Shown in pieces: positions 1 to 64,000 of a stretch of 64,000 bases of DNA. Position numbers and translations under genes: made by a program. Where the stretch lies: positions 2,335,501 through 2,399,500 of the forward strand of contig NC_087073.1 in assembly GCF_026151205.1 (NCBI RefSeq). The letters are read 5' to 3'. Below the pieces are notes generated by a model. That model was not told the DNA's origin. It saw nothing but the letters and a program-made list of their open reading frames with translations, and did no database searches. Origin of the DNA: Bolinopsis microptera (taxonomy: Eukaryota > Ctenophora > Tentaculata > Lobata > Bolinopsidae). Within the stretch, counting starts at the first letter, position 1. Every line of letters begins with the position of its first letter.

Positions 1-62
1 GAATTGTGTTTTTATGACCCAGAAATTATAACATATAAGGCAAATTCAGTGGTAAAGTTGCG

Positions 63-124
63 ACGAAGAATTGATGAACACTTAACTTTCGCTACGAAGT
101 ATTGAGAAACACTTAACTTTCGCT
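63..124. repeat. 31-bp tandem duplication
   Basis: Two adjacent 31-bp units, each ending in AACACTTAACTTTCGCT, differ at a few positions. No gene is seen around it; the sequence from 125 to 300 is AT-rich and shows no feature. Confidence 0.8.
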
Positions 125-304
125 ACTGTAATGAGTAATCTTAAAGTTAAATTCTTCATGTTTTAATGATCAGATAAACAGGATTTTTTTAAAATTTACA
201 GAAACAATATTAAATAGAATAAATTAAATTATAAAATAAAGCAAATAATAAAATTAAGGTTGCAAGTAATGTTAAAGAGAAGGTAGAGTTAATACAATTT
301 GACA

Positions 305-690
305 GACCTTGTCACTATAGAATATTGTCACTATAGAATATTGTCATTATGAAGTGCGTATACTCGTATAGTTCGCTATACTTTTTTATGAAAGTTTTTA
401 AATTCAATCATAATTTAAATAATTAGTAAAATGGAGTAAAGTAGAATTAAAGAAAAGTAGAGTGGAGTGGAGTGGAGTGGAGTGGAGTGGAGTGGAGTGG
501 AGTGGAGTGGAGTGGAGTGGAGTGGAGTGGAGTGAAAAATAAAGAAAAGTCGATATAAGATAAACTTGTCACTATATGGTGCTGTCACTATATAGTGCGT
601 TTTGCACGCTATATAGTGACAAATATCAGCTGTCATTATAAAGTGCTTGTCATTATATAGTGTTGTCACTATATAGTGCGATTTCCAAAT
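305..690. repeat. Cluster of CACTATATAGTG-type palindromes
   Basis: The near-palindrome GTCACTATATAGTGC and degenerate forms (GTCACTATAGAATATT, GTCATTATATAGTG) recur at least eight times in both orientations. 584-620 forms a hairpin of two 16-nt arms. A GGAGT satellite lies inside the cluster. No coding sequence; likely debris of a small inverted-repeat element. Confidence 0.6.
459..535. repeat. (GGAGT)n microsatellite
   Basis: About 15 perfect copies of a 5-bp unit, purine-only on the plus strand. It gives a spurious minus-strand reading frame of repeated Leu-His-Ser-Thr-Pro. Confidence 0.95.
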
Positions 691-1027
691 TGAAGGTATG
701 TGCAGAATCATACTATTTGGAAAATATTACCGCACCTATAGAGGTTCAAAAGGGATTAACATTATTTCCCGGCAAGTTGCGGAACCCTAAAATTTCCTCT
801 TCTAATTAATTCCGTTCCGGCAAAATCAGGCTAACCGGAAAAGAGATTGAGTTCCGGCCGTTTTCGGTCCGCCGGCCAAAGCGGTCGGATCCAAGCGGGA
901 GCTAAAATTCATGGTTTCGAAAATTCCAAAACACTCAAAAAATGTTTAATGAACACTTCATTTACATTTTACAAAGAGCCGGTTACCGACAGTAGCGAGT
1001 AGCGACATGGTGACGTTTGTTATAGTC

Positions 1028-1256
1028 ACGGACGATTACTATAATAACTGATAACTGACGGTAACTATAGTAACAGACAACTGACGGTTACTATAGTAAC
1101 AGATAACTGACGGTTACTATAATAACTGATAACTGACGGTTACTATAGTAACAGATAACTGACGATTACTATAATAACTGATAACTGACGGTTACTATAA
1201 TAACTGATAACTGACGGTTACTATAGTAACAGATAACTGACGGTTACTATAGTAAC
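1028..1256. repeat. 26-bp minisatellite with palindromic core
   Basis: About nine copies of a 26-bp unit whose core GTTACTATAGTAAC is a perfect palindrome; variants read ATAATAAC. It passes directly into the 33-bp array that follows, which shares the TATAGTAAC core, so the two arrays probably have a common origin. Confidence 0.9.
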
Positions 1257-1486
1257 ATAAGTGTACTTACTGACGGTTGCTATAGTAACAGAAGTGTACT
1301 TACTGACAGTTGCTATAGTAACAGAAGTGTACTTACTGACGGTTGCTATAGTAACAGAAGTGTACTTACTGACAGTTGCTATAGTAACAGAAGTGTACTT
1401 ACCGACGGTTGCTATAGTAACAGAAGTGTACTTACCGACGGTTGCTATAGTAACATAAGTGTACTTACTGACGGTAGCGATGACGA
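1257..1486. repeat. 33-bp minisatellite carrying 5' splice-site copies
   Basis: About seven units of 33 bp. On the minus strand each unit contains GTCAGTAAGTAC or GTCGGTAAGTAC, a good match to a 5' splice site. The unit is a multiple of three, so the minus-strand frame of the adjacent exon stays open through the array as an 11-residue repeat (VTIATVSKYTS). The array starts exactly at the predicted donor of that exon. Confidence 0.85.
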
Positions 1487-1583
1487 CGATAGCCAAGACG
1501 ATAGCAAGACCCATGATAGCGAGTATAGCTCGCTTTGTATCTCTGGTGAACGTATTCCACGTCTTCTTCACCACCTCAAACAT
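1469..1583 (-). CDS. Candidate first coding exon of a small membrane protein
   Basis: From the ATG at 1583 the frame encodes 38 residues: a charged start (MFEVVKKTWNTFTRDTKR) followed by a hydrophobic stretch of about 19 residues that could be a membrane span or signal anchor. It ends at a donor, CA|GTAAGT, at 1468. Downstream on this strand lies the 33-bp minisatellite, which repeats that donor and keeps the frame open for another 80 residues. I recognise no family and see no following exon. It may be a real 5' exon, or a chance frame next to the array; the codon pattern outside the repeat and the clear hydrophobic segment favour a real exon. Confidence 0.4.
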
Positions 1584-2035
1584 TACCCCTGAGTAGGAAC
1601 CATGTATTATATTACAGTCTTAGATATTGGACCCGCTATCATATGGTAAATCTACGGTTTAGCAGTGACTAATTTTGGGAGCGAATCAAATTTATTTATC
1701 ATTACTGACTATGTTTGAGCAGTGATAAATTGAGAAATTTGAAAAAATTAATTTGAAGATTTAACCAATCGAATTTGTGAATCATCACTGCATAGCAAAA
1801 AATGGCTAATCTTTTCATGTTTTGTGTTACTCAGTCAACACTGCGTAATTAACATTTGAGAACCGCTCTTGACTGCTTATAAGCTAGAGTTTATTTGATT
1901 AATTTACTAAATAATAAAATAAGCCTTAAGATCGTTAAAAACATTTCTGGAAAAGCCAAACCAGCTAATTTTGAGAGTTCTGGTAACTTAGATCTAGCTA
2001 CGGCACGTAACGCGTCATATAATAGATCACGAGAT

Positions 2036-2465
2036 GTGCCGTCTAGCTAGGACCAAAGACTCCATCACGTATTAATAAAGTGCCGTCTAGCTAGAAACAA
2101 TACTCCATCACGTATTAATAAAGTGCCGTCTAGCTAGAAACAATACTCCATCACGTATTAATAAAGTGCCGTCTAGCTAGGAACAATACTCCATCACGTA
2201 TTAATAAAGTGCCGTCTAGCTAGAAACAATACTCCATCTCGTATTAATAAAGTGCCGTCTAGCTAGAAACAATACTCCATCTCGTATTAATAAAGTGCCG
2301 TCTAGCTAGAAACAATACTCCATCTCGTATTAATAAAGTGCCGTCTAGCTAGAAACAATACTCCATCTCGTATTAATAAAGTGCCGTCTAGCTAGAAACA
2401 ATACTCCATCACGTATTAATAAAGTGCCGTCTAGCTAGAAACAATACTCCATCTCGTGATACTGA
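2036..2465. repeat. 43-bp satellite array
   Basis: About ten head-to-tail copies of a 43-bp unit with the core AAAGTGCCGTCTAGCTAG, containing the palindrome CTAGCTAG. Units differ mainly at one CA/CT site (CCATCACG or CCATCTCG), as expected from recent amplification. 1600-2030 upstream shows no gene. Confidence 0.95.
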
Positions 2466-2469
2466 ACGA

Positions 2470-4185
2470 TAACGTGCCGTTATTAGCTGGGGTCTTAAAG
2501 TTGGTTATTTCATTGTCCAGGCTTTAACTGTATTAAACTTTACAAACCAGCACACTAAAAGAAGAGACAATTAAATGATCGGCAAATGAACAGCACTGAG
2601 CACTAAGTGCATGTTAGCAAGGTAGCAAGGTGGCATCCTCTCATGTCCAACTAAATTACACCAAATTAAGATATCTCACTGCAACGAGGCTTAAATACAG
2701 TGTTACTCTTAACAACCCTGATGTAATCAATATAACCAATAATTCTGTTTGGTGGAGAGCATGTCTCTCCATTTATGAGCAAGCAGTAAACGTGGATTGA
2801 TCAGCAGTTGGCCTGATTGACAGCATTCTTTAGAAACAGTAATTGGGATATAGGAGAGGAAAGTTTTAAACCTTTAATTGGAAGATAAAAGGTGGAACAA
2901 AGGTTTAAAAAGGTAACTAAAGTGCAGTGGGAAAATAATAGAGAATAAACGATCGCATAATCCTCAGATTAAATGTGAGAGCCAAAGCTTGGCGAGCGAG
3001 TCGAAAGCGCTGCCCGCAATTTAATCTAATTTAATTTGATTGCCGCTCCAAATTGCAAATGAGCCAATAATAATTAATCGGCAGCAATCATCATAATGCC
3101 CGTGCACTATTCCAGTTTAATATATAAATGATGGTTACTTTCTCCGAACATTTTATAAACCCTTACACGACCCTTTTAACATATCGATCAACAAAAACTT
3201 AAACGGGGAGTCTGTTTAATTAATTGTGGCTTAAATATTCTTACACAATGGTGCGAATGTGGACATAATTCTCGAGCACCATGGTCTGCCACTTCAATAA
3301 AAACCAAACATACAATGACCTGCACGCTACAATTAGGGGACGAGACGATAAGAGACCAGCTCTCTTTCTCTTGATCTGAAGATAAGGAGTTAGAGACCGG
3401 GTAATATTTCAGGAATCACTGTCATCTCCTAACTTAATAAACCAGGTCTTGATGGAAGAAAGCGGGCAGTATGAAATGGTGTGTGGACTGAAGCGAAATC
3501 ATTATCTGACCATCCTGGAAAATTGCCATCGAATTCCTTTTGTTTAATAATTTCCTTGGAAAACGGCACGTGCACATTGATAAATTGTGTGCATGCACTG
3601 AAAACTGCGATCCGATTATTAAGAAATGAAAAATTGAGAAACTTCTAAACAATTCCCTGAGTACTTAGTATAACCCATGTCAATTGAAAAGGCAGCAATA
3701 AGATAAGCTGGTAAAACCTCGCCCTATTTTCAATTCCGCAGTTTAATTTGTACCTCTATACAAATATGGAAAAATGGGAATTTAATGACCTATCAGAAGA
3801 ATTGGGTATTGTGAGCAAAAAGAATTAGTAATAACTGATATCATCGCAGCACACACGGTCTTCTCAAGGTGGGACTAAGATACTAACGCCACCGAAAGAT
3901 TGTCAGAAGTCGCATAATACTGTTGCTATAATTACTGACACAGCTATTTATCTGTGTATTATATTTGTAATAATTTAACGTTAGAGCCCTGAGATATCTT
4001 TGTGGCCTCTAGTTTATTAAATACGAACCGTATCCAAATAATATCTAGTATACAATTTCGAATATGCGATTAGAATTGCACACTATTTCCAGGAAAGGCT
4101 TGTATAATTCTGCATTAAACTGTATTTAGAAGCAGTTTTGCCATCTTAATACGCAATAATTGGGTTTTTCGCCATACATGAAAAG
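2470..4185. other. No recognisable feature
   Basis: AT-rich sequence without convincing exons on either strand. Short open frames here lack splice signals, domains or codon bias. Confidence 0.6.
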
Positions 4186-4189
4186 GAGA

Positions 4190-4335
4190 GGATATCTAAC
4201 AGTGGTCGACCGGGGGCAGGATTCTGACCGGGGCCGGGGAGCCCCAATATAGCCGGGGCCGGGGTTGTCCATTGAGAATTGGCCGGGGCCGGGAAATCTT
4301 CCTTTTTGCCGGGGCCGGAGCCGGGGGTAGTTTAC
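4190..4335 (+). repeat. GC-rich dispersed repeat, copy 1
   Basis: A GC island in AT-rich DNA, built from CCGGGGCCGGGG modules and beginning GATATCTAACAGTGGTCGAC. A reverse-oriented relative at 6780-6912 ends with the complement of the same start (GTCGACCACTGATATCTAA). A third fragment (CCCGGCCCCGGTCG) sits near 59,040 in a PSTPIP intron. Confidence 0.6.
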
Positions 4336-4439
4336 CAAACTGAAGTCAGAAATTGAAACATGAATTTGATAATAATTTAGGCTGGTGTGATGCAATCGGG
4401 AAGGATTAAACTCGAGGTGCGGCTTATCCAGATCCTCAC

Positions 4440-5650
4440 CGACTTGAGGATTAAACCTTAGTTGTAGTGCACGTACGGAACGTTCACTAAAAATGTTCTG
4501 TACATCCGTTCACTAAAACTCATCTCATGTTCTGAACGTTGTGGATAAATTACTAGTGGTGTTCAGTACGATTCACGTACTCTAGTTCGAAATGCACTAT
4601 AATTCGACAAATTAAATTCGCCAGATATCACCCCTGTCGTACTTCGGTACGTGTCGAACTAGAGTCCAGGTAGCGTACTCTAGTTCGACAAATAGTTTAT
4701 GCTTGTGATCCAATGGCTATTCCCGGGTCCTCATTATATTTATAGGATCACAGGGTTCAATGACAGATTACAAAATTTTCTGACATCTAGCAACCATGAG
4801 CGGTTAGAAATTCCAGAACCTTTCAGTATAGTTTTAATTCTCCTGTTTTCCAATCAGTTCTGGTCTCTAGCTAACAGGAAATAGATCGATATCCGACTAT
4901 TTTCGATTCAGCAGCCAAATCTCTAGACCAGTACTCGGTTACTAGTCGTTTGTGATAATATAAAGTATGGTATGTGGTTGATATTTATAAAGCGTACTCA
5001 ACAATCTAGATCTATAAAACGGAGTACGAGTTACTACGTTAGTCTTTTATCTCTCCGCTAAGTCTACAATTCTGCTAACTAACAATTAACTTACGAGTAT
5101 GAGGACAATTAAATGTTCATAGATATGGAATATGGATTATAGAGATTACATTCACACATAATTGAACAGCATGAGACAAGTGGAAAGCAAACAAACGAAT
5201 AGATTACAAGCTCGTAAAGGATCGTTGCTTGAGCCCGGAGATTTCAAAGCGCACTTTGGTTCGACAGAGTCAAACCTAAGGGTTTGTCGAACTACAGTAC
5301 GTGTCGAACTAAAGTGCGTGTTGAACTTGAGTACGTGTACCTTCAGTAGCATAAATACTACTACAATTATACGATACGATACAATATTACCATTTTATAC
5401 CTTATAAATTATTGATAATAATATTACCCTTTTAATCTTAATCTTTTGTGCACAGAAATAGGATTGCTTCATTTTGGGGAAATTAATAATTATCAGTTGA
5501 GGAAATTAAGATTTCAAAAAGTTTATTGATTTTGATAATCACTGACGTTCACTAAAAACGTTCAATAACGTGAACACTACAAAATGACTGGAACGTGCGT
5601 TCAATACGTCAAAAACCACCGTTCACTACAACTAAGGATTAAACCGCAAC
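4440..5650. mobile_element. Inverted-repeat-bounded MITE-like element
   Basis: The left edge carries TTAGTTGTAGTGCACG next to GTTCACTAAAAATGTTC; the right edge carries the complement (CGTTCACTACAACTAAGG) next to GTTCACTAAAAACGTTC. Between them are scattered copies of a TTCGACAAA / GTACGTGTCGAACT motif in both orientations (4580-4690 and 5260-5345). No transposase is visible. Exact ends and target duplication are not resolved. Confidence 0.45.
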
Positions 5651-5939
5651 TTCGTGCTGTGAACCAACTCAGGATAATCCTCATTATCCTGAGATCCATA
5701 CTTAATTTCTAATCCTCAACTCGGAACTGAGGATAGCCCTCAGCTGTTACTTTAACTGGACTTCGGGATTTAAAAGTAATCCCACATCTATATATGGCTC
5801 GGTTTACAAAAATTTACCATAAATGTTAGGCTCTGTAGTTTAAGTTGAGCCGTAGTTTTAGCTGCAGTGCAGTATTTTTACTTTCTAGTTTCTACGTATG
5901 TTTTATCGCAAATTTCTCGGAGACGATTAATTGAAAAGT

Positions 5940-6612
5940 TTGGTACCTTAGGGCCAACAAATTTGGGTCACAATAAATTTGGTTACTATAATTTTGGTAG
6001 CCATAATGTTGGGCACAAATTTCGCAAATTTTTAGTCTACAACAATTTTAGTCGAATTTTTTGACTTTTCGAGACCATTTTCCATTCCATTTATTTGATT
6101 TTTCCATTATTAAGCTATTTTTTTTCAATTTCCCATATAAAGTCTTACTTTATAGTTAAGTGAACTAAGTACAGACAACGGAACACACGTATCAGAAATT
6201 TCCCATGGGCCCACGTACACACCAAACGGTCACGTGGACAAATTATCAACCTCGTGATCCTGTAACTTACAACATATGCCCGTATTTTGGTGAGGAGGAA
6301 TATTCTCGATCTGGGAACATTCCAACGGCGAGCCAACATGACATACATTAGTTACATATAATAGCATACAATTTCTTATTACACGCAGTAGGGACCTGTG
6401 TACAGTTAGCAATATTTAACTGTTTATCATAAACATATGATAAAGAATTTAAGCTCAATAAAATTTAATTCATATATGCTCTACTAAAATTTTGGTCTAC
6501 TTCAAAATTAGTCGCCGAAAAATTTAGTCACATAAAATTTGGTTTACAAAAATTTTAGTCAAAAGTTTGACTAAATTTATGGTAGACTAAATTTGTCGTT
6601 TTAAAGGTACTG
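5940..6612. mobile_element. MITE family 1, copy 1
   Basis: Terminal inverted repeats of about 45 bp, roughly 70% identical, start GGTACCTT. Inside, the phrase AATTTTGGT / AATTTTAGTC recurs many times. A second copy at 59390-60214 shares both flanks almost word for word (for example GACTTTTCGAGACCATTTTC and GACTAAATTTATGGTAGACT) but has a different middle. No coding capacity. Confidence 0.7.
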
Positions 6613-6779
6613 AGGAAGAACCACGGTTTTTATGTTACTAGCCGTAGTTTAATTTAAGCCGTATGTTGTATTTTCTATATTTAAACGTACCCAACGTAGA
6701 CAATAACTATTTCAACTTTGAAATCTCAAAGTTACCATTAAATTGTGTTTGATTTTTTTCAAAAATGTGCCAAAATCAT

Positions 6780-6912
6780 TCATGAAATCCCCGGCTGTGC
6801 CCCCGGCAAATGCATGGTTTTTGGTCGGGGCCGAGGTTAAATTTATTGGCCGGGGACGGGGTTTACCCCGGCAAATTGTCAAATTTTGGCCGGGGCCCCG
6901 GTCGACCACTGA
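6780..6912 (-). repeat. GC-rich dispersed repeat, copy 2
   Basis: Reverse-oriented relative of 4190-4335, again made of CCGG/CCCC modules and ending GTCGACCACTGATATCTAA. Confidence 0.55.
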
Positions 6913-6914
6913 TA

Positions 6915-8180
6915 TCTAATCTATATTAAATCGTAGCACTATGTTCTAAAAATGGCTCAGAAAAGCAACTTGGTGAATCTTAGATAAGCGTGTACAGACA
7001 AATACGATCATTTGAGTAGCTCACAGATTATATAACAGTTCTTTTACATTGAAGCCACGTGACCTTAAAAGGAGAGAATTTATGATAAATAAGTAAGGAC
7101 CCATCTTAACCTACGCAAAAGATAATTTATTAATACTAGTCGACACCAGGTTGACAAACTAGTCGCGCGACAAACTAGTCGCGCGACGTTTAGCAACTTG
7201 GAGACCAGACAGACAGAAGATCAGTAGGCAGTGCTATAAATTATAATAAAACCAGACGTTTAACAGGGCAAACAGTGAGCACTAAACACCAATGAGAATA
7301 TGCAACTAACTTTAACCAAGTGTTCCTATACAGAATGAAACCAAATGGATCTAACGTAGTACAATAATATAGAGCATTGACTAGAGTCACGTGACTAGAG
7401 CTAGATTCACGACCAAAGAAGCTGTCAAGATGAGCTGTGCTATATTTAATACCTTCCATTAAACATATGTCAAATTATAAGGTTGTACGAGGCAAGCGAC
7501 CACATGTTCATTAATGAGAGGTAAGCACTTAATGAGGTCATATTAACTGTTTCAGACCTTCAGACGTTAGCACGTGGTTGTCAAGGTAACCCGATATACC
7601 GGGTTAATCCAAAATACCTTCATCTTCACCTTTAACAAGTTTAGATAAGATGTGATATAGGATCTGGCCTCTGACTGAATATATTTGCAGTCTTTAACAA
7701 AAGTTTAAACACAAGTTTTATATTTCAAGTTTTTTGTCGTAGCACATGCTACGAACTTTGAAGCATGACAAAAATTAAAAACAAAAACAATCTTGCAAAA
7801 TAAAAGGGAAATGCATAAATCCACTTACCGTGCTCCAACCATCATAGATTCAAAACAAACTCAAGCAAAGGATGTTGAAATATGGTCACACAATCCCTTA
7901 CACAACATTGAATTATAATTATCTCAACTTTTATTGTTCTACACTTACATCTTTACAATCTAAAGATGTGCGTGTAAAACAAGTTAAATTGTATAAACAG
8001 CTTCAGATGACTTGAATTCAAATTCTTAAGTAAATTCTGATCAGAGTGTAATATTATAATATTTGAACACCACGACTCATTGGCACTGTCAGAAGTGTAT
8101 GTACAAAATCAAATGACTGAACATGACTGAAATAATGATCAGTGACCACTGTGCTCAGTGAGGAACACTTTAAGTAGGTG
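6915..8180. other. No gene seen; short palindromic duplication
   Basis: The only structure noted is at about 7150-7190, a tandem copy of ACAAACTAGTCGCGCGAC whose CGCG-centred end is self-complementary. The rest is AT-rich without convincing exons. Confidence 0.5.
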
Positions 8181-8189
8181 AGCATTGAA

Positions 8190-8574
8190 ACGTGTTACTG
8201 TGTGTTGTTATGTGTGTTGTTATGTGTGATGTTATGTGTGATGTTATGTGTGATGTTATGTGTGTTGTTATGTGTGTTGTTATGTGTGATGTTATGTGTG
8301 ATGTTATGTGTGTTGTTATGTGTGTTGTTATGTGTGATGTTATGTGTGTTGTTATGTGTGTTGTTATGTTTGATGTTATGTGTGATGTTATGTGTGTTGT
8401 TATGTGCTGTCATGTGTGATGTTATGTGTGATGTTATGTGTGATGTTATGTGTGTTGTTATGTGTGCTGTCATGTGTGCTGTTATGTGTGATGTTATGTG
8501 TGATGTTATGTGTGTTGTTATGTGTGCTGTTATGTGTGATGTTATGTGTGCTGTCATGTGTGATGTTATGTGTG
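8190..8574. repeat. 12-bp minisatellite
   Basis: About 32 copies of TGTTATGTGTGT and one-base variants (TGATATG-, TGCTGT-type). The unit is a multiple of three, so five of the six frames stay open; the resulting Met-Cys-Val-Leu-type peptides are repeat artefacts. Confidence 0.95.
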
Positions 8575-8577
8575 AAA

Positions 8578-8985
8578 AACACAGTTAGTACTTTTGTACT
8601 AAGTGGTGGGTCTGCTGCTCATTTCCCAGAAAAACAGTTAGTACGTGGTTCTAAGGCCAAGGGGGGTGTCCAACCTCAAAAAACCCTTACTAAATATTGG
8701 GTATAATTTGCCCATTTCCCAATGTTTAATGAGCTGTTTAAAGCAATTTATGGGTGGGTATCTTATTTTATATACTAAGACACAGTTACTAGTAAGTATC
8801 GTGATTTCTCAACAGTTAGTACCGCAAAAGCCGACAAAAGGGGGTGGGTGTCTTAATTATTATCCGAAAAAAACAGTTAGTACCGCGAAGGGGGTGGGTG
8901 GGTCTTTTGAAAAATTCCAAAATTACACTTAGTCGACGTCACGTCCAAAACTAAGTACCTGATCCCCCCCCCCCCCCCCCCCCAG
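8578..8985. repeat. Dispersed ACAGTTAGTAC motif and poly-C tract
   Basis: AAAACAGTTAGTAC followed by G-rich sequence (GGGGGTGGGTG) recurs about four times between 8578 and 8900, and a run of about 19 C follows at 8966. Probably remnants of a short repeated element; no exon is seen. Confidence 0.55.
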
Positions 8986-9071
8986 ATTATGCTGCCCTCA
9001 TTGAATCATTGATAGGAAACTTCAGTCTTCACTTATTCCTCGTTTAAATAAAATAAAATTTATTTACAGAA

Positions 9072-9274
9072 CCTCAGATGATTTTTGTCAGCGTAAATAT
9101 TCAATTCGATAATAATGAAATTGGACCACGTGTAATGTTAAACTTACGGAAAGGGTTTCGTGAAGAAGGAGGTGTTTCCATGGTGACAGAGACTTCATCA
9201 GGGTTCAGTAGGTCGGAGATTGGTGGGTCCTCCCCGTATGGTTCTAGTCTCTCAGATACCTGGTACATTTACTG
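9072..9274 (+). CDS. Candidate internal exon, unknown gene
   Basis: An acceptor (TTTATTTACAG) precedes 203 bp open in one frame, ending at a donor (CTG|GTAAAG). The encoded 67 residues (start PQMIFVSVNIQFDNN, end SSLSDTWYIY) are of mixed, non-repetitive composition. No domain recognised. No partner exon could be joined with confidence, so the gene's extent is unknown. Confidence 0.35.
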
Positions 9275-9362
9275 GTAAAGTAAGCAGGTGGGTATACTTT
9301 GAACAAACGTGTATTATATTTAATAGCGTAATGTTGATCGTGGTAATTGCACAGATAAAACA

Positions 9363-9461
9363 GGTCACTGGTCACTGGTCACTGGTCACTGGTCACTGGT
9401 CACTTGCACTGGTCACTGGTCACTGGTCACTGGTCACTGGTCACTGGTCACTGGTCACTGT
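9363..9461. repeat. (GGTCACT)n microsatellite
   Basis: Fourteen or so copies of a 7-bp unit, with one interruption (CACTTGCACT). Confidence 0.95.
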
Positions 9462-9469
9462 GACATGAC

Positions 9470-10395
9470 ACTCAGATCCTACTTCCCAATCAAACATCCT
9501 GATCATGGTTGATAGTGACATACATAATAGGTTGTTAACCGTTAACGGATACAACTGCTGATTGGTTTTCATTCCTTATTTTTCAAACGGGGTAATTCAA
9601 CATTCAACATAACATGCATTTACTGCGCGAGCATTTTATATTTCCTCATTTGATCTGCCTAGGAGGGTTACCATACCCCAGAGGCAAGCAAAGCATCTTC
9701 ATGCTATCCTCTTGTGGACCACTTAGGCCCAGCCTTTTTTTTAAACAAAAAACATGCAATTATTAAGGATGATAACGGCCAATAACCAGTCAAATCTGAT
9801 AAATAATTATTTTGGTTAAATTAATTGATGACCTCGTTAACATCTTCTTTTTAGACAGATTGTCTTCATGTTGGACTAGTTAGTTGAAAGTGCTATTTAT
9901 AAATAAATGTGTTAATAAAGTTACATAATAATTTAGGTCAGACATACACGGAAGTTATTACTTGAAATGCACAGAAAACAGACCTGCTGTAGCAACGTGA
10001 AAACAAACCAGCACTTTCTTTTTTTACTCATTGAATCTGAAAACTTGACCTGACCAATGCTATAAATTTGGCGTATTTAACAGTTAAGTTCACAACACCT
10101 GTTCTGATACACAATAACACAGCTTTTATTTTGCCCATCCATTTCATTGGTGGTGGTACCTGGTACAGTTTACATCATAATACAGACTTCCACGACAATT
10201 TACGATAATTACAAAAAATTTATTAGAGGCTGGCACCGCGTTTCTTTTCATTCTGGTAGACAAAGCAAATACTAAGTCTGGAGATTGAGCAACGAATTCT
10301 TTGGAATTGAATGTCACCATGGATGTTTATGAAATACGTTTGGTCAACCTTGTTAAGCCATAATTATAAATTTTTGGATAGTTAATCAGTTAATG
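9470..10395. other. No recognisable feature
   Basis: AT-rich sequence with no exon, RNA gene or clear repeat that I could support. Confidence 0.5.
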
Positions 10396-10404
10396 ATCGG
10401 CGTG

Positions 10405-10600
10405 AAGACCGTATCAGCTGGGTGGTATCCGTATAGTGGTAATACGATCGCCTCCCAATTCCCATACAGAAGGTCGCGGGTTCAAACCAGGTCTGATGCA
10501 AGTCGGCCAGTAACCAAGCTGTGATTGGCACAGCTTCGGCTGGTGATACGCACTCCCAGACTTCCTGGCTCGTACGTATTATTCTATTATTATATGAATT
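10405..10600 (+). mobile_element. tRNA-derived SINE
   Basis: The head resembles a tRNA gene with an internal RNA polymerase III promoter: an A-box-like stretch in GGTATCCGTATAGTGG and a good B box GGTTCAAACC about 50 bp later, within CGCGGGTTCAAACC. The acceptor stem does not close, which argues against a working tRNA. The body continues about 110 bp (GTCGGCCAGTAACCAAGC on). 10700-10950 downstream has nothing I can name. Confidence 0.55.
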
Positions 10601-10999
10601 TAAAGAACCATTTAGTCGGCACAGTGTCCAATATATTATGTATTTATCAAAGGTAGAGAATGGATGTCTGGCGTTATATAATATATTTAAATGCTGCATA
10701 GAACAATGCCATTAATAATAAATCATTATTATATTTTATGAATTAGGCATTATTGTGGTATTATTCAAACAGTCTATAACTATTAATTATAAATTTAGTC
10801 TATAAGTCCTGTCTATAACCTCTATATTAGTATTACGGCCATCTTCTAACAGTATTTACCAGGAAGCCTCTTAATTATTTCATGATCACCGCTGTTACTG
10901 TAGTGGTCTATTCTAATTCTGTGCTTTTAACCTTTTTTAAGCCTTTTAACCTAATAGCCTTTGGTGGATTCGTGTAGTGTTATTGAGTCTCAAGATTTG

Positions 11000-11306
11000 A
11001 TAGTTCTTTCATTCAAATTTCTGATTGTTTCTGAATAGACTCAGTGAAGACAGATTCTAATGGAAATAAATAGCTGAATAACGTATCGACATTTCTACGT
11101 CATACTCATATTCTGAAATAGTATTAATTCAATTATAACGATCAATATTTACATTAAAAATTTGACGACGAAATTTATTTCAAACAAAATATATTTAACA
11201 GTAAAATAGTTATCCACGTTATTCAGCTATTTATTTCCATTAGAATCTGTCTTCACTGAAACTATTAAAAAACAATCAGAATTTTGAATGAAAGAACTAT
11301 CTAATA
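11000..11306. repeat. Inverted repeat with 93-bp arms upstream of the GPCR
   Basis: 11000-11093 and 11215-11306 are complementary apart from a few mismatches (shared core CAGATTCTAATGGAAATAAA), separated by about 120 bp of AT-rich DNA. The right arm ends about 40 bp before the GPCR start codon. The 14-mer CTAATAGCCTTTGG is also present in direct orientation at 10952 and 11300. Confidence 0.8.
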
Positions 11307-11345
11307 GCCTTTGGACATTTGAAAATAACAGTGGAAACGTCAAAG

Positions 11346-12305
11346 ATGGAAACGAGCTCCCCACCCTTCTGGACAGAAGAATTACCAATATCGATGAGAA
11401 TTATCCCAGTTTTCACTGCGCTGATAGGAGTATTTGCTACAATAACGAACAGTCTGTCGCTATCTTATTTTATAACTAAAATCAGGTCAAACAGTCCAGC
11501 AACACGAAATGCAGACACATTAATAACTTCCAAACTGTTTCTTGTATTGAACATATTCGATCTCCTAGTCACTGTGTCTGCGACTGTCTGTTTTTGTGCT
11601 ATTCCGACTAAACAACATCTATTACAAGTCATATCTGAGAACATCCTTTATGTATTAGTCATGATGACTAGCTTCTTAACGTGTCTACTAGCTTCAGTAA
11701 GAGCTATTAATTTAATTTTAACTTTTTATATGATAAACTGGGGTTTCGTTAAAGTTTCCATCTACGTTTACTGTTCATATATTGTGGTTTTTGAATTAAT
11801 GTTAATTTCCTTTCAATATTCAGCTGAGTTGAAATCTTTGGAAAAGAAACTTTATTGTGTGGAATTTTTCACATTGGTTAGCTTATTTACAGTAGTGTTT
11901 GTCTCCAACCTGCTTGCAATAGGACAGCTTTTTATCTCAAAGTCGCAAACACAAACATGGAAAACAACAAGGAAAGCTACAGTAACAGTTGGAATCATAT
12001 CAGTCATCTACTGTGTTTGTAATATCGGATACATTGTCATTCATGGTCTCAACAGATTCTCCAAATTTAAAGTTTTGAGGTCGATACCAATCGGGCTGGG
12101 AGACACGTTTTTGTACATTTTACTTCCGTTGAATTCAGCGTGCAACCCTGCGGTGTACCTCATAAGAAAGGCTGATATGAGGACACATCTGAAGACAATG
12201 TGGAGAAGACTAACTCTGTGTGTGTCGACTATTACTAACTGGGCGGACAAGAGAGCGGTTCAGATGAGAAGGGAGAGGTGGTTATCTAGTTCTCTGGAGA
12301 CCTAA
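11346..12305 (+). CDS. Rhodopsin-class (class A) GPCR, single exon
   Basis: A 319-residue, seven-span receptor predicted to sit in the plasma membrane and couple to G proteins. I chose the ATG at 11346; the frame is open further upstream but without an ATG. Visible family signatures: Asn in TM1 (ITNSLSLSYF), Asp in TM2 (LNIFDLLV), an Arg at the end of TM3 (ASVRAINL, so the usual D/E of DRY is missing), and NPxxY in TM7 (NSACNPAVYLIRK). The CWxP motif of TM6 is replaced by VCNIGY, and the Cys expected at the top of TM3 is not obvious. A basic tail follows TM7 (RTHLKTMWRRL). The ligand cannot be inferred. Divergent, orphan-like receptors without introns are common as lineage expansions in invertebrates. 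The 5' region overlaps a large inverted repeat. Confidence 0.85.
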   Translation: METSSPPFWTEELPISMRIIPVFTALIGVFATITNSLSLSYFITKIRSNSPATRNADTLITSKLFLVLNIFDLLVTVSATVCFCAIPTKQHLLQVISENILYVLVMMTSFLTCLLASVRAINLILTFYMINWGFVKVSIYVYCSYIVVFELMLISFQYSAELKSLEKKLYCVEFFTLVSLFTVVFVSNLLAIGQLFISKSQTQTWKTTRKATVTVGIISVIYCVCNIGYIVIHGLNRFSKFKVLRSIPIGLGDTFLYILLPLNSACNPAVYLIRKADMRTHLKTMWRRLTLCVSTITNWADKRAVQMRRERWLSSSLET

Positions 12306-12981
12306 AGAAACCATGATCCCTGATACTTATCAATTGCAAGTCTTAGATTAGGTTTTGTGTCGGTGTGAACTTCAATCTTGTGGGTTGGAAGGAAAGAGAC
12401 GAGAATTCGGAGACAAATTCAGCACAGTACGACTACGATCTGTAAAGAAACCTTCTTTTGGATCCTGAAGTGCCATACAGAATTTGCGTGGCAGTTAATG
12501 GAGTTCATTTAATAAAGAGTTTCCATAACTCTAGTAGCAGGGATTAGTACTAGAGTACATGATGCAGTTGAAGCAATCAAAGGAACGTAACGAGATACTT
12601 TTGACTTCGCAGGACAAAGATAAAGTGCCTGAAAAGGGCAAAAGCCATCAGCATTGACAAGGAAATCTATTATACAGCGGAATTCAAAATTACTTAAAAG
12701 CAAGAAAGCTAAAATGTAGTTTGCATACTCGTCGATCTCAAAAGTTGAGAGCAGCTTTTTCCATCCATCCATCAAGCTATGTTTGGTAGGCCCAAGGAAA
12801 TATAAGGCTCTTTCCTCTCGCCGGGTTGGTTCTCAGGAAAAGAAAAATGTAAACGATCATGGCTCTACTAACCCGATACCTGGCTTTTACATCAACTCAG
12901 TGTCACTTCAACGAATACAACTCAATAAATGCCAGATTCGTTATAACTTATATTAACATTCTAGACTAAAAGTCAATTTAC

Positions 12982-13050
12982 CTCCTCCGGGTTCTCCAGC
13001 TCCTCGTTGTCGACAAGTCCCAGAGCAATCACATCAGAGTCTGTTCCCAT
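12982..13050 (-). CDS. Candidate first coding exon, unknown gene
   Basis: ATG at 13050 in a good context (ACAATGGGA), then 23 codons (MGTDSDVIALGLVDNEELEN...) ending at a donor (GAG|GTAAAT). The peptide is acidic and shows no family I recognise. No downstream exon was found in 12310-12980, where the only long minus-strand frame lacks an acceptor; the GPCR may lie in this gene's intron. Confidence 0.35.
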
Positions 13051-13431
13051 TGTGATAGATTGCAAACACTGCTATATTTTATATTCCGTTTCAACTCATA
13101 CCGCGATATCTGATCCCCACCTCTTTTCAGATCATATCTGAAAAAAAACCTCGAAATAGTTGGATAGTATCGGCAAACTCTGTCGATAAAGAGGAAAGTC
13201 TTCACGCTGGTAACATTTGGCTATGCGACGTGTTGAAGTGATATTTTGACATTTCAAAAAGAGATATTCATACCACCCTTCTGATGTAATGGTACTAGGT
13301 AGATATAAAAAGTTACAATATGTCAGGATTTAACTTTAAGTTGCTTAATTTTCCATTTTAACAGATGTGCTACATCAATGTCAATTAACGCCTGATCTGG
13401 AATAACAGAATGGCCCTGTAGAGGGAATAAC

Positions 13432-13494
13432 TGTAACCAAGATGTAGCCAACTTCGGCCAATGTTAACGTCGGCCGAAGTTGGCTACATCTTGG
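13432..13494. repeat. Near-perfect 28-bp-arm hairpin
   Basis: Arms 13432-13459 and 13472-13499 pair with one mismatch; the 23-bp core CCAAGATGTAGCCAACTTCGGCC is exact (two shorter blocks CCAAGATGTAGCC and AACTTCGGCC). The 12-nt loop contains GTTAAC. No T-run follows, so it is not a terminator; likely a snap-back element or small-RNA hairpin. Confidence 0.85.
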
Positions 13495-13588
13495 TGACAA
13501 ATATATTTATGATAATATTTATGATAATTATTAAACATAATACGGTTATTATTTTAATTAAGCCAAAAGATTCGCTTGATAAAGATAA

Positions 13589-14703
13589 GGGGTCGTTCAC
13601 ATATTACGTAATCAATATTTTAGCAATTTTTACCCCCATCCCCTCCTCCGTAATCAACCGGAATCAAGACCCAACCCCCCCCCCCCCCCCCTGACTGCAA
13701 TATTACATAATCATGGTCTGACCCCCCTCATTTTTCTTTACGTTTCATGCTACCCCGATCATGATGAGCCGAAATCATTGTTATGATATCCGGCCAAGCA
13801 CCTTTCAAACTACTTACTATTATAGTCGGATATCCGATCAATTTCTTAATTTTATCACTATCAGAATGAAATTGAGTGGAATTTGAATTAAAATATTGTC
13901 AAATTGTTATTATTGGGGGGGGGGCCAACCATATTAAAGTATATTAAAATGTAGGATTTTTTCCAATTTTGACCCGGGGATATACTTTAATATACTTTAA
14001 TATACTTTAATATACTTTAATATACTTTAATATACTTTAATATACTTTAATGTACTTTAATATACTTTAATATACCTACATTTTCTCCATTAAAATTTTG
14101 AATCCATGTTACTTACCATGTACTTGACCAATTTATGAGCCAAAATATATGAATTATGAGTTCAGAGGACTAGCAACTGGCTTATCTTCTAATCTACTAA
14201 TTGTAGGTATATTAAAGTATATTAAAATGTAGGTTTTTTTTCCAATTTTGACCCGGGATATACTTTAATATACTTTAATATACTTTAATATACCTACATT
14301 ATAAAAAATTATGTGAAAAATTTTGTTTTATTTAATGTATAGATTAGATTTACCTTTCATGTAAGGTTAGTCTTGTTCAAAGATATTGATACTTGACTAA
14401 TTTATGAGCCAAAATATATGAAGTATGAGTTCAGGGGACCAGTAATTGGCTTATCTTCTAATCTACTAATTGTAGGTATATTAAAGTATATTAAAATGTA
14501 GGATTTTTTCCGATTTTGACCCGGGGATATACTTTAATATACTTTAATATGGTTGGCCCCCCCCCATTATTCTAGAGGGTGAAAAAGAAAATTTTGATTA
14601 CGTCATCAACGACCAACCCCCCCCCCCCCCCCCCCGAATCAACCTTAAGTTTTTGGAACCCCCCCTCCCCCCTCAGCTGATTACGTAATATGTGAACGAC
14701 CCC
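13589..14703. mobile_element. Outer MITE with TAA target duplication (PIF/Harbinger-like)
   Basis: Terminal inverted repeats begin GGGGTCGTTCACATATTACG on both sides, and TAA flanks the element at 13586-13588 and 14704-14706. A 3-bp TWA duplication is the hallmark of PIF/Harbinger elements. Both sides then run into C/G-rich tracts. No transposase. A second MITE is inserted inside (13915-14565). A 172-bp relative with a TTA duplication lies at 61545-61716. Confidence 0.75.
13915..14565. mobile_element. Inner MITE nested in the outer one
   Basis: Inverted ends read GGGGGCCAACCATATTAAAG, flanked by ATTATT on both sides, a probable 6-bp target duplication. Internally it has a (TATACTTTAA)n array and a repeated module of about 270 bp that contains TTGACCCGGG and CCAAAATATATGAA; the module occurs two and a half times (near 13935, 14205 and 14476). 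Confidence 0.75.
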
Positions 14704-14739
14704 TAAGTAGAATAAGATAAAGGAACACAAAACACAGCA

Positions 14740-15061
14740 CACATAAATAGCAACAATTTGTATATCTAACATCATCTGATCATCTGTGCCGAACAGTAAT
14801 GCCAGACTGTAATTTTTAATCTGAACCAATTCCCTCTCAAGTGATTTGTAATGTGAAGGGGGAAGCTTTGGATTAACATGGAATAATAAGATGTGTCCGT
14901 AAACTGGCACTAATTATGGAAACAGATAGAGGTAAAGTAAACAGCAGACAGCGGTTTAAAGAAAGACAGTAAAAACAATTTTAGCGGCAAAGCACAAGAA
15001 TTTACCTTTTACACCATCATACTTGTGTTCGAACTTCAAATTCACAGCTTTTTGTACATTT
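14740..15061 (-). CDS. Two candidate exons of an unidentified gene
   Basis: Exon 15006-15061 has an acceptor (CCCGTAG) and a donor (AAAAG|GTAAAT) and encodes NVQKAVNLKFEHKYDGVK. The next candidate begins at 14903 (acceptor GTGCCAG) in the matching phase and encodes at least 50 residues of ordinary composition (VYGHILLFHVNPKLPP, then SLERELVQIKN). Its 3' end is unclear because the outer MITE starts at 14706; the low coordinate given is approximate. No family recognised. Confidence 0.4.
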
Positions 15062-15902
15062 CTACGGGAATACAGAATAGATGATCTTAATCTGTTGATT
15101 TATAGATCAATCAATTTTATACGTTTTTTTCAGACAAACTTCATGTATTTAAGTCGACGCGATTTTAGAATAACGACACAGCTTTACTAATATTTTGGAA
15201 ACAAAACTTTAAATAAAATTATTTGATTCATAAACTGAGCTTTAAAATTATACTCAAAATGTCATCATATATTGTTGTACCAGACACATGTCACTTCCAA
15301 AATCATCGGCATTAAAATTAACAAATATTTTGGGATAATTAAAGGGTCGTCCATGTTAGAGCGTTAAGCCGTCAATTTGAGTTGTACTACCCCAGTTTAC
15401 TTTTCTCACCCTATCAAATGCAAGTTAACCCCTTCTCCAACTAGTAGATGTTGGTTTGATCTAATACATTTATTATTTATTATTCATACTTTTACCTACG
15501 CAAACCGGCTCTTAATAAACGACCTTTGTTTTGACAAAAACTCTAAAATTACTACTTTATCCGGATCAAATTATTTCAAATAAAAACCAATTATCAACCA
15601 ATTGATCAGATGATGAGATCCCAGCAATAATTTAACAGATAAAACTGGATCGTACCTCATCTCAACGGACAGTCATGTTTCACAATCCTCCAAAATTCAA
15701 ATCTAATCATAGTAATTATAACATGATACTTGTTATTTATTAGTATAAAGGGCGGATTGATCTATAAATAAAGATTTAAGTTTGTTTTGTAGGTTAAAAA
15801 TTCAAATCTCTTACAATTAATCAATAACTGCATTTAGTATTTCGGGATACACCACCAAACGATCAGCCTTACAAAGTCATACATTTACGGAAATGTCATA
15901 AC

Positions 15903-16025
15903 TTTAGCGCCTACACCGCTGTCTAACAAGTCATCATCAAATGGATTAGTCCTATCTATATTTAGCCCATCAAGCTTCATCAGGAATTCAGAAATTGCAA
16001 TCACACCCACTTTAAGGAGGAACAT
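15903..16025 (-). CDS. Candidate 41-codon exon, unidentified gene
   Basis: From the ATG at 16025 the frame reads MFLLKVGVIAISEFLMKLDG then an acidic part with NPFDDDLLD, ending at a possible donor (AAA|GTTATG) in phase 0. It lies upstream of the exon pair at 14740-15061 on the same strand and may belong to the same gene, but no connecting exon is seen. 15062-15902 otherwise shows nothing, apart from an AAAGGGTCGTCCATG motif at 15341 that resembles a MITE end. Confidence 0.35.
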
Positions 16026-16233
16026 TAAAATTAAACTTCACAAGCGCCTCTTTGAATCATTGTATTCGTAAAAATACAAAAAATAGGTCTTATTTCGGGT
16101 GATGTGTGTCCTCAAATAGTATGGCTCTATTTTGGCGATTTTATTCACGAACGCAATTTCTGCTCATGAGGTAGAATTCTAATGCGCCCCCGTAAATTAA
16201 ATAACCAAACAGCTGGGCATTTCCTAACCACTG

Positions 16234-19200
16234 CTACAAATGACGATCTGAATCATTCGCCAAAAACAGATCGGCCTGGAAATAAACGTAAGCAAAGTAG
16301 ATGGTCCAGACGGCGATGAAGATCAATAACCACCGGAGGACCTGGAATGATAAGTATCTTCGGACCCGGTTGCGGGGTTGGTCGATATTTACAGTGGTTT
16401 CTGAATTTGATGGTTTGGAATATCGCTGTCTCGCCTCGCTGGGCGTGGAGCTGAGTAGCCAGTGGGAGCTGGGTATTGGAAGTGGGAGAGGTTCTTTGGA
16501 AGGGGCACCGGTTTGGGAGGAGGACTGGTCACCTGAGTTTCCACTCTCGCTGATTTCTATTCCACACAGATTGGGGGTTTGCTGGTAAGTTTTAGGGAAG
16601 AGTTTGTTGCTTTCCCTTACTGACAGATTAGAAACACCCTGAACCAGTATTTCCTGAATGTCTTGCTCGGGAGATGGAATTCTTTCTTCATCTCCTGCGT
16701 CTTCAAGAGATAGATCGTTCATAAGATTACGAACTATTCCAGCATCCGAATTGTCACGGTGTCGAGATGGCGTAGAGGTTAAGATCTCTCGTTTGGATAA
16801 CTTTCTCTTAGCAACCGGTGTAGTCCAGCTGAAACAGTATTGGCATTAATTAAATCCATTGTTAACGATGTGTCATTTTGTTATACATATCGGTGTGATT
16901 TTCAACACGAAGATATGTCAAATTTCAGCAAGACAGTCTACATGGAAAGAGCTAAAACTTTAGACAGCTTACAGCTTTTAATTCGCTTTAAGGAGTTAGT
17001 ACCTCAATTTAAATCTTTAAAACAGTCTAGTAATAGAAATTTTAATACAAACAGACGTTGAAGTTAGAAATATCAAGTTGAATTGTGGCGTATATTGAAA
17101 ATGCGCGCGAAACTAATTACGCGCGCTGCGCAGAAGAAACAACAAAATGTTACTGCCGCCGACGCAAAGTGGATGCCAACGACTATGTTCTCTTTGTGCC
17201 CAAAAACGCGCAGCAGATTATCACTCCAAATCCGCAGGGAATCAGCTAGACAAATCGTGCAACTGACCATTTCCTCTCATCTTCAGGGAAGGTAAGGACT
17301 TGTTGGTACCAGGTGCAGATGTTTGGGTAGCGCTCTGTCAATTGACCAATCCCTCCCGGGGGTAATGCGTGTAGTACATCTTGATCTGTCTTACTCGGGG
17401 CGTCACTAAACAGAAATTATTGAGTTAGTGCCAGGAAAATCATCTTAATGAATTTTAAATGAAAGACAAAACATTTGATTAAAAAACAGTCCAATTACTG
17501 ATCTTACCCGGATATGAATCTGGGTTTGTTCTTCAAAAGGTAAGTTTCAAGTTCTACCAGTCCGTCATCTTCTCTCAAATTCAAGAACATATCCAGGAAG
17601 TCCCAATATTCCTTCCAGTTAACTTTTTGTTGTACAGCAAGGTCACGCCCTACTCTCTCCAGTCCTCTATCGCTGTCACTCCGCATTATTCCGGTCAGTG
17701 TGTCGCGCCGCCAGGTTGATAACTCTCGTGGCGGTGTCTTCCAAACTTTGCGAAACTCTTTAGCCCCAGACGCTAGCATTGGACCAGCGTATGCGCATAT
17801 GCTTAGAGAGGGTGAGAGTGGCGAGTTGTGGCTGAAACTGAAAAATGCAAGTTAGGACTTTCGGAGTGAAAGCTGATTAATGAATCATACTTCTAAAATA
17901 TTGGGTAATGGATAAATCTAATTAAATATCACAATATCTCCTTCTAAACAACTTAATACCTGTTGTTTTTACGGAAGGAATGGTCAGAGTTGGGCGTTTC
18001 AAAGTCAGCGTAAATCAAACTGTCGTCTAAACTGAGCTCCCCAACCAATATCTTAGAACTGTTCGATGATCTGTGGGGTGTCAGACTTATTATACATTAT
18101 AAACAATAACGCTATTTATTTATTAAAATGTTTGATCCGCAGGGAAAAAAAAGAAAAGATCTGAACAAGGTAAGCAGGAAGTGGCAGTAGTTGTTAGAAA
18201 GAGGAAACTAGAAAATTCCGCCCTTTATTGGTGGAAACTATTACAAACTACCAGTAAAAGATACGTACAGGCGTTTAGAGTGAAGGTACTCGGGAGTGAC
18301 AGGCTGTCCTAAGAAGGGAGGCATTGAGTTGTCCACAGCCCTGACTACAGGCACGTAAACACTGTGCCTACTGTCCTGCACCAGTTGGGTCACTTTGCGC
18401 TGAATCTCTTCCGTTCCTGCGCACCGCGTTCCCGCCACCTCCTCCGCCGTCTGATCGTACTTGTTGCGCTGCGTAACGTCCACTTGGTTGTAGGACATGA
18501 GCCACTGAGCGAACTCCAGATGTCCAAACTTACAAGCGAAATGTAGAGGTGTCTCTCCACACTGGGGTATACCGTATAGACTATAGACTATAGAAGTCAA
18601 TTATCATTCTGTATTAATTACCTAACTTCCCATTAACTACCCCTACTAAATACTATTAGAATTAGTCTTGAGAGAAAAACAGATCTCTTCTACCTCTCAA
18701 TACAAGATTTAACAGAAGAGCTAGATTTGTTATCATTAAACATTAAACTAAATAATAAGTACCCCTTTATCACTGGTGTTGAAGTAGCCGTCAATGACCA
18801 TGGCGCGGCGCTCCAAGTGCGCTGTGCTGTTCACGTTCTCAGTGGGGTAGAGCACATTCCAAGGCTCGTCACTTAGGAGGTGGTTCATTATGTACTCTGC
18901 TACTTCCTTCTGCCCTGTCATTATATACCCTTATATTATGTTTCAAGGTGTTAAATGTAAAAATAATGTTCACATTAATTTAATATGACACAACAACTCA
19001 TATCAGGTAGCAAGAGGTAAGAAAATTGATAATGTCACAACTGATAATAATGACACCTGTACTTCACATCTAGCACACTGTTCCAGTACCTGCTTTTACA
19101 GCGCAGAGTATCTGACTTACTAACACGGTTACAGTGTTAGATGTTACTTTCCTTATCAGCTTATATATTTATGCTTTTCATTTGAGAAATGAGACCTTAC

Positions 19201-21141
19201 ATGCTATGCAGGCCGGGTGCAGACTGACTTTTTTCAACAGGAGGAAATTAAGTATCGGTAATCATCGACCAAGAAAAATTCATACGGTTCGCATGGTCAT
19301 TGGTCAATGTGTTTTTTGATGATTTATCACTAATTTCAGTAATTCATCTATCATATCTAATTTTTAACCCGCGATTTTTAAGTAAATATTAAATTTAGGA
19401 AAGAACTGAGGTTTGAATGCCAAGAACGGTTTTATACCTCATGTAGGGGCTCAAAATGCTTTGTTTATTTTCCAGGAAAAATATTGAATTGTTACGTCCA
19501 TCTATCGTCACATTGCATTGTATGTCTGAATTAACTCTTGTGCATATTACCTGGAAATTCAGTGTATTGAGGTGCGTTATTCTTACCTGACTTAGCAGCG
19601 CAATGTAGCGCATTGTAGTGAGATCCCGTCTGTACTGTCACAGGTTTATCTATTGACGATATCAGATAGCGAGGATTCTCGTTTACACATCTTATCACTG
19701 TCTGATGAAGAATTTAGGGAATGTCAGTGGAATGTTCATTTAGGGTTACCAGGTACATACCAGGTACTGTCAATGAGCTTGTGTTTTTCTCTGGTCACGT
19801 TAAGTTACATAAACGAAACGGAGACAAGAGTGAGTTTAGATGTAGTGCTAGAAAGCAGTTTCGAGTGTAGTCATAGTGCAAGTGGGGGTCCAGTCTGAGT
19901 GCAAAAAGGACGAGGCAACATGAAATTTACAGGCCCGGGAAAACCTTTTTGCACCTTTTTCAGCATCCATTAGATACACGGCCAGACAATTGCATAACAC
20001 CCACATTCCACACTATAAATCACGTATGCATATTAGATTTTATTTAACCATTACAAAGCAGTTTCAATATCAAAGGATGGTATTTTGTAAGCAACAATGT
20101 CGGAATGAATGTTCAATTGTGGCACCCGGCCACCAGCACCAGAGTGTAATACAACTATTTAAAGATTACCTCTAGCTGATTAATCTAACTGGGGTAAGTT
20201 ACCTGCAGATCACCCTTTTCAATGGCAACTCTAAACTTGACAATCTCTCGTTGGTGAACTGATGGACAGCTCTTTGTGCTCATGGTGTCCTCTCCTAAAG
20301 AACCTCTCTGAAATGGAACGTCGTTCTAGGAGGAAACAGGGTTACAAGAGATACAAAGAACAGCACACTCCTGCAGTAATATTACAAGCACTTAGCAGGT
20401 ATAATATTAAGAGTGAGAGAACTAACCATACTGTTGGTTCCTTTGCGTGCAGGTGATTTAACGATGTTCTCTTGCAGTTTGGGTCGTGCTGGTCGCACTG
20501 GAGAGTCCACGTGTCCCGTATTAGCGAACTTACGTGCGTCATTTTCACTTGTGAACTTCTGCAAGGGACAAGTTGTTATTCGGATGATGGCAAAATATCA
20601 AATTATAATGATCCCAGAAATTATCAAATATTTAATTTACATAATTGGATAAACTGTAAGATACAGGAAACGGTGCGTTAACCTGGAATCTAGCATTGAG
20701 TTTCTTAGACTCGACAGTAGCTTCAGTGAAATCAGTGAACACTCTATCTCTACACTCGGTTACAGGGGTGGGACTGTAGATACCGTACCAAGTCTCATTC
20801 AAGTTATTATTCAGGGATCTTCTTTTGCTGCCCTCGCCGGGTACTACTAAATTACGGGTATCACCTGGTGATTAATATCACATTAATGACTAATTAGTAA
20901 CTACTTAGTGCCTAATTGCTACCTTATTACGGATATCTTTGTTCCAAAGTAACAGTTTAGAATCACGGCTAGTAGAGATCTAAGAGTCAATGCTAAAGAG
21001 CTGGTTCAGTGGGTGGTCACGTGATGACGTCACATGATGACGTCACATGATGACGTCACGTGATGACTACTACTAATACACGTGATGAGCCCTTATTATA
21101 TTATCATATTACTGACCCAGCATAGCAGCTGCATTAGCCAT
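16234..21141 (-). CDS. ANKLE2: ANKLE2 homologue, 11 coding exons, 711 residues
   Basis: ANKLE2 is an ER/nuclear-envelope protein that directs PP2A to BAF and restrains VRK1 as the nucleus reassembles after mitosis. Exons (minus strand): 21117-21141, 20683-20846, 20432-20558, 20203-20294, 19587-19701, 18763-18914, 18269-18561, 17960-18070, 17508-17831, 17268-17405, 16234-16828. Every junction is GT-AG and the phases give one open frame. Family matches by eye: WYGIYSPTP; NPRYLIS; HYNALHCAAK and CGETPLHFACKFGH (ankyrin repeats, the second near residue 226); FRKVWKTPPRE; PSKTDQDVL. Oddities: the protein starts MANAAAML and goes almost directly into the WYGIYSP region, so the N-terminal membrane span and LEM domain of the human protein are absent, while the last exon ends in a hydrophobic span (about residues 680-698, WLLIFIAVWTIYFAYVYF). 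Reading through the donor at 17267 would give a shorter form stopping at 17246 without this span. Confidence 0.85.
21018..21084. promoter_or_regulatory. CRE / E-box array in ANKLE2 intron 1
   Basis: Three exact TGACGTCA sites (21025, 21038, 21051) at 13-bp spacing, bracketed by CACGTG at 21018 and 21057, with another CACGTG at 21079. CRE sites bind CREB/ATF bZIP factors and CACGTG binds bHLH factors. It lies about 50 bp inside the first intron, close to the likely start of transcription. It could also be a chance small tandem repeat. Confidence 0.55.
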
Positions 21142-21650
21142 GGATCAACTCATCTTCACATTGTAGCCTGTCTAGGGCTCACTTTCAGGTCATTTCAGTA
21201 CCATAACCTGTTGCAGTAGTTCAGGGTATAGAATATATTAATGTGAAATTCGAGATTATATATATATACAACATCCTCAGAAAGAAACAGCACGAATGTT
21301 GCTGTAACTCAGTACTTAAAGTGAAGTGGAAGAGTGAAATAATTCATAATTATAGTTTGTAATTAGAGGAGCACAGAAGTAACTCTCACTACATCAAAGT
21401 GTAAAGTGTACACATTGAATAATAATACGAGACTTTAAATTAAATAAGGGTTTTACGGTTACTAAAAAAATATGATCTCATGAACAGTAGTTATAATTTA
21501 ATGATTATTAAAATAATGAAAGAATGAATGCCTCGGTTAACATAACGTTAAAAACAGGTACGGTCGACATAGAATTTGATATGGAAGAAAAGTCAATAAC
21601 AGTATTGTTCACGATAGCAGTTTTAAAGATACGGTAATTCAGTTAAAAAC
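21142..21650. other. Intergenic: ANKLE2 5' region and PMVK 3' region
   Basis: AT-rich with no exon seen. It must hold the ANKLE2 promoter and the PMVK 3' UTR, since the two genes run in the same direction. Confidence 0.5.
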
Positions 21651-22226
21651 TCAAATGGTTAACCTCTCCTTAACCCATCTAACCACAAGCTCCACACTTT
21701 CTAAGAAGCCATCAGATAATATGTCCCCATTATTACACACAGGAATATCAGGTACGTGTTTATCAAGCCCACACTCTGACTCCGCGTCATCAACACCACT
21801 CTTCCAACTCCACCCTCTTTTCCTCCTAATCTCCTCTGAAGCAGTAACTCTCACTACTATACACTTCCCCGGATATTGCTGTTTGAAATACTCGATATCA
21901 GTTTCCCTGCGATTGTCCACTACTACCCAACACTGCTTGGAGCCGTGCTCTGTAGCTAGCCGGCAGTAATGGCCGGGGTCTGCGCCGCGCCGCGCTTCAC
22001 CAAGCGCTATCATCTCTTTCCTGTACACGTCCTTGTAGGGGGAGTCAGTGAGGAGGAGTGAAAAGTCGAGGTTGTTGAGTTGTGCGTATTCTCTCTTAAT
22101 CTCTGTGGAGAGGTGGAGTGTTTCGCACACAGCAGGGCCCAGGTTCTCCACTAATTCTAAGGCGAGATAGTCCTTCCCACATTTCCTTTTACCGTTTATC
22201 AGTATTATTGCACAAGGTTCTGACAT
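21651..22226 (-). CDS. PMVK: Phosphomevalonate kinase, animal type
   Basis: A 191-residue single-exon frame, the usual length for animal PMVK. It phosphorylates mevalonate-5-phosphate with ATP to give the diphosphate, the third-last step to isopentenyl diphosphate in the mevalonate pathway. Seen directly: an N-terminal beta strand and P-loop-like NGKRKCGKDY (residues 11-20), an Arg pair at 106-107 (DNRRETD), and the strongly conserved SGVDDAESECGLD (143-155). This is the nucleoside-monophosphate-kinase-fold enzyme of animals, not the GHMP-type fungal or plant enzyme. It sits 281 bp downstream of TRMT2A on the same strand. Complete, with no defect seen. Confidence 0.95.
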   Translation of the reverse strand: MSEPCAIILINGKRKCGKDYLALELVENLGPAVCETLHLSTEIKREYAQLNNLDFSLLLTDSPYKDVYRKEMIALGEARRGADPGHYCRLATEHGSKQCWVVVDNRRETDIEYFKQQYPGKCIVVRVTASEEIRRKRGWSWKSGVDDAESECGLDKHVPDIPVCNNGDILSDGFLESVELVVRWVKERLTI

Positions 22227-22507
22227 TTGATATGCATAAGTTCAAGTACCTGGATAATCAGAGACAATTCTTCAGAAGTGAAATATTATAACTTAGTAAG
22301 GTGGTTGCTAACATATCATGATTTGCAGAACATCATTTCAGGTTTTCAATTACGAAAATTTCTTGACTTTATAATGATTAATGAAACAGGGCTTGAAATT
22401 TATAATCCGTCTTCATAAAATAATAAGTTATAAAAAGATACCATATTCAATAATTTACGACCCCCTAAAAATTCAAAAAGTCACACTTGATAAGATGATA
22501 ATATGTG

Positions 22508-24241
22508 CTATCGTTTTAAATGAAATACAACCTCAAAACGTTTGGTGTGAGGGAAGAGATCAACTGCCACACAACTAACAAACCTGAACGGATCACCTAG
22601 GTATCTATTAGAAGTTGGTGAACACAGATTGACAATGTTGTCTGAGATTTGTTTTATGTCACAAGACACATACACAATCTCTGAGATCATTTCGTTTTTC
22701 CTCAAGCAAGCAATAACGTCAGCGTGGACTCCGTTACGCGGGGGATCAACAATTGCTACAATCCTTGTTTCTGGTGACTTTATGATGTTGTTCACAACCC
22801 TTGGTACAGCTGACTTAGCATTGCCTGCATAAAACGCAATGTTGTTGATTTTGTTTCTCTCTGCATTTTTCTTGGCATCCTCAACAGCAGACTCAACTAT
22901 TTCAATGCCATGTACACGTTTGACGTACTTTGACAGAATAATCCCAATAGTCCCTGTTCCACAGCACACATCCAATAAGATGGTCTTGTCATCCAGCTCA
23001 GCAGTTTCTCTGATTGTCTTGTACAGCACCTCCGCTCCTGATGTGTTCACTTGGAAGAAGGAGCCTGATGTTATTTGAAAGTCGTAACCACACAGTTTCT
23101 CCAACATGTGATCTGGTCCACTGAGGTGAACAACTTCTTCTTTGCCACCCACCAGTTTGAGGAAAACTGAGCACTTTTGTCTATCGGAATAGAATTCGAT
23201 AACAGACAACTTCAAATCCTTTAACATCTCAGGGTCTAACGATCTTTTGTCTACAACAGGTGTTATCATGATGTCTTGTTGCTCTGTGGTACGGATTTGT
23301 AATGCCTTCCACACACCAGTGTTGGAAATGTTGTTATATGTGGGGAATTTGGATGTAGAAAGAAAATCTTTGAACTTTTTTACCTCCGCGATCATAAGCT
23401 CAGAACACGTTTCCTTGCATTCATCAGGAGACTGGACTGATATGTTACCGTGGCTGTATGATCCTTTCACAAAACCAATACAGTTTTCATCATTGGTTTC
23501 TGTGTTTTTACCTATAGTAAATTCACATTTGTTTCTGTATCCTGTTAGAACAGGAGATTGTTTTATTTCCGTTATTTTAAATCTGTAGTGTTCTTCAGGG
23601 AACCCAGCCTGCCACGACCGCTTTAGCAACTTTTTGTAATTATCTAAAACTCCTTGTATTTCTCCTAACTTCAACTCTAACTGCTCGCTGAGCGTCATTT
23701 CGTAAAGTGGAGCAGTTTTTTCTCTTACAGAGCGAAAGTCTTGTAATCTTTTCTCTCCACGTGCCTCATTACGAGCAAAAGGGTTCTCATCAGGTTTGGC
23801 AATATCAACTTTTAATGAATTTTTCTTCCACTGCACATTTTGTAGTTTTTCAAGTGCCTTTTGCCTAGTTGCTTCATCACGAAAGGTCACATATGCATAT
23901 GATGTTTTAAACGGCCTCTTTACTTTAACAGCTTCCAGATCATGTTTTTTCAAAAATTTTCTGACATCTGGTGCATTTGCATATTTGGGAATATTTTCCA
24001 TGCAAATTTTGAAAATTTCTGAAGTAAAATGCTCAGTCTTTGTGTATGCTAAAGGATCTAGCGTACATTTATCAGGTTCAGCATCTGTTAAAGTCTGAGT
24101 GACAGGTTTTGGATGATCTTCTGAGCTTGCAATGTTAACAGGTATCTCACTTTTCTCATTTTTTGACTCTTGGACAGAAATCTCAGGATCTAGCTTCTGT
24201 TTTTTCAGTGCAGGTTCCTCGTAGCATTCTTGTGCACTCAT
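22508..24241 (-). CDS. TRMT2A: tRNA (uracil-5-)-methyltransferase homologue A
   Basis: A 577-residue single-exon protein that uses SAM to make m5U at position 54 in the T-loop of cytosolic tRNAs. Domains: acidic and Lys-rich N terminus, RRM-like domain about 76-148 (FKICMENIPKYANA; SYAYVTF), then the TrmA/RumA-type methyltransferase. Motifs seen: SAM-binding LLDVCCGTGTIG (422-433), IVDPPRNG (497-504), the catalytic Cys in VYVSCD (C527), and the general-base Glu in FPHTKRFE (E570). All catalytic positions are present. Human TRMT2A is 625 residues with the same architecture. ATG at 24241; the upstream neighbour XRCC4 ends about 250 bp away on the same strand. Confidence 0.93.
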   Translation of the reverse strand: MSAQECYEEPALKKQKLDPEISVQESKNEKSEIPVNIASSEDHPKPVTQTLTDAEPDKCTLDPLAYTKTEHFTSEIFKICMENIPKYANAPDVRKFLKKHDLEAVKVKRPFKTSYAYVTFRDEATRQKALEKLQNVQWKKNSLKVDIAKPDENPFARNEARGEKRLQDFRSVREKTAPLYEMTLSEQLELKLGEIQGVLDNYKKLLKRSWQAGFPEEHYRFKITEIKQSPVLTGYRNKCEFTIGKNTETNDENCIGFVKGSYSHGNISVQSPDECKETCSELMIAEVKKFKDFLSTSKFPTYNNISNTGVWKALQIRTTEQQDIMITPVVDKRSLDPEMLKDLKLSVIEFYSDRQKCSVFLKLVGGKEEVVHLSGPDHMLEKLCGYDFQITSGSFFQVNTSGAEVLYKTIRETAELDDKTILLDVCCGTGTIGIILSKYVKRVHGIEIVESAVEDAKKNAERNKINNIAFYAGNAKSAVPRVVNNIIKSPETRIVAIVDPPRNGVHADVIACLRKNEMISEIVYVSCDIKQISDNIVNLCSPTSNRYLGDPFRFVSCVAVDLFPHTKRFEVVFHLKR

Positions 24242-24492
24242 AACCTAAAATCATTTATTGTTACTAAAAGACTGTCTATCAAACAATCATCATGCACCCA
24301 AGAACTTCTCATAACATGCTAAGATTCAGCTTAGAGTTATTTGAAAATATATATATAATATGCATGTATTACATTGAAAAGAAATTATGATTTATCAAAT
24401 ACCTAAGCTGTGCAAGTAACAACTATTCGAATTCAGATAATGAAAATAAACAATTTTTACAGATTCTGTACACAAATATTGAGACTGAATTA

Positions 24493-25407
24493 TCAGTCAG
24501 CTTGAAACACCATCTGACTCTTTGGAGGTCCCATCAATTGGTTAAGGTGTCTTATCTTACGCTTCTTAGAATTTAATATCTCTGTAAAATGATGAAACAT
24601 GTTTGATTCCATAATATCAGCTTTGGAAGTATGCTCATTCATGGCAGCCTGCATTTCTTCACATCTATCACCAAGCATCTTCATTTCACAATCTCTATCA
24701 ACTAATGCCTTGTTTGTCTCAGATATCTCTGACATCATCCTTGAAAATGAAAGAAGTTTAAAGCTTACGACCGTAGTTGGTCAAATTAGTATATACTTTC
24801 AGCTGTCACAAGTGTCCAAGCATAATAAAATATAATTATGATGAAACATGCACATACCTGTTAATAAGTTCCACAGCACTTTCTACTGTCAGGTCATCTC
24901 TTTCCAGATTAAACACAGCCCATTGTATAGTCGAGGTCTCATCAAGACCTAACTCTTGAAACAACGTTAATTTATTTTGATTGTGATCAAGTTTCCAAAA
25001 GAATTGTTGGTCGATAGTGCTATCTTTCGTCAGGATACTCCATAAGTCCTGAGGGTACACCCATTATGATACGGTTTAAAACACTCTTGGCAGTGGCGCA
25101 ATATTGCAAAATTTTACTTACTGGCCCTTAATGTAGCTGATATATTGTAGATGATAAAAAACAAACAGTTGTCTGTGTCCCAATACTTTTTTAGTGCCCA
25201 AAACAGAGAGGACCCTTTTCCTATATCAAATAATAGTAGGATTGTAGAAACCTGATCAGAGATTTTGTGAGATTCTCGAACAGTCTGATCAAGGTCACCA
25301 AATAGTTTATTGTTCCCAGTATATGCCTCAACAGTTACATTGTCCTCAGAATCTTTTAATAAAAGGAATGGTTGTCCACACTTGGTCTTGTGAAAGCATT
25401 CGTCCAT
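24493..25407 (-). CDS. XRCC4: XRCC4-like end-joining factor, 3 visible exons
   Basis: XRCC4 dimers scaffold DNA ligase IV in non-homologous end joining. Exons 25252-25407, 24858-25048 and 24493-24739 join in phase to 197 residues. Family evidence: head-domain segments FFWKLDHNQNKLTL and IQWAVFNLERDDLTVESAVE align by eye with human XRCC4 (FNLEKVENPAEVIREL region), and the third exon is a coiled coil that closes with HFTEILNSKKRKIRHLNQLM, matching the ligase-IV-binding helix. The protein stops about 10 residues later, so the long phosphorylated tail of the human protein is missing. The start is uncertain: I used the ATG at 25407, but an acceptor (CTCTAG) at 25415 leaves room for an upstream exon, and the first head strands look short. 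A LINE fragment abuts this end. Confidence 0.75.
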
Positions 25408-25439
25408 TATTAACCTAGAGTGCATACACAATAATATGG

Positions 25440-25815
25440 AGAAAGATCTTTTCAGAAAGTTGGCCTTAAATTATGGAATGAACTACCATTTGAGATTAAG
25501 AATTGTACAACATTGGACTCTTTTAAAGTGTATCTGAAAACATTTCTTTTCAAACGTGCTCATAATATTGTATCTTAATATTTTTCAATCCTAGTTTTCC
25601 CTATTTGGTTCTTCTGGAAAATGCATACACATTATCGTTTAAATTTAGTGTATCAAGTCTAATCACCCTTATCTGGTCTAGAATATAAATGTGGGTTGCT
25701 TTTTCAGGTTTTATTGTATCCTGAACTGTTTTCATGGAACACCTGTGCATTTTAAGTTGTTGTGCCACTATAATATATTTAAAGTTTAAATTATTATTAT
25801 AATTATTATTAAACA
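25440..25815 (+). mobile_element. 5'-truncated LINE 3' end
   Basis: The plus strand encodes the C terminus of a non-LTR reverse transcriptase (GLKLWNELPFEIKNCTTLDS, then FKVYLKTFLFKRAH and a stop at 25576), a typical end in CR1/Jockey-group elements. A 3' UTR of about 230 bp follows, ending in an ATT-rich tail. It is truncated at 5' and inserted directly next to the first visible XRCC4 exon, in the opposite orientation. Confidence 0.7.
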
Positions 25816-26146
25816 ACTGTCTCCACCATTTAAACTATATTTGTACTGGCTGGTATGCTGAATTATGTTTTTCAATACGACAGACCAGCATAAATAGCAA
25901 ATTAAACAATACATTTGTAAAGGAGCATAATTAGTTGACGAGATTTGTTATAGGATAATATTAAGTATAATACAATTTTGAACAGTGTACTACTCAATAA
26001 TAATAATAATAATAATAATAAGTTAATAAATACAATAAGTTATTGTATTTATTAAGTACTGTATTGAATTTACTCCCAGATTTGTGCAAAGATTATTTTC
26101 GTCTGGAATTTGTGATATACAATTGTTACAGTTATTTCTCTTGTTT

Positions 26147-26480
26147 TTCTTCCCTTGCTCTGCAAGCCCTGTTTCTTGTATAAAAATTGTGTTTAGTATT
26201 TCATATATTCTTGTAATTATTGTGATAATTTGTGATTCAGTTTTCAGTATTAGTAATAGGTGTTTGCTGAATTACTGTATTATACACTCTGTGGCCAGCT
26301 CTTATGTGTCCCATCTCTTGCCCTGCAAGCCCTGTTTCTTGTTTATACAACATATTATAATTATGTAATAAAAATTTATTGTAGTGTAGGATTGTTTGAA
26401 TTTCTAAGTCATTTAATATGCATTTTGTGTTTGTTTCTCCCGTTTTTCTTCCCTTGCGTTGCAAGCCCTGTCTCTTGTAA
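26147..26480 (+). repeat. Three degenerate copies of a 150-165 bp unit
   Basis: The phrase CTTCCCTTGC...GCAAGCCCTGTTTCTTGT recurs at about 26150, 26318 and 26450 with AT-rich filler. The 25816-26146 stretch before it has a (TAA)n microsatellite at 25998 and nothing else I can name. Confidence 0.6.
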
Positions 26481-27092
26481 AAACAACCACTTTTGTAGAT
26501 ACACACAGTCTCTACGCCTTTATCCTCTGGTCCCTAGGGTCAGCTGACTCCGGGCCAGAGGAAAATTACCGATTGCCAAGGTTTGATGCCTAGGCAGTCG
26601 AGACCTCTTATTGAGACCCGATATAATAATTCTATACAGTTACATAATTGAAACAATTATGGCCCCTTATTGTGGGCAGAGTATGTGTCTTTATTGAATT
26701 GTCCTGATATAAACTTATCTGAGTGACTGCATTAAAATAATTTAAGGTGAGTTCTCTTAAAACTTTAAGACAATAGGAATAAATACTAGGACCTAATAAA
26801 ATGAAAACAAAATGCAGCCATCTAATTTGTTGTTGAGCTTTCTCTTCTCCTACGGTTGACTACAGGAACCATCTTTGGCGAGTATTAGGAACTTAGACCA
26901 TTACAAATACCGTGCTGTAAGTTTGCAAGGCATGTGGACTAAGTGGGTCGAGAGTACTCAACTTGAAAGTGGGTGTTGAGAATCCTCAACTATACTAAAG
27001 ATAATGATGTTCAGAAGATGAGGCAGTAGAGTGAGTAGTAGAGACTGAAGAAGAATAAATGTCACAAGAGATGAGCACTATAATAATCATCT

Positions 27093-28904
27093 TTATGATA
27101 GTTCACCAATGGCAATTTGTGCTAGAGAGCGGAAGGCAGTGATGCTGTTATCACTATCATCTCTTAAGATAGACCATGATGGTTGGTCATTAAAGGAATG
27201 GTCCTGCAGGGTTTCCCTGTAAGAGCAGCTGCACAGTGGACAGTAGAAGAGTCTGTGATAATTGGTGTCCAATACCTTACAATTTGGACACTGAGGGTCG
27301 CAGTTATTGGCTACCCTTGCCTGGAAGGCTGCAAAGGTGATGTCATGGCCATGTAGGAGAGACATAACCTTAGTATCCGTGTTTCTGCTTGAGTAGCGAG
27401 GAAATAATCGTTTGCTCCTTTCATCAATGTTATCCAGTATCTGACCCTCACTCTGATTTATTCTTGGGTTCAGCAGGAGATGTTTATTCCAAGTAAACTC
27501 CATGAAGCGGATTATTTCTTCTTTTGAGTAGCTGACAACATCGTTCTGGACACTAGTCAGAAGGTCTATTTTGCTTCTGTTTAGTTCTTTAGACCCACTT
27601 TTCCACGTTAGAAACTTACGTATCTCGTCAATATGGTGCTGGTATCGGTGGGCCTTTGCCTCCTCTAGCTGCAAGATGAGCCCTTGCATAAATGGGTAAC
27701 TTGTAAGTGCTTTTATTATAAATTTTATAGTGACCATCTTGTAGGATATCTCAAGGGGTGGAATCCCAAGCGCAACAGAGGTCAAATCTTTGGGAGGATG
27801 GTGAGTGGCCCCGCTTATCTTCAAGAGGACCCTGGCATAAAAGTCTTTGAAAGTGTCGAGGTTATCTTTTAGCCATATAGGAGCAGCATATAGAAGTTTT
27901 GTGAGTACCACTGTTCTGAAGAGCATTCTGAGTGAGCTTGTATTCAGACCTCTGTGGCGGGTGGAGTTTTGGGTGATCCTGTGCCAGGCAAGCCAGCATT
28001 GCTTGAGTTTCAGAATAAAACAAATATTCAGAATAAAACAAATATTATATTCAAATCTCTTTATTCAACAATATTAAATCATTATAGAACCTAATTTGTG
28101 GCTTGATCGTTATGTTAGGGCTATTCTGTTTGCTGATGCTGACAGGCACTGCATGGGGCAGAGACTTAGGACCATTACGCTGGAGGCTTACAATGACCCT
28201 TTTTGAACCCCATGGCAGTGCTAGTTTTATTATGGTACAAATTGTAAATCGAAGTTATGAAAACGATCAAGTCACTCCTGTTTTACACTATCAACAGCTA
28301 CTTAAAACAACCTAGATTGTACAACTCACTTTGAAGATTAAACTGTTAAGTGATGAGTGATTGGGCTCATTAAACATTTTAGTAGCGGAGACATGCGGAT
28401 CAGCTTCTTGAGGTTCTAATAGTTCATTCAGACAAGAAGTTTTACTTTTTCAAATTTAGTTGTTCAAGCTGCCTGAGTTCAGAAAGTTTGCCAAAGGGGC
28501 CCAGGTATTCTTGTCACCTTTTTGAATTTTGCGTGACTCTTGAATGTGAGCTTGTTGTCGATTGTTAATCCGAGAACAGTTGATTGATACGTATAGGTTA
28601 TGGGTCTGCTGCCAATAATTAACGGACTTAAGGTTGTGACATCAGGTGCAGTTGAGGATGCTGGTGCGATCATTATGCACTCGGTTTTGTTTTTATCACA
28701 GTTCGGGATTAGTTTCCATTTACTGCACCAGACATGAAGGTATTTGCACATCAGCTGCATTATCCGGTGAGCACATATAGGATCCATGTGGGATACTGCT
28801 ATGCTTCCATCGTCCGCATATTTGAATAGACTTGAGTTAGAGCTGCATTCCAGTGGAAGCTGGTCCTTACATAACATATCCGAGATGTAGAGGATAAATA
28901 GTAC
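27093..28904 (-). pseudogene. LINE A reverse transcriptase, C-terminal half
   Basis: Contains the catalytic RT box FKYADDGSI preceded by FILYISDML, the thumb-like segment TVLGLTIDNKLTF, then after about 500 bp of unrelated DNA the C-terminal region (TKLLYAAPIWLKDN, CPNCKVLDTNYHRLFYCP, a CCHC-type zinc knuckle seen at the end of several LINE clades). Broken by frameshift near 28500 and the insertion, so not functional. Confidence 0.75.
28016..28500. other. Unexplained insertion inside LINE A
   Basis: LINE A homology stops near 28500 and resumes at about 28015 (LKQCWLAWHRIT). The intervening half kilobase has a short plus-strand frame (LWLDRYVRAILFADADRHC) of protein-like composition but no recognised family. 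A 17-bp tandem copy (AGAATAAAACAAATATT) marks its left edge. Confidence 0.5.
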
Positions 28905-31900
28905 AGGGAAATCCGTCTGAAAAAATCGATCTGCTGACACACGAAGCTTTCAGAGGATTTTTGACGTTTTTGAGTCCCATTAGGTGCCCTTTATGGCTGA
29001 CCAACTTTTCCAAACTTTTCCACGTGGCTTAAGGCCACTTTTTGCCACTTTACCACTTTTTACCACCTTTCTTATTTGTCGAATATCTTTAGTTGTGAAC
29101 ATCGTAAAAGGTTGCGAATCAATCGAGTGTGTTCATAACAAACTTTTGTTCTAACAATTTTTACGTCAGATAATAATTTAATTGGATAATTATCAATTAA
29201 CCAATTAGCAAAATTCTAAAAATTTTTTATTGGCTAAAAATGATCGGAATAGCTTAAAACACGGAGAAAAGTAGTTTTCAGAAAAAATTTGAAAATTTTT
29301 CACTTACATTTTTTTTCGAGACTTGGAAAAATTTCGAAAATTCAAAATATTTTTTCCGCCAAAAGTGACCAAATTGCATGAAACGCGGAGAAAAATGATT
29401 TTCAAAAAAAACTTAGTCAATTTTTCGTTTCAAGAATACTTAAATTACCAATATTTGTAGTTGGAGTTCAGTAAATCTCGGCAGATTTTAGTAATAATCA
29501 GGAATTACTAACTCTAAGTGGAAAGGTCTGAAACTGAAAAACGTTAAGTTTAACCATACGATCGCGATATAAGAGTTTCATCGCTAACTAATTACAATAC
29601 AGCCTTATCGATTTTCACAGAAACTGCACCAATGGCACAGTCAAGATCGAAACGATAGCCTGCTGTACTGTCATTTTATTGATTTCAATGATGAATCAGT
29701 GGGGTTAAGATAATCACATTTGTAATAAATAAAACCTCTCTGTACCGTCAATTGTACTAATCTAAACCGGCCTACCTGTATTACCAAACCTCTTCTTTTC
29801 CTCAACAATCAAACCGAGTTGTTCATATCGCATTTGGTGGGTGATGTAAACTAAGTAGTAATACATATCGAGCTATATTCAATCACAATACGACACAGTA
29901 CGTGTATATTATATGGCTCTTAATGAGGTTTATGAAACGTTCTATACCGTACACTTCTCGTTTCTCCCGTGAGAGGCCCGATATGGAGAGGTTTTACAGT
30001 TTATCACGAAAATGTCTACTTGGTCTCATGGCTCTTTGACAGCTCAAAGAAGGCAAGAAAAGACCAGAAAGCTTAGAATGTCAACTCGCAAGAGCAGGCT
30101 ACCGGACAACTGAACTCAATTTAGACATTTAGATTAACCCTAACCCTAACCCTAACCCTAACCCTAACCCTAACCCTAACCCTAACCCTAACCCTAACCC
30201 TAACCCTAACCCTAACCCTAACCCTAACCCTAACCCTAACCCTAACCCTAACCCTAACCCTAACCCTAACCCTAACCCTAACCCTAACCCTAACCCTAAC
30301 CCTAACCCTAACCCTAACCCTAACCCTAACCCTAACCCTAACCCTAACCCTAACCCTAACCCTAACCCTAACCCTAACCCTAACCCTAACCCTAACCCTA
30401 ACCCTAACCAATTAAGCTGATTGGTTAGTGGGAACTAGGTTCAATTGGGTTCAGTTGTCAGTCTTCGATCTGTCCCACATTAATCCCGAGCTGATCATCA
30501 TGGGCCCCGAATATCCTGCGGGAAGAACCTGTATTTTTACTTCACGACGTCCGGATTTCAAATCAACATCCTCAATAACATTAACAATCCTTCCTGATCA
30601 GGATCTGTCTCTATTATCAATTTCCAAAATATCCTGACTCTCGTGGAACATTTCACTGAATTAATTATTACCGGTTCTTTACTACCCCTTGCCCGACACT
30701 GTACTCGTATCTAAATCTTACCCTTTCCCGTATGTTACCCTTGTTGATTTTACTTTTAGCCGACCCTGACATATGGGGGTGATTTGAGGTATCCCGCAAA
30801 TGAAGCGGTATGCAGTACAATACAAAACAGTCACAGTAGATTTTGGAAGGTGTATTTACACTTGCTTCCTGGACCTGGCTGTTCCTCAGTTTCCCTGATC
30901 TGTTCTTGCCCTTCTTCGAACTGTAAATGAGCCATGAGACCAAGTAGACGTTTTCGTGATAAACTGTAAAACCTCTTTATACCGGGTTTCTCACGGTATA
31001 AAGCGTTTCATAAACCTCATTAAGAGCCATATAATATACACGTACTGTGTCGTATTGTGATTGAATATAGCTCGATATGTATTACTACTTAGTTTACATC
31101 ACCCACCAAATGCGATATGAACAACTCGGTTTGATTGTTGAGGAAAAGAAGAGGTCTGGTTATACAGGTAGGCCGGTTTAGATTAGTACAATTGACGGTA
31201 CAGAGAGGTTTTATTTATTACAAATGTGATTATCTTAACCCCACTGATTCATCATTGAAATCAATAAAATGACAGTACAGCAGGCTATCGTTTCGATCTT
31301 GACTGTGCCATTGGTGCAGTTTCTGTGAAAATCGATAAGGCTGTATTGTAATTAGTTAGCGATGAAACTCTTATATCGCGATCGTATGGTTAAACTTAAC
31401 GTTTTTCAGTTTCAGACCTTTCCACTTAGAGTTAGTAATTCCTGATTATTACTAAAATCTGCCGAGATTTACTGAACTCCAACTACAAATATTGGTGATT
31501 TAAGTATTCTTGAAACGAAAAATTGACTAAGTTTTTTAGTCTCGAAAAAAAATGTAAGTGAAAAATTTTCAAATTTTTTCTGAAAACTACTTTTCTCCGT
31601 GTTTTAAGCTATTCCGATCATTTTTAGCCAATAAAAAATTTTTAGAATTTTGCTAATTGGTTAATTGATAATTATCCAATTAAATTATTATCTGACGTAA
31701 AAATTGTTAGAACAAAAGTTTTTCTTCCTGATAATATGAACACACTCGATTGATTCGCAACCTTTTACGATGTTCACAACTAAAGATATTCGACAAATAA
31801 GAAAGGTGGTAAAAAGTGGTAAAGTGGCAAAAAGTGGCCTTAAGCCACGTGGAAAAGTTTGGAAAAGTTGGTCAGCCATAAAGGGCACCTAATGGGACTC

Positions 31901-31967
31901 AAAAACGTCAAAAATCCTCTGAAAGCTTCGTGTGTCAGCAGATCGATTTTTTCAGACGGATTTCCCT
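28905..31967. mobile_element. 3.06-kb foldback element carrying a telomeric array
   Basis: Two long inverted arms (28905 to about 30035, and about 30924-31967), starting AGGGAAATCCGTCTGAAAAA, flank a core with a 275-bp (TTAGGG)n block and 515 bp of single-copy sequence. The insertion falls in the LINE A RT between APL and LFILYISDM; GTAC is present on both sides (28901-28904 and 31968-31971), so the duplication is GTAC, or TA if the element starts with CAGGG. The left arm has an extra internal tandem duplication of about 80-110 bp near 29270-29430. No transposase is recognised; a minus-strand frame in the core (30668-30943) has ordinary composition but no family match. Confidence 0.85.
30135..30409 (-). 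repeat. Interstitial telomeric repeat (TTAGGG)n
   Basis: About 46 perfect CCCTAA units on the plus strand, with no variants. The array sits in the core of the foldback element. Perfection over 275 bp implies recent capture or active homogenisation, or addition by telomerase. Confidence 0.98.
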
Positions 31968-32745
31968 GTACTAGAGGTGCAAGGACAGAGCCTTGGGGAA
32001 GCCCAAACCATCCACATGAGCGTTGGAATCCGAGACTGTTGTCAACCCTCAGCCGTACTTTGCGAGACAACAGGAAGTTATTGATTATCCGCAAGATTTT
32101 TCCTTGTATTTGGTATTTGTTGAGCTTGAAAACCAGGCCTTTCACCCATACACTATCAAATGCTTTACTAAAGTCGATACATAGTAGGAAAGTAGTGAGT
32201 TTTTTCCTCTTGCATGCATCTAGAGTAGCAACTAATTTATAAAGATACCTTGCAGTATTTCTTTGAGGTCTAAAGCCTTCTTGTTCTTCGTCGAGTAAGC
32301 CCTCTAGTTCACAATGGAGCTTTATTCTTCGTTCCAAGATCTTTTCTAGAAGCTTTCCAACATATGATGATATCGATATTGGTCTGTAAGCAGAGGGGTT
32401 CATGTAATTATCCTTCCCATCCTTTTTGATGAAAGTGACATTGGATACGTCCCAGACCCATATACCAGTGTCAAGGACAAGATCAAAAAGTTTTGTTAGG
32501 ATATGAAGAGCTGACACAGGCAGATGTTTAAGGATTCTTGGATGAAGATCGTCAGTGTCAAAACTTTTAGCACTGCTATTTTGAGCCTTTAGTGCCGAGG
32601 TAACTTCCTCTAGGCCTATTTTTCCATTCAAGTGATCATTAATTACTGGGTCTAGTTGGTCAGAAGAGAACTGGGTGGATATAATGTTGTCATAGCAGCT
32701 ATCGATATCCTGTTCGAAAATACGATCAAAACTGCCTCCATTCAT
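31968..32745 (-). pseudogene. LINE A reverse transcriptase, N-terminal half
   Basis: Encodes RT fingers and palm up to the break: NPSAYRPISISSYVGKLLEK, FLLCIDFSKAFDSVW (first catalytic Asp) and GLPQGSVLAPL. The frame from the ATG at 32745 is open to the foldback insertion, after which it reads into transposon sequence. With 27093-28904 it forms one RT gene. Confidence 0.8.
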
Positions 32746-32855
32746 GTGTTCACCAGAGAAGAATGACCAGTCGAAAGATCAGAATGAAAAAAAGGGGGGA
32801 AATCTAGGAGATCTCAAAGATCGGAATGTGATTGAGTGTTCGGAACAACTACATT

Positions 32856-32930
32856 GTAGTATAATAATAATAATAATAATTCTATACTGTTACATAATTT
32901 AAAAATTATGGCCCCTTATTGTGGGCAGAG
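32856..32930 (-). repeat. LINE A 3' end fragment
   Basis: The ATT-type tail plus about 55 bp of the LINE A 3' terminus (ATTATGGCCCCTTATTGTGG on the plus strand), just upstream of the LINE A body, head to tail. It is cut at 32931 by the 401-bp MITE. Confidence 0.7.
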
Positions 32931-33026
32931 TACTACATTGTGGCTTTTACTAAATCGCTCGCCCAAAAATTTCACGTGACTTTGGTTTTTTTGGTTTTGC
33001 AGCCGTACAAAACGGTTTTACATAAA

Positions 33027-33106
33027 CCCTAATCCCAACCCTAACCCTAACCATAACCCCGAAGCTATCTATAATCTTTACCACAACCCTAACCCTAACC
33101 CGAGCC
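33027..33106 (-). repeat. Degenerate telomeric repeats
   Basis: Two short clusters of CCCTAA with variants (AATCCC, CCATAA), separated by about 30 bp, inside the 401-bp MITE. Confidence 0.8.
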
Positions 33107-33263
33107 CTAAATAATCGAATTCACGTTTTACTAGCCTGTCACGTGACCATGACCAAAACGGTTTTTTGCCCATAACTCTCCAGGGAAGCATTTTAACCCT
33201 ACGTCATGGGGGGTGATTCGGAATCAGCGTCCAAAAATACACCGATCGAGATCACTTTCATGC

Positions 33264-33358
33264 TAAAGTGTCTCCTATTGAACCAAGAGAAACAAACATA
33301 TAGTTCTAAGTTGAACCCCTGAAGTTAGTAAGTTATTAGTACAATTGACAATACAATA
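33264..33358 (-). repeat. 3' LTR (95 bp)
   Basis: Identical to 41985-42079. Reads TATTGTATTGTC...GACACTTTA on the minus strand; unusually short, and lacking TG...CA ends. Confidence 0.9.
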
Positions 33359-33757
33359 TCACTCCTCTTTAAATATTTTAATAAATATTAAATCAAAATC
33401 ATACAAAAGATATAAAATGATATTAATCATTAATACCTTAACAAGCTGCAAATTCAAAAACATACAAAACAAATTAGATCCGGTCACACTCCTTCTTCCA
33501 AGAGTTCCAGAAACAAGACTAATTTTAATAATTTAATTGTCCCCCAAAAAGTCAAAGCTAGAAACTATCTTTACCGATCAACATGTTACGAACGGGCGGC
33601 GCGCGCGGCGACAGAATGTTGACAACAAGATACTTTCTACAGCCTCGAAATCGTAAAAAAAGTAGAAAATGTTAACATTTGAGATAAAACACGTCACTTT
33701 GTCAAATAATTAAATACATCTATAAAAACGAGATAAAAAATCATTCAAGAATAAAAA

Positions 33758-34279
33758 TCATAATGAATCACCATGAGGGTGCTGCCAAGGCTTAAATTGC
33801 TTTTTAACTCGAGACCCTGTCGCAGCTTCAGACTCATTACTTTTGTCAATATCACTGCTTTTGTCAATATCACTACTCTTAGAATCTAAATGTTGAAATA
33901 TCTTAGAGCGAAACTTATCACAATCAATTTTAGGTCTCTGTAATAGTATCTGAAATATTGTCATTAATAGAGCTAGCTGGAACACTACACCCTGAAATGT
34001 TAGCATTAGTACCTCCTGCCACCTGATTGTTACAACCTGAAACAGCGTTAACACTAGCACAGATTTCAACAATTTTCAAGGCCTCACAGCCACTCTTAGA
34101 CAACAAATTTCCACAATTGCGAGCATTCAAAACATAAATAGTCAAAATTGTTGACACCCTGTTGAACATTAATTTAGCACTAAAGTACCCTCTAAGTTTC
34201 AATGGTTCATCACTCCCATACGCAAAAATGCGGGTATTAGTTTCAAATAAAGGGTAGGACCCTGATTGACACAAAATAT
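33758..34279 (-). pseudogene. Gag-protease element, 3' part of the protease region
   Basis: Continues the reading frame cut at 40884. Retropepsin-like segments are seen: FETNTRIFAYGSDEPLKLRG, then NARNCGNLLSKSGCEALKI. The frame stops at 33930; a second overlapping frame continues to 33758 (FRSKIFQHLDSKSSDIDK). No RT follows. Coding is interrupted here by the LINE B insertion. Confidence 0.7.
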
Positions 34280-35021
34280 CATAAGTTGACCTATCTATTC
34301 AGTTAAACAAAAATTTCAGTTAAACAAAAATTTCAATTTTATGCCATTTATTACAGATTAAACAAGTTTACAATAAATCAATTTGATATTTAACGGAATC
34401 CTAATTCAATGTGCAGTATGGTTGTCACTCTTTAAATAGATTAGATATAGGTTGACGGGGCAAAGGAGTGTGCGTGCTGTTCGCTATTGCTCACACCAAA
34501 CGGCAACCTAGTAAATGTTTTGTATGAACACCGGTCTCCATCACGACACAAAATTAGGATTGTAGAATTTATTGTATAACTATTAGTGCAGTGGAGGTAG
34601 CGGTGTGGTGCATTAATAGAGTGACAGCCTACTGATTTAGAGTTGTTTTTAAGTGAGCATAATGGGTGTATTTTTGGATCTAATGGCAACTTTAAAACTT
34701 GTTCTTTTAATCATTTATTAAATATCAGTTTAAAAATATATAAATCTGGAATCTGTTCACTCTGTGAACCAGTCCTAAAAAAAAAATTCCAAAAACCCTC
34801 CTAAATTAAATATTAAAAACGTCTCAGTAATGGAAATAGTCATACAATTAAGAAATTATCCAAATTCTTAATATCTACCTAAGAGAAAAATACCTACCTA
34901 AGTCAATTTCTACCTGTAATACACTAAATATTAGGTTAAATACATAGATGGTGGAGTCAGCACACATTTACCAAAATCAAAATTGTTTAATAGGAGGAGC
35001 CTGTGGGCCGAGATCACTGGA

Positions 35022-38000
35022 TTAAATTTGATGAAGGGGATTGTTTTCAAATGACAGCTGCATTATGTCATAATCGCTTGTGGTCCATGCCGAATCATTA
35101 TAAGCATGTTGCAGCTTTAGAAGTGCCTTTTTCAGGCGACTTTTAGCAAGGCTAATCTTGTAGGAGTAGTCAAAGAGCTTAAGTTTAGGTGAAATTGTGT
35201 TCCAAATTTTGGTGGATCTTGATATAAAGTCATTAGATGGGAGTTGTGAAATGATAGTGGTTTCCTTTCTAGAAGATGACTGATAATGCTGTTGCAGTGA
35301 TGCTGGGCACCTTAGTTTTAGTATTTTAAAAACTTCCATAAATGTGTGATATGTATATAAATTTTTGAAAGCCAGGATGTTTTGTTGCTTGAAAAGTGGT
35401 TTACAGTGCTCTAGTTGGAAGAATGTATGGTCAAGTGCCTGGCTGTCAAACTCTCTTGTTCTTGCACATGTAAGGAACTTGTTTAGGTATGCCTCTTTAT
35501 CACCAAAGAGGACCCGTACACAGTGCTTCTGAGACAGCCAGATACTTGCTGTCCTAAAGAGTGCTGCATCACCCCAAACTGAGATACAATATGTGAGGTG
35601 GGATTCAAATAGTGTGTGGTAGAGGTCTTTATGGAGTTCCTTTGGTACAGAGTCCCTAATTCTATTTAAGGTGGCAGAGGCATAGTTTAACTTTCGTTTA
35701 AGTGCTGTTATATGAGGCCCCCAGGAAAGCTGTTCGTCAATAACAACTCCAAGAAACTTAGTTGCTTTGGTTTTTTTAATTGGAAAGCCATCAATATGGA
35801 GTTGAAGCGAATCTGGCAATTCTACTGGTTTACTAGCCTTTGGTTTAAAATGCATATAACAGCACTTTGACATGTTGATGTGAAGTTTGTTAAGGATCAT
35901 ATACTTTTTTATACAGCTTAGCAATTTGTTGCCTTTCTCATAAGCTTCTTCTACAGTTTTTCCATCAATAAAAATGTTGGTGTCGTCAGCAAATAGTATG
36001 AAGGTTCCTAAATCCGAGGAATTGGCAATATCATTTATGTATAGAAGAAAAAGGAGCGGTCCCAAAACAGAGCCTTGTGGAACTCCATATTTAATGATAA
36101 GGTTTTCGGATTTTTCATTAAGGACTTCTGTATACTGTGTTCTATTTGATAAGTAGCTTTTAATAAGACAGTTTGCATTGCCTCTTATTCCATACCTATC
36201 TAGTTTTGTTAGGAGTGTACTATGGTCGATTGTATCAAATGCTTTACTCAAATCTATAAATATTCCTAGAACATGGTTTCGTTTTTTTATGCTATCTTCA
36301 ATAATCCTAACAGAGTAGTTAACAGCATGGCTAGTAGAATGGGACTTGCGGAAGCCAAATTGGTTTTCATCAAGGATATTTTGTGACAGAGCGAAACTGT
36401 AGATACGGCTGTATATCACTTTTTCAAATATCTTACCAAATATAGGCAGTGTAGAGACAGGTCTGTAGTTTCCTACATCCTCTTGGTTTCCTTTCTTAAA
36501 TATGGGAGTAACTTTCCCAACTTTCAAAACATCAGGAAATACCCCGCTCATCATGAGTGTGTTGAAATGTTGGGCTAAAACAGGGCAGATTAAATGAGCT
36601 GACTTTTTGATTATACGGATCGGAATATCACTAGATTTGCCATTTTCCAACTTGGAAATTATTTCCATGAGCTCAGTATGTGAACAGTCAGATAGGAATA
36701 TAGAGTTATTGTTGGATGGCAGGAGGTAGTCTTCAAATGTTGAAAATTCAGAAGCCTGTATAGGCAGGTCAGCTATTGATTCATTTAGAGTGGAGGCAAT
36801 TGAGTTAAAGTATTTGTTGAACTCGTTTGCAATAACCCTTCTATCTGTTATTTTTCTGTTGTCGATTATAAATGAGGGTTTTATAGTCTTTTTACACTTC
36901 CCTCTAAGTTCATTAATGATCTGCCATGTCTTCTTACGGTCGTGCTTATTTTCTATGATTTGGTTGCAAGAGTAAGTATTTTTTGCAGAGTTAATTACAG
37001 ATTTGAGGATCCTTCGGTATACTTTGAAGGTTTGTTCGAGAACATGGTCTCCATCAGGGTTTGCCTTAGTTTTAGATGTAATCCAGTTATCTTTTAATTC
37101 ATGTTTTTTTTCAACGGCTGCTGAGATACTATCTGTTATCCAGGGGTTATTGATAGGATTCCGTTTAGTAGTTTTTGGCTTTACAAGTTTGCATGTTGCA
37201 TCAAGTACACGATCAAATAATTTAGTAAAATCCGAGAATTCATGAGAAGTGTGGAGCTTTAAGAGGTCAGTGTTCAGTAGGGTTAGGAATTTATTAAGGT
37301 TGGCATTACTGAAGTCGTAGTACTGGACATGTTTTTCACTTTTTGGACCAACCTCAAATTCGATGTCAGTGAATTCAAATGTTGGAGCATGGTCACCAAT
37401 TCTATCTGTTATACAACCTGAGAGAACACAGTTACCAGGGTCATTCGTGAGGATGTTGTCAATACAAGATGGTTTGCAATTTGGTCTCTCATGTGTAGGT
37501 ATCGAAATAACTGGAGCGAAACCATTTCTAAATAAGCATTCTTCAAAAAGAGTATAGTTGCCATGACCAGCATCACCATTCACTTTAAGAAGGTCAACAT
37601 TAAAGTCCCCCATTATACGTACACCAGATTTAGGGAGGAGTTTACATATGTGATCAAATGACTTAAGGAAATTATGAATGTCACCATTAGGAGGGCGATA
37701 GATGACCCCTGAGATGAGTGTGAGCTTGCTGGATGATTGAGTGATCTTAACAAAGATTGATTCAATATCAGGCGTGCAGTAGCCAAGATTTTCTATGACT
37801 TCTGCATTAAGGTGATTTGCTACATACAGGGCAACACCAGTCCCTTTCAGCTTGTTCTCCTGAGTGACCTGATAAAAACTGTTGTATTGCGGTATTCTGT
37901 ATAGTTCTTTAAGAGGTTCATCTGTGTTTGTTTCAGCGATACCAATTACAGAGAAATTTAGTTCAATCCGCTTGAGTTCAACATTAAGACAATCGAAGTT

Positions 38001-38417
38001 GGTTTTGTTACCATCTAAGTTGACAAAGTAGGATGTGAATTTTGAGTGTGTGGATGAAGGATTACATGAGTTTTGAAGCTCCCTGACTACCCTATTAAGA
38101 TCAGTTGTAGAGTAGCTCTGACATTGGTCTAGAACATTCGAAATTTTTTGAATAGTTTCGTCATCACATCCACCTTCATCATCGTAGAATTTATCACCAC
38201 CATCACTAATCATCCCAGAGAAGGGGTTGTAGCGTGGTATCACGTTCAGTGAACAAACCTTACATACCCATAGACCATTGGTGGGGCAGAAACCTGCTAC
38301 TTTAAAACATTTAGTATGAATAGCTGTCCGACAGGCTTCACATTCCAGTAGGGGCTGCCCAATGTTGATGGGCCTTGAGCATGGCTCACAGACCTCCTTA
38401 ATTAATTTCATGATCAT
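35022..38417 (-). CDS. LINE B ORF2: PHD, AP-endonuclease, reverse transcriptase
   Basis: About 1131 residues from the first ATG (38417), which lies 13 nt after the ORF1 stop; the frame is open a little further upstream without an ATG, so reinitiation is likely. Order: a Cys/His zinc finger of PHD type at the N terminus (CEPCSRP, CEACRTAIHTKC, WVCKVC), an exonuclease-endonuclease-phosphatase domain (SVIGIAETNTDE; SGVIYRPPNG; RIMGDFNVDLL; ITDRIGDHAPT), then RT with NYRPVSTLPIFGK, FIDLSKAFDTIDH, GVPQGSVLGPLLFLLYIND and FADDTNIF (catalytic Asp pair). The C terminus resembles CR1/L2-group elements. It nicks target DNA and copies the element RNA there. No stop or frameshift seen. Confidence 0.93.
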   Translation of the reverse strand: MIMKLIKEVCEPCSRPINIGQPLLECEACRTAIHTKCFKVAGFCPTNGLWVCKVCSLNVIPRYNPFSGMISDGGDKFYDDEGGCDDETIQKISNVLDQCQSYSTTDLNRVVRELQNSCNPSSTHSKFTSYFVNLDGNKTNFDCLNVELKRIELNFSVIGIAETNTDEPLKELYRIPQYNSFYQVTQENKLKGTGVALYVANHLNAEVIENLGYCTPDIESIFVKITQSSSKLTLISGVIYRPPNGDIHNFLKSFDHICKLLPKSGVRIMGDFNVDLLKVNGDAGHGNYTLFEECLFRNGFAPVISIPTHERPNCKPSCIDNILTNDPGNCVLSGCITDRIGDHAPTFEFTDIEFEVGPKSEKHVQYYDFSNANLNKFLTLLNTDLLKLHTSHEFSDFTKLFDRVLDATCKLVKPKTTKRNPINNPWITDSISAAVEKKHELKDNWITSKTKANPDGDHVLEQTFKVYRRILKSVINSAKNTYSCNQIIENKHDRKKTWQIINELRGKCKKTIKPSFIIDNRKITDRRVIANEFNKYFNSIASTLNESIADLPIQASEFSTFEDYLLPSNNNSIFLSDCSHTELMEIISKLENGKSSDIPIRIIKKSAHLICPVLAQHFNTLMMSGVFPDVLKVGKVTPIFKKGNQEDVGNYRPVSTLPIFGKIFEKVIYSRIYSFALSQNILDENQFGFRKSHSTSHAVNYSVRIIEDSIKKRNHVLGIFIDLSKAFDTIDHSTLLTKLDRYGIRGNANCLIKSYLSNRTQYTEVLNEKSENLIIKYGVPQGSVLGPLLFLLYINDIANSSDLGTFILFADDTNIFIDGKTVEEAYEKGNKLLSCIKKYMILNKLHINMSKCCYMHFKPKASKPVELPDSLQLHIDGFPIKKTKATKFLGVVIDEQLSWGPHITALKRKLNYASATLNRIRDSVPKELHKDLYHTLFESHLTYCISVWGDAALFRTASIWLSQKHCVRVLFGDKEAYLNKFLTCARTREFDSQALDHTFFQLEHCKPLFKQQNILAFKNLYTYHTFMEVFKILKLRCPASLQQHYQSSSRKETTIISQLPSNDFISRSTKIWNTISPKLKLFDYSYKISLAKSRLKKALLKLQHAYNDSAWTTSDYDIMQLSFENNPLHQI

Positions 38418-38430
38418 AGTTATGTGTCGG

Positions 38431-39403
38431 TTAGGTTGGACCAGTGGATCCAACCCTCTGTGCTGACTCCCTAGACACCTTTTCCTTCAGAAACACACAG
38501 TTTTTCATGTGGCTTACAAACTTAGCTAAACCTCTACTTCCTAAGTGAATCGTGTCGTTACCCCTTGTGAACTTAACCGATAATAGCTTATTGTTATCTA
38601 AAAAACCATACATACCCTGAAACCAAATATTAGGAAAACAGTTCTTTATCATCTCCTGTACCAAGTTGTTGTAGAGCATTATATTTTTATTCATTTCATG
38701 GATTCTTGATGGTAAAACAGGTACAACAAAAATGTTAGTAAGTGGACACAATTGACGTATTTCAGTTAGTTTGTTCTTTAAAGTTGACACTGTCTCGTGG
38801 ATATCTGAGACATTTCTTACGTTTTCACAGCGTAGATCGTTGGTACCACACATAAGGAAAGCGTTGGAGAATCCAGCACACAGGTGTGGATCGATGTCTT
38901 TGACACGGGCAGCCTTGACTCGTTTACCAGGGAAAGAATGACCAACTTTACCTGCACCATCCCCAAAGTTGACATCTTTGGTATTCGAATCACCGATTAA
39001 AACGATGCTTCGTCGAGACTGGCTGCTGAGAGATCTGAAGGTGATCGAAAATCTCTCCTCTGTTGGGTTATCATCAGGTAATTTTGGCACACCGTGGCGG
39101 TGCCAATTTTGTGAAGACCTTGTCATAGTGTAAAGTGAGTTAGACTTCACATCAAGCTCAATAGGATCTAGGTCTTTGTCTTGTTTGGATTCAAAAAGCA
39201 CAGTTCTAGTCGCACCAATTGAGATCGTGACGATTTTCGAGTTGGCAAGAATAGTGGATTCATCATCAGAATGCATAGCTAGGTAGCTTTGGGATGGAGA
39301 GAGTCTGTGTGAGGAAGGGTAGTGGTTAATGAGGACCGAGTTTGGCTTGTGCTCGAGTTGTAGTTCTGAGGAGAACCTGTCAATAATAGTGATGGAATAA
39401 CAG
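38431..39403 (-). CDS. LINE B ORF1b: AlkB-type dioxygenase and SGNH hydrolase
   Basis: The frame is open from about 39403 to the stop at 38431 but has no ATG before the one at 39276, which would start inside the AlkB metal site. Motifs upstream of that ATG: NSVLINHYPSS (substrate or 2OG-site Asn-x-Tyr) and then AMHSDDE (HxD). After it: a distal His in NWHRHGVP and ERFSITFR (RxxxxxR, binds 2-oxoglutarate). So all AlkB catalytic residues are present. SGNH hydrolase follows: VLIGDSNT (Ser nucleophile), MCGTNDLR (GxND), and DTIHLGS (Asp/His). AlkB proteins remove alkyl groups from nucleic acids; SGNH esterases occur in CR1 ORF1. This frame is -1 relative to ORF1a and overlaps it by about 120 nt, so it is probably expressed as its extension, or split by a mutation. 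Confidence 0.82.
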
Positions 39404-40202
39404 GTCTAGGTTGTTCTCTGAAGTTAAGCTGAGGGGATGCATTTGTTCTTCCTTTGAACTCCTGAATTTCATTGTTAAGGTCTTCTAGTCGAGCATTCAG
39501 GGATGTAATGTCGATGCTCGGAATTGACCTTTCAATGGTTTCTTTAACTGATTCACTTATCTTCTGGAGCAATGAATTTTCCAGGAGGGTGCTCTCGTTG
39601 AGTTGAACTGCTGTGGCACAGGTAATGGCTTCTTCAGCAAGAATTTTTTCTTTTTTAGCAGATGGGTGGTTCTTAGGCCTAGGAAAGATGCAAGTGTAAC
39701 ACCAGGGACATAGCCATTTTTGGCTGATGCAGTCTAAATCACTCTGGGAGAGTTTATTGGTACCAGGTAGATTACCGCAAGAGGCATGCCATGATTGTTT
39801 ACAGTCTGAGCACTGTATTACCCAGTCTTTTCCGTCTAGGGAACTGCTACATGGGCAAGAGGTCTTTTTAGTAGATTCTGACTTTTTCTTCGTCTGATCA
39901 CTACTGTTTTTCTGCTCATTGGAGCTTGTTGAAGTTGACTTGGGAGTAGTAGATTTGTTTGCGAGGGGACTGGCTTGTCCTCCTTTCGCCAGAGGACTTA
40001 CACCACGTGGGCTTTGACGACGTTTGGCTTGTAGGTTCGAGGACTTCTGGGTGGGTGATCCAGAGGATAGAGTTTTCTTTTCTGTGTTTTTCTGCATTAG
40101 TGTATGGTTAGCAAGGAGCACATGATGAGATCGGGACCAGGGCACCATAGAACCAGCCAGCAGCCTGAAAATAAGATGATGAGAGTAAAAGAGTTTTGAC
40201 AT
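39279..40202 (-). CDS. LINE B ORF1a: PHD finger and coiled coil
   Basis: A 307-residue frame from ATG 40202. The Ser/Lys/Thr-rich N terminus (residues 30-115) is probably disordered and nucleic-acid binding. A PHD-type zinc finger follows (CPCSSSLDGKDW, CSDCKQSWHASC, WLCPWC), then helical sequence that could form a coiled coil (NARLEDLNNEIQEF). The last 40 residues are low-complexity Ser/Thr, while the overlapping -1 frame over the same bases encodes the conserved AlkB N-x-Y region, so the true product probably shifts frame near 39350-39403. An acceptor-like TTATTTTCAG lies at codon 13, so translation may start at a later Met. Confidence 0.75.
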   Translation of the reverse strand: MSKLFYSHHLIFRLLAGSMVPWSRSHHVLLANHTLMQKNTEKKTLSSGSPTQKSSNLQAKRRQSPRGVSPLAKGGQASPLANKSTTPKSTSTSSNEQKNSSDQTKKKSESTKKTSCPCSSSLDGKDWVIQCSDCKQSWHASCGNLPGTNKLSQSDLDCISQKWLCPWCYTCIFPRPKNHPSAKKEKILAEEAITCATAVQLNESTLLENSLLQKISESVKETIERSIPSIDITSLNARLEDLNNEIQEFKGRTNASPQLNFREQPRPVIPSLLLTGSPQNYNSSTSQTRSSLTTTLPHTDSLHPKAT

Positions 40203-40883
40203 ATGAGTGAGTGATATAAAGAAGAAAAGTAATTTGAAATCAAGATGAGCAGTTTTTAAAGTAAAAAGAAGAACATAGACTTATCAGATGAATGCAAAAT
40301 GTGTTTTTGTGATGTGTTTTTTGCTTGGTGTCATGGGAGGGGCAAAAGGGCAAGGGAATGGAGGGGCGGGGAAGCGGGATGGGCTGCACTGGGCAAGGGG
40401 AGACAAATATTGTTTTTATTAATTTGTCTAAAGTAGATTTGTGTATTATTTTTAGGGTGGGCTGATTTTTTTGTAAAGAAAAAAGAGGAGTATATAATAT
40501 ATAATACAGAACATGGATAGAAATGATTTTTAATGACGCATAGAGGTTAACACTACAACACTACTATAAACAATTATTCAAGAACGTCCATGCAGTCCAG
40601 AGTACCCGCAACAGGTGATGGGAGTGAGGAGTTGGGCTAGGGTGGGGCAATGAAGAGATGAGTGGTGTGTGTCTTGATGGAGGAGATGCAGATGTGACAT
40701 GAATCTAAGAAGAACTCATCTTAATATCGAGGCTGATAACCAGTCTTCTGATGCCACTGGTCCCGAGAGCTCACATGCACCCCGTGCAAGTTGTTTACAG
40801 CTGCATTTCTTTAGGTTGCGGGTACTCTTGGCTTACATTGCACATCCTCAAATTATTTGTTATATAGTAGTGTTGAAAGTATT

Positions 40884-41971
40884 AAAATATTTACAGAGGC
40901 CCCGGTGTCAGGCAGAAACTGCACGGGGACCTTATTGTCAATAAGAATGTTCACTCTCCCCTTCAACTTACTGGCATCAGAAGCAGCAAAGACCCACATA
41001 TCTCTCTCCGTAGCAGCCTGTAACGACTGTGCCACCTCAACTTGTTGTTCTGTCTGTTCATACTCCTGGCCTTCACCCTCATACGTCACATTGTTAGCTC
41101 CTGACCGACCACCACGCTGCCCATTGTAACCTCTGCTTTGATTACCTCGTTGTCCATTATAGCCTCGGGAACCATAACCTCTTGTACCTCTCCAGCCACC
41201 CCTTTGACCTCTACCAAACCCTGGGTTTCCTTTGCAGAATTCTTTGAAGTGTCCATAACGCTTACAACTTAGGCACTGATGATCTCTAGCCGGGCAACTC
41301 CCTTCATGTGGATACACTCCGCCACATTTGTAACACTCCAAGTTTCTAGAACGACCCTGAGACGACCCTCTTCTAGCTCCTCTATCAGAATTACCTCCAA
41401 ACACCGCAAACGCTGGCTCTTCTTTTATCCTCATAGACGATCCAAGCTTGGTAGAAGACTCAATTCCCAAGCCTTTCTGAGTAAGCTCATTCAAATCTAA
41501 ATTCTCTGACAGGGCCTTCTCTCTTATCGCCGTGTTAGTCGTCCCAAACACTACTTGATCCCGGATGTGTCTGTTCTTGTCTCCAGCATTGAAACCACAA
41601 CTGCTTACGCCAACCTCACATCTGTGCACAAAATGAGCGAAGCTTTCACCTTCTCGCTGACTTAGGTTTCTGTACTGGAATGTTTCATAAGTTGCATTCT
41701 TGCTCACCTTCATCTTTTTATCCACCACGTTTCTCGCATGTTGGTATTCTGAAACATCAGTTGTTTCATCCTCCTTTTTAGCTTTTGTCTCACTCTTATT
41801 TAGCATGTAGACTTCTTTCACCTTGGCTCCCCCGCAAGTAATAAATAGCCCCAACTTCCTAGTATCATCTTTCTCTCCCAGTCCCATCCCCATAATGAAG
41901 AACTCGAGATCCTCGACCCATTCCTCATAATTCTGTCCCTCAGCAAATACCCTCATACCCACGTGTGCCAT
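40884..41971 (-). pseudogene. Gag-protease element, gag and protease active site
   Basis: From the ATG at 41971, just 14 nt after the 5' LTR. A capsid-like helical region (GESFAHFVHRCEVGVSSCGF), two zinc knuckles (CYKCGGVYPHEGSC and CLSCKRYGHFKEFC), a Gly/Arg-rich box with repeated RGYNGQRG, then the aspartic protease signature FLPDTGASVNIL. The frame is cut at that point by the LINE B insertion and resumes at 34279. Ty3/gypsy-like by knuckle and protease style. Confidence 0.85.
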
Positions 41972-41984
41972 TCCTCGTCGCCAA

Positions 41985-42079
41985 TAAAGTGTCTCCTATT
42001 GAACCAAGAGAAACAAACATATAGTTCTAAGTTGAACCCCTGAAGTTAGTAAGTTATTAGTACAATTGACAATACAATA
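41985..42079 (-). repeat. 5' LTR (95 bp)
   Basis: Identical to 33264-33358; flanked by the GCATG duplication at 42080-42084. Confidence 0.9.
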
Positions 42080-42156
42080 CATGCCTAAAGGGCCTTTTCA
42101 CAAGAATTTTCTTAAAATTTGGGCGAGCGATTTAGTAGGAGCGCTACATTGTAGTA

Positions 42157-42400
42157 TACTGTAAAGATAATAATAATAATAATAATTCTATACAGTTACA
42201 TAATTGAAACAATTATGGCCCCTTATTGTGGGCAGAGTATGTGTCTTTGTTAAAGTGTCCTGGTATAAACTTATCTGAGTGACTGCATTAAAATAATTTA
42301 AGGAGAGTTCTCTTAAAACTTTAAAACAATGGGGATAAATGGGGATAAATACTAAGACCTAATAAAATCAAAACAAAATGCAGCCACCTAATTTGTAAAG
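42157..42400 (-). repeat. LINE A 3' end, 5'-truncated copy
   Basis: About 235 bp nearly identical to 26595-26830, starting with an (ATA)n tail and truncated at about 42400. Confidence 0.8.
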
Positions 42401-42594
42401 ATAGTACTATAATATACTATACTATGTAGATGTATTGAGTGAAACCCATACGATGTAAGAAATCTTTTGACAGGGCTCATTCAGCCACCAATAACAGATA
42501 ACCCAGTCATCCAGAATCGATCGAAGGAGACAACAAAGCCCTCGACAAACCCCTGGGATTGACACAGCACAATTAATGATTAAGGAAAACATTA

Positions 42595-42949
42595 CTGGGC
42601 CGCGCTCAGCCTGTCATTCCGCCAAATCTTTATTGTTTATGAACATAATAGCCTGGGGTCCCCAGGTAAGGAAAACAAAATCGATCTTACTATCGTTCTT
42701 TTGAAAAATTTAATGTCATTCAATAATATGCATAATAGATTAAGCAATAATTTGTGTCCATAACTTCCATTAAATATTAGACACCCTCATGAAAAATAAT
42801 CCAATTTTGAATAGCAATTTATAATCTATAGAAGTTTGAAAACTTTACAGTCCCCTTCGATACTTACCTGGGGACTTCAGGCTATCATGTTCATAATCGC
42901 CGAATATAAATAAAGATTCGGCGGAATGACAGGCTGATCGCGGCCCGGT
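42595..42949. mobile_element. MITE family 2 (355 bp)
   Basis: Ends are CTGGGCCGCGCTCAGCCTGT and a one-or-two-base variant in inverse orientation, continuing GTCATTCCGCC; both sides are next to TA. About 30 bp further in, a second inverted pair (CCCAGGTAAG / CTTACCTGGG) is present. A partial relative lies at 44240-44715 (ends CGGAATGACAGGCTGAGAGC and GGCCCAG). Confidence 0.65.
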
Positions 42950-42959
42950 AACTTTGATA

Positions 42960-44240
42960 CATATAGTTTAGTTAACTAATTATCTGATCGTGAACTGTTT
43001 GTCTCTTTAACTCAGCGTAATTACATATTTAGAATCATATACACGACGAAAATGCATCCGATATGCTTTCTTAATTAATGTTAGCATTTTATATCCAGCA
43101 GACCAAAAATAAAAAATAAATTGGGAGATGTTTCAACAATAAAAATTACAAGTGTCATTTATAAAAGGGGCCAGCGTTTTAAAAATATCACAAAATGAGC
43201 GCGCACAGAACTGCATGTTGATGTAGCAAGCGCAAACTCGAAAAACATTGCCTTGTCATATTGCTTTAAGCTATAGGTTGACGTAGGGGGTGCACCATAA
43301 AAATAAACTTGCTCGGATTTTAAAAATTTTTGTACCATTGTTTTCTAGAGACTGTGAGAAATTTCACAATACCAAATTTGTCATACCTTTTTGGAAAAAT
43401 CAGTGAGTTTCGCCTAGGTGCCATATTTGATGGTGCGCGGCTTTTGGAGCAAAATTAGCTGTAAAAGTCGCGTAATTTGACCAAATTTGACCAAATTCGT
43501 TGATTTTTGTCGTATTATTTGGATATATCTCCAGTTCCTTGAATGAGATCATTCTGAAAATTGGCGACGACCTTCCAATAGGGCTTTCACAACTGTCCGA
43601 AAAATTTGGTGGATATCGGAGTTGATATAGTGATCAAAATGGGGCAAAATACGCTGCTTTTAGCTGTAACATAATTTCTGATGGTTGGATATGCTTTAAA
43701 CTTTTCGGACACTTTCCTTGTAAGTCTATGAGTAAGCTTACCAATTTTTGTTGCAATCGGAGGTTGGGAAAGATACTTAATATATATTTGTTTGAAGAAA
43801 ATTGTGCTGGCCGAAATTAGCGCTAAAAAACCATCCCACATTCGGCACGCGCGGCTCACTGTCGGTGGCGCACTACCTAGTTGACGGATGTTACTCGTCT
43901 AAATTTCTTCCAAGAAGCGCGCGCCGCTTTCTTCTCGAAATATTATTGGCCCGACGGCAATTGTGCTACGAAGTAGCGCGCGCCAGGCCAGACCATTAAT
44001 AATGGTCAAGCTATACTAGGTAGCGAAATTAATATTATTTAATGCGCGGTGCAGTTCAATAGTGCATACTGGATCATGCAGTTTAATTGTGCATCATTGT
44101 AATGCTACAATTTGCAACACGAGTTGCACTGGAAAGGGTTGGCATTGTCATCAAAGATGTCATTTATACATATTCTATTACATATTTGATATTATTGGAA
44201 GGATAAAATTTAAGCAAGTATTTCATACCATAAAAATTAT
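42960..44240. other. Repeat-like DNA without recognised genes
   Basis: Contains short direct repeats (AATTTGACCAAATTTGACC near 43475) and CGCG-rich patches near 43850-43985 (GAAGCGCGCGCCGC, AGTAGCGCGCGCC) plus a small palindrome ACCATTAATAATGGT. No exon could be supported. Confidence 0.45.
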
Positions 44241-44857
44241 TTTACCTAGGGACCTCAGGCAATTATATTTATATTCAGGAAAACAACAATTTCAGGAAAA
44301 CAACAATTTTATTTAGTATCAGTTACAGCAAACAAAAAATATATTTTATATAATATAATATAACTAGGACGAACTTTAGTTTAGAAATCTTGGGGGACTT
44401 GGAGTAGCAAGAGATTGACTAGAAGGTATATACCTTTTACCAAAAACGTCGAAAAGAATCCTGGGTGATACAGGATCGGAGAGTACAGACCATAAAGTTT
44501 ACGCACCCACCTTTGCCTCCAGAATTCTTGGTTGGTTGAAAATGTATGCTAACTTGGTCGTTTATACTCCAAGTCCCTTTGTTAAAAGAAGTACCATTAT
44601 GTACGTCTGGAGTTAACTTCATTCAATAATAACAATATCAATATAATCAATATCAATATTTATGTTTATAATCATAAGAGATTCGGCGGAATGACAGGCT
44701 GAGAGCGGCCCAGTAAAAATCATTTTGCTTCTGAAATTTTGGCTCTAGTAATTAATATAAATGTAACATATAATTGACATTTTTGACTAATCCAGTTTAC
44801 ACTTTCATTGTTTTTAAAAAAAAATTGTTTTACTCTTTCTTTTCAGTGAGTGTGCTA

Positions 44858-45104
44858 GTTGGACGTGAAGGTGCCCCTTGCTCTGCCTGGTACCCCTATT
44901 GCCTCTTCCCCCACTGACACTCAAACAGAAAAGTGTGAGAAACCTCAACCTGTTGCAGACCAGACTTCATCCACTAGGGTTCTGGATCAGGATACACCCA
45001 CTACTCCCTCAGCTTCAGTCATTGACAATATTGACGAAATGCTTAGAGATGTCAATAAACTAATACAGAGGTACCAGAACCCTTCCACCCACGGCAATAA
45101 GTGA
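44858..45104 (+). CDS. Candidate terminal exon, unknown gene
   Basis: A pyrimidine tract and acceptor (CTTTCTTTTCAG at 44846, or GTGCTAG at 44857) precede 81 codons that end at a stop at 45104. The product is acidic, Pro/Thr/Ser-rich, then helical (VIDNIDEMLRDVNKLIQRYQ). No family recognised and no upstream exon found. Could also be the end of an old transposon ORF. Confidence 0.3.
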
Positions 45105-45542
45105 TTTGGACCTTAACCTGATCAACACTCTTAAACCCTAAAAGGTCATGGAGTGCTTGTTGGATGGTGGTCTAAACTGCTTTTCGTTGTGATGTGATTT
45201 AGTGGATTTTACATACATTATTACAAAGGGTTTTATTTTACCTCAGTTTTTAAATTTGTACCATTTTTACAGAATTTTTATAATTATAATTATTTTTATA
45301 TAGGGTCATTGCTATATTATGTGTATATATATAAACTAATTCATTCAGAAAATCAGGACTCAGAAGAAGATAAAAATGTCAAAGTAAAGTAAAGTAAAGT
45401 AAAATTTATGACATCACATCATCACACATGTCTACAAACTATCATCGCACTGTGTGAAAAAATATATAATAAATATTTCCCCACCAACATTAATTAATTA
45501 TCAAATACAATATTTAAAAACAATTTCATCAAAAACATTATC
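45105..45542. other. No gene seen; (AAAGT)n
   Basis: AT-rich DNA with a short (AAAGT)n run at about 45382-45403. Confidence 0.5.
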
Positions 45543-46106
45543 CTATTTTAAAAACTTCCCAGTGGAATAAAGATTTATAAAACGCTTCTTTGCCACATAA
45601 GGATGGAACCAAAGATAATTGTTATGTTTCTCTTTATTACTGACATAACTGGCTCCCTCAATTCTTACTAAAACTTCATTAGAAACATTCCACATTCCAC
45701 ATGTCAGCAGTCTCCTTAGTTTCTTCTCGAATAGATCTGCTCCCCTCGACACCAATCTGTTAACCCATGCACAGAACCTACGCTCCGAGGTAGACTTAAT
45801 CAAGATTAACATTTGCAGTATCTTGAAACTTTCAGCAACCATCCTATGGCCAGCGTTATCGAGGACGATAGGGATAAATGGAGAGAAGCGTTGACACGAA
45901 ACTCGTCCAGATGTCATCTGGATCGACCTAGGCAGGGTAGGCAGGAAACTTGAAGTAAATAAGTTTGCAATCATTACTCCACCCATGATCAAGAGCTGTT
46001 CATCTCTGAACAAGCTCACCCTAGCAGAAGGTCTCCTATCCCTGCTAGGTCTTGCTGAAAGTGTTTGCGCTGTGGTGAGTGGACAGAGAGTTGACAACGA
46101 AGTCAA
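45543..46106 (-). CDS. Uncharacterised open frame, probable fragment
   Basis: 187 codons open without an initial ATG; the first Met is internal (LLIMGGVMIANLF). The C-terminal two thirds look protein-like (ERRFCAWVNRLVSRGADLFE; GMWNVSNEVLVRIEG) with Trp and Cys well placed, ending FINLYSTGKFLK and a stop. No family recognised. No acceptor is evident at the upstream end, where a stop precedes the frame. In this setting it may be a piece of an old element. Confidence 0.35.
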   Translation of the reverse strand: MTSLSTLCPLTTAQTLSARPSRDRRPSARVSLFRDEQLLIMGGVMIANLFTSSFLPTLPRSIQMTSGRVSCQRFSPFIPIVLDNAGHRMVAESFKILQMLILIKSTSERRFCAWVNRLVSRGADLFEKKLRRLLTCGMWNVSNEVLVRIEGASYVSNKEKHNNYLWFHPYVAKKRFINLYSTGKFLK

Positions 46107-46149
46107 GTCCCCTTCCTACTTGTCAGCTCCCTGCAGCATGAGCATGCCA

Positions 46150-46345
46150 ATCAGTGGCGTAACGTTGCCAGTTGGCGCCCCCCGCTGAAAAAGCGCCCCC
46201 CTGCTGGCGCCCCCTCCCCTTTTGGTGCCCCTCCCTAAAATTGAACAAATTGGGTGATTTTAGAGGATACGCCGGTTAAATCACAAAAAAGTGTGTATCT
46301 AGAGCAAAACGCACAGTAAGACGGCGCCCCCCCCCCCCCCCCGCC
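46150..46345. repeat. Repeat with GGCGCCCC modules and poly-C
   Basis: Starts CAGTGGCGTAACGTTGCC, a sequence style seen at the ends of hAT-like elements, then GGCGCCCC occurs four or five times, followed by about 16 C at 46329. No matching inverted end was found. 46350-46900 has nothing else but an AATAAA at 46880. Confidence 0.4.
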
Positions 46346-46925
46346 CAGCATCACTGCAACAGCATTACCAGCCATCTTAAAACCAACTTATTATGTACTA
46401 AATGGAATCAAGAATATTATTGACTATATTTGATAACGATGAATTGTAAATTTCGATTAATTTATATTTTTTCGGTCTCCAATTATTGAACTGCGGAAGC
46501 TGGTTGCCTCAACAATGTTGACTATGCATGGTATGACTGAATTGTAAACACGTGATAATTGAACGAAAAATAAATGATGAACATGATTCAAAAACTGTAA
46601 ACCACCAAATGAATTATCGCTCAAATTTAAATAAGTATTTAAACAAAAACCATCATGTGCCGTTAAGCAGCAGGGCGCGGCTCATCTGGGCCACAGCAAT
46701 TCGGCGAAAATGGGTTCGAAAAAGCCACTATTGGCACTCGAGTCCTTGATCTTTCCGATGGTTCACTGGGGCTTTTGAGCTGCCGTCCTTCAGCTTCTGT
46801 AAACTGAAATTACTACCAATCCAAGTTGAGGCTATCAGCCGACGCGCGGCTTTTATGGTTATATATGATATGTTTAATCTGTAATAAAGATCAAAACACA
46901 AAATTTGTTTCTCTCTCTCTCTCTA

Positions 46926-47913
46926 GAAAGGAAACCACTCTCATTTCACAACTCCCATCTAATGACTTCATATCAAGATCAACAAAAATTTGGAGCTCAA
47001 TTGCACCTAAACTTAAGCTTTTTGACTACTCCTACAAGATTAGCCTTGCTAAAAGTCGCCTGAAAAAGGCACTTCTAAAGCTGCAACATGCTTATAATGA
47101 TTCAACATGGACTTCAAGCGATTATGACATAATGCAGCTGTCATTTGAAAACAATCCTCTTCAACAAATTTAATCCAGTGTTCTCGGCCCACAGGTTCCT
47201 CCTATTAAAAATTTTTGATTTTGGTAAATGTGTGCTGACTCCACCACCTATGTATTTAACCTAATATTTAGTGTATTACAGGTAGACATTGACTTAGGTA
47301 GGTATGTTTCTCTTAAGGTAGATATTAAGAATTTGGTAAATTTCTTAATTGTATGACTATTTCCATTTTTGAGACGTTTTAATTATTGAGACGTTTTAAA
47401 TATTTGATTTAAGAGTTTTTTTTTTATAGGACTGGTTCACAGTGTGAACAGATTCCAGATTTATATATTTTTTAAGTGATATTTAATAAATGATTAAAAG
47501 AACCAATTTTAAAGTTGCCATAGTAAAGCCTTTAGGTCCAAAAATATACCCATTATGCTCACTTAAAAACAACTCTAAATCAGTAGGCTGTCACTCTATT
47601 AATGCACCACACCGCTTCCTCCACTGCACTAAAAGTTATACAATAAATTCTACAATCCTAATTTTGTATCGTGATGGAGACCGGTGTCCATACAAAATAT
47701 TTACTAGGTTGCCGTTTGGTGTGAGCAATAGCGAACAGCACGCACACTCCTTTGCCCCGTCAACCTATATCTAATATATTTAAAGAGTGACAACCATACT
47801 ACACATTGAATTAGGATTCCTTTAAATATCAAATTGATTTATTGTAAACTTGTTTACTCTGTAATAAATGGCATAAAATTGAATTTTTGTTTAACTGAAT
47901 TTTTGTTTAACTG
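46926..47913 (+). mobile_element. LINE B copy, 5'-truncated
   Basis: Encodes the last 82 residues of ORF2 (RKETTLISQLPSNDFISRST...), a few substitutions from LINE B, then the whole 3' UTR and the duplicated TTTTTGTTTAACTG tail. The 5' joint follows a (CT)n stretch. It ends at the start of LINE C sequence. Confidence 0.9.
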
Positions 47914-47984
47914 ATGGTAGCTCTATACACGATTCTCTAGAAGCCATCCAAAAGTCCATCAAGAACCTCAAAGACAACGATAGC

Positions 47985-48806
47985 TGTTGGAACCCTGTTC
48001 TTGGGTTAATTAAATAACAAATAATACACAATTATTATAAATACAAATTAGATGAATAAAGAGGTTATACAAATAAATGGTGTGTCAAATGTAACCTTGT
48101 TACTTTATATACTCACTCTCAAATAGTGAATGAGTGATTAAAAGGTGATTAGTGTGACTCAGCTACTCACACTGCTCTAACTAATACACATTTCAATACT
48201 AAACTAAATAATGTCTTTTTACTATTAGATTAAACTACTATTAAATTAAAACTACTACTCCTGATGATGATGTTCTTCTTACTATATGAAGGACTTCTGA
48301 ATGATGAGGACTTCAACTAAACTGGAACTGATAACTATAAAACAAAACCCTGGGGGAAAACTACCGTGAGTAAAGTGAAAGGTAAACCACGTGAAACTAT
48401 AGTGAAAGTGAAAGAGGAAGCAGGAACTCCTAGACTAAACTACTAAACTATAACTATAAACTACTTACCACTCTTTCCACGTCACAGAACACAGATAGTA
48501 TCTGTCTGTGGGATCACTAAAATACTAGACACTCCTCTCTCTTCTGCTGCGCTAGAGTCTGGAGTCAACAATGTCACTCCTCTCCCTTCTGCTTCGCTAG
48601 AGTCTGGAGTCAACTTAAACACTGGACACTCCTCTCTCTTCTGTTACACAACTAGAGTCTGGAGTCGAACCTTGTCTGCCTTCTGGAGTCCCTTTACCCC
48701 AACACTGTATATACAATCACTGGAACTAAACCTTTGCTAAAGTGAGATACAGGGTTAGTAATATGAAGTACAAAAACAAGCTACAAATAGAATTAAGATT
48801 CTAACA
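47985..48806. mobile_element. Solo LTR (822 bp)
   Basis: Starts TGTTGGAACCC, ends TTCTAACA (TG...CA with imperfect inverted ends), flanked by ATAGC on both sides (47980 and 48807), the usual 5-bp duplication. Contains three copies of a module ending CTAGAGTCTGGAGTC (48530-48670). No internal coding region. Inserted into LINE C coiled-coil sequence. Confidence 0.85.
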
Positions 48807-48915
48807 ATAGCCATCTCAAAACTCTTGACTCCATCAACAACAAGCTTGCTGAGCTCAAACTTGACATAAACTGTTTTAAAAACCCCTGATCTGCCCATGC
48901 CTCCTTTCCATTTAA

Positions 48916-50427
48916 GGCCAGAGGGGGGGGTAAGGGGTCAAAAAATTCTACCAAAATATTATTTTCTAAATCGATTTAATTTTTAATGACAAAAACATCA
49001 CCGCTATTCACATATTTGTAGCTGATTAACTTTATTTTATAATTGAGGTTAACCGATTTTTACAAAATTGACTATACAATATTGAGGTTAATAAAATTGA
49101 GGTTAATATTTTATTACACGCCATAATTTTTTGTTATTTCGGTCAGCAAATGTAAACTCTAAATTTTAGGTTCATAATTATCAGAAAAATTAATATCCAA
49201 ACGTGATTAAATGAGGTTAACCTCGTCTTTTAGATATAGCGAGAATAGATCAAATGATAGAGTTATTATTTTCATCGTAAGTTTACGGTATACACATTTC
49301 TAAATAGATGACATGTTGATTGACTTTCTTTTATCTTGGGAAAATGAAAAAAATGAGGTTAACCATCACATTTTGGTACCGTAGGGAATATACATACGAT
49401 TCTTACTTATGTTATGTACCACAATATCGAAGTGAGGTATCTATTGGTATCACGATGCCTACAACTATAATCACGTGACAAAGGTGATTTGAACTGACCA
49501 TATTTTAGTAGAAGATTTTACCCGTAAATGGCTAAAAAATGAGGTTAACCTCTCATTTTTTGAATATCTGACCAGTCAATTACATGTTAACCTCAAAAAC
49601 TTAATCGTTGTACTGTGCAAATGTTTTACTACATACATAATAACATATTGATAAACCAATCCCAGTGTTATATGGTCTAAAGCGAGGTTAACAACCAAAT
49701 TTTAAGCAGTTAGTGTTTACAGGAAGTCTTGGTTAACCTCATTTTATACAATACAAGGACATTAACTACTGAAAGTGGCTAAAATCATTTAGGGGACGGC
49801 CAGGTCTGATCAATCAAACGTTATTAAGTGTATAAAAAGTCCTAACTAACGAACTGTGATAAATTCCAGTGAATACTCAAAATTTTGAAAACACTAAAAT
49901 CCATTTATCTCAAAACACACTTTTGTGGTTTTCAATTCCTTAGTTGAGAAAACCAGCCACCCCCTGATATTGAGATTTGGTACAGTGGTTCCTTGGACAA
50001 CTATCTAGATATCTGGTGCAGCGATTTTTTTTATTTGACTCAGTTCTCGAATTATGAGGTTAACCAATTAAAATTTTCGAATTTTTGACCTGGTTAACCT
50101 CATAATTTGAGAACAGAGTAAAAAAAAAAAAAATGCTGCACCAGATGTGAGGATAATTGTCCAAGGAACCACTGTACCAAACCTCAAGATCAGGGATTGG
50201 CCGGTTTTCTCAACTAAGGAATCGAAAGGTCAAAAAAGTTACAGCCGTTTAAAGTTCCAGTTTAACATGTAATTGCAGGTAAACCTCAAAATTGAGCGCG
50301 CGATATCTCAGAAGCGCAAGGTCAGATTTTGATCCGGTTTTTTTCTTTTTGTTCGTCTCCAGTAGCTATTATCAAATATGCAAAAACTACAAAAGTGCCA
50401 TTTACCCCCCCCCCCCCCCTCTGGCCA
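48916..50427. mobile_element. 1.5-kb element with TAA duplication and GAGGTTAACCTC motif array
   Basis: Inverted ends GGCCAGAGGGGGGG / CCCCCCCTCTGGCC, with TAA on both sides, as in PIF/Harbinger elements. It interrupts LINE C between FHL and RSPAPCETD. Inside, GAGGTTAACCTC or half of it occurs about 12 times (for example 49044, 49213, 49355, 49541, 50054), and 49940-50050 pairs with 50110-50225 as an imperfect inverted repeat. No transposase seen. Confidence 0.75.
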
Positions 50428-50430
50428 TAA

Positions 50431-51681
50431 GGTCACCTGCTCCATGTGAAACAGACCAAGAACAGCTTCTCCTAGATGCACAGAAGCATGCAAGTGTAGA
50501 CGACCCTAAGTCCAAGCACATTCTGTCGTATGTCCCAGAATTTGTAGATGAAAAATTGAACTCTGAGCTTTTAGTTTTCTTAGACCAACAGAAGGAAGCC
50601 TTTGATAGTAACTCCGAAAATGGGCATGGGGTTCTGAGCTTTGGCGAACCTTATCAATACTCCGGGGCTAAAGCTGAAAAACCGAAATCGACTGACGATC
50701 CTGAGGTTCTTAATGAGCTTGTCTCCAAGATAAAGGAAGAATGTCCCAGTTCAACAATCAATCAGTGCTTGATAAATCGGTACACCGATGGGAACAGCTT
50801 TCTTCCTAAGCACTCTGATAAGAGCAATCACTGGTCCATGATAGTTCCATATTTACAGTATCCTTAGGTGGTGATTGCTCTGTCAAATTCACAAAAAAGG
50901 CTCAGCTTGAAGGAGAGGTCGTAGAGGCAATACAGGGACGCGGACGTAGTCTCTATGTCATGAGCAAACAGTCCCAGTTTCTTTGGAACCACCGAATTGA
51001 CAAGAGCACAGAAACGAGGGACTTAAGATACAGTATTACCTTCCGCTACGTAAGCAGGAGCACTAATGCGACACTGATAATTGGTGACTCCAATACCCGG
51101 TACCTCAGATTTGGGTCTGGAAAAGGAATGTATTTGGACACCGCTTGCCTGGAAGAAGAATAGAATGCTTCACCATAAATAAGCTAGATCCTACCCTCTG
51201 TGTAGGTTATAAAAACATTATAGTTCATTGTGGAGTAAACAACATCAAGAAAGATGGGGGGAATCTTAAATATTGGGTAAATGAGCTGAACAAAAAGCTC
51301 AAGACTATAAGTGAATTGTGCCCTTACGCTAAAATAATTGTTTCACCTATACTGCCAACTAGGTCCTCCTTGCTAAACGAAAGGGCTATGGAGTATAACA
51401 GGTTTTTATTTGGATACTGTGAAACCAATTCTAGAATAGGAACATTAGATTTTAATAGCTTTGTTGACGAAGATGGTCTGCTGAATCAGCAATGTTGTAG
51501 ATATAAGAAGCCGGATGACCCAATTCACCTTGGATCAAACGGTATATTTAAACTCTCCTGGGCTATTGCTCACAAGATATTTGGTAGCCTTGTTGACGGG
51601 AAATCATTCAGTGATGTTGTTAATGCCAAAGCCAAAGGCAGATTTTCCCCACGACCACGTAGATCTATATTTCAGTCATGA
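50431..51681 (+). pseudogene. LINE C ORF1 remnant: AlkB dioxygenase and SGNH hydrolase
   Basis: Three frames cover one domain string: 50431-50866 (AlkB N part: ILSYVPEFVDEKLNSELL, CLINRYTDG with N-x-Y, KHSDK with HxD), about 50845-51163 (FTVSLGGDCSVKF; LYVMSKQSQFLWNH with distal His; RYSITFR with RxxxxxR; IIGDSNTRY), and 51145-51681 (PGRRIECFTINKLDP, CGVNNIK, DPIHLGS). So the same AlkB plus SGNH order as LINE B, with catalytic residues kept, but two frameshifts (near 50855 and 51140) and Asn in place of the SGNH GxND Asp. Basic C terminus (GRFSPRPRRS). Confidence 0.8.
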
Positions 51682-51989
51682 TAGTTAGATTGACTAGCAG
51701 GAACCCGTCTAACCCTAAAATGGTGTCAAGACTCAAGAGACTAAAACAATTATTACCTATTTAATTCGCGTTTTTGACACCACTTGGGGTACCAAATTTT
51801 GGGCTCTAAAACTTCTATTTTTTGACCTATTTTTTATTTTTTCATGCTGATTTGGAGGCCATTAAAGCATTTGACCCAGTCAAAAAAGTTTCAGTTGTAT
51901 ACCTTTTACGGCTTTTGCAGAAATTCGCGTTAAAGTTGATGCCGTGGTGTCAGTAAAATGGCACAGATAAATATATATATATTTCATGG

Positions 51990-53375
51990 CTGGACTTCTA
52001 CACAATAAAAGAAAGCGGTTGTGATTAGATCTTCGAAAGTCTTTGCATCGTTTATTTACATCAATTCTGAGAAATTATATCATTAAAGTAACTACAACAA
52101 ATACGAATCATATACAATTGAGAATAAATACAAACTAAAAGCAGTGGGAAAATCTGATGAACTGAAATTTAAAAAAGAAACTGAAAGCCGTTAAAAATGT
52201 ACTCTTATCTTATCTCTTATCTAAATACTGATAACTGATTCTCGGAAAATCACTTAAAATCACAACAAAAACCTGTAAAATTTATACTTAAGTAAAAAAT
52301 GTAATATGCACGTCTCTGGAATAATGGTATAACTAAATAAAATCTACAAAATATACTAAAACTAAAACTAAGCTCCGGCAGATTTAAAAAGTAGATGGTT
52401 ACTATCAAGGGTGTTCATACCCCCAAACCGTTCAAGGGTTTTCAATTGGGTCTGGTAGAACCCCTCTCTAGCTTCCATAGCCTTTTCTTTGTCTGCTTTA
52501 CTAATATTAGGCTCAAATACTAAAGCGTCTACTATAATGACAGAAAGGTGCTTACTAAGTGAGGAATTATAGCAGGCTATGGTACTAAAATCTAAATCAT
52601 GATCAATATCTAAAAAATGGTTAACTAATTTACAACTTCTTATACCTTTCTTTATGTGACTCTTATGGTTAGAGAATCTCTTAGGGAGATTTGAGGTAGT
52701 ATAACCGACATACGACTGTTTACAAGTCTTACACTCCATTAAATAAATGAGGTTATAACTCTGACAAGATATATACTTAGTTATAGGGAAAACTTGTTTA
52801 GAATGGTGACTACTAAAATTGGAACAGGGGGACAGGAAATTTTGCTTACAAACATAACATTTACCACAAGCATGGCACCCTGGGTCGACAGCCCCGGGAA
52901 CCGCCCTTAGACTTTCGGAGTCTGGTTCCTGGATCTGGCTTGCAGTTGTTTCTCTCTCATTATCACAGTTTAAAGTTCCACTGGCACGGTACTTATTGTG
53001 TACAAGCATGCCACCGATAGTTTGATTCTTTCGATGACTCACGAATACACTGTCCGCACGTACCAGCTTCTTCAGGGCCGGATCAAGGTTGAGAAGGTGC
53101 TTATACTTATGGATAATGCCCCCCATGTTGGGAAGTGCTGGATTTTGATCCATCACCATGGGTATTAAACAGGCAGTCGACTCATCCTTGTCTTTAAGGG
53201 TATACAAGTTTTTCCTATTAGCTATATCACTAAATTTGTTAAAGGCATCTTCTATAATACTGGAATGATAACCTCGGGCTAGAAGGTAACGTGTATAGAC
53301 CTCTCTCTGCTCCAAGAAGTTAGTGTCTTCACTGTTGTTCATATATACATATATATATCGTCTCGCTTTATATAT
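51990..53375 (-). mobile_element. Penelope-like element, 5'-truncated
   Basis: Carries only the C-terminal endonuclease part of a Penelope-like retroelement and about 370 bp downstream. It separates the LINE C ORF2 start from its PHD finger (KICEICCCCIKP resumes at about 53378). Ends are approximate. The 51700-51990 stretch has an internal inverted motif TGGTGTCAA/TTGACACCA. Confidence 0.7.
52368..53342 (-). CDS. GIY-YIG endonuclease, C-terminal part of a Penelope-like protein
   Basis: From the ATG at 53342, about 324 residues. N part: YLLARGYHSSIIEDAF and VSHRKNQTIGGML, typical of the region between RT and endonuclease in Penelope-like elements. Then a CxxC-rich linker (CHACGKCYVCKQNFLSPC) and the GIY-YIG nuclease: NLIYLMECKTCKQSYVGYTT, KRFSNHKSHI (Arg and His), REGFYQTQLKTL (metal-binding Glu) and GGMN (Asn). 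In a whole element this nuclease opens the target for reverse transcription. RT is missing (5' truncation), so the frame is a relic even though it is uninterrupted. Confidence 0.8.
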   Translation of the reverse strand: MNNSEDTNFLEQREVYTRYLLARGYHSSIIEDAFNKFSDIANRKNLYTLKDKDESTACLIPMVMDQNPALPNMGGIIHKYKHLLNLDPALKKLVRADSVFVSHRKNQTIGGMLVHNKYRASGTLNCDNERETTASQIQEPDSESLRAVPGAVDPGCHACGKCYVCKQNFLSPCSNFSSHHSKQVFPITKYISCQSYNLIYLMECKTCKQSYVGYTTSNLPKRFSNHKSHIKKGIRSCKLVNHFLDIDHDLDFSTIACYNSSLSKHLSVIIVDALVFEPNISKADKEKAMEAREGFYQTQLKTLERFGGMNTLDSNHLLFKSAGA

Positions 53376-54000
53376 AGTAAGATATGTGAAATTTGCTGCT
53401 GCTGCATTAAACCTGTACGAGCTGGACACCCTTTCATAATTTGTCAGATGTGTGACAAAATAATGCACAAAAAATGCAAAACTATTGACAACATAGTTAA
53501 ATTTCGAGATGAAATATACTGCAAAGTCTGCATTGAAGCCAACGATATTATTCGATACAACCCTTTCTACCAAGCTCCCCACTTTGCTAACAACGGCCTT
53601 ATTGATGATGAGCCAGTTAATTAAATTATATTGAATCTATCTACAACAGCTCAAAAATTCTTGAAAACTACAAAACATTCTCCATAACAGAGTTGAATGC
53701 CACCATCTTGCCTGGAAATTCAGTCGAATATATGTCCACTTTATTCGTCAACATTGATGGGAATGCATCAGACTTTGACAACTTTGCAGTTGAGCAGTCA
53801 AGTATAAACCACAAGTTTTCTGTTATTGGTCTTGCAGAAACAAACACTGATGCTGACAATGGAACACTATATCAGCTTAGTGGATACTCCTCGTGTTACC
53901 AATCCCGTTATTTCTGTCAAGACAAAAACCAGTTTAAGGCTAAAGGATCAGGAGTTTGTCTTTACCTGAACAACTCTCTAAAACTTGTAGTTAATAATTT
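53375..54000 (+). pseudogene. LINE C ORF2 start: PHD finger and partial endonuclease
   Basis: PHD: CQMCDKIMHKKC and IYCKVCIEAND, followed by RYNPFY as in LINE B ORF2 (RYNPFS). After a frame break near 53620 the endonuclease domain begins (LFVNIDGNASDFDNF, FSVIGLAETNTDADN, KAKGSGVCLYLNN), matching LINE B. Homology stops at about 54000, before the catalytic GDFN region. Confidence 0.75.
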
Positions 54001-54168
54001 ATTAATTTTGGCGGTAAGATATTTATATTTTTCCATATAGTGATTTGATACTTTGTACCAGACATGTGTTATGATGTTATGTCATAATTTTTACTTACTT
54101 ACTTACTTACCATATATATTGCTCTTCAAGCAAAAACACCATGTAATCAGCTCAAAAGAGAAATGCTC

Positions 54169-54238
54169 AAGTAAAGAATGGACTCAAGTAAAGAATGGAC
54201 TCAAGTAAAGAATGGACTCAAGTAAAGAATGGACTCGG
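54169..54238. repeat. 17-bp tandem repeat
   Basis: Four copies of CAAGTAAAGAATGGACT. A short (ACTT)n lies upstream at 54091-54112. 54240-54770 shows no gene. Confidence 0.9.
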
Positions 54239-54771
54239 CTCCAATATCTATGAGCAGTTTCAGGGTAAAACTTAAAAATTAACAATTGATATTTGATATA
54301 GTTGCGGAGAGAGAAACAAAAGAACTTAGTGTAATTGTTCAACAAATTGATGCGAAATACATGAAGGATAAAACAGGTATTGTGATCAAGTTGGAAAATA
54401 CTGCAGCGAAGCAAGGGGAAAGACGCAAGATTTTCTTAAATCTCATTTGATGGATTTGATTTGTGTTGTAGGAGAAAAAGTTGTGGTCTTACGATTGCCT
54501 CGATCTTTCGGTTTCAGCTTAACCCCCTAGGCCCTAGGTCATGAGTAGAACCAAAGGATCAAAATATATGTTGCTTGTTGCTCGTATCAACTATAAAACG
54601 TCAATTTTGAGGGATAATGTCAATTAAGTGTTTATAGGTTCTGAAACCTAGTTAAATCGATTTCTCGTGCAATTTTAGGTCAGGAACAGTCATCAAAATG
54701 AGTTAATAACAAGGTCGATTTCTCGGTTATTTTGAAGCTTTCATTCAGAAAATAATTTGGGACCTTCAAAG

Positions 54772-54900
54772 GGGGGTAACAAGAAGGAGTTACAAGCGTT
54801 ACAAGCGTTCCATAATACAAAATGTGCATCACCTCTTTCTTCTGCTGAACAGAACCTCACTATTAAAGTAAACAAATGTACCTCACCTCCCCAGGATACA
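54772..54900 (+). repeat. Direct repeat, copy 1 of about 125 bp
   Basis: GAAGGAGTTACAAGCGTTAC ... ACCTCACCTCCCCA, almost identical to 55305-55430. The 400 bp between the copies holds no exon that I can support. A 10-bp GATACAAGGA tandem follows copy 1. Confidence 0.85.
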
Positions 54901-55304
54901 AGGATACAAGGATACAAAAGTGATAATTACTTTATTGAGTACACAATAGTTGTAATACGTGATTTTCGTCCTCAATACTTCAATAGGCTTGATCCTCACG
55001 AGAATCCACATCTATTGTACAGGTAATAAACACATACCTTTGCTGTGATGCAAGGCAAATCACATACGACATGTTGATTGTGAAATTCAATTAAAAGTTC
55101 CTATGAAATCCTTGCCTCTTAGTACTGCTTCTGCGGAACACTCCTGGCCTCTAAAAACTCCTTAGTCCTTCCGCGGAACAAGTGGAATGAAAAGTCTAAC
55201 TGATAGTGCACCGGCCCTGCTAGGTTCAAGCAGGAACTGTTACTTTCCTCCTAGAACTCATAGTGACCTCCTGAGGCATCCTGATGTAACCTCTTCTCGT
55301 GGGG

Positions 55305-55430
55305 TAAGAAGAAGGAGTTACAAGCGTTACAAGCGTTCCATAATACAAAATGTGCATCACCTCTTTCTTCTGCTGAACAGAACCACACTATTAAAGTAAA
55401 CAAATGTACCTCACCTCCCCACGAAAATCC
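55305..55430 (+). repeat. Direct repeat, copy 2
   Basis: See 54772-54900; differs at about three positions. Confidence 0.85.
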
Positions 55431-55439
55431 ACATCTATT

Positions 55440-56113
55440 GATTGATGATAAATCGGTATGATCTGTAGTACAGTATGACTCATAGGCAAAAACAATCCTA
55501 AATTGCTTTTATTTGCAACTAGATTGTTTAATATTATTGTAAAACATTTGCATTGAATTGATAACTTTGTTTAACCAATAACTTTGTTTAATAAAACAAA
55601 TATTTAATAAAACAAATATTTATTTTTACGGCACAATCAAACAATATCAATAATAAATAAATCAGGGGAGGTTTGAAGAGGTTTCAAGTGCCGAAGGCCA
55701 CTGCTTATCTTTAGGATTTGAGAGTGACCTGTGCTTGAAACCCCCTCAACCATCCACTACGTCAATATAATACTTATTATACAAATATAGAAAAATATAA
55801 TTATCTAAGCTAAAATTGCTTATTGGTCTAGTTTGGTGACATAGGAGAGCCCAGTTGAGTTTTAGTTTAGGTTTATGTTTTAAATCATAGTTTGAAAGGT
55901 TAGCCATGTTTCATGGCAGAGAGAGATATCATGTGTGCAGAGCCGTACCAGATGTAGAATTTGAGATATAATAATAACTGATAATGCCTGCTTCATTTTA
56001 GTGTGGCACTGTTGTGGTTAATCATAGTTTTACTGTCATATTATATTATATTGATCCAACAACGAACAAATAACGAGTATTGATTTTCCTTATTACTTTA
56101 GCTACTACACAAA
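55440..56113. other. Upstream region of the PSTPIP-like gene
   Basis: AT-rich, with a 15-bp tandem (TTTAATAAAACAAATA) near 55590. It must include the promoter and any 5' UTR exon, but no element is clear. Confidence 0.45.
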
Positions 56114-59100
56114 ATGACGATGCAAACGGAGAAATTCATTGACCATTTTTGGGTTTGTCTTTTTTAATTTTAGAGTTTTAGAAGCTTCTAATTCTTGGTA
56201 TGTCTTTATGTGGACTGATCCATACTGCAGAAATATTTTAAGATACATTTTGATTTATATATCGTATTATTCGTATCCATATTACATTACTTATTATGAC
56301 ACGTTTATTTCAGGGGTCGGAATTTAACAGCACAACTGGTTTTGACAGACTAACACAGAAAATGAAGCAGAGTAAACTGTCAGTCACTGATTATATAGAG
56401 TTTGTCAAGAAAAGGTCGGTACTGTAAAAAGTTTAGTTTTCAATCTCATTATGATCGACGAGCTGGTCCTAATCAAAATCAGTCATTTTTTGTAACACTG
56501 ATTCCATTCAGAATTCACTATTTGACTAGGATGAAACCAGGATTACTACACGTCATATCAAATTTGTAATTTGTATGATTATAGCTTCTAAAGTTTTGTT
56601 GTATACTGTCTGATGATCACTGAACTTTCAGGTCTCAAATTGAGTTGCGATATGGACAAGAAATGTGCAAGCTTGCAAATAGTGTTCTGGGAAAGGGTGA
56701 AGTAGGGTATGTTTTCGCCGGCAAAACAGGGCATTTTGCCTCCTGAGTTCAATAAACTTCACTATCATGGATAACAATTGTAAATGAAAATAAAAATATG
56801 GTCTTACATCAAATTTATACTTCATAAACTGATATTAAAGAGTCTTACACTTATCCTAGTTTTTAAAATTTTAATTTCAGAACATTGCACAGCAGCCTAG
56901 AGATTTTTCAAAAAGGTATTTTCTAATTTGTTTAACCACTTGTCAGCTCATGGAAGATCTTCAATTCAAAACATCATAAATTAACAGCTGATGGATCGGC
57001 ATGGATTATTATCAAAATACCTACTTTTTCTTCTGAACGGAAAATGCACCCTGAGAAAAAATATCTCAACATGACTGAATATTATCAGAATTTTCCGGGT
57101 TCAGTTGTCAGTTGTAAAACTAAAACATGATTTCCCTTATCATATGTTCTTGTATGCCCTTCGAGAAATTTCTGTGACTGAGTAACATTGCTGATAAAAC
57201 TTTAACAATCAAAAACACTCAGAAACGGACGAGATAGGGAAACTAGCAATACAATGCAGCAAGCTGTTAACTGAGAACATACAACAAGCTTTAACTGAGT
57301 TCAGAGATAATCAGAGGGAAACTAGACGACCTTACGAAGACAATGTTAAGAAATCAATACGAAATAAGAAGACTTGTCACGACCAGATGCAGAGGGTGAG
57401 TTTAGTTTGTAATCTGAGGACCAGGGGTACTTATTTTTCGTTGCTTTTTAACTGACCGATGTATCAACAGTATTGAATTAGTGGATTTTTCTTTGTATTA
57501 TTTCATGATTTCCGTAATGACCAGTTTTAACTAAGATTGTATATTTGTATAATATTCTTCAGTTTGAAGAATGCTTGTTTTTTGAGTTACATATTTTCAG
57601 TGCAAGCAAGCTTACGAGCGTGCATGTTTAGAGGCAGATAAGAGTTCGGAGATCCTTCAACAAAACATGACACAGCCCCAACGCAAGGTGGACCAATTGA
57701 AAGCTAAGATGAAGAGTTCTAGGCTAGCTGCTGAAACTGCAAGTATGTATTATATCACAGTGTTGTTTAACTGTTGTTTAACAGTGTTCCTTAGCCTACC
57801 ACTGTCTCATTATTCCTAAGAGTTTATCCCTAAGTTTAGTATGGAAAGATGTTCTACAAACCTATACGTGACCCGTATACGTGACCTGTATACGTGACCC
57901 GTATACGTGACCCGTGCATATTGTAAGCGGTACGGGATCATGACGTCACTGACAAAGGAGACAATTGCCAGTCCTCGCCTGTGTGTTTCTCTTGTTGCAC
58001 GGATAGTGTCACTGTATACATTTTCAGATAAAGAGTATGAGGAATCAGTGAAGACTCTGGAGGTCGCTCGCCAGAATTGGGAAAATGACTACTCCCTCTA
58101 TACTAAGGTTTGGGATTATCACACCGGTAACTATCTCGTATGATAATTATTTTGCCTTTATATTTTACCCTGAAAAGTTACTTTGACACCGATATTTCTG
58201 TCAAGTTTATCAATCCTGTTACAACGATTGTTATATAATATGATAATATTTTGAGTGTAGCGTGTATGATGCACTTTAGCTCATGATGAATATAACACCA
58301 AGTCTATGTGTATTGTGTGTATTGAGAGACGGAAGTCAATATTCCACATTGTCTTAATAAAGTCACAATTGCACTGTGCCGACGACAGAAAACAAAAAAC
58401 CAAAAGTTAATTTTCATAATTTGGGAACTGCATGTGATAAAAATTGCATGAGTCCTCAGATAACAATTTATAAGATCAGATATAGCCTAACTGTAGCCTA
58501 ATTATTTTAGTCTAATAATAGCCTAATTATTGTAGCCTAAAAATAGCCTAATTATTTCAGAAGATGCAGTCTCTGGAGGAGGATAGAATTCAGAAGTTAA
58601 GGAACAGTTTGTGGAATTACACAAACATCTGCTCACAAACACTTGTTGACAATGACAACCGTCTTGAGGAGGTAAGCAGTGTTATTTACTGTTACAACCC
58701 ATGACAACAATAATACAATTTACTCTGGAGTCTGGAATGTACAGAGGCTGTTAAATATTGTGTCAAAATTTTAATGTAAAATATCTTCTTTTGTAAATAA
58801 TTTCTAAACAGATCAAAAACAGCACACTTGGTGTGGACTATACGGACCTAACAAATACTTTAACATATTGTGATAGAGCCAAGTTTAGTACTCAATGTAT
58901 TTATTGGAACAGTGCGAAGTGTGGATACACACTGTGCAATGTGTATTCACATTTTGAATATGGTGCAGTGCGGTATCTGATATTATGACTTTTATAACAT
59001 GATTACGACCAGGATTCCCGGCGCTGGGAGGCACTTTCTCCCGGCCCCGGTCGTTAACTGACCAAAACTGTGCAAAAAGTTGTAAACATTGTCACTGTGA

Positions 59101-61973
59101 GACACATTGTACGTGTTTTAAGACACACTTATTAAGTTATTAGTTGAGGAAAGGAAAGGAAAAAATTACTCATTAGTCAAAGAATGGGGGTAATAAAATT
59201 GGCCTCCTGATTAATAAGATTTCCTCCTTTCCTAACGATAAAAGATACGCTTGATAATATCAAGGCTTCTTCTAACCTTATTAAATCAGTTTTCGCTACT
59301 TTCGCTTTGTCGGAAGTTATTTGTCGGAAGTTCTGCGGAGTTCTGCCCTCTCTCGTTTAGACAGTTTCCAATTTATCTCACACCTTAGGGTCACTAAATT
59401 TGGTCCACAATAAATTTGGTTACCATAATTTTGGTTACCCTAATTTTAGTCACAAATTTCGCAAATTTTTAGTCTACAACAATTTTAGTCACATTTTTCG
59501 ACTTTTCGAGACCATTTTCCATTCCATTTATTTGATTTTTCCTACCTAGTTTTTTTTCCGATTTCGCATATAAAGTCATACTTTATAGTTTAACGTTAGG
59601 CATGTTGATTAAATGATTTGTTGCAATAAAGAAATAAAACAAATAATTTGTAAAATAAAATGATATCTATCAATTTGGCAATGAGCACCCATCTGAGCAT
59701 TACAGATTAAGCTGCAATGCAATACTCAGGAATTTCAATAACATAAAATCCAAAGTCTGTGACTCTGTATCACTAAGTTCTTCAGTACGCTGTTCAGTTT
59801 CTTTTTCACCCTTATGCCGACTTAACCATTTCTGTCGGTACGACGTAGTTTATGTCGATATGATCCTTCAGCCGTTTCAACAGAGCATGTTGGGATGGAT
59901 CGATTAAAAATTTAATGTCCAAGAGGAGCTCTAACCCTTTAAGTGCAATAGGACTTTGGTACAGTTAGTTTCACAACGGTCTTTCCTCCCAACAAAGTAG
60001 TTCAGCAGTAGGAACGGTAATGTCATTATATTAATTATATGAACAATGTAAGCTCATTAATATTCATGCCATATTTGCTCTACTGAAATTTTGGTCTCCT
60101 TTAAAATTAGTCGGCGATAAATTTAGTCTCATGAAACTTGGTTTATAACTATTTTAGTCAAAAGTTTGACTAAATTTATGGTAGACTAAATTTGTCGTTC
60201 TTATTAAGGTTCAATTTTTCAGTTTTTTATACGGCAGAATGATAATAATCTGATAGTAATCTGTGGTGTTAATATTCCGAAAACAGAATCGCGTGTATGG
60301 TCATTAGTGTGCTCCACATACCTACCTACGAGGATAAATATTTAGTTTTATTAGGTATCACATATCACACATTTTTGTGTTGAATAGTAACGCTGCAGTA
60401 ATGTAATCCTAGCCGTGAAATAACTCTGGAATGTACTCTTAATACTTTATAATCTTTTAAGCAGAAAAGCTTAGTGGATACTAATTTCTTATCCATATTT
60501 TTTTAATTATTAAGTTATTTATTCCCCAGGTTAGGAAATCTCTGGAACACTGTGATCTGAGACATGACCTTAATTTGTACATAAAACAAAACAAAACTGG
60601 GACTAACCGACCGGGTAAGAGGAGATAATGTTTCTTAAAATAGCATAAACAATTTGTTGAGTAGATATTTGTGCCGGACATTTTATAAATGTATTAATGA
60701 ATACATTCATCTCTGAACACCGAATTACTTACACTTATACTCTACGCAATGCGTGTTTCAATAAGGAATAAATGCTGCCATGCAGATTAATACGACTTTC
60801 TAATTCTGACTTTTGAATTCCTCAGAGGCGATAGAATATGAAAACTACTATAACTCCAACGTTCGTATTGATGATGAGGTCAAGAAAAACAGCCTCCCCA
60901 AAGGTCAGTCTAAAAGGACAATTAATTAACAATCGACATCTCCGACATTTTAATGCATCAATTGATTAAAATAATCGATTGAACGTCTAATCCATTAATT
61001 AATTTGCTCATCTTCTCTTGATTGATGTTACCCAGGTCCTGCGCTGAACTACGAACGTGTAGTAGCGATGTACGAGTATAAAGCCCAGGGACCTGAAGAG
61101 CTGGAGCTTGCTCCAGGGGACTTGCTGGTAGTCGTACAGAAAGTGGATGATGTGAGTTTGAAAGTTGTTATCACTGTTGATTTTATACGTTCATGAAGGG
61201 ATAGTGGCTAGCATTAATTCTCCTGAAATATATCTTTCCTAAGAACGCTATACCTGTACGTGTACAGTGTACACGCTATATTTTATTCACATTTTCTTCC
61301 TCACTTCCTACCCTGAAAGGAGCTACAATGTAGCTGCTACATAACCTGTACTTTGAGTAACTTTACTACTGTATGCCCATCGGACCATCAGGGAATCAAT
61401 AAAAACCAAATACTTATTGCCACGCGTAGATCCTGATAATTTCGAAGTTGGAGAAGTTGTGGACTTTATTCTGACGAAAGTCGTAGAATGCTATTACACC
61501 TGAATATCCATTATTTGGTCCGGCCCGGACACAGTTCGTAATTAGAGGTCCTTCAAAAATTACGTAAACACTTTTCGGCCAATTTTCATCCCCCTTCCCC
61601 CTCCGTAATCAGTTTTACAACACTATTGTGTCCAAATTAAACTAGCGTAATCATTTAGAAACGCCCCCCGCCCCCCCCCCCCCCCCCTCTGTGATTACGT
61701 AATTAGTGAACTACCCTTACAGGAAACAGAATTCTCACCTTGAGTCGTATCTTGTACGTTAACTATGTGCTAGTTTAGTGTAACTTAACATGGTAAGATA
61801 AAGGAGTCACACATAAAGTTGTGCATGTAGTACAGTAAAATACCTCAGTAAAATACCTCTTCTTACTCAAGAATAACCATTTCTTCTCCCAGATGTGGTG
61901 GTACGGAAAGCACAAGAACGGAAATGTCGGAGTATTTCCTGTTTCCTACGTCCGTGAGATCCCCATGTCATAA
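56114..61973 (+). CDS. PSTPIP-like F-BAR and SH3 protein, 12 exons, 371 residues
   Basis: F-BAR proteins bend membrane and link it to actin regulators; PSTPIP1/2 recruit PTP-PEST phosphatases and WASP. Exons: 56114-56152, 56314-56414, 56632-56706, 56881-56915, 57223-57395, 57601-57742, 58028-58107, 58561-58671, 60530-60614, 60826-60903, 61036-61151, 61893-61973; all GT-AG with matching phase. Evidence: start MTMQTEKFIDHFW then GSEFNSTTGFDRL (F-BAR start), RSQIELRYGQEMCKLA, heptad-rich helices, RIQKLRNSLWNYTNICSQ and VRKSLEHCDLRHDL, which resemble PSTPIP closely. SH3 at about 313-369: VVAMYEYKAQGPEELEL, WWYGKHKNG, GVFPVSYV, all binding-surface aromatics present. Human PSTPIP1 has 416 residues with SH3, PSTPIP2 334 without. 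One short exon (35 bp). Two MITEs sit in introns 8 and 11. Confidence 0.88.
57865..57917. repeat. 14-bp tandem repeat in intron 6
   Basis: About four copies of a GTATACGTGACCC unit containing the palindrome GTATAC. Confidence 0.85.
58812..58988 (+). CDS. Possible alternative terminal exon of the PSTPIP-like gene
   Basis: An acceptor (TTTCTAAACAG) follows exon 8 by 140 bp. The frame continues in exact phase for 58 codons (IKNSTLGVDYTDLTNTLTYC...) to a stop at 58988, and the start resembles the constitutive exon 9 product (VRKSLEHCDLRHDL). No consensus donor is seen. Use would give a protein with the F-BAR domain but no SH3. Could be a degenerate exon duplicate; supported only by phase and length. 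Confidence 0.4.
   Translation: MKNSTLGVDYTDLTNTLTYCDRAKFSTQCIYWNSAKCGYTLCNVYSHFEYGAVRYLIL
59390..60214. mobile_element. MITE family 1, copy 2 (PSTPIP intron 8)
   Basis: Same terminal sequences as 5940-6612 (ACCTTAGGG...CTAAATTTGTCGTT); a different middle segment of about 400 bp. Confidence 0.7.
61545..61716. mobile_element. 172-bp MITE with TTA duplication (PSTPIP intron 11)
   Basis: Ends GAGGTCCTTCAAAAATTACG and GGGTAGTTCACTAATTACG (reverse), with TTA on both sides; C-rich interior. Related to the outer MITE at 13589-14703. Confidence 0.75.
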
Positions 61974-62995
61974 CAGCTCTGTTTAGATTTCAAGTAGACT
62001 AAAACGATTTCCAGACATCAAGGCCCTGAGGGGCTAAATTTATGATATACTGATTTTGTACATTTAAAATGGAATCAGAGATATTACCGAACCATAAGAT
62101 AAATTCGATAATCGACTTTAACTCGCTTTGCTATCATTTAAAAATATTTCATTGGATTTTACCTAGTATGTATCAAATGTGTACATTAGTGAGAAGCTGT
62201 ATATCGAATATCAGTTATAATGTAGTGTTGATAATTTGAGCAGCTCTTGCTAGTTTTGAGCCTCAATATATGAGTATCTCCGCGCGTCACGTACGCACTG
62301 TCTGTTTAAGACGCCGATTACTTTATCATTTGCAGCTACGTTTAATATAATTCATCTTCAAACTAGTTCCTTTATGGGGAATTCCGCTTTCGTCATAACT
62401 GCAGTACTTCTTCTGTTTTTCGGAGATTGACCTTATTATTTATAAGTACATTACGAGTATTAAAGTGTATTCAGTAACCAGTTGACGCTTGTGTAAAGCA
62501 TGTACGGAACATAAAGTTTTCTAGCATATAATTCGCTATATTACTATTAATGCTTTTCAAACAAAGTTACAATGAATTCTTCATGTAGTGCATTACTATG
62601 TTGAGTACGGAAGTTACGTGTTTTTTATACGAAAGTTACGTTATTTTAAGACTTAACTTAGCAGTGAACTTACTTACCTTATGTAATCAATTTAAATTGT
62701 TTGAGCATGGCATGAAATATGATCATTTTGAGAGTAATTCTGCGCTAATGCATAAATGTCAATCGATTTTCATTTTAAATGATCTGATAACAATTATGAT
62801 TCGTTAAATTTGTTAAATGCTAATGTTGAAATAATTTTAATCTTATAACTGTGGCTTTTTATTTCTTTTAGCGCAAAACAAATTATCAACGGGCGGTGCA
62901 TACCATATGACATAATACATATAATGAATTACTATAATCACCATTTCATCTGGTTCGACCTAATAGTTTTATCATCAAAACTAATTTTTATTTAG
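61974..62995. other. PSTPIP 3' UTR and intergenic DNA
   Basis: AT-rich with no clear exon; the longest plus-strand frame (62598-62807) has no domain or splice signals. Confidence 0.5.
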
Positions 62996-63133
62996 ATACT
63001 AAAAAGAAAGTGGAGTTGACCGTACTCCAGGACCATCAGCCAGATCAGATCCACGGCAGTGGGACCCCTAGTTCCGTTAGACCCAGTCACACGGCAGGAT
63101 CTAGCAGAGCTATGAGGCTGGCACGAAGAACAG
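62996..63133 (+). CDS. Candidate internal exon, unknown gene
   Basis: Acceptor TTTTTATTTAG, 138 bp open, donor ACAG|GTAACA. Product is basic and Ser/Pro-rich (TKKKVELTVLQDHQPDQIH, SSRAMRLARRT). No family recognised. It may be an alternative 3' exon of the PSTPIP-like gene or belong to a gene running past the window. Confidence 0.35.
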
Positions 63134-63371
63134 GTAACATCCCACCTTGCTCCCCCGGCCCCCGACGTGTTGCTTGGCCGACTAAAGTCATTAAAATGGT
63201 TGCTAAAATCCGATTTATGGTTACTAAAATCTGATTTGTAACTTTAAAATCCGTTGTGTGGTTGTAAAATCACGTCTGTTGTAGTTCCGAGTTCCGTCAT
63301 CCAATCATTCAGTTTCCGTAAGGGGGTTTCCAAGATCTGTCAAGTCCATTGTAATCACCATGATGTGAGTC

Positions 63372-63770
63372 TCACTCGCCGATGGGGATGACTACATCAG
63401 AGGAGAGTGCTGGTCGCACTAGCAGGGGTGGGAGGCTGCTTACTCGGCTCATATCTGCCTGGAGAGCTACATCCTGCTTTTCCATTTCTAGAACGATGTC
63501 CGTCTGAACTCCTTGTTCTGATATCCTGTGCGCGATTCTTTGCGCGAAAACTGTCTTTAGTTTCCTATTGATCATCATCTCGAACTCTTTGAACGTTCGA
63601 TCGTTCACAATGTCCAATTCTCGTATCTTGATGATCGTAGATTGGAGTCGAGTACATGCCTGACGGCTGTCCGCTCTCATGGTCTTTACTAAGTATATGA
63701 AGAGTCCTAGAAGAGCACTTCCTATCATGAGAATGAAGATCGCAATGATCAGGAGGGTTGATTCTTCCAT
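63372..63770 (-). CDS. Small single-pass membrane protein, unknown family
   Basis: 132 residues from the ATG at 63770 (context AAGAATGG); the frame is open further upstream but without an ATG. Layout: short acidic start MEESTLL, one hydrophobic span (about residues 5-29, IIAIFILMIGSALLGLFIYL), a basic juxtamembrane part (KTMRADSRQ), helical middle (IKIRELDIVNDRTFKEFEMM), then an acidic or hydrophobic tail with EQGVQTD and DVALQAD, ending VVIPIGE. The basic residues after the span suggest an N-out orientation. Single exon with a plausible core promoter upstream. I recognise no family. Confidence 0.6.
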   Translation of the reverse strand: MEESTLLIIAIFILMIGSALLGLFIYLVKTMRADSRQACTRLQSTIIKIRELDIVNDRTFKEFEMMINRKLKTVFAQRIAHRISEQGVQTDIVLEMEKQDVALQADMSRVSSLPPLLVRPALSSDVVIPIGE

Positions 63771-63880
63771 TCTTGAAAATGTGGATTTTCTTTGAAATGT
63801 GGGTTGCTGGATCAAACGATCTAGCAGATTCAAGCGTAATGTAAAAGGTACTAACGAATCTGGAACGATAATTTGTCGCT

Positions 63881-63966
63881 AGGATATTTAAAGCAGCACA
63901 CGTGCATACTGCATTTTTTCATTTTTTCTAAACTTCATTCATCATTGGATCCGCATTCCGCACGTG
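63881..63966 (-). promoter_or_regulatory. Putative promoter of the 63372-63770 gene
   Basis: On the minus strand CTTTAAATATCC (63881-63894) is TATA-like and lies about 110 bp before the start codon, with an initiator-like TCCAGATTCG about 30 bp downstream. CACGTG E-boxes lie at 63899 and 63961. Confidence 0.35.
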
Positions 63967-64000
63967 TAGTTTGGTGCCAATGTTGCAAGCATTTGTTCGA

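Follow-up and report, generated by a model that had tools for sequence, protein, structure and literature searches.

In a 64,000-nucleotide window of the Bolinopsis microptera genome (contig NC_087073.1), ORF1 of a minus-strand LINE, here called LINE B, encodes an AlkB-type 2OG-Fe(II) dioxygenase fused to an SGNH hydrolase. A large set of LINEs almost certainly shares this architecture, in which a PHD finger, a coiled coil, the AlkB dioxygenase and the SGNH hydrolase of ORF1 are situated before an ORF2 with PHD, endonuclease (EN) and reverse transcriptase (RT) parts; the link to ORF2 is seen for two elements only, both in the window. The arrangement suggests that AlkB-bearing LINEs clean methyl damage or marks off their own RNA or DNA. 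Taken as a whole, the architecture together with demethylation at the Watson–Crick face by the ORF1 protein (ORF1p) has an even chance of being correct. Of all parts of LINE replication, the role of ORF1p is understood least. An ORF1 that includes a well-understood dealkylase, its active site conserved, provides the directly testable claim that a retrotransposon must demethylate nucleic acid in order to move.

Domain structure of the LINE B ORF1

The minus-strand frame 39405-38431 is open and contains, in the order given by the preliminary description, the AlkB motifs LINHY, MHSDDE, WHRHGVP and RFSITFR, and then the SGNH motifs GDSN, GTND and DTIHL. The HxD...H iron ligands and RxxxxxR are all present in the LINE B copy. 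A significant AlkB profile match, the check proposed for this domain, was obtained in Pfam with PF13532 (2OG-FeII_Oxy_2; E = 3.8e-15, profile positions 92-194 of 194), and the homologue P0001 matches with E = 2.9e-23, placing both among the AlkB-type 2OG-Fe(II) dioxygenases. The GDSL/SGNH matches of LINE B ORF1 in Pfam are sub-threshold; an SGNH fold with the catalytic Ser, Asn, Asp and His marks the protein as an esterase-type ORF1.

The first piece of ORF1 (39279..40202, minus strand, 307 aa) lies in a frame different from 39405-38431 and comprises a PHD-like finger and a coiled coil. The C4HC3 PHD-like finger (39699..39857, minus strand) matches Pfam PHD with E = 0.0011, below the cut-off, and the predicted helical (coiled-coil) stretch (39444..39665, minus strand) corresponds in the alignment to two helices in the model of P0001, 198-244 and 251-271. 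What survives of the AlkB domain, its C-terminal part with every named motif (39022..39393, minus strand), is delimited by motifs, Pfam and the P0001 alignment, and the SGNH hydrolase domain (38488..39009, minus strand) by Pfam and the same alignment, together with the fold of a relative. Profile, structural and comparative evidence supports the earlier proposal of an AlkB–SGNH fusion in the ORF1 of a LINE with PHD-like fingers.

Of P0001, residues 133-289 (74% identity) match one frame of the window and residues 367-691 (90% identity) another. The meeting point of the two frames (39390..39393, minus strand) is a deletion junction, at which about 77 AlkB codons, the N-terminal half of the domain, are lost and the reading frame is also shifted. 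The whole double-stranded beta-helix with its N-terminal lid, present in P0001 and P0109 by predicted fold, is absent in the LINE B copy, and the AlkB part of this copy is probably inactive. The identification of LINE B ORF1 as an AlkB–SGNH protein stands, but half of the AlkB domain is missing here, a loss previously overlooked. Despite the damage to ORF1, ORF2 of LINE B is still open, and many relatives of LINE B retain the whole AlkB domain with its active site.

ORF2, boundaries and insertion site of LINE B

ORF2 counted from its first ATG (35022..38417, minus strand) begins 13 nt after the ORF1 stop, and its frame is open from 38453 (1143 codons counted from TTG). Downstream of ORF1, as in a LINE, it encodes an EN (PF14529, 37383..37703, minus strand; E = 2.2e-5, just below the cut-off) and an RT (RVT_1, 35739..36497, minus strand; E = 4.5e-38), preceded by a PHD-like finger at the ORF2 start (38253..38390, minus strand; Pfam E = 0.007, below the cut-off). 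Around the junction of the two ORFs (38433-38415, minus strand), the ORF1 C-terminus reads GSTGPT; 43 of 114 homologues end in PT, and many in GSxxPT. What is constrained here may be the RNA, where the stop of ORF1 and the start of ORF2 are close together.

The 3' end is formed by about two copies of a 17-bp unit (34298..34335, minus strand). A 5'-truncated sister copy (46922..47914, plus strand; 92.4% identical over 995 columns) ends in the same 17-bp units, in the manner of LINEs, whose truncated copies have a common 3' end, and a 36-bp piece of the same copy family is located at 46343-46378. Over the 85 codons compared at the end of ORF2, 8 codon differences are synonymous and 8 nonsynonymous (dN 0.047, dS 0.183). 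Membership of the CR1 or L2 lineage within the Jockey superfamily is no more than suggested by the PHD/esterase ORF1 and by the 3' end of repeat units.

LINE B interrupts a frame that, from zinc-knuckle-like and DTGAS motifs recognized by eye, looks like an LTR-retrotransposon gag-protease; no Pfam family was found for 41971-40856 at E <= 0.01. Since the flanks (40886-41971 and 33900-34298, minus strand), joined at 40886/34298, give an uninterrupted frame across the protease motif, a single insertion of 6587 bp is bounded at 34299..40885 (minus strand). A target-site duplication of at least 8 bases was not found between the 3' flank and 40200-40960, and a shorter one is possible. Towards its 5' end the insertion contains nested inverted repeats (40556..40875; 40556-40568 with 40863-40875, and 40594-40612 with 40815-40833), which may be read either as a structure of the 5' end or as a small foldback element. 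The 13-mer GAGTACCCGCAAC occurs twice in the window, both times in these repeats and in opposite directions. The true 5' end of LINE B is unsure because the outer 5' part (~40556-40885, about 330 bp), with its nested repeats, may be a separate small insertion; the element is about 6 kb long, from 34299 to at most 40885.

A second LINE and the homologue family

A divergent element in the same window, LINE C, has a frame-shift-broken ORF1 (50421..51681, plus strand) with AlkB in two frames and then SGNH, the aligned region covering 50517-51648 (plus strand). The start of its ORF2 (53409..54001, plus strand), a PHD-like and endonuclease part in two frames, is 32-37% identical to LINE B ORF2. Two divergent LINEs of the window hence carry the AlkB–SGNH pair ahead of ORF2, with EN-RT in LINE B and PHD-EN in LINE C. 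Mostly between ORF1 and ORF2 of LINE C, a GIY-YIG nuclease ORF (52368-53582, minus strand; PF01541, E = 5.7e-7) is perhaps a later insertion, which we presume could belong to a Penelope-like element.

One homology search reduced 1211 candidates to 114 proteins at E <= 0.001, with lengths from 272 to 722 aa. Precomputed PF13532 annotations exist for 112 of them, all except P0054 and P0096. Of the 114, 54 have a C4HC3-like motif, including 50 of the 58 proteins of at least 560 aa (8 of the 58 are without it). The only named animal source among the homologues listed is Mnemiopsis leidyi, whose P0044 is uninterrupted, whereas its P0080 and P0096 look like gene models fusing part of ORF1 to other sequence. 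P0112-P0114 are matches of 24% identity with GTS instead of GDS and no PHD motif. P0110, a partial ORF1 comprising AlkB and a PHD-like finger, is recorded as a protein of the bacterium Moritella sp., likely through animal contamination of the assembly.

Clustering of 110 rows (4 of 114 dropped for coverage) gives 85 clusters at 80% identity and ten at 50%. In a tree of the SGNH part (110 rows), LINE B groups with P0001 (support 100/100), and LINE C with its nearest relative P0109 (98/94) belongs to a separate 12-row lineage (90/83), in which the branches of P0109 and LINE C are long. Scanned once each, viral_contigs and genome_contigs yielded 22 pattern matches, none confirmed as a relative, tblastn against phages gave no relative, and the plasmid search returned one record, from Erythrobacter aureus, with the AlkB part only (30.7% identical); in these viral, genome-contig, phage and plasmid searches, records near the genome of the window may be left out.

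Conservation and co-inheritance of the two domains

The iron and 2OG ligands and the Asn of NxY, six AlkB residues in total, are intact in 104 of the 107 rows having letters at all six; the exceptions are P0034, P0068 and P0109, the last with Asp changed to Tyr. All six are within the 16 best conserved of 446 columns, counting columns with at least 80 letters. The expected conservation of HxD, the distal H and RxxxxxR therefore holds, as assessed on homologous proteins rather than on genomic copies. Likewise, the SGNH Ser, Asn, Asp and His are intact in 103 of 107 rows (exceptions P0064, P0073, P0080 and P0096). The correlation between AlkB and SGNH distances is r = 0.84 for 101 rows (13 of the 114 were left out for coverage) and r = 0.80 for the 98 rows without P0112-114. 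In neither row set did any of the 999 permutations (0 of 999) attain the observed value; the correlation argues that the two domains have long been inherited together.

Some homologues bear the automatic name alkylated DNA repair dioxygenase AlkB, and the LINE B copy is broken, as might be seen if a host AlkB gene or fragment had been caught beside or inside one LINE copy. Against such an accidental neighbour, which is highly improbable, stand the two divergent LINEs in one window, the 85 clusters and the congruent AlkB/SGNH distances. Capture beside one copy was rejected on this comparative evidence, and for the same reasons the fusion is regarded as old and inherited.

The conserved ligands also bear on a reading in which ORF1p uses the AlkB fold chiefly as a module for binding nucleic acid, with catalysis dispensable. 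The ZfL2-1 paper (PMC3905857) reports that the esterase ORF1 proteins of RepBase lack an RRM and any other structural RNA-binding domain, a gap that such a module would fill, and neither RRM nor CCHC was detected in P0001 and five others (Pfam, E <= 0.1). Pure binding would, however, not require the Fe(II)/2OG ligands that nearly all rows keep, and this second rival to catalytic template repair is unlikely.

Comparison with known ORF1 and AlkB proteins

In the accessible part of a survey of 448 Jockey-superfamily elements (PMC4120745), the ORF1 domains are RRM, CCHC, Tnp22, PHD, CC, esterase, lz and zf; its Table 1 contains no AlkB in ORF1 and no ORF1 type that fits the domain set of LINE B, and esterase ORF1 is confined there to two vertebrate groups. 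The ZfL2-1 paper (PMC3905857) includes an alignment of transposon esterases that belong to the clades CR1, RTEX and Penelope and come from chordates, cnidarians and sponges; a search of its text found no mention of AlkB. ZfL2-1 (PDB 4c1b), with an esterase-type CR1/L2 ORF1, resembles LINE B in the SGNH domain placed after a coiled coil and before an EN-RT ORF2, and a 68-row profile matches 4c1b weakly (E = 0.0086); unlike LINE B ORF1, the esterase-type proteins have no AlkB reported in the consulted portions of either source (PMC3905857, PMC4120745). The PHD-bearing ORF1s of CR1/L2 share with LINE B a PHD finger in ORF1 or at the ORF2 start, whereas, as far as the survey excerpt extends (PMC4120745), their PHD occurs alone or with RRM, CCHC or Tnp22 rather than with AlkB and SGNH. 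The AlkB–SGNH protein is provisionally read as a new ORF1 type, on a comparison that covers chiefly these two papers.

AlkB-type dioxygenases are also encoded by an orchid Ty3/gypsy retrotransposon, for which in vitro demethylase activity (m6A) is reported in the available text of PMC9289625; that enzyme is ALKBH5-like and occupies a separate ORF of a plant LTR element, whereas the LINE B domain is ALKBH2/3-like and fused within ORF1. According to the same partial source (PMC9289625), plant RNA viruses (Alphaflexiviridae, Betaflexiviridae and Closteroviridae) likewise place AlkB in a protein of an RNA-templated element, although there it belongs to the replication protein, with no SGNH or PHD partner mentioned. 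A viral fold search returns plant RNA virus replicases with AlkB.

Putative role of the AlkB domain

The LINE AlkB is nearest to ALKBH2/3 by sequence profile and by predicted fold, and shares their HxDDE. Human ALKBH2 and ALKBH3, the nearest solved folds and profiles, have the same HxDDE, H and RxxxxxR and are about 21-23% identical over the fold alignment, whereas they are host repair enzymes that have none of the PHD, coiled-coil and SGNH parts. The profile comparison lists 41 sequences at E <= 0.01, with neither ALKBH5 nor FTO in the list, and the fold ranking places ALKBH3/2 above ALKBH5, ALKBH6 and FTO by about 3 Z units, a ranking that does not fix the substrate. 1-Methyladenine (m1A) and 3-methylcytosine (m3C) stop reverse transcriptases. 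Two points favour removal of m1A and m3C: the closeness of the domain to ALKBH2/3, with HxDDE retained, and the block that such lesions put on reverse transcription.

In the proposed mechanism, ORF1p would gather on the element RNA and multimerise through the coiled coil, while the SGNH part might tie the particle to lipids, by analogy with the proposal for zebrafish ZfL2-1. The Fe(II)/2OG domain would strip m1A and m3C from element RNA, cDNA or exposed target DNA, and reverse transcription would thereby be unblocked. The substrate and use proposed here are close to an even bet, if anything slightly below it. With a little less than even probability, an old and diverse class of animal LINEs carries a dealkylase beside a lipid-handling hydrolase in ORF1p for template repair within the retrotransposon particle, clearing RT-blocking methyls from the RNA template, cDNA or target DNA. 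If true, this would add animal LINEs to the plant RNA viruses and the orchid LTR element as selfish elements with AlkB, and would bear on whether m1A/m3C damage or marks restrict reverse transcription in cells.

In the main rival, the target of the AlkB domain is a regulatory host mark (m6A on the element RNA or 6mA in DNA) whose removal allows escape from host control, as proposed likewise for the orchid Ty3/gypsy enzyme. The ALKBH2/3-like profile, fold and HxDDE of the LINE domain and the place of ALKBH5 and FTO outside the listed profile matches speak against it, and it is rather improbable, less so than a binding-only role; we infer that an ALKBH2/3-like site suits the repair of an alkylated template better than m6A erasure.

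Other features of the window

A piece of another LINE reverse transcriptase (31840-32745, minus strand; RVT_1, E = 4e-23) shares 31% identity with LINE B ORF2 across 217 residues. In addition, the window contains two genes of the kind expected in an animal host, a single 577-aa open frame for a TRMT2A-like tRNA uracil-5 methyltransferase with an RRM (22508-24241, minus strand) and a gene for a P-mevalo_kinase family protein (21651-22226, minus strand).
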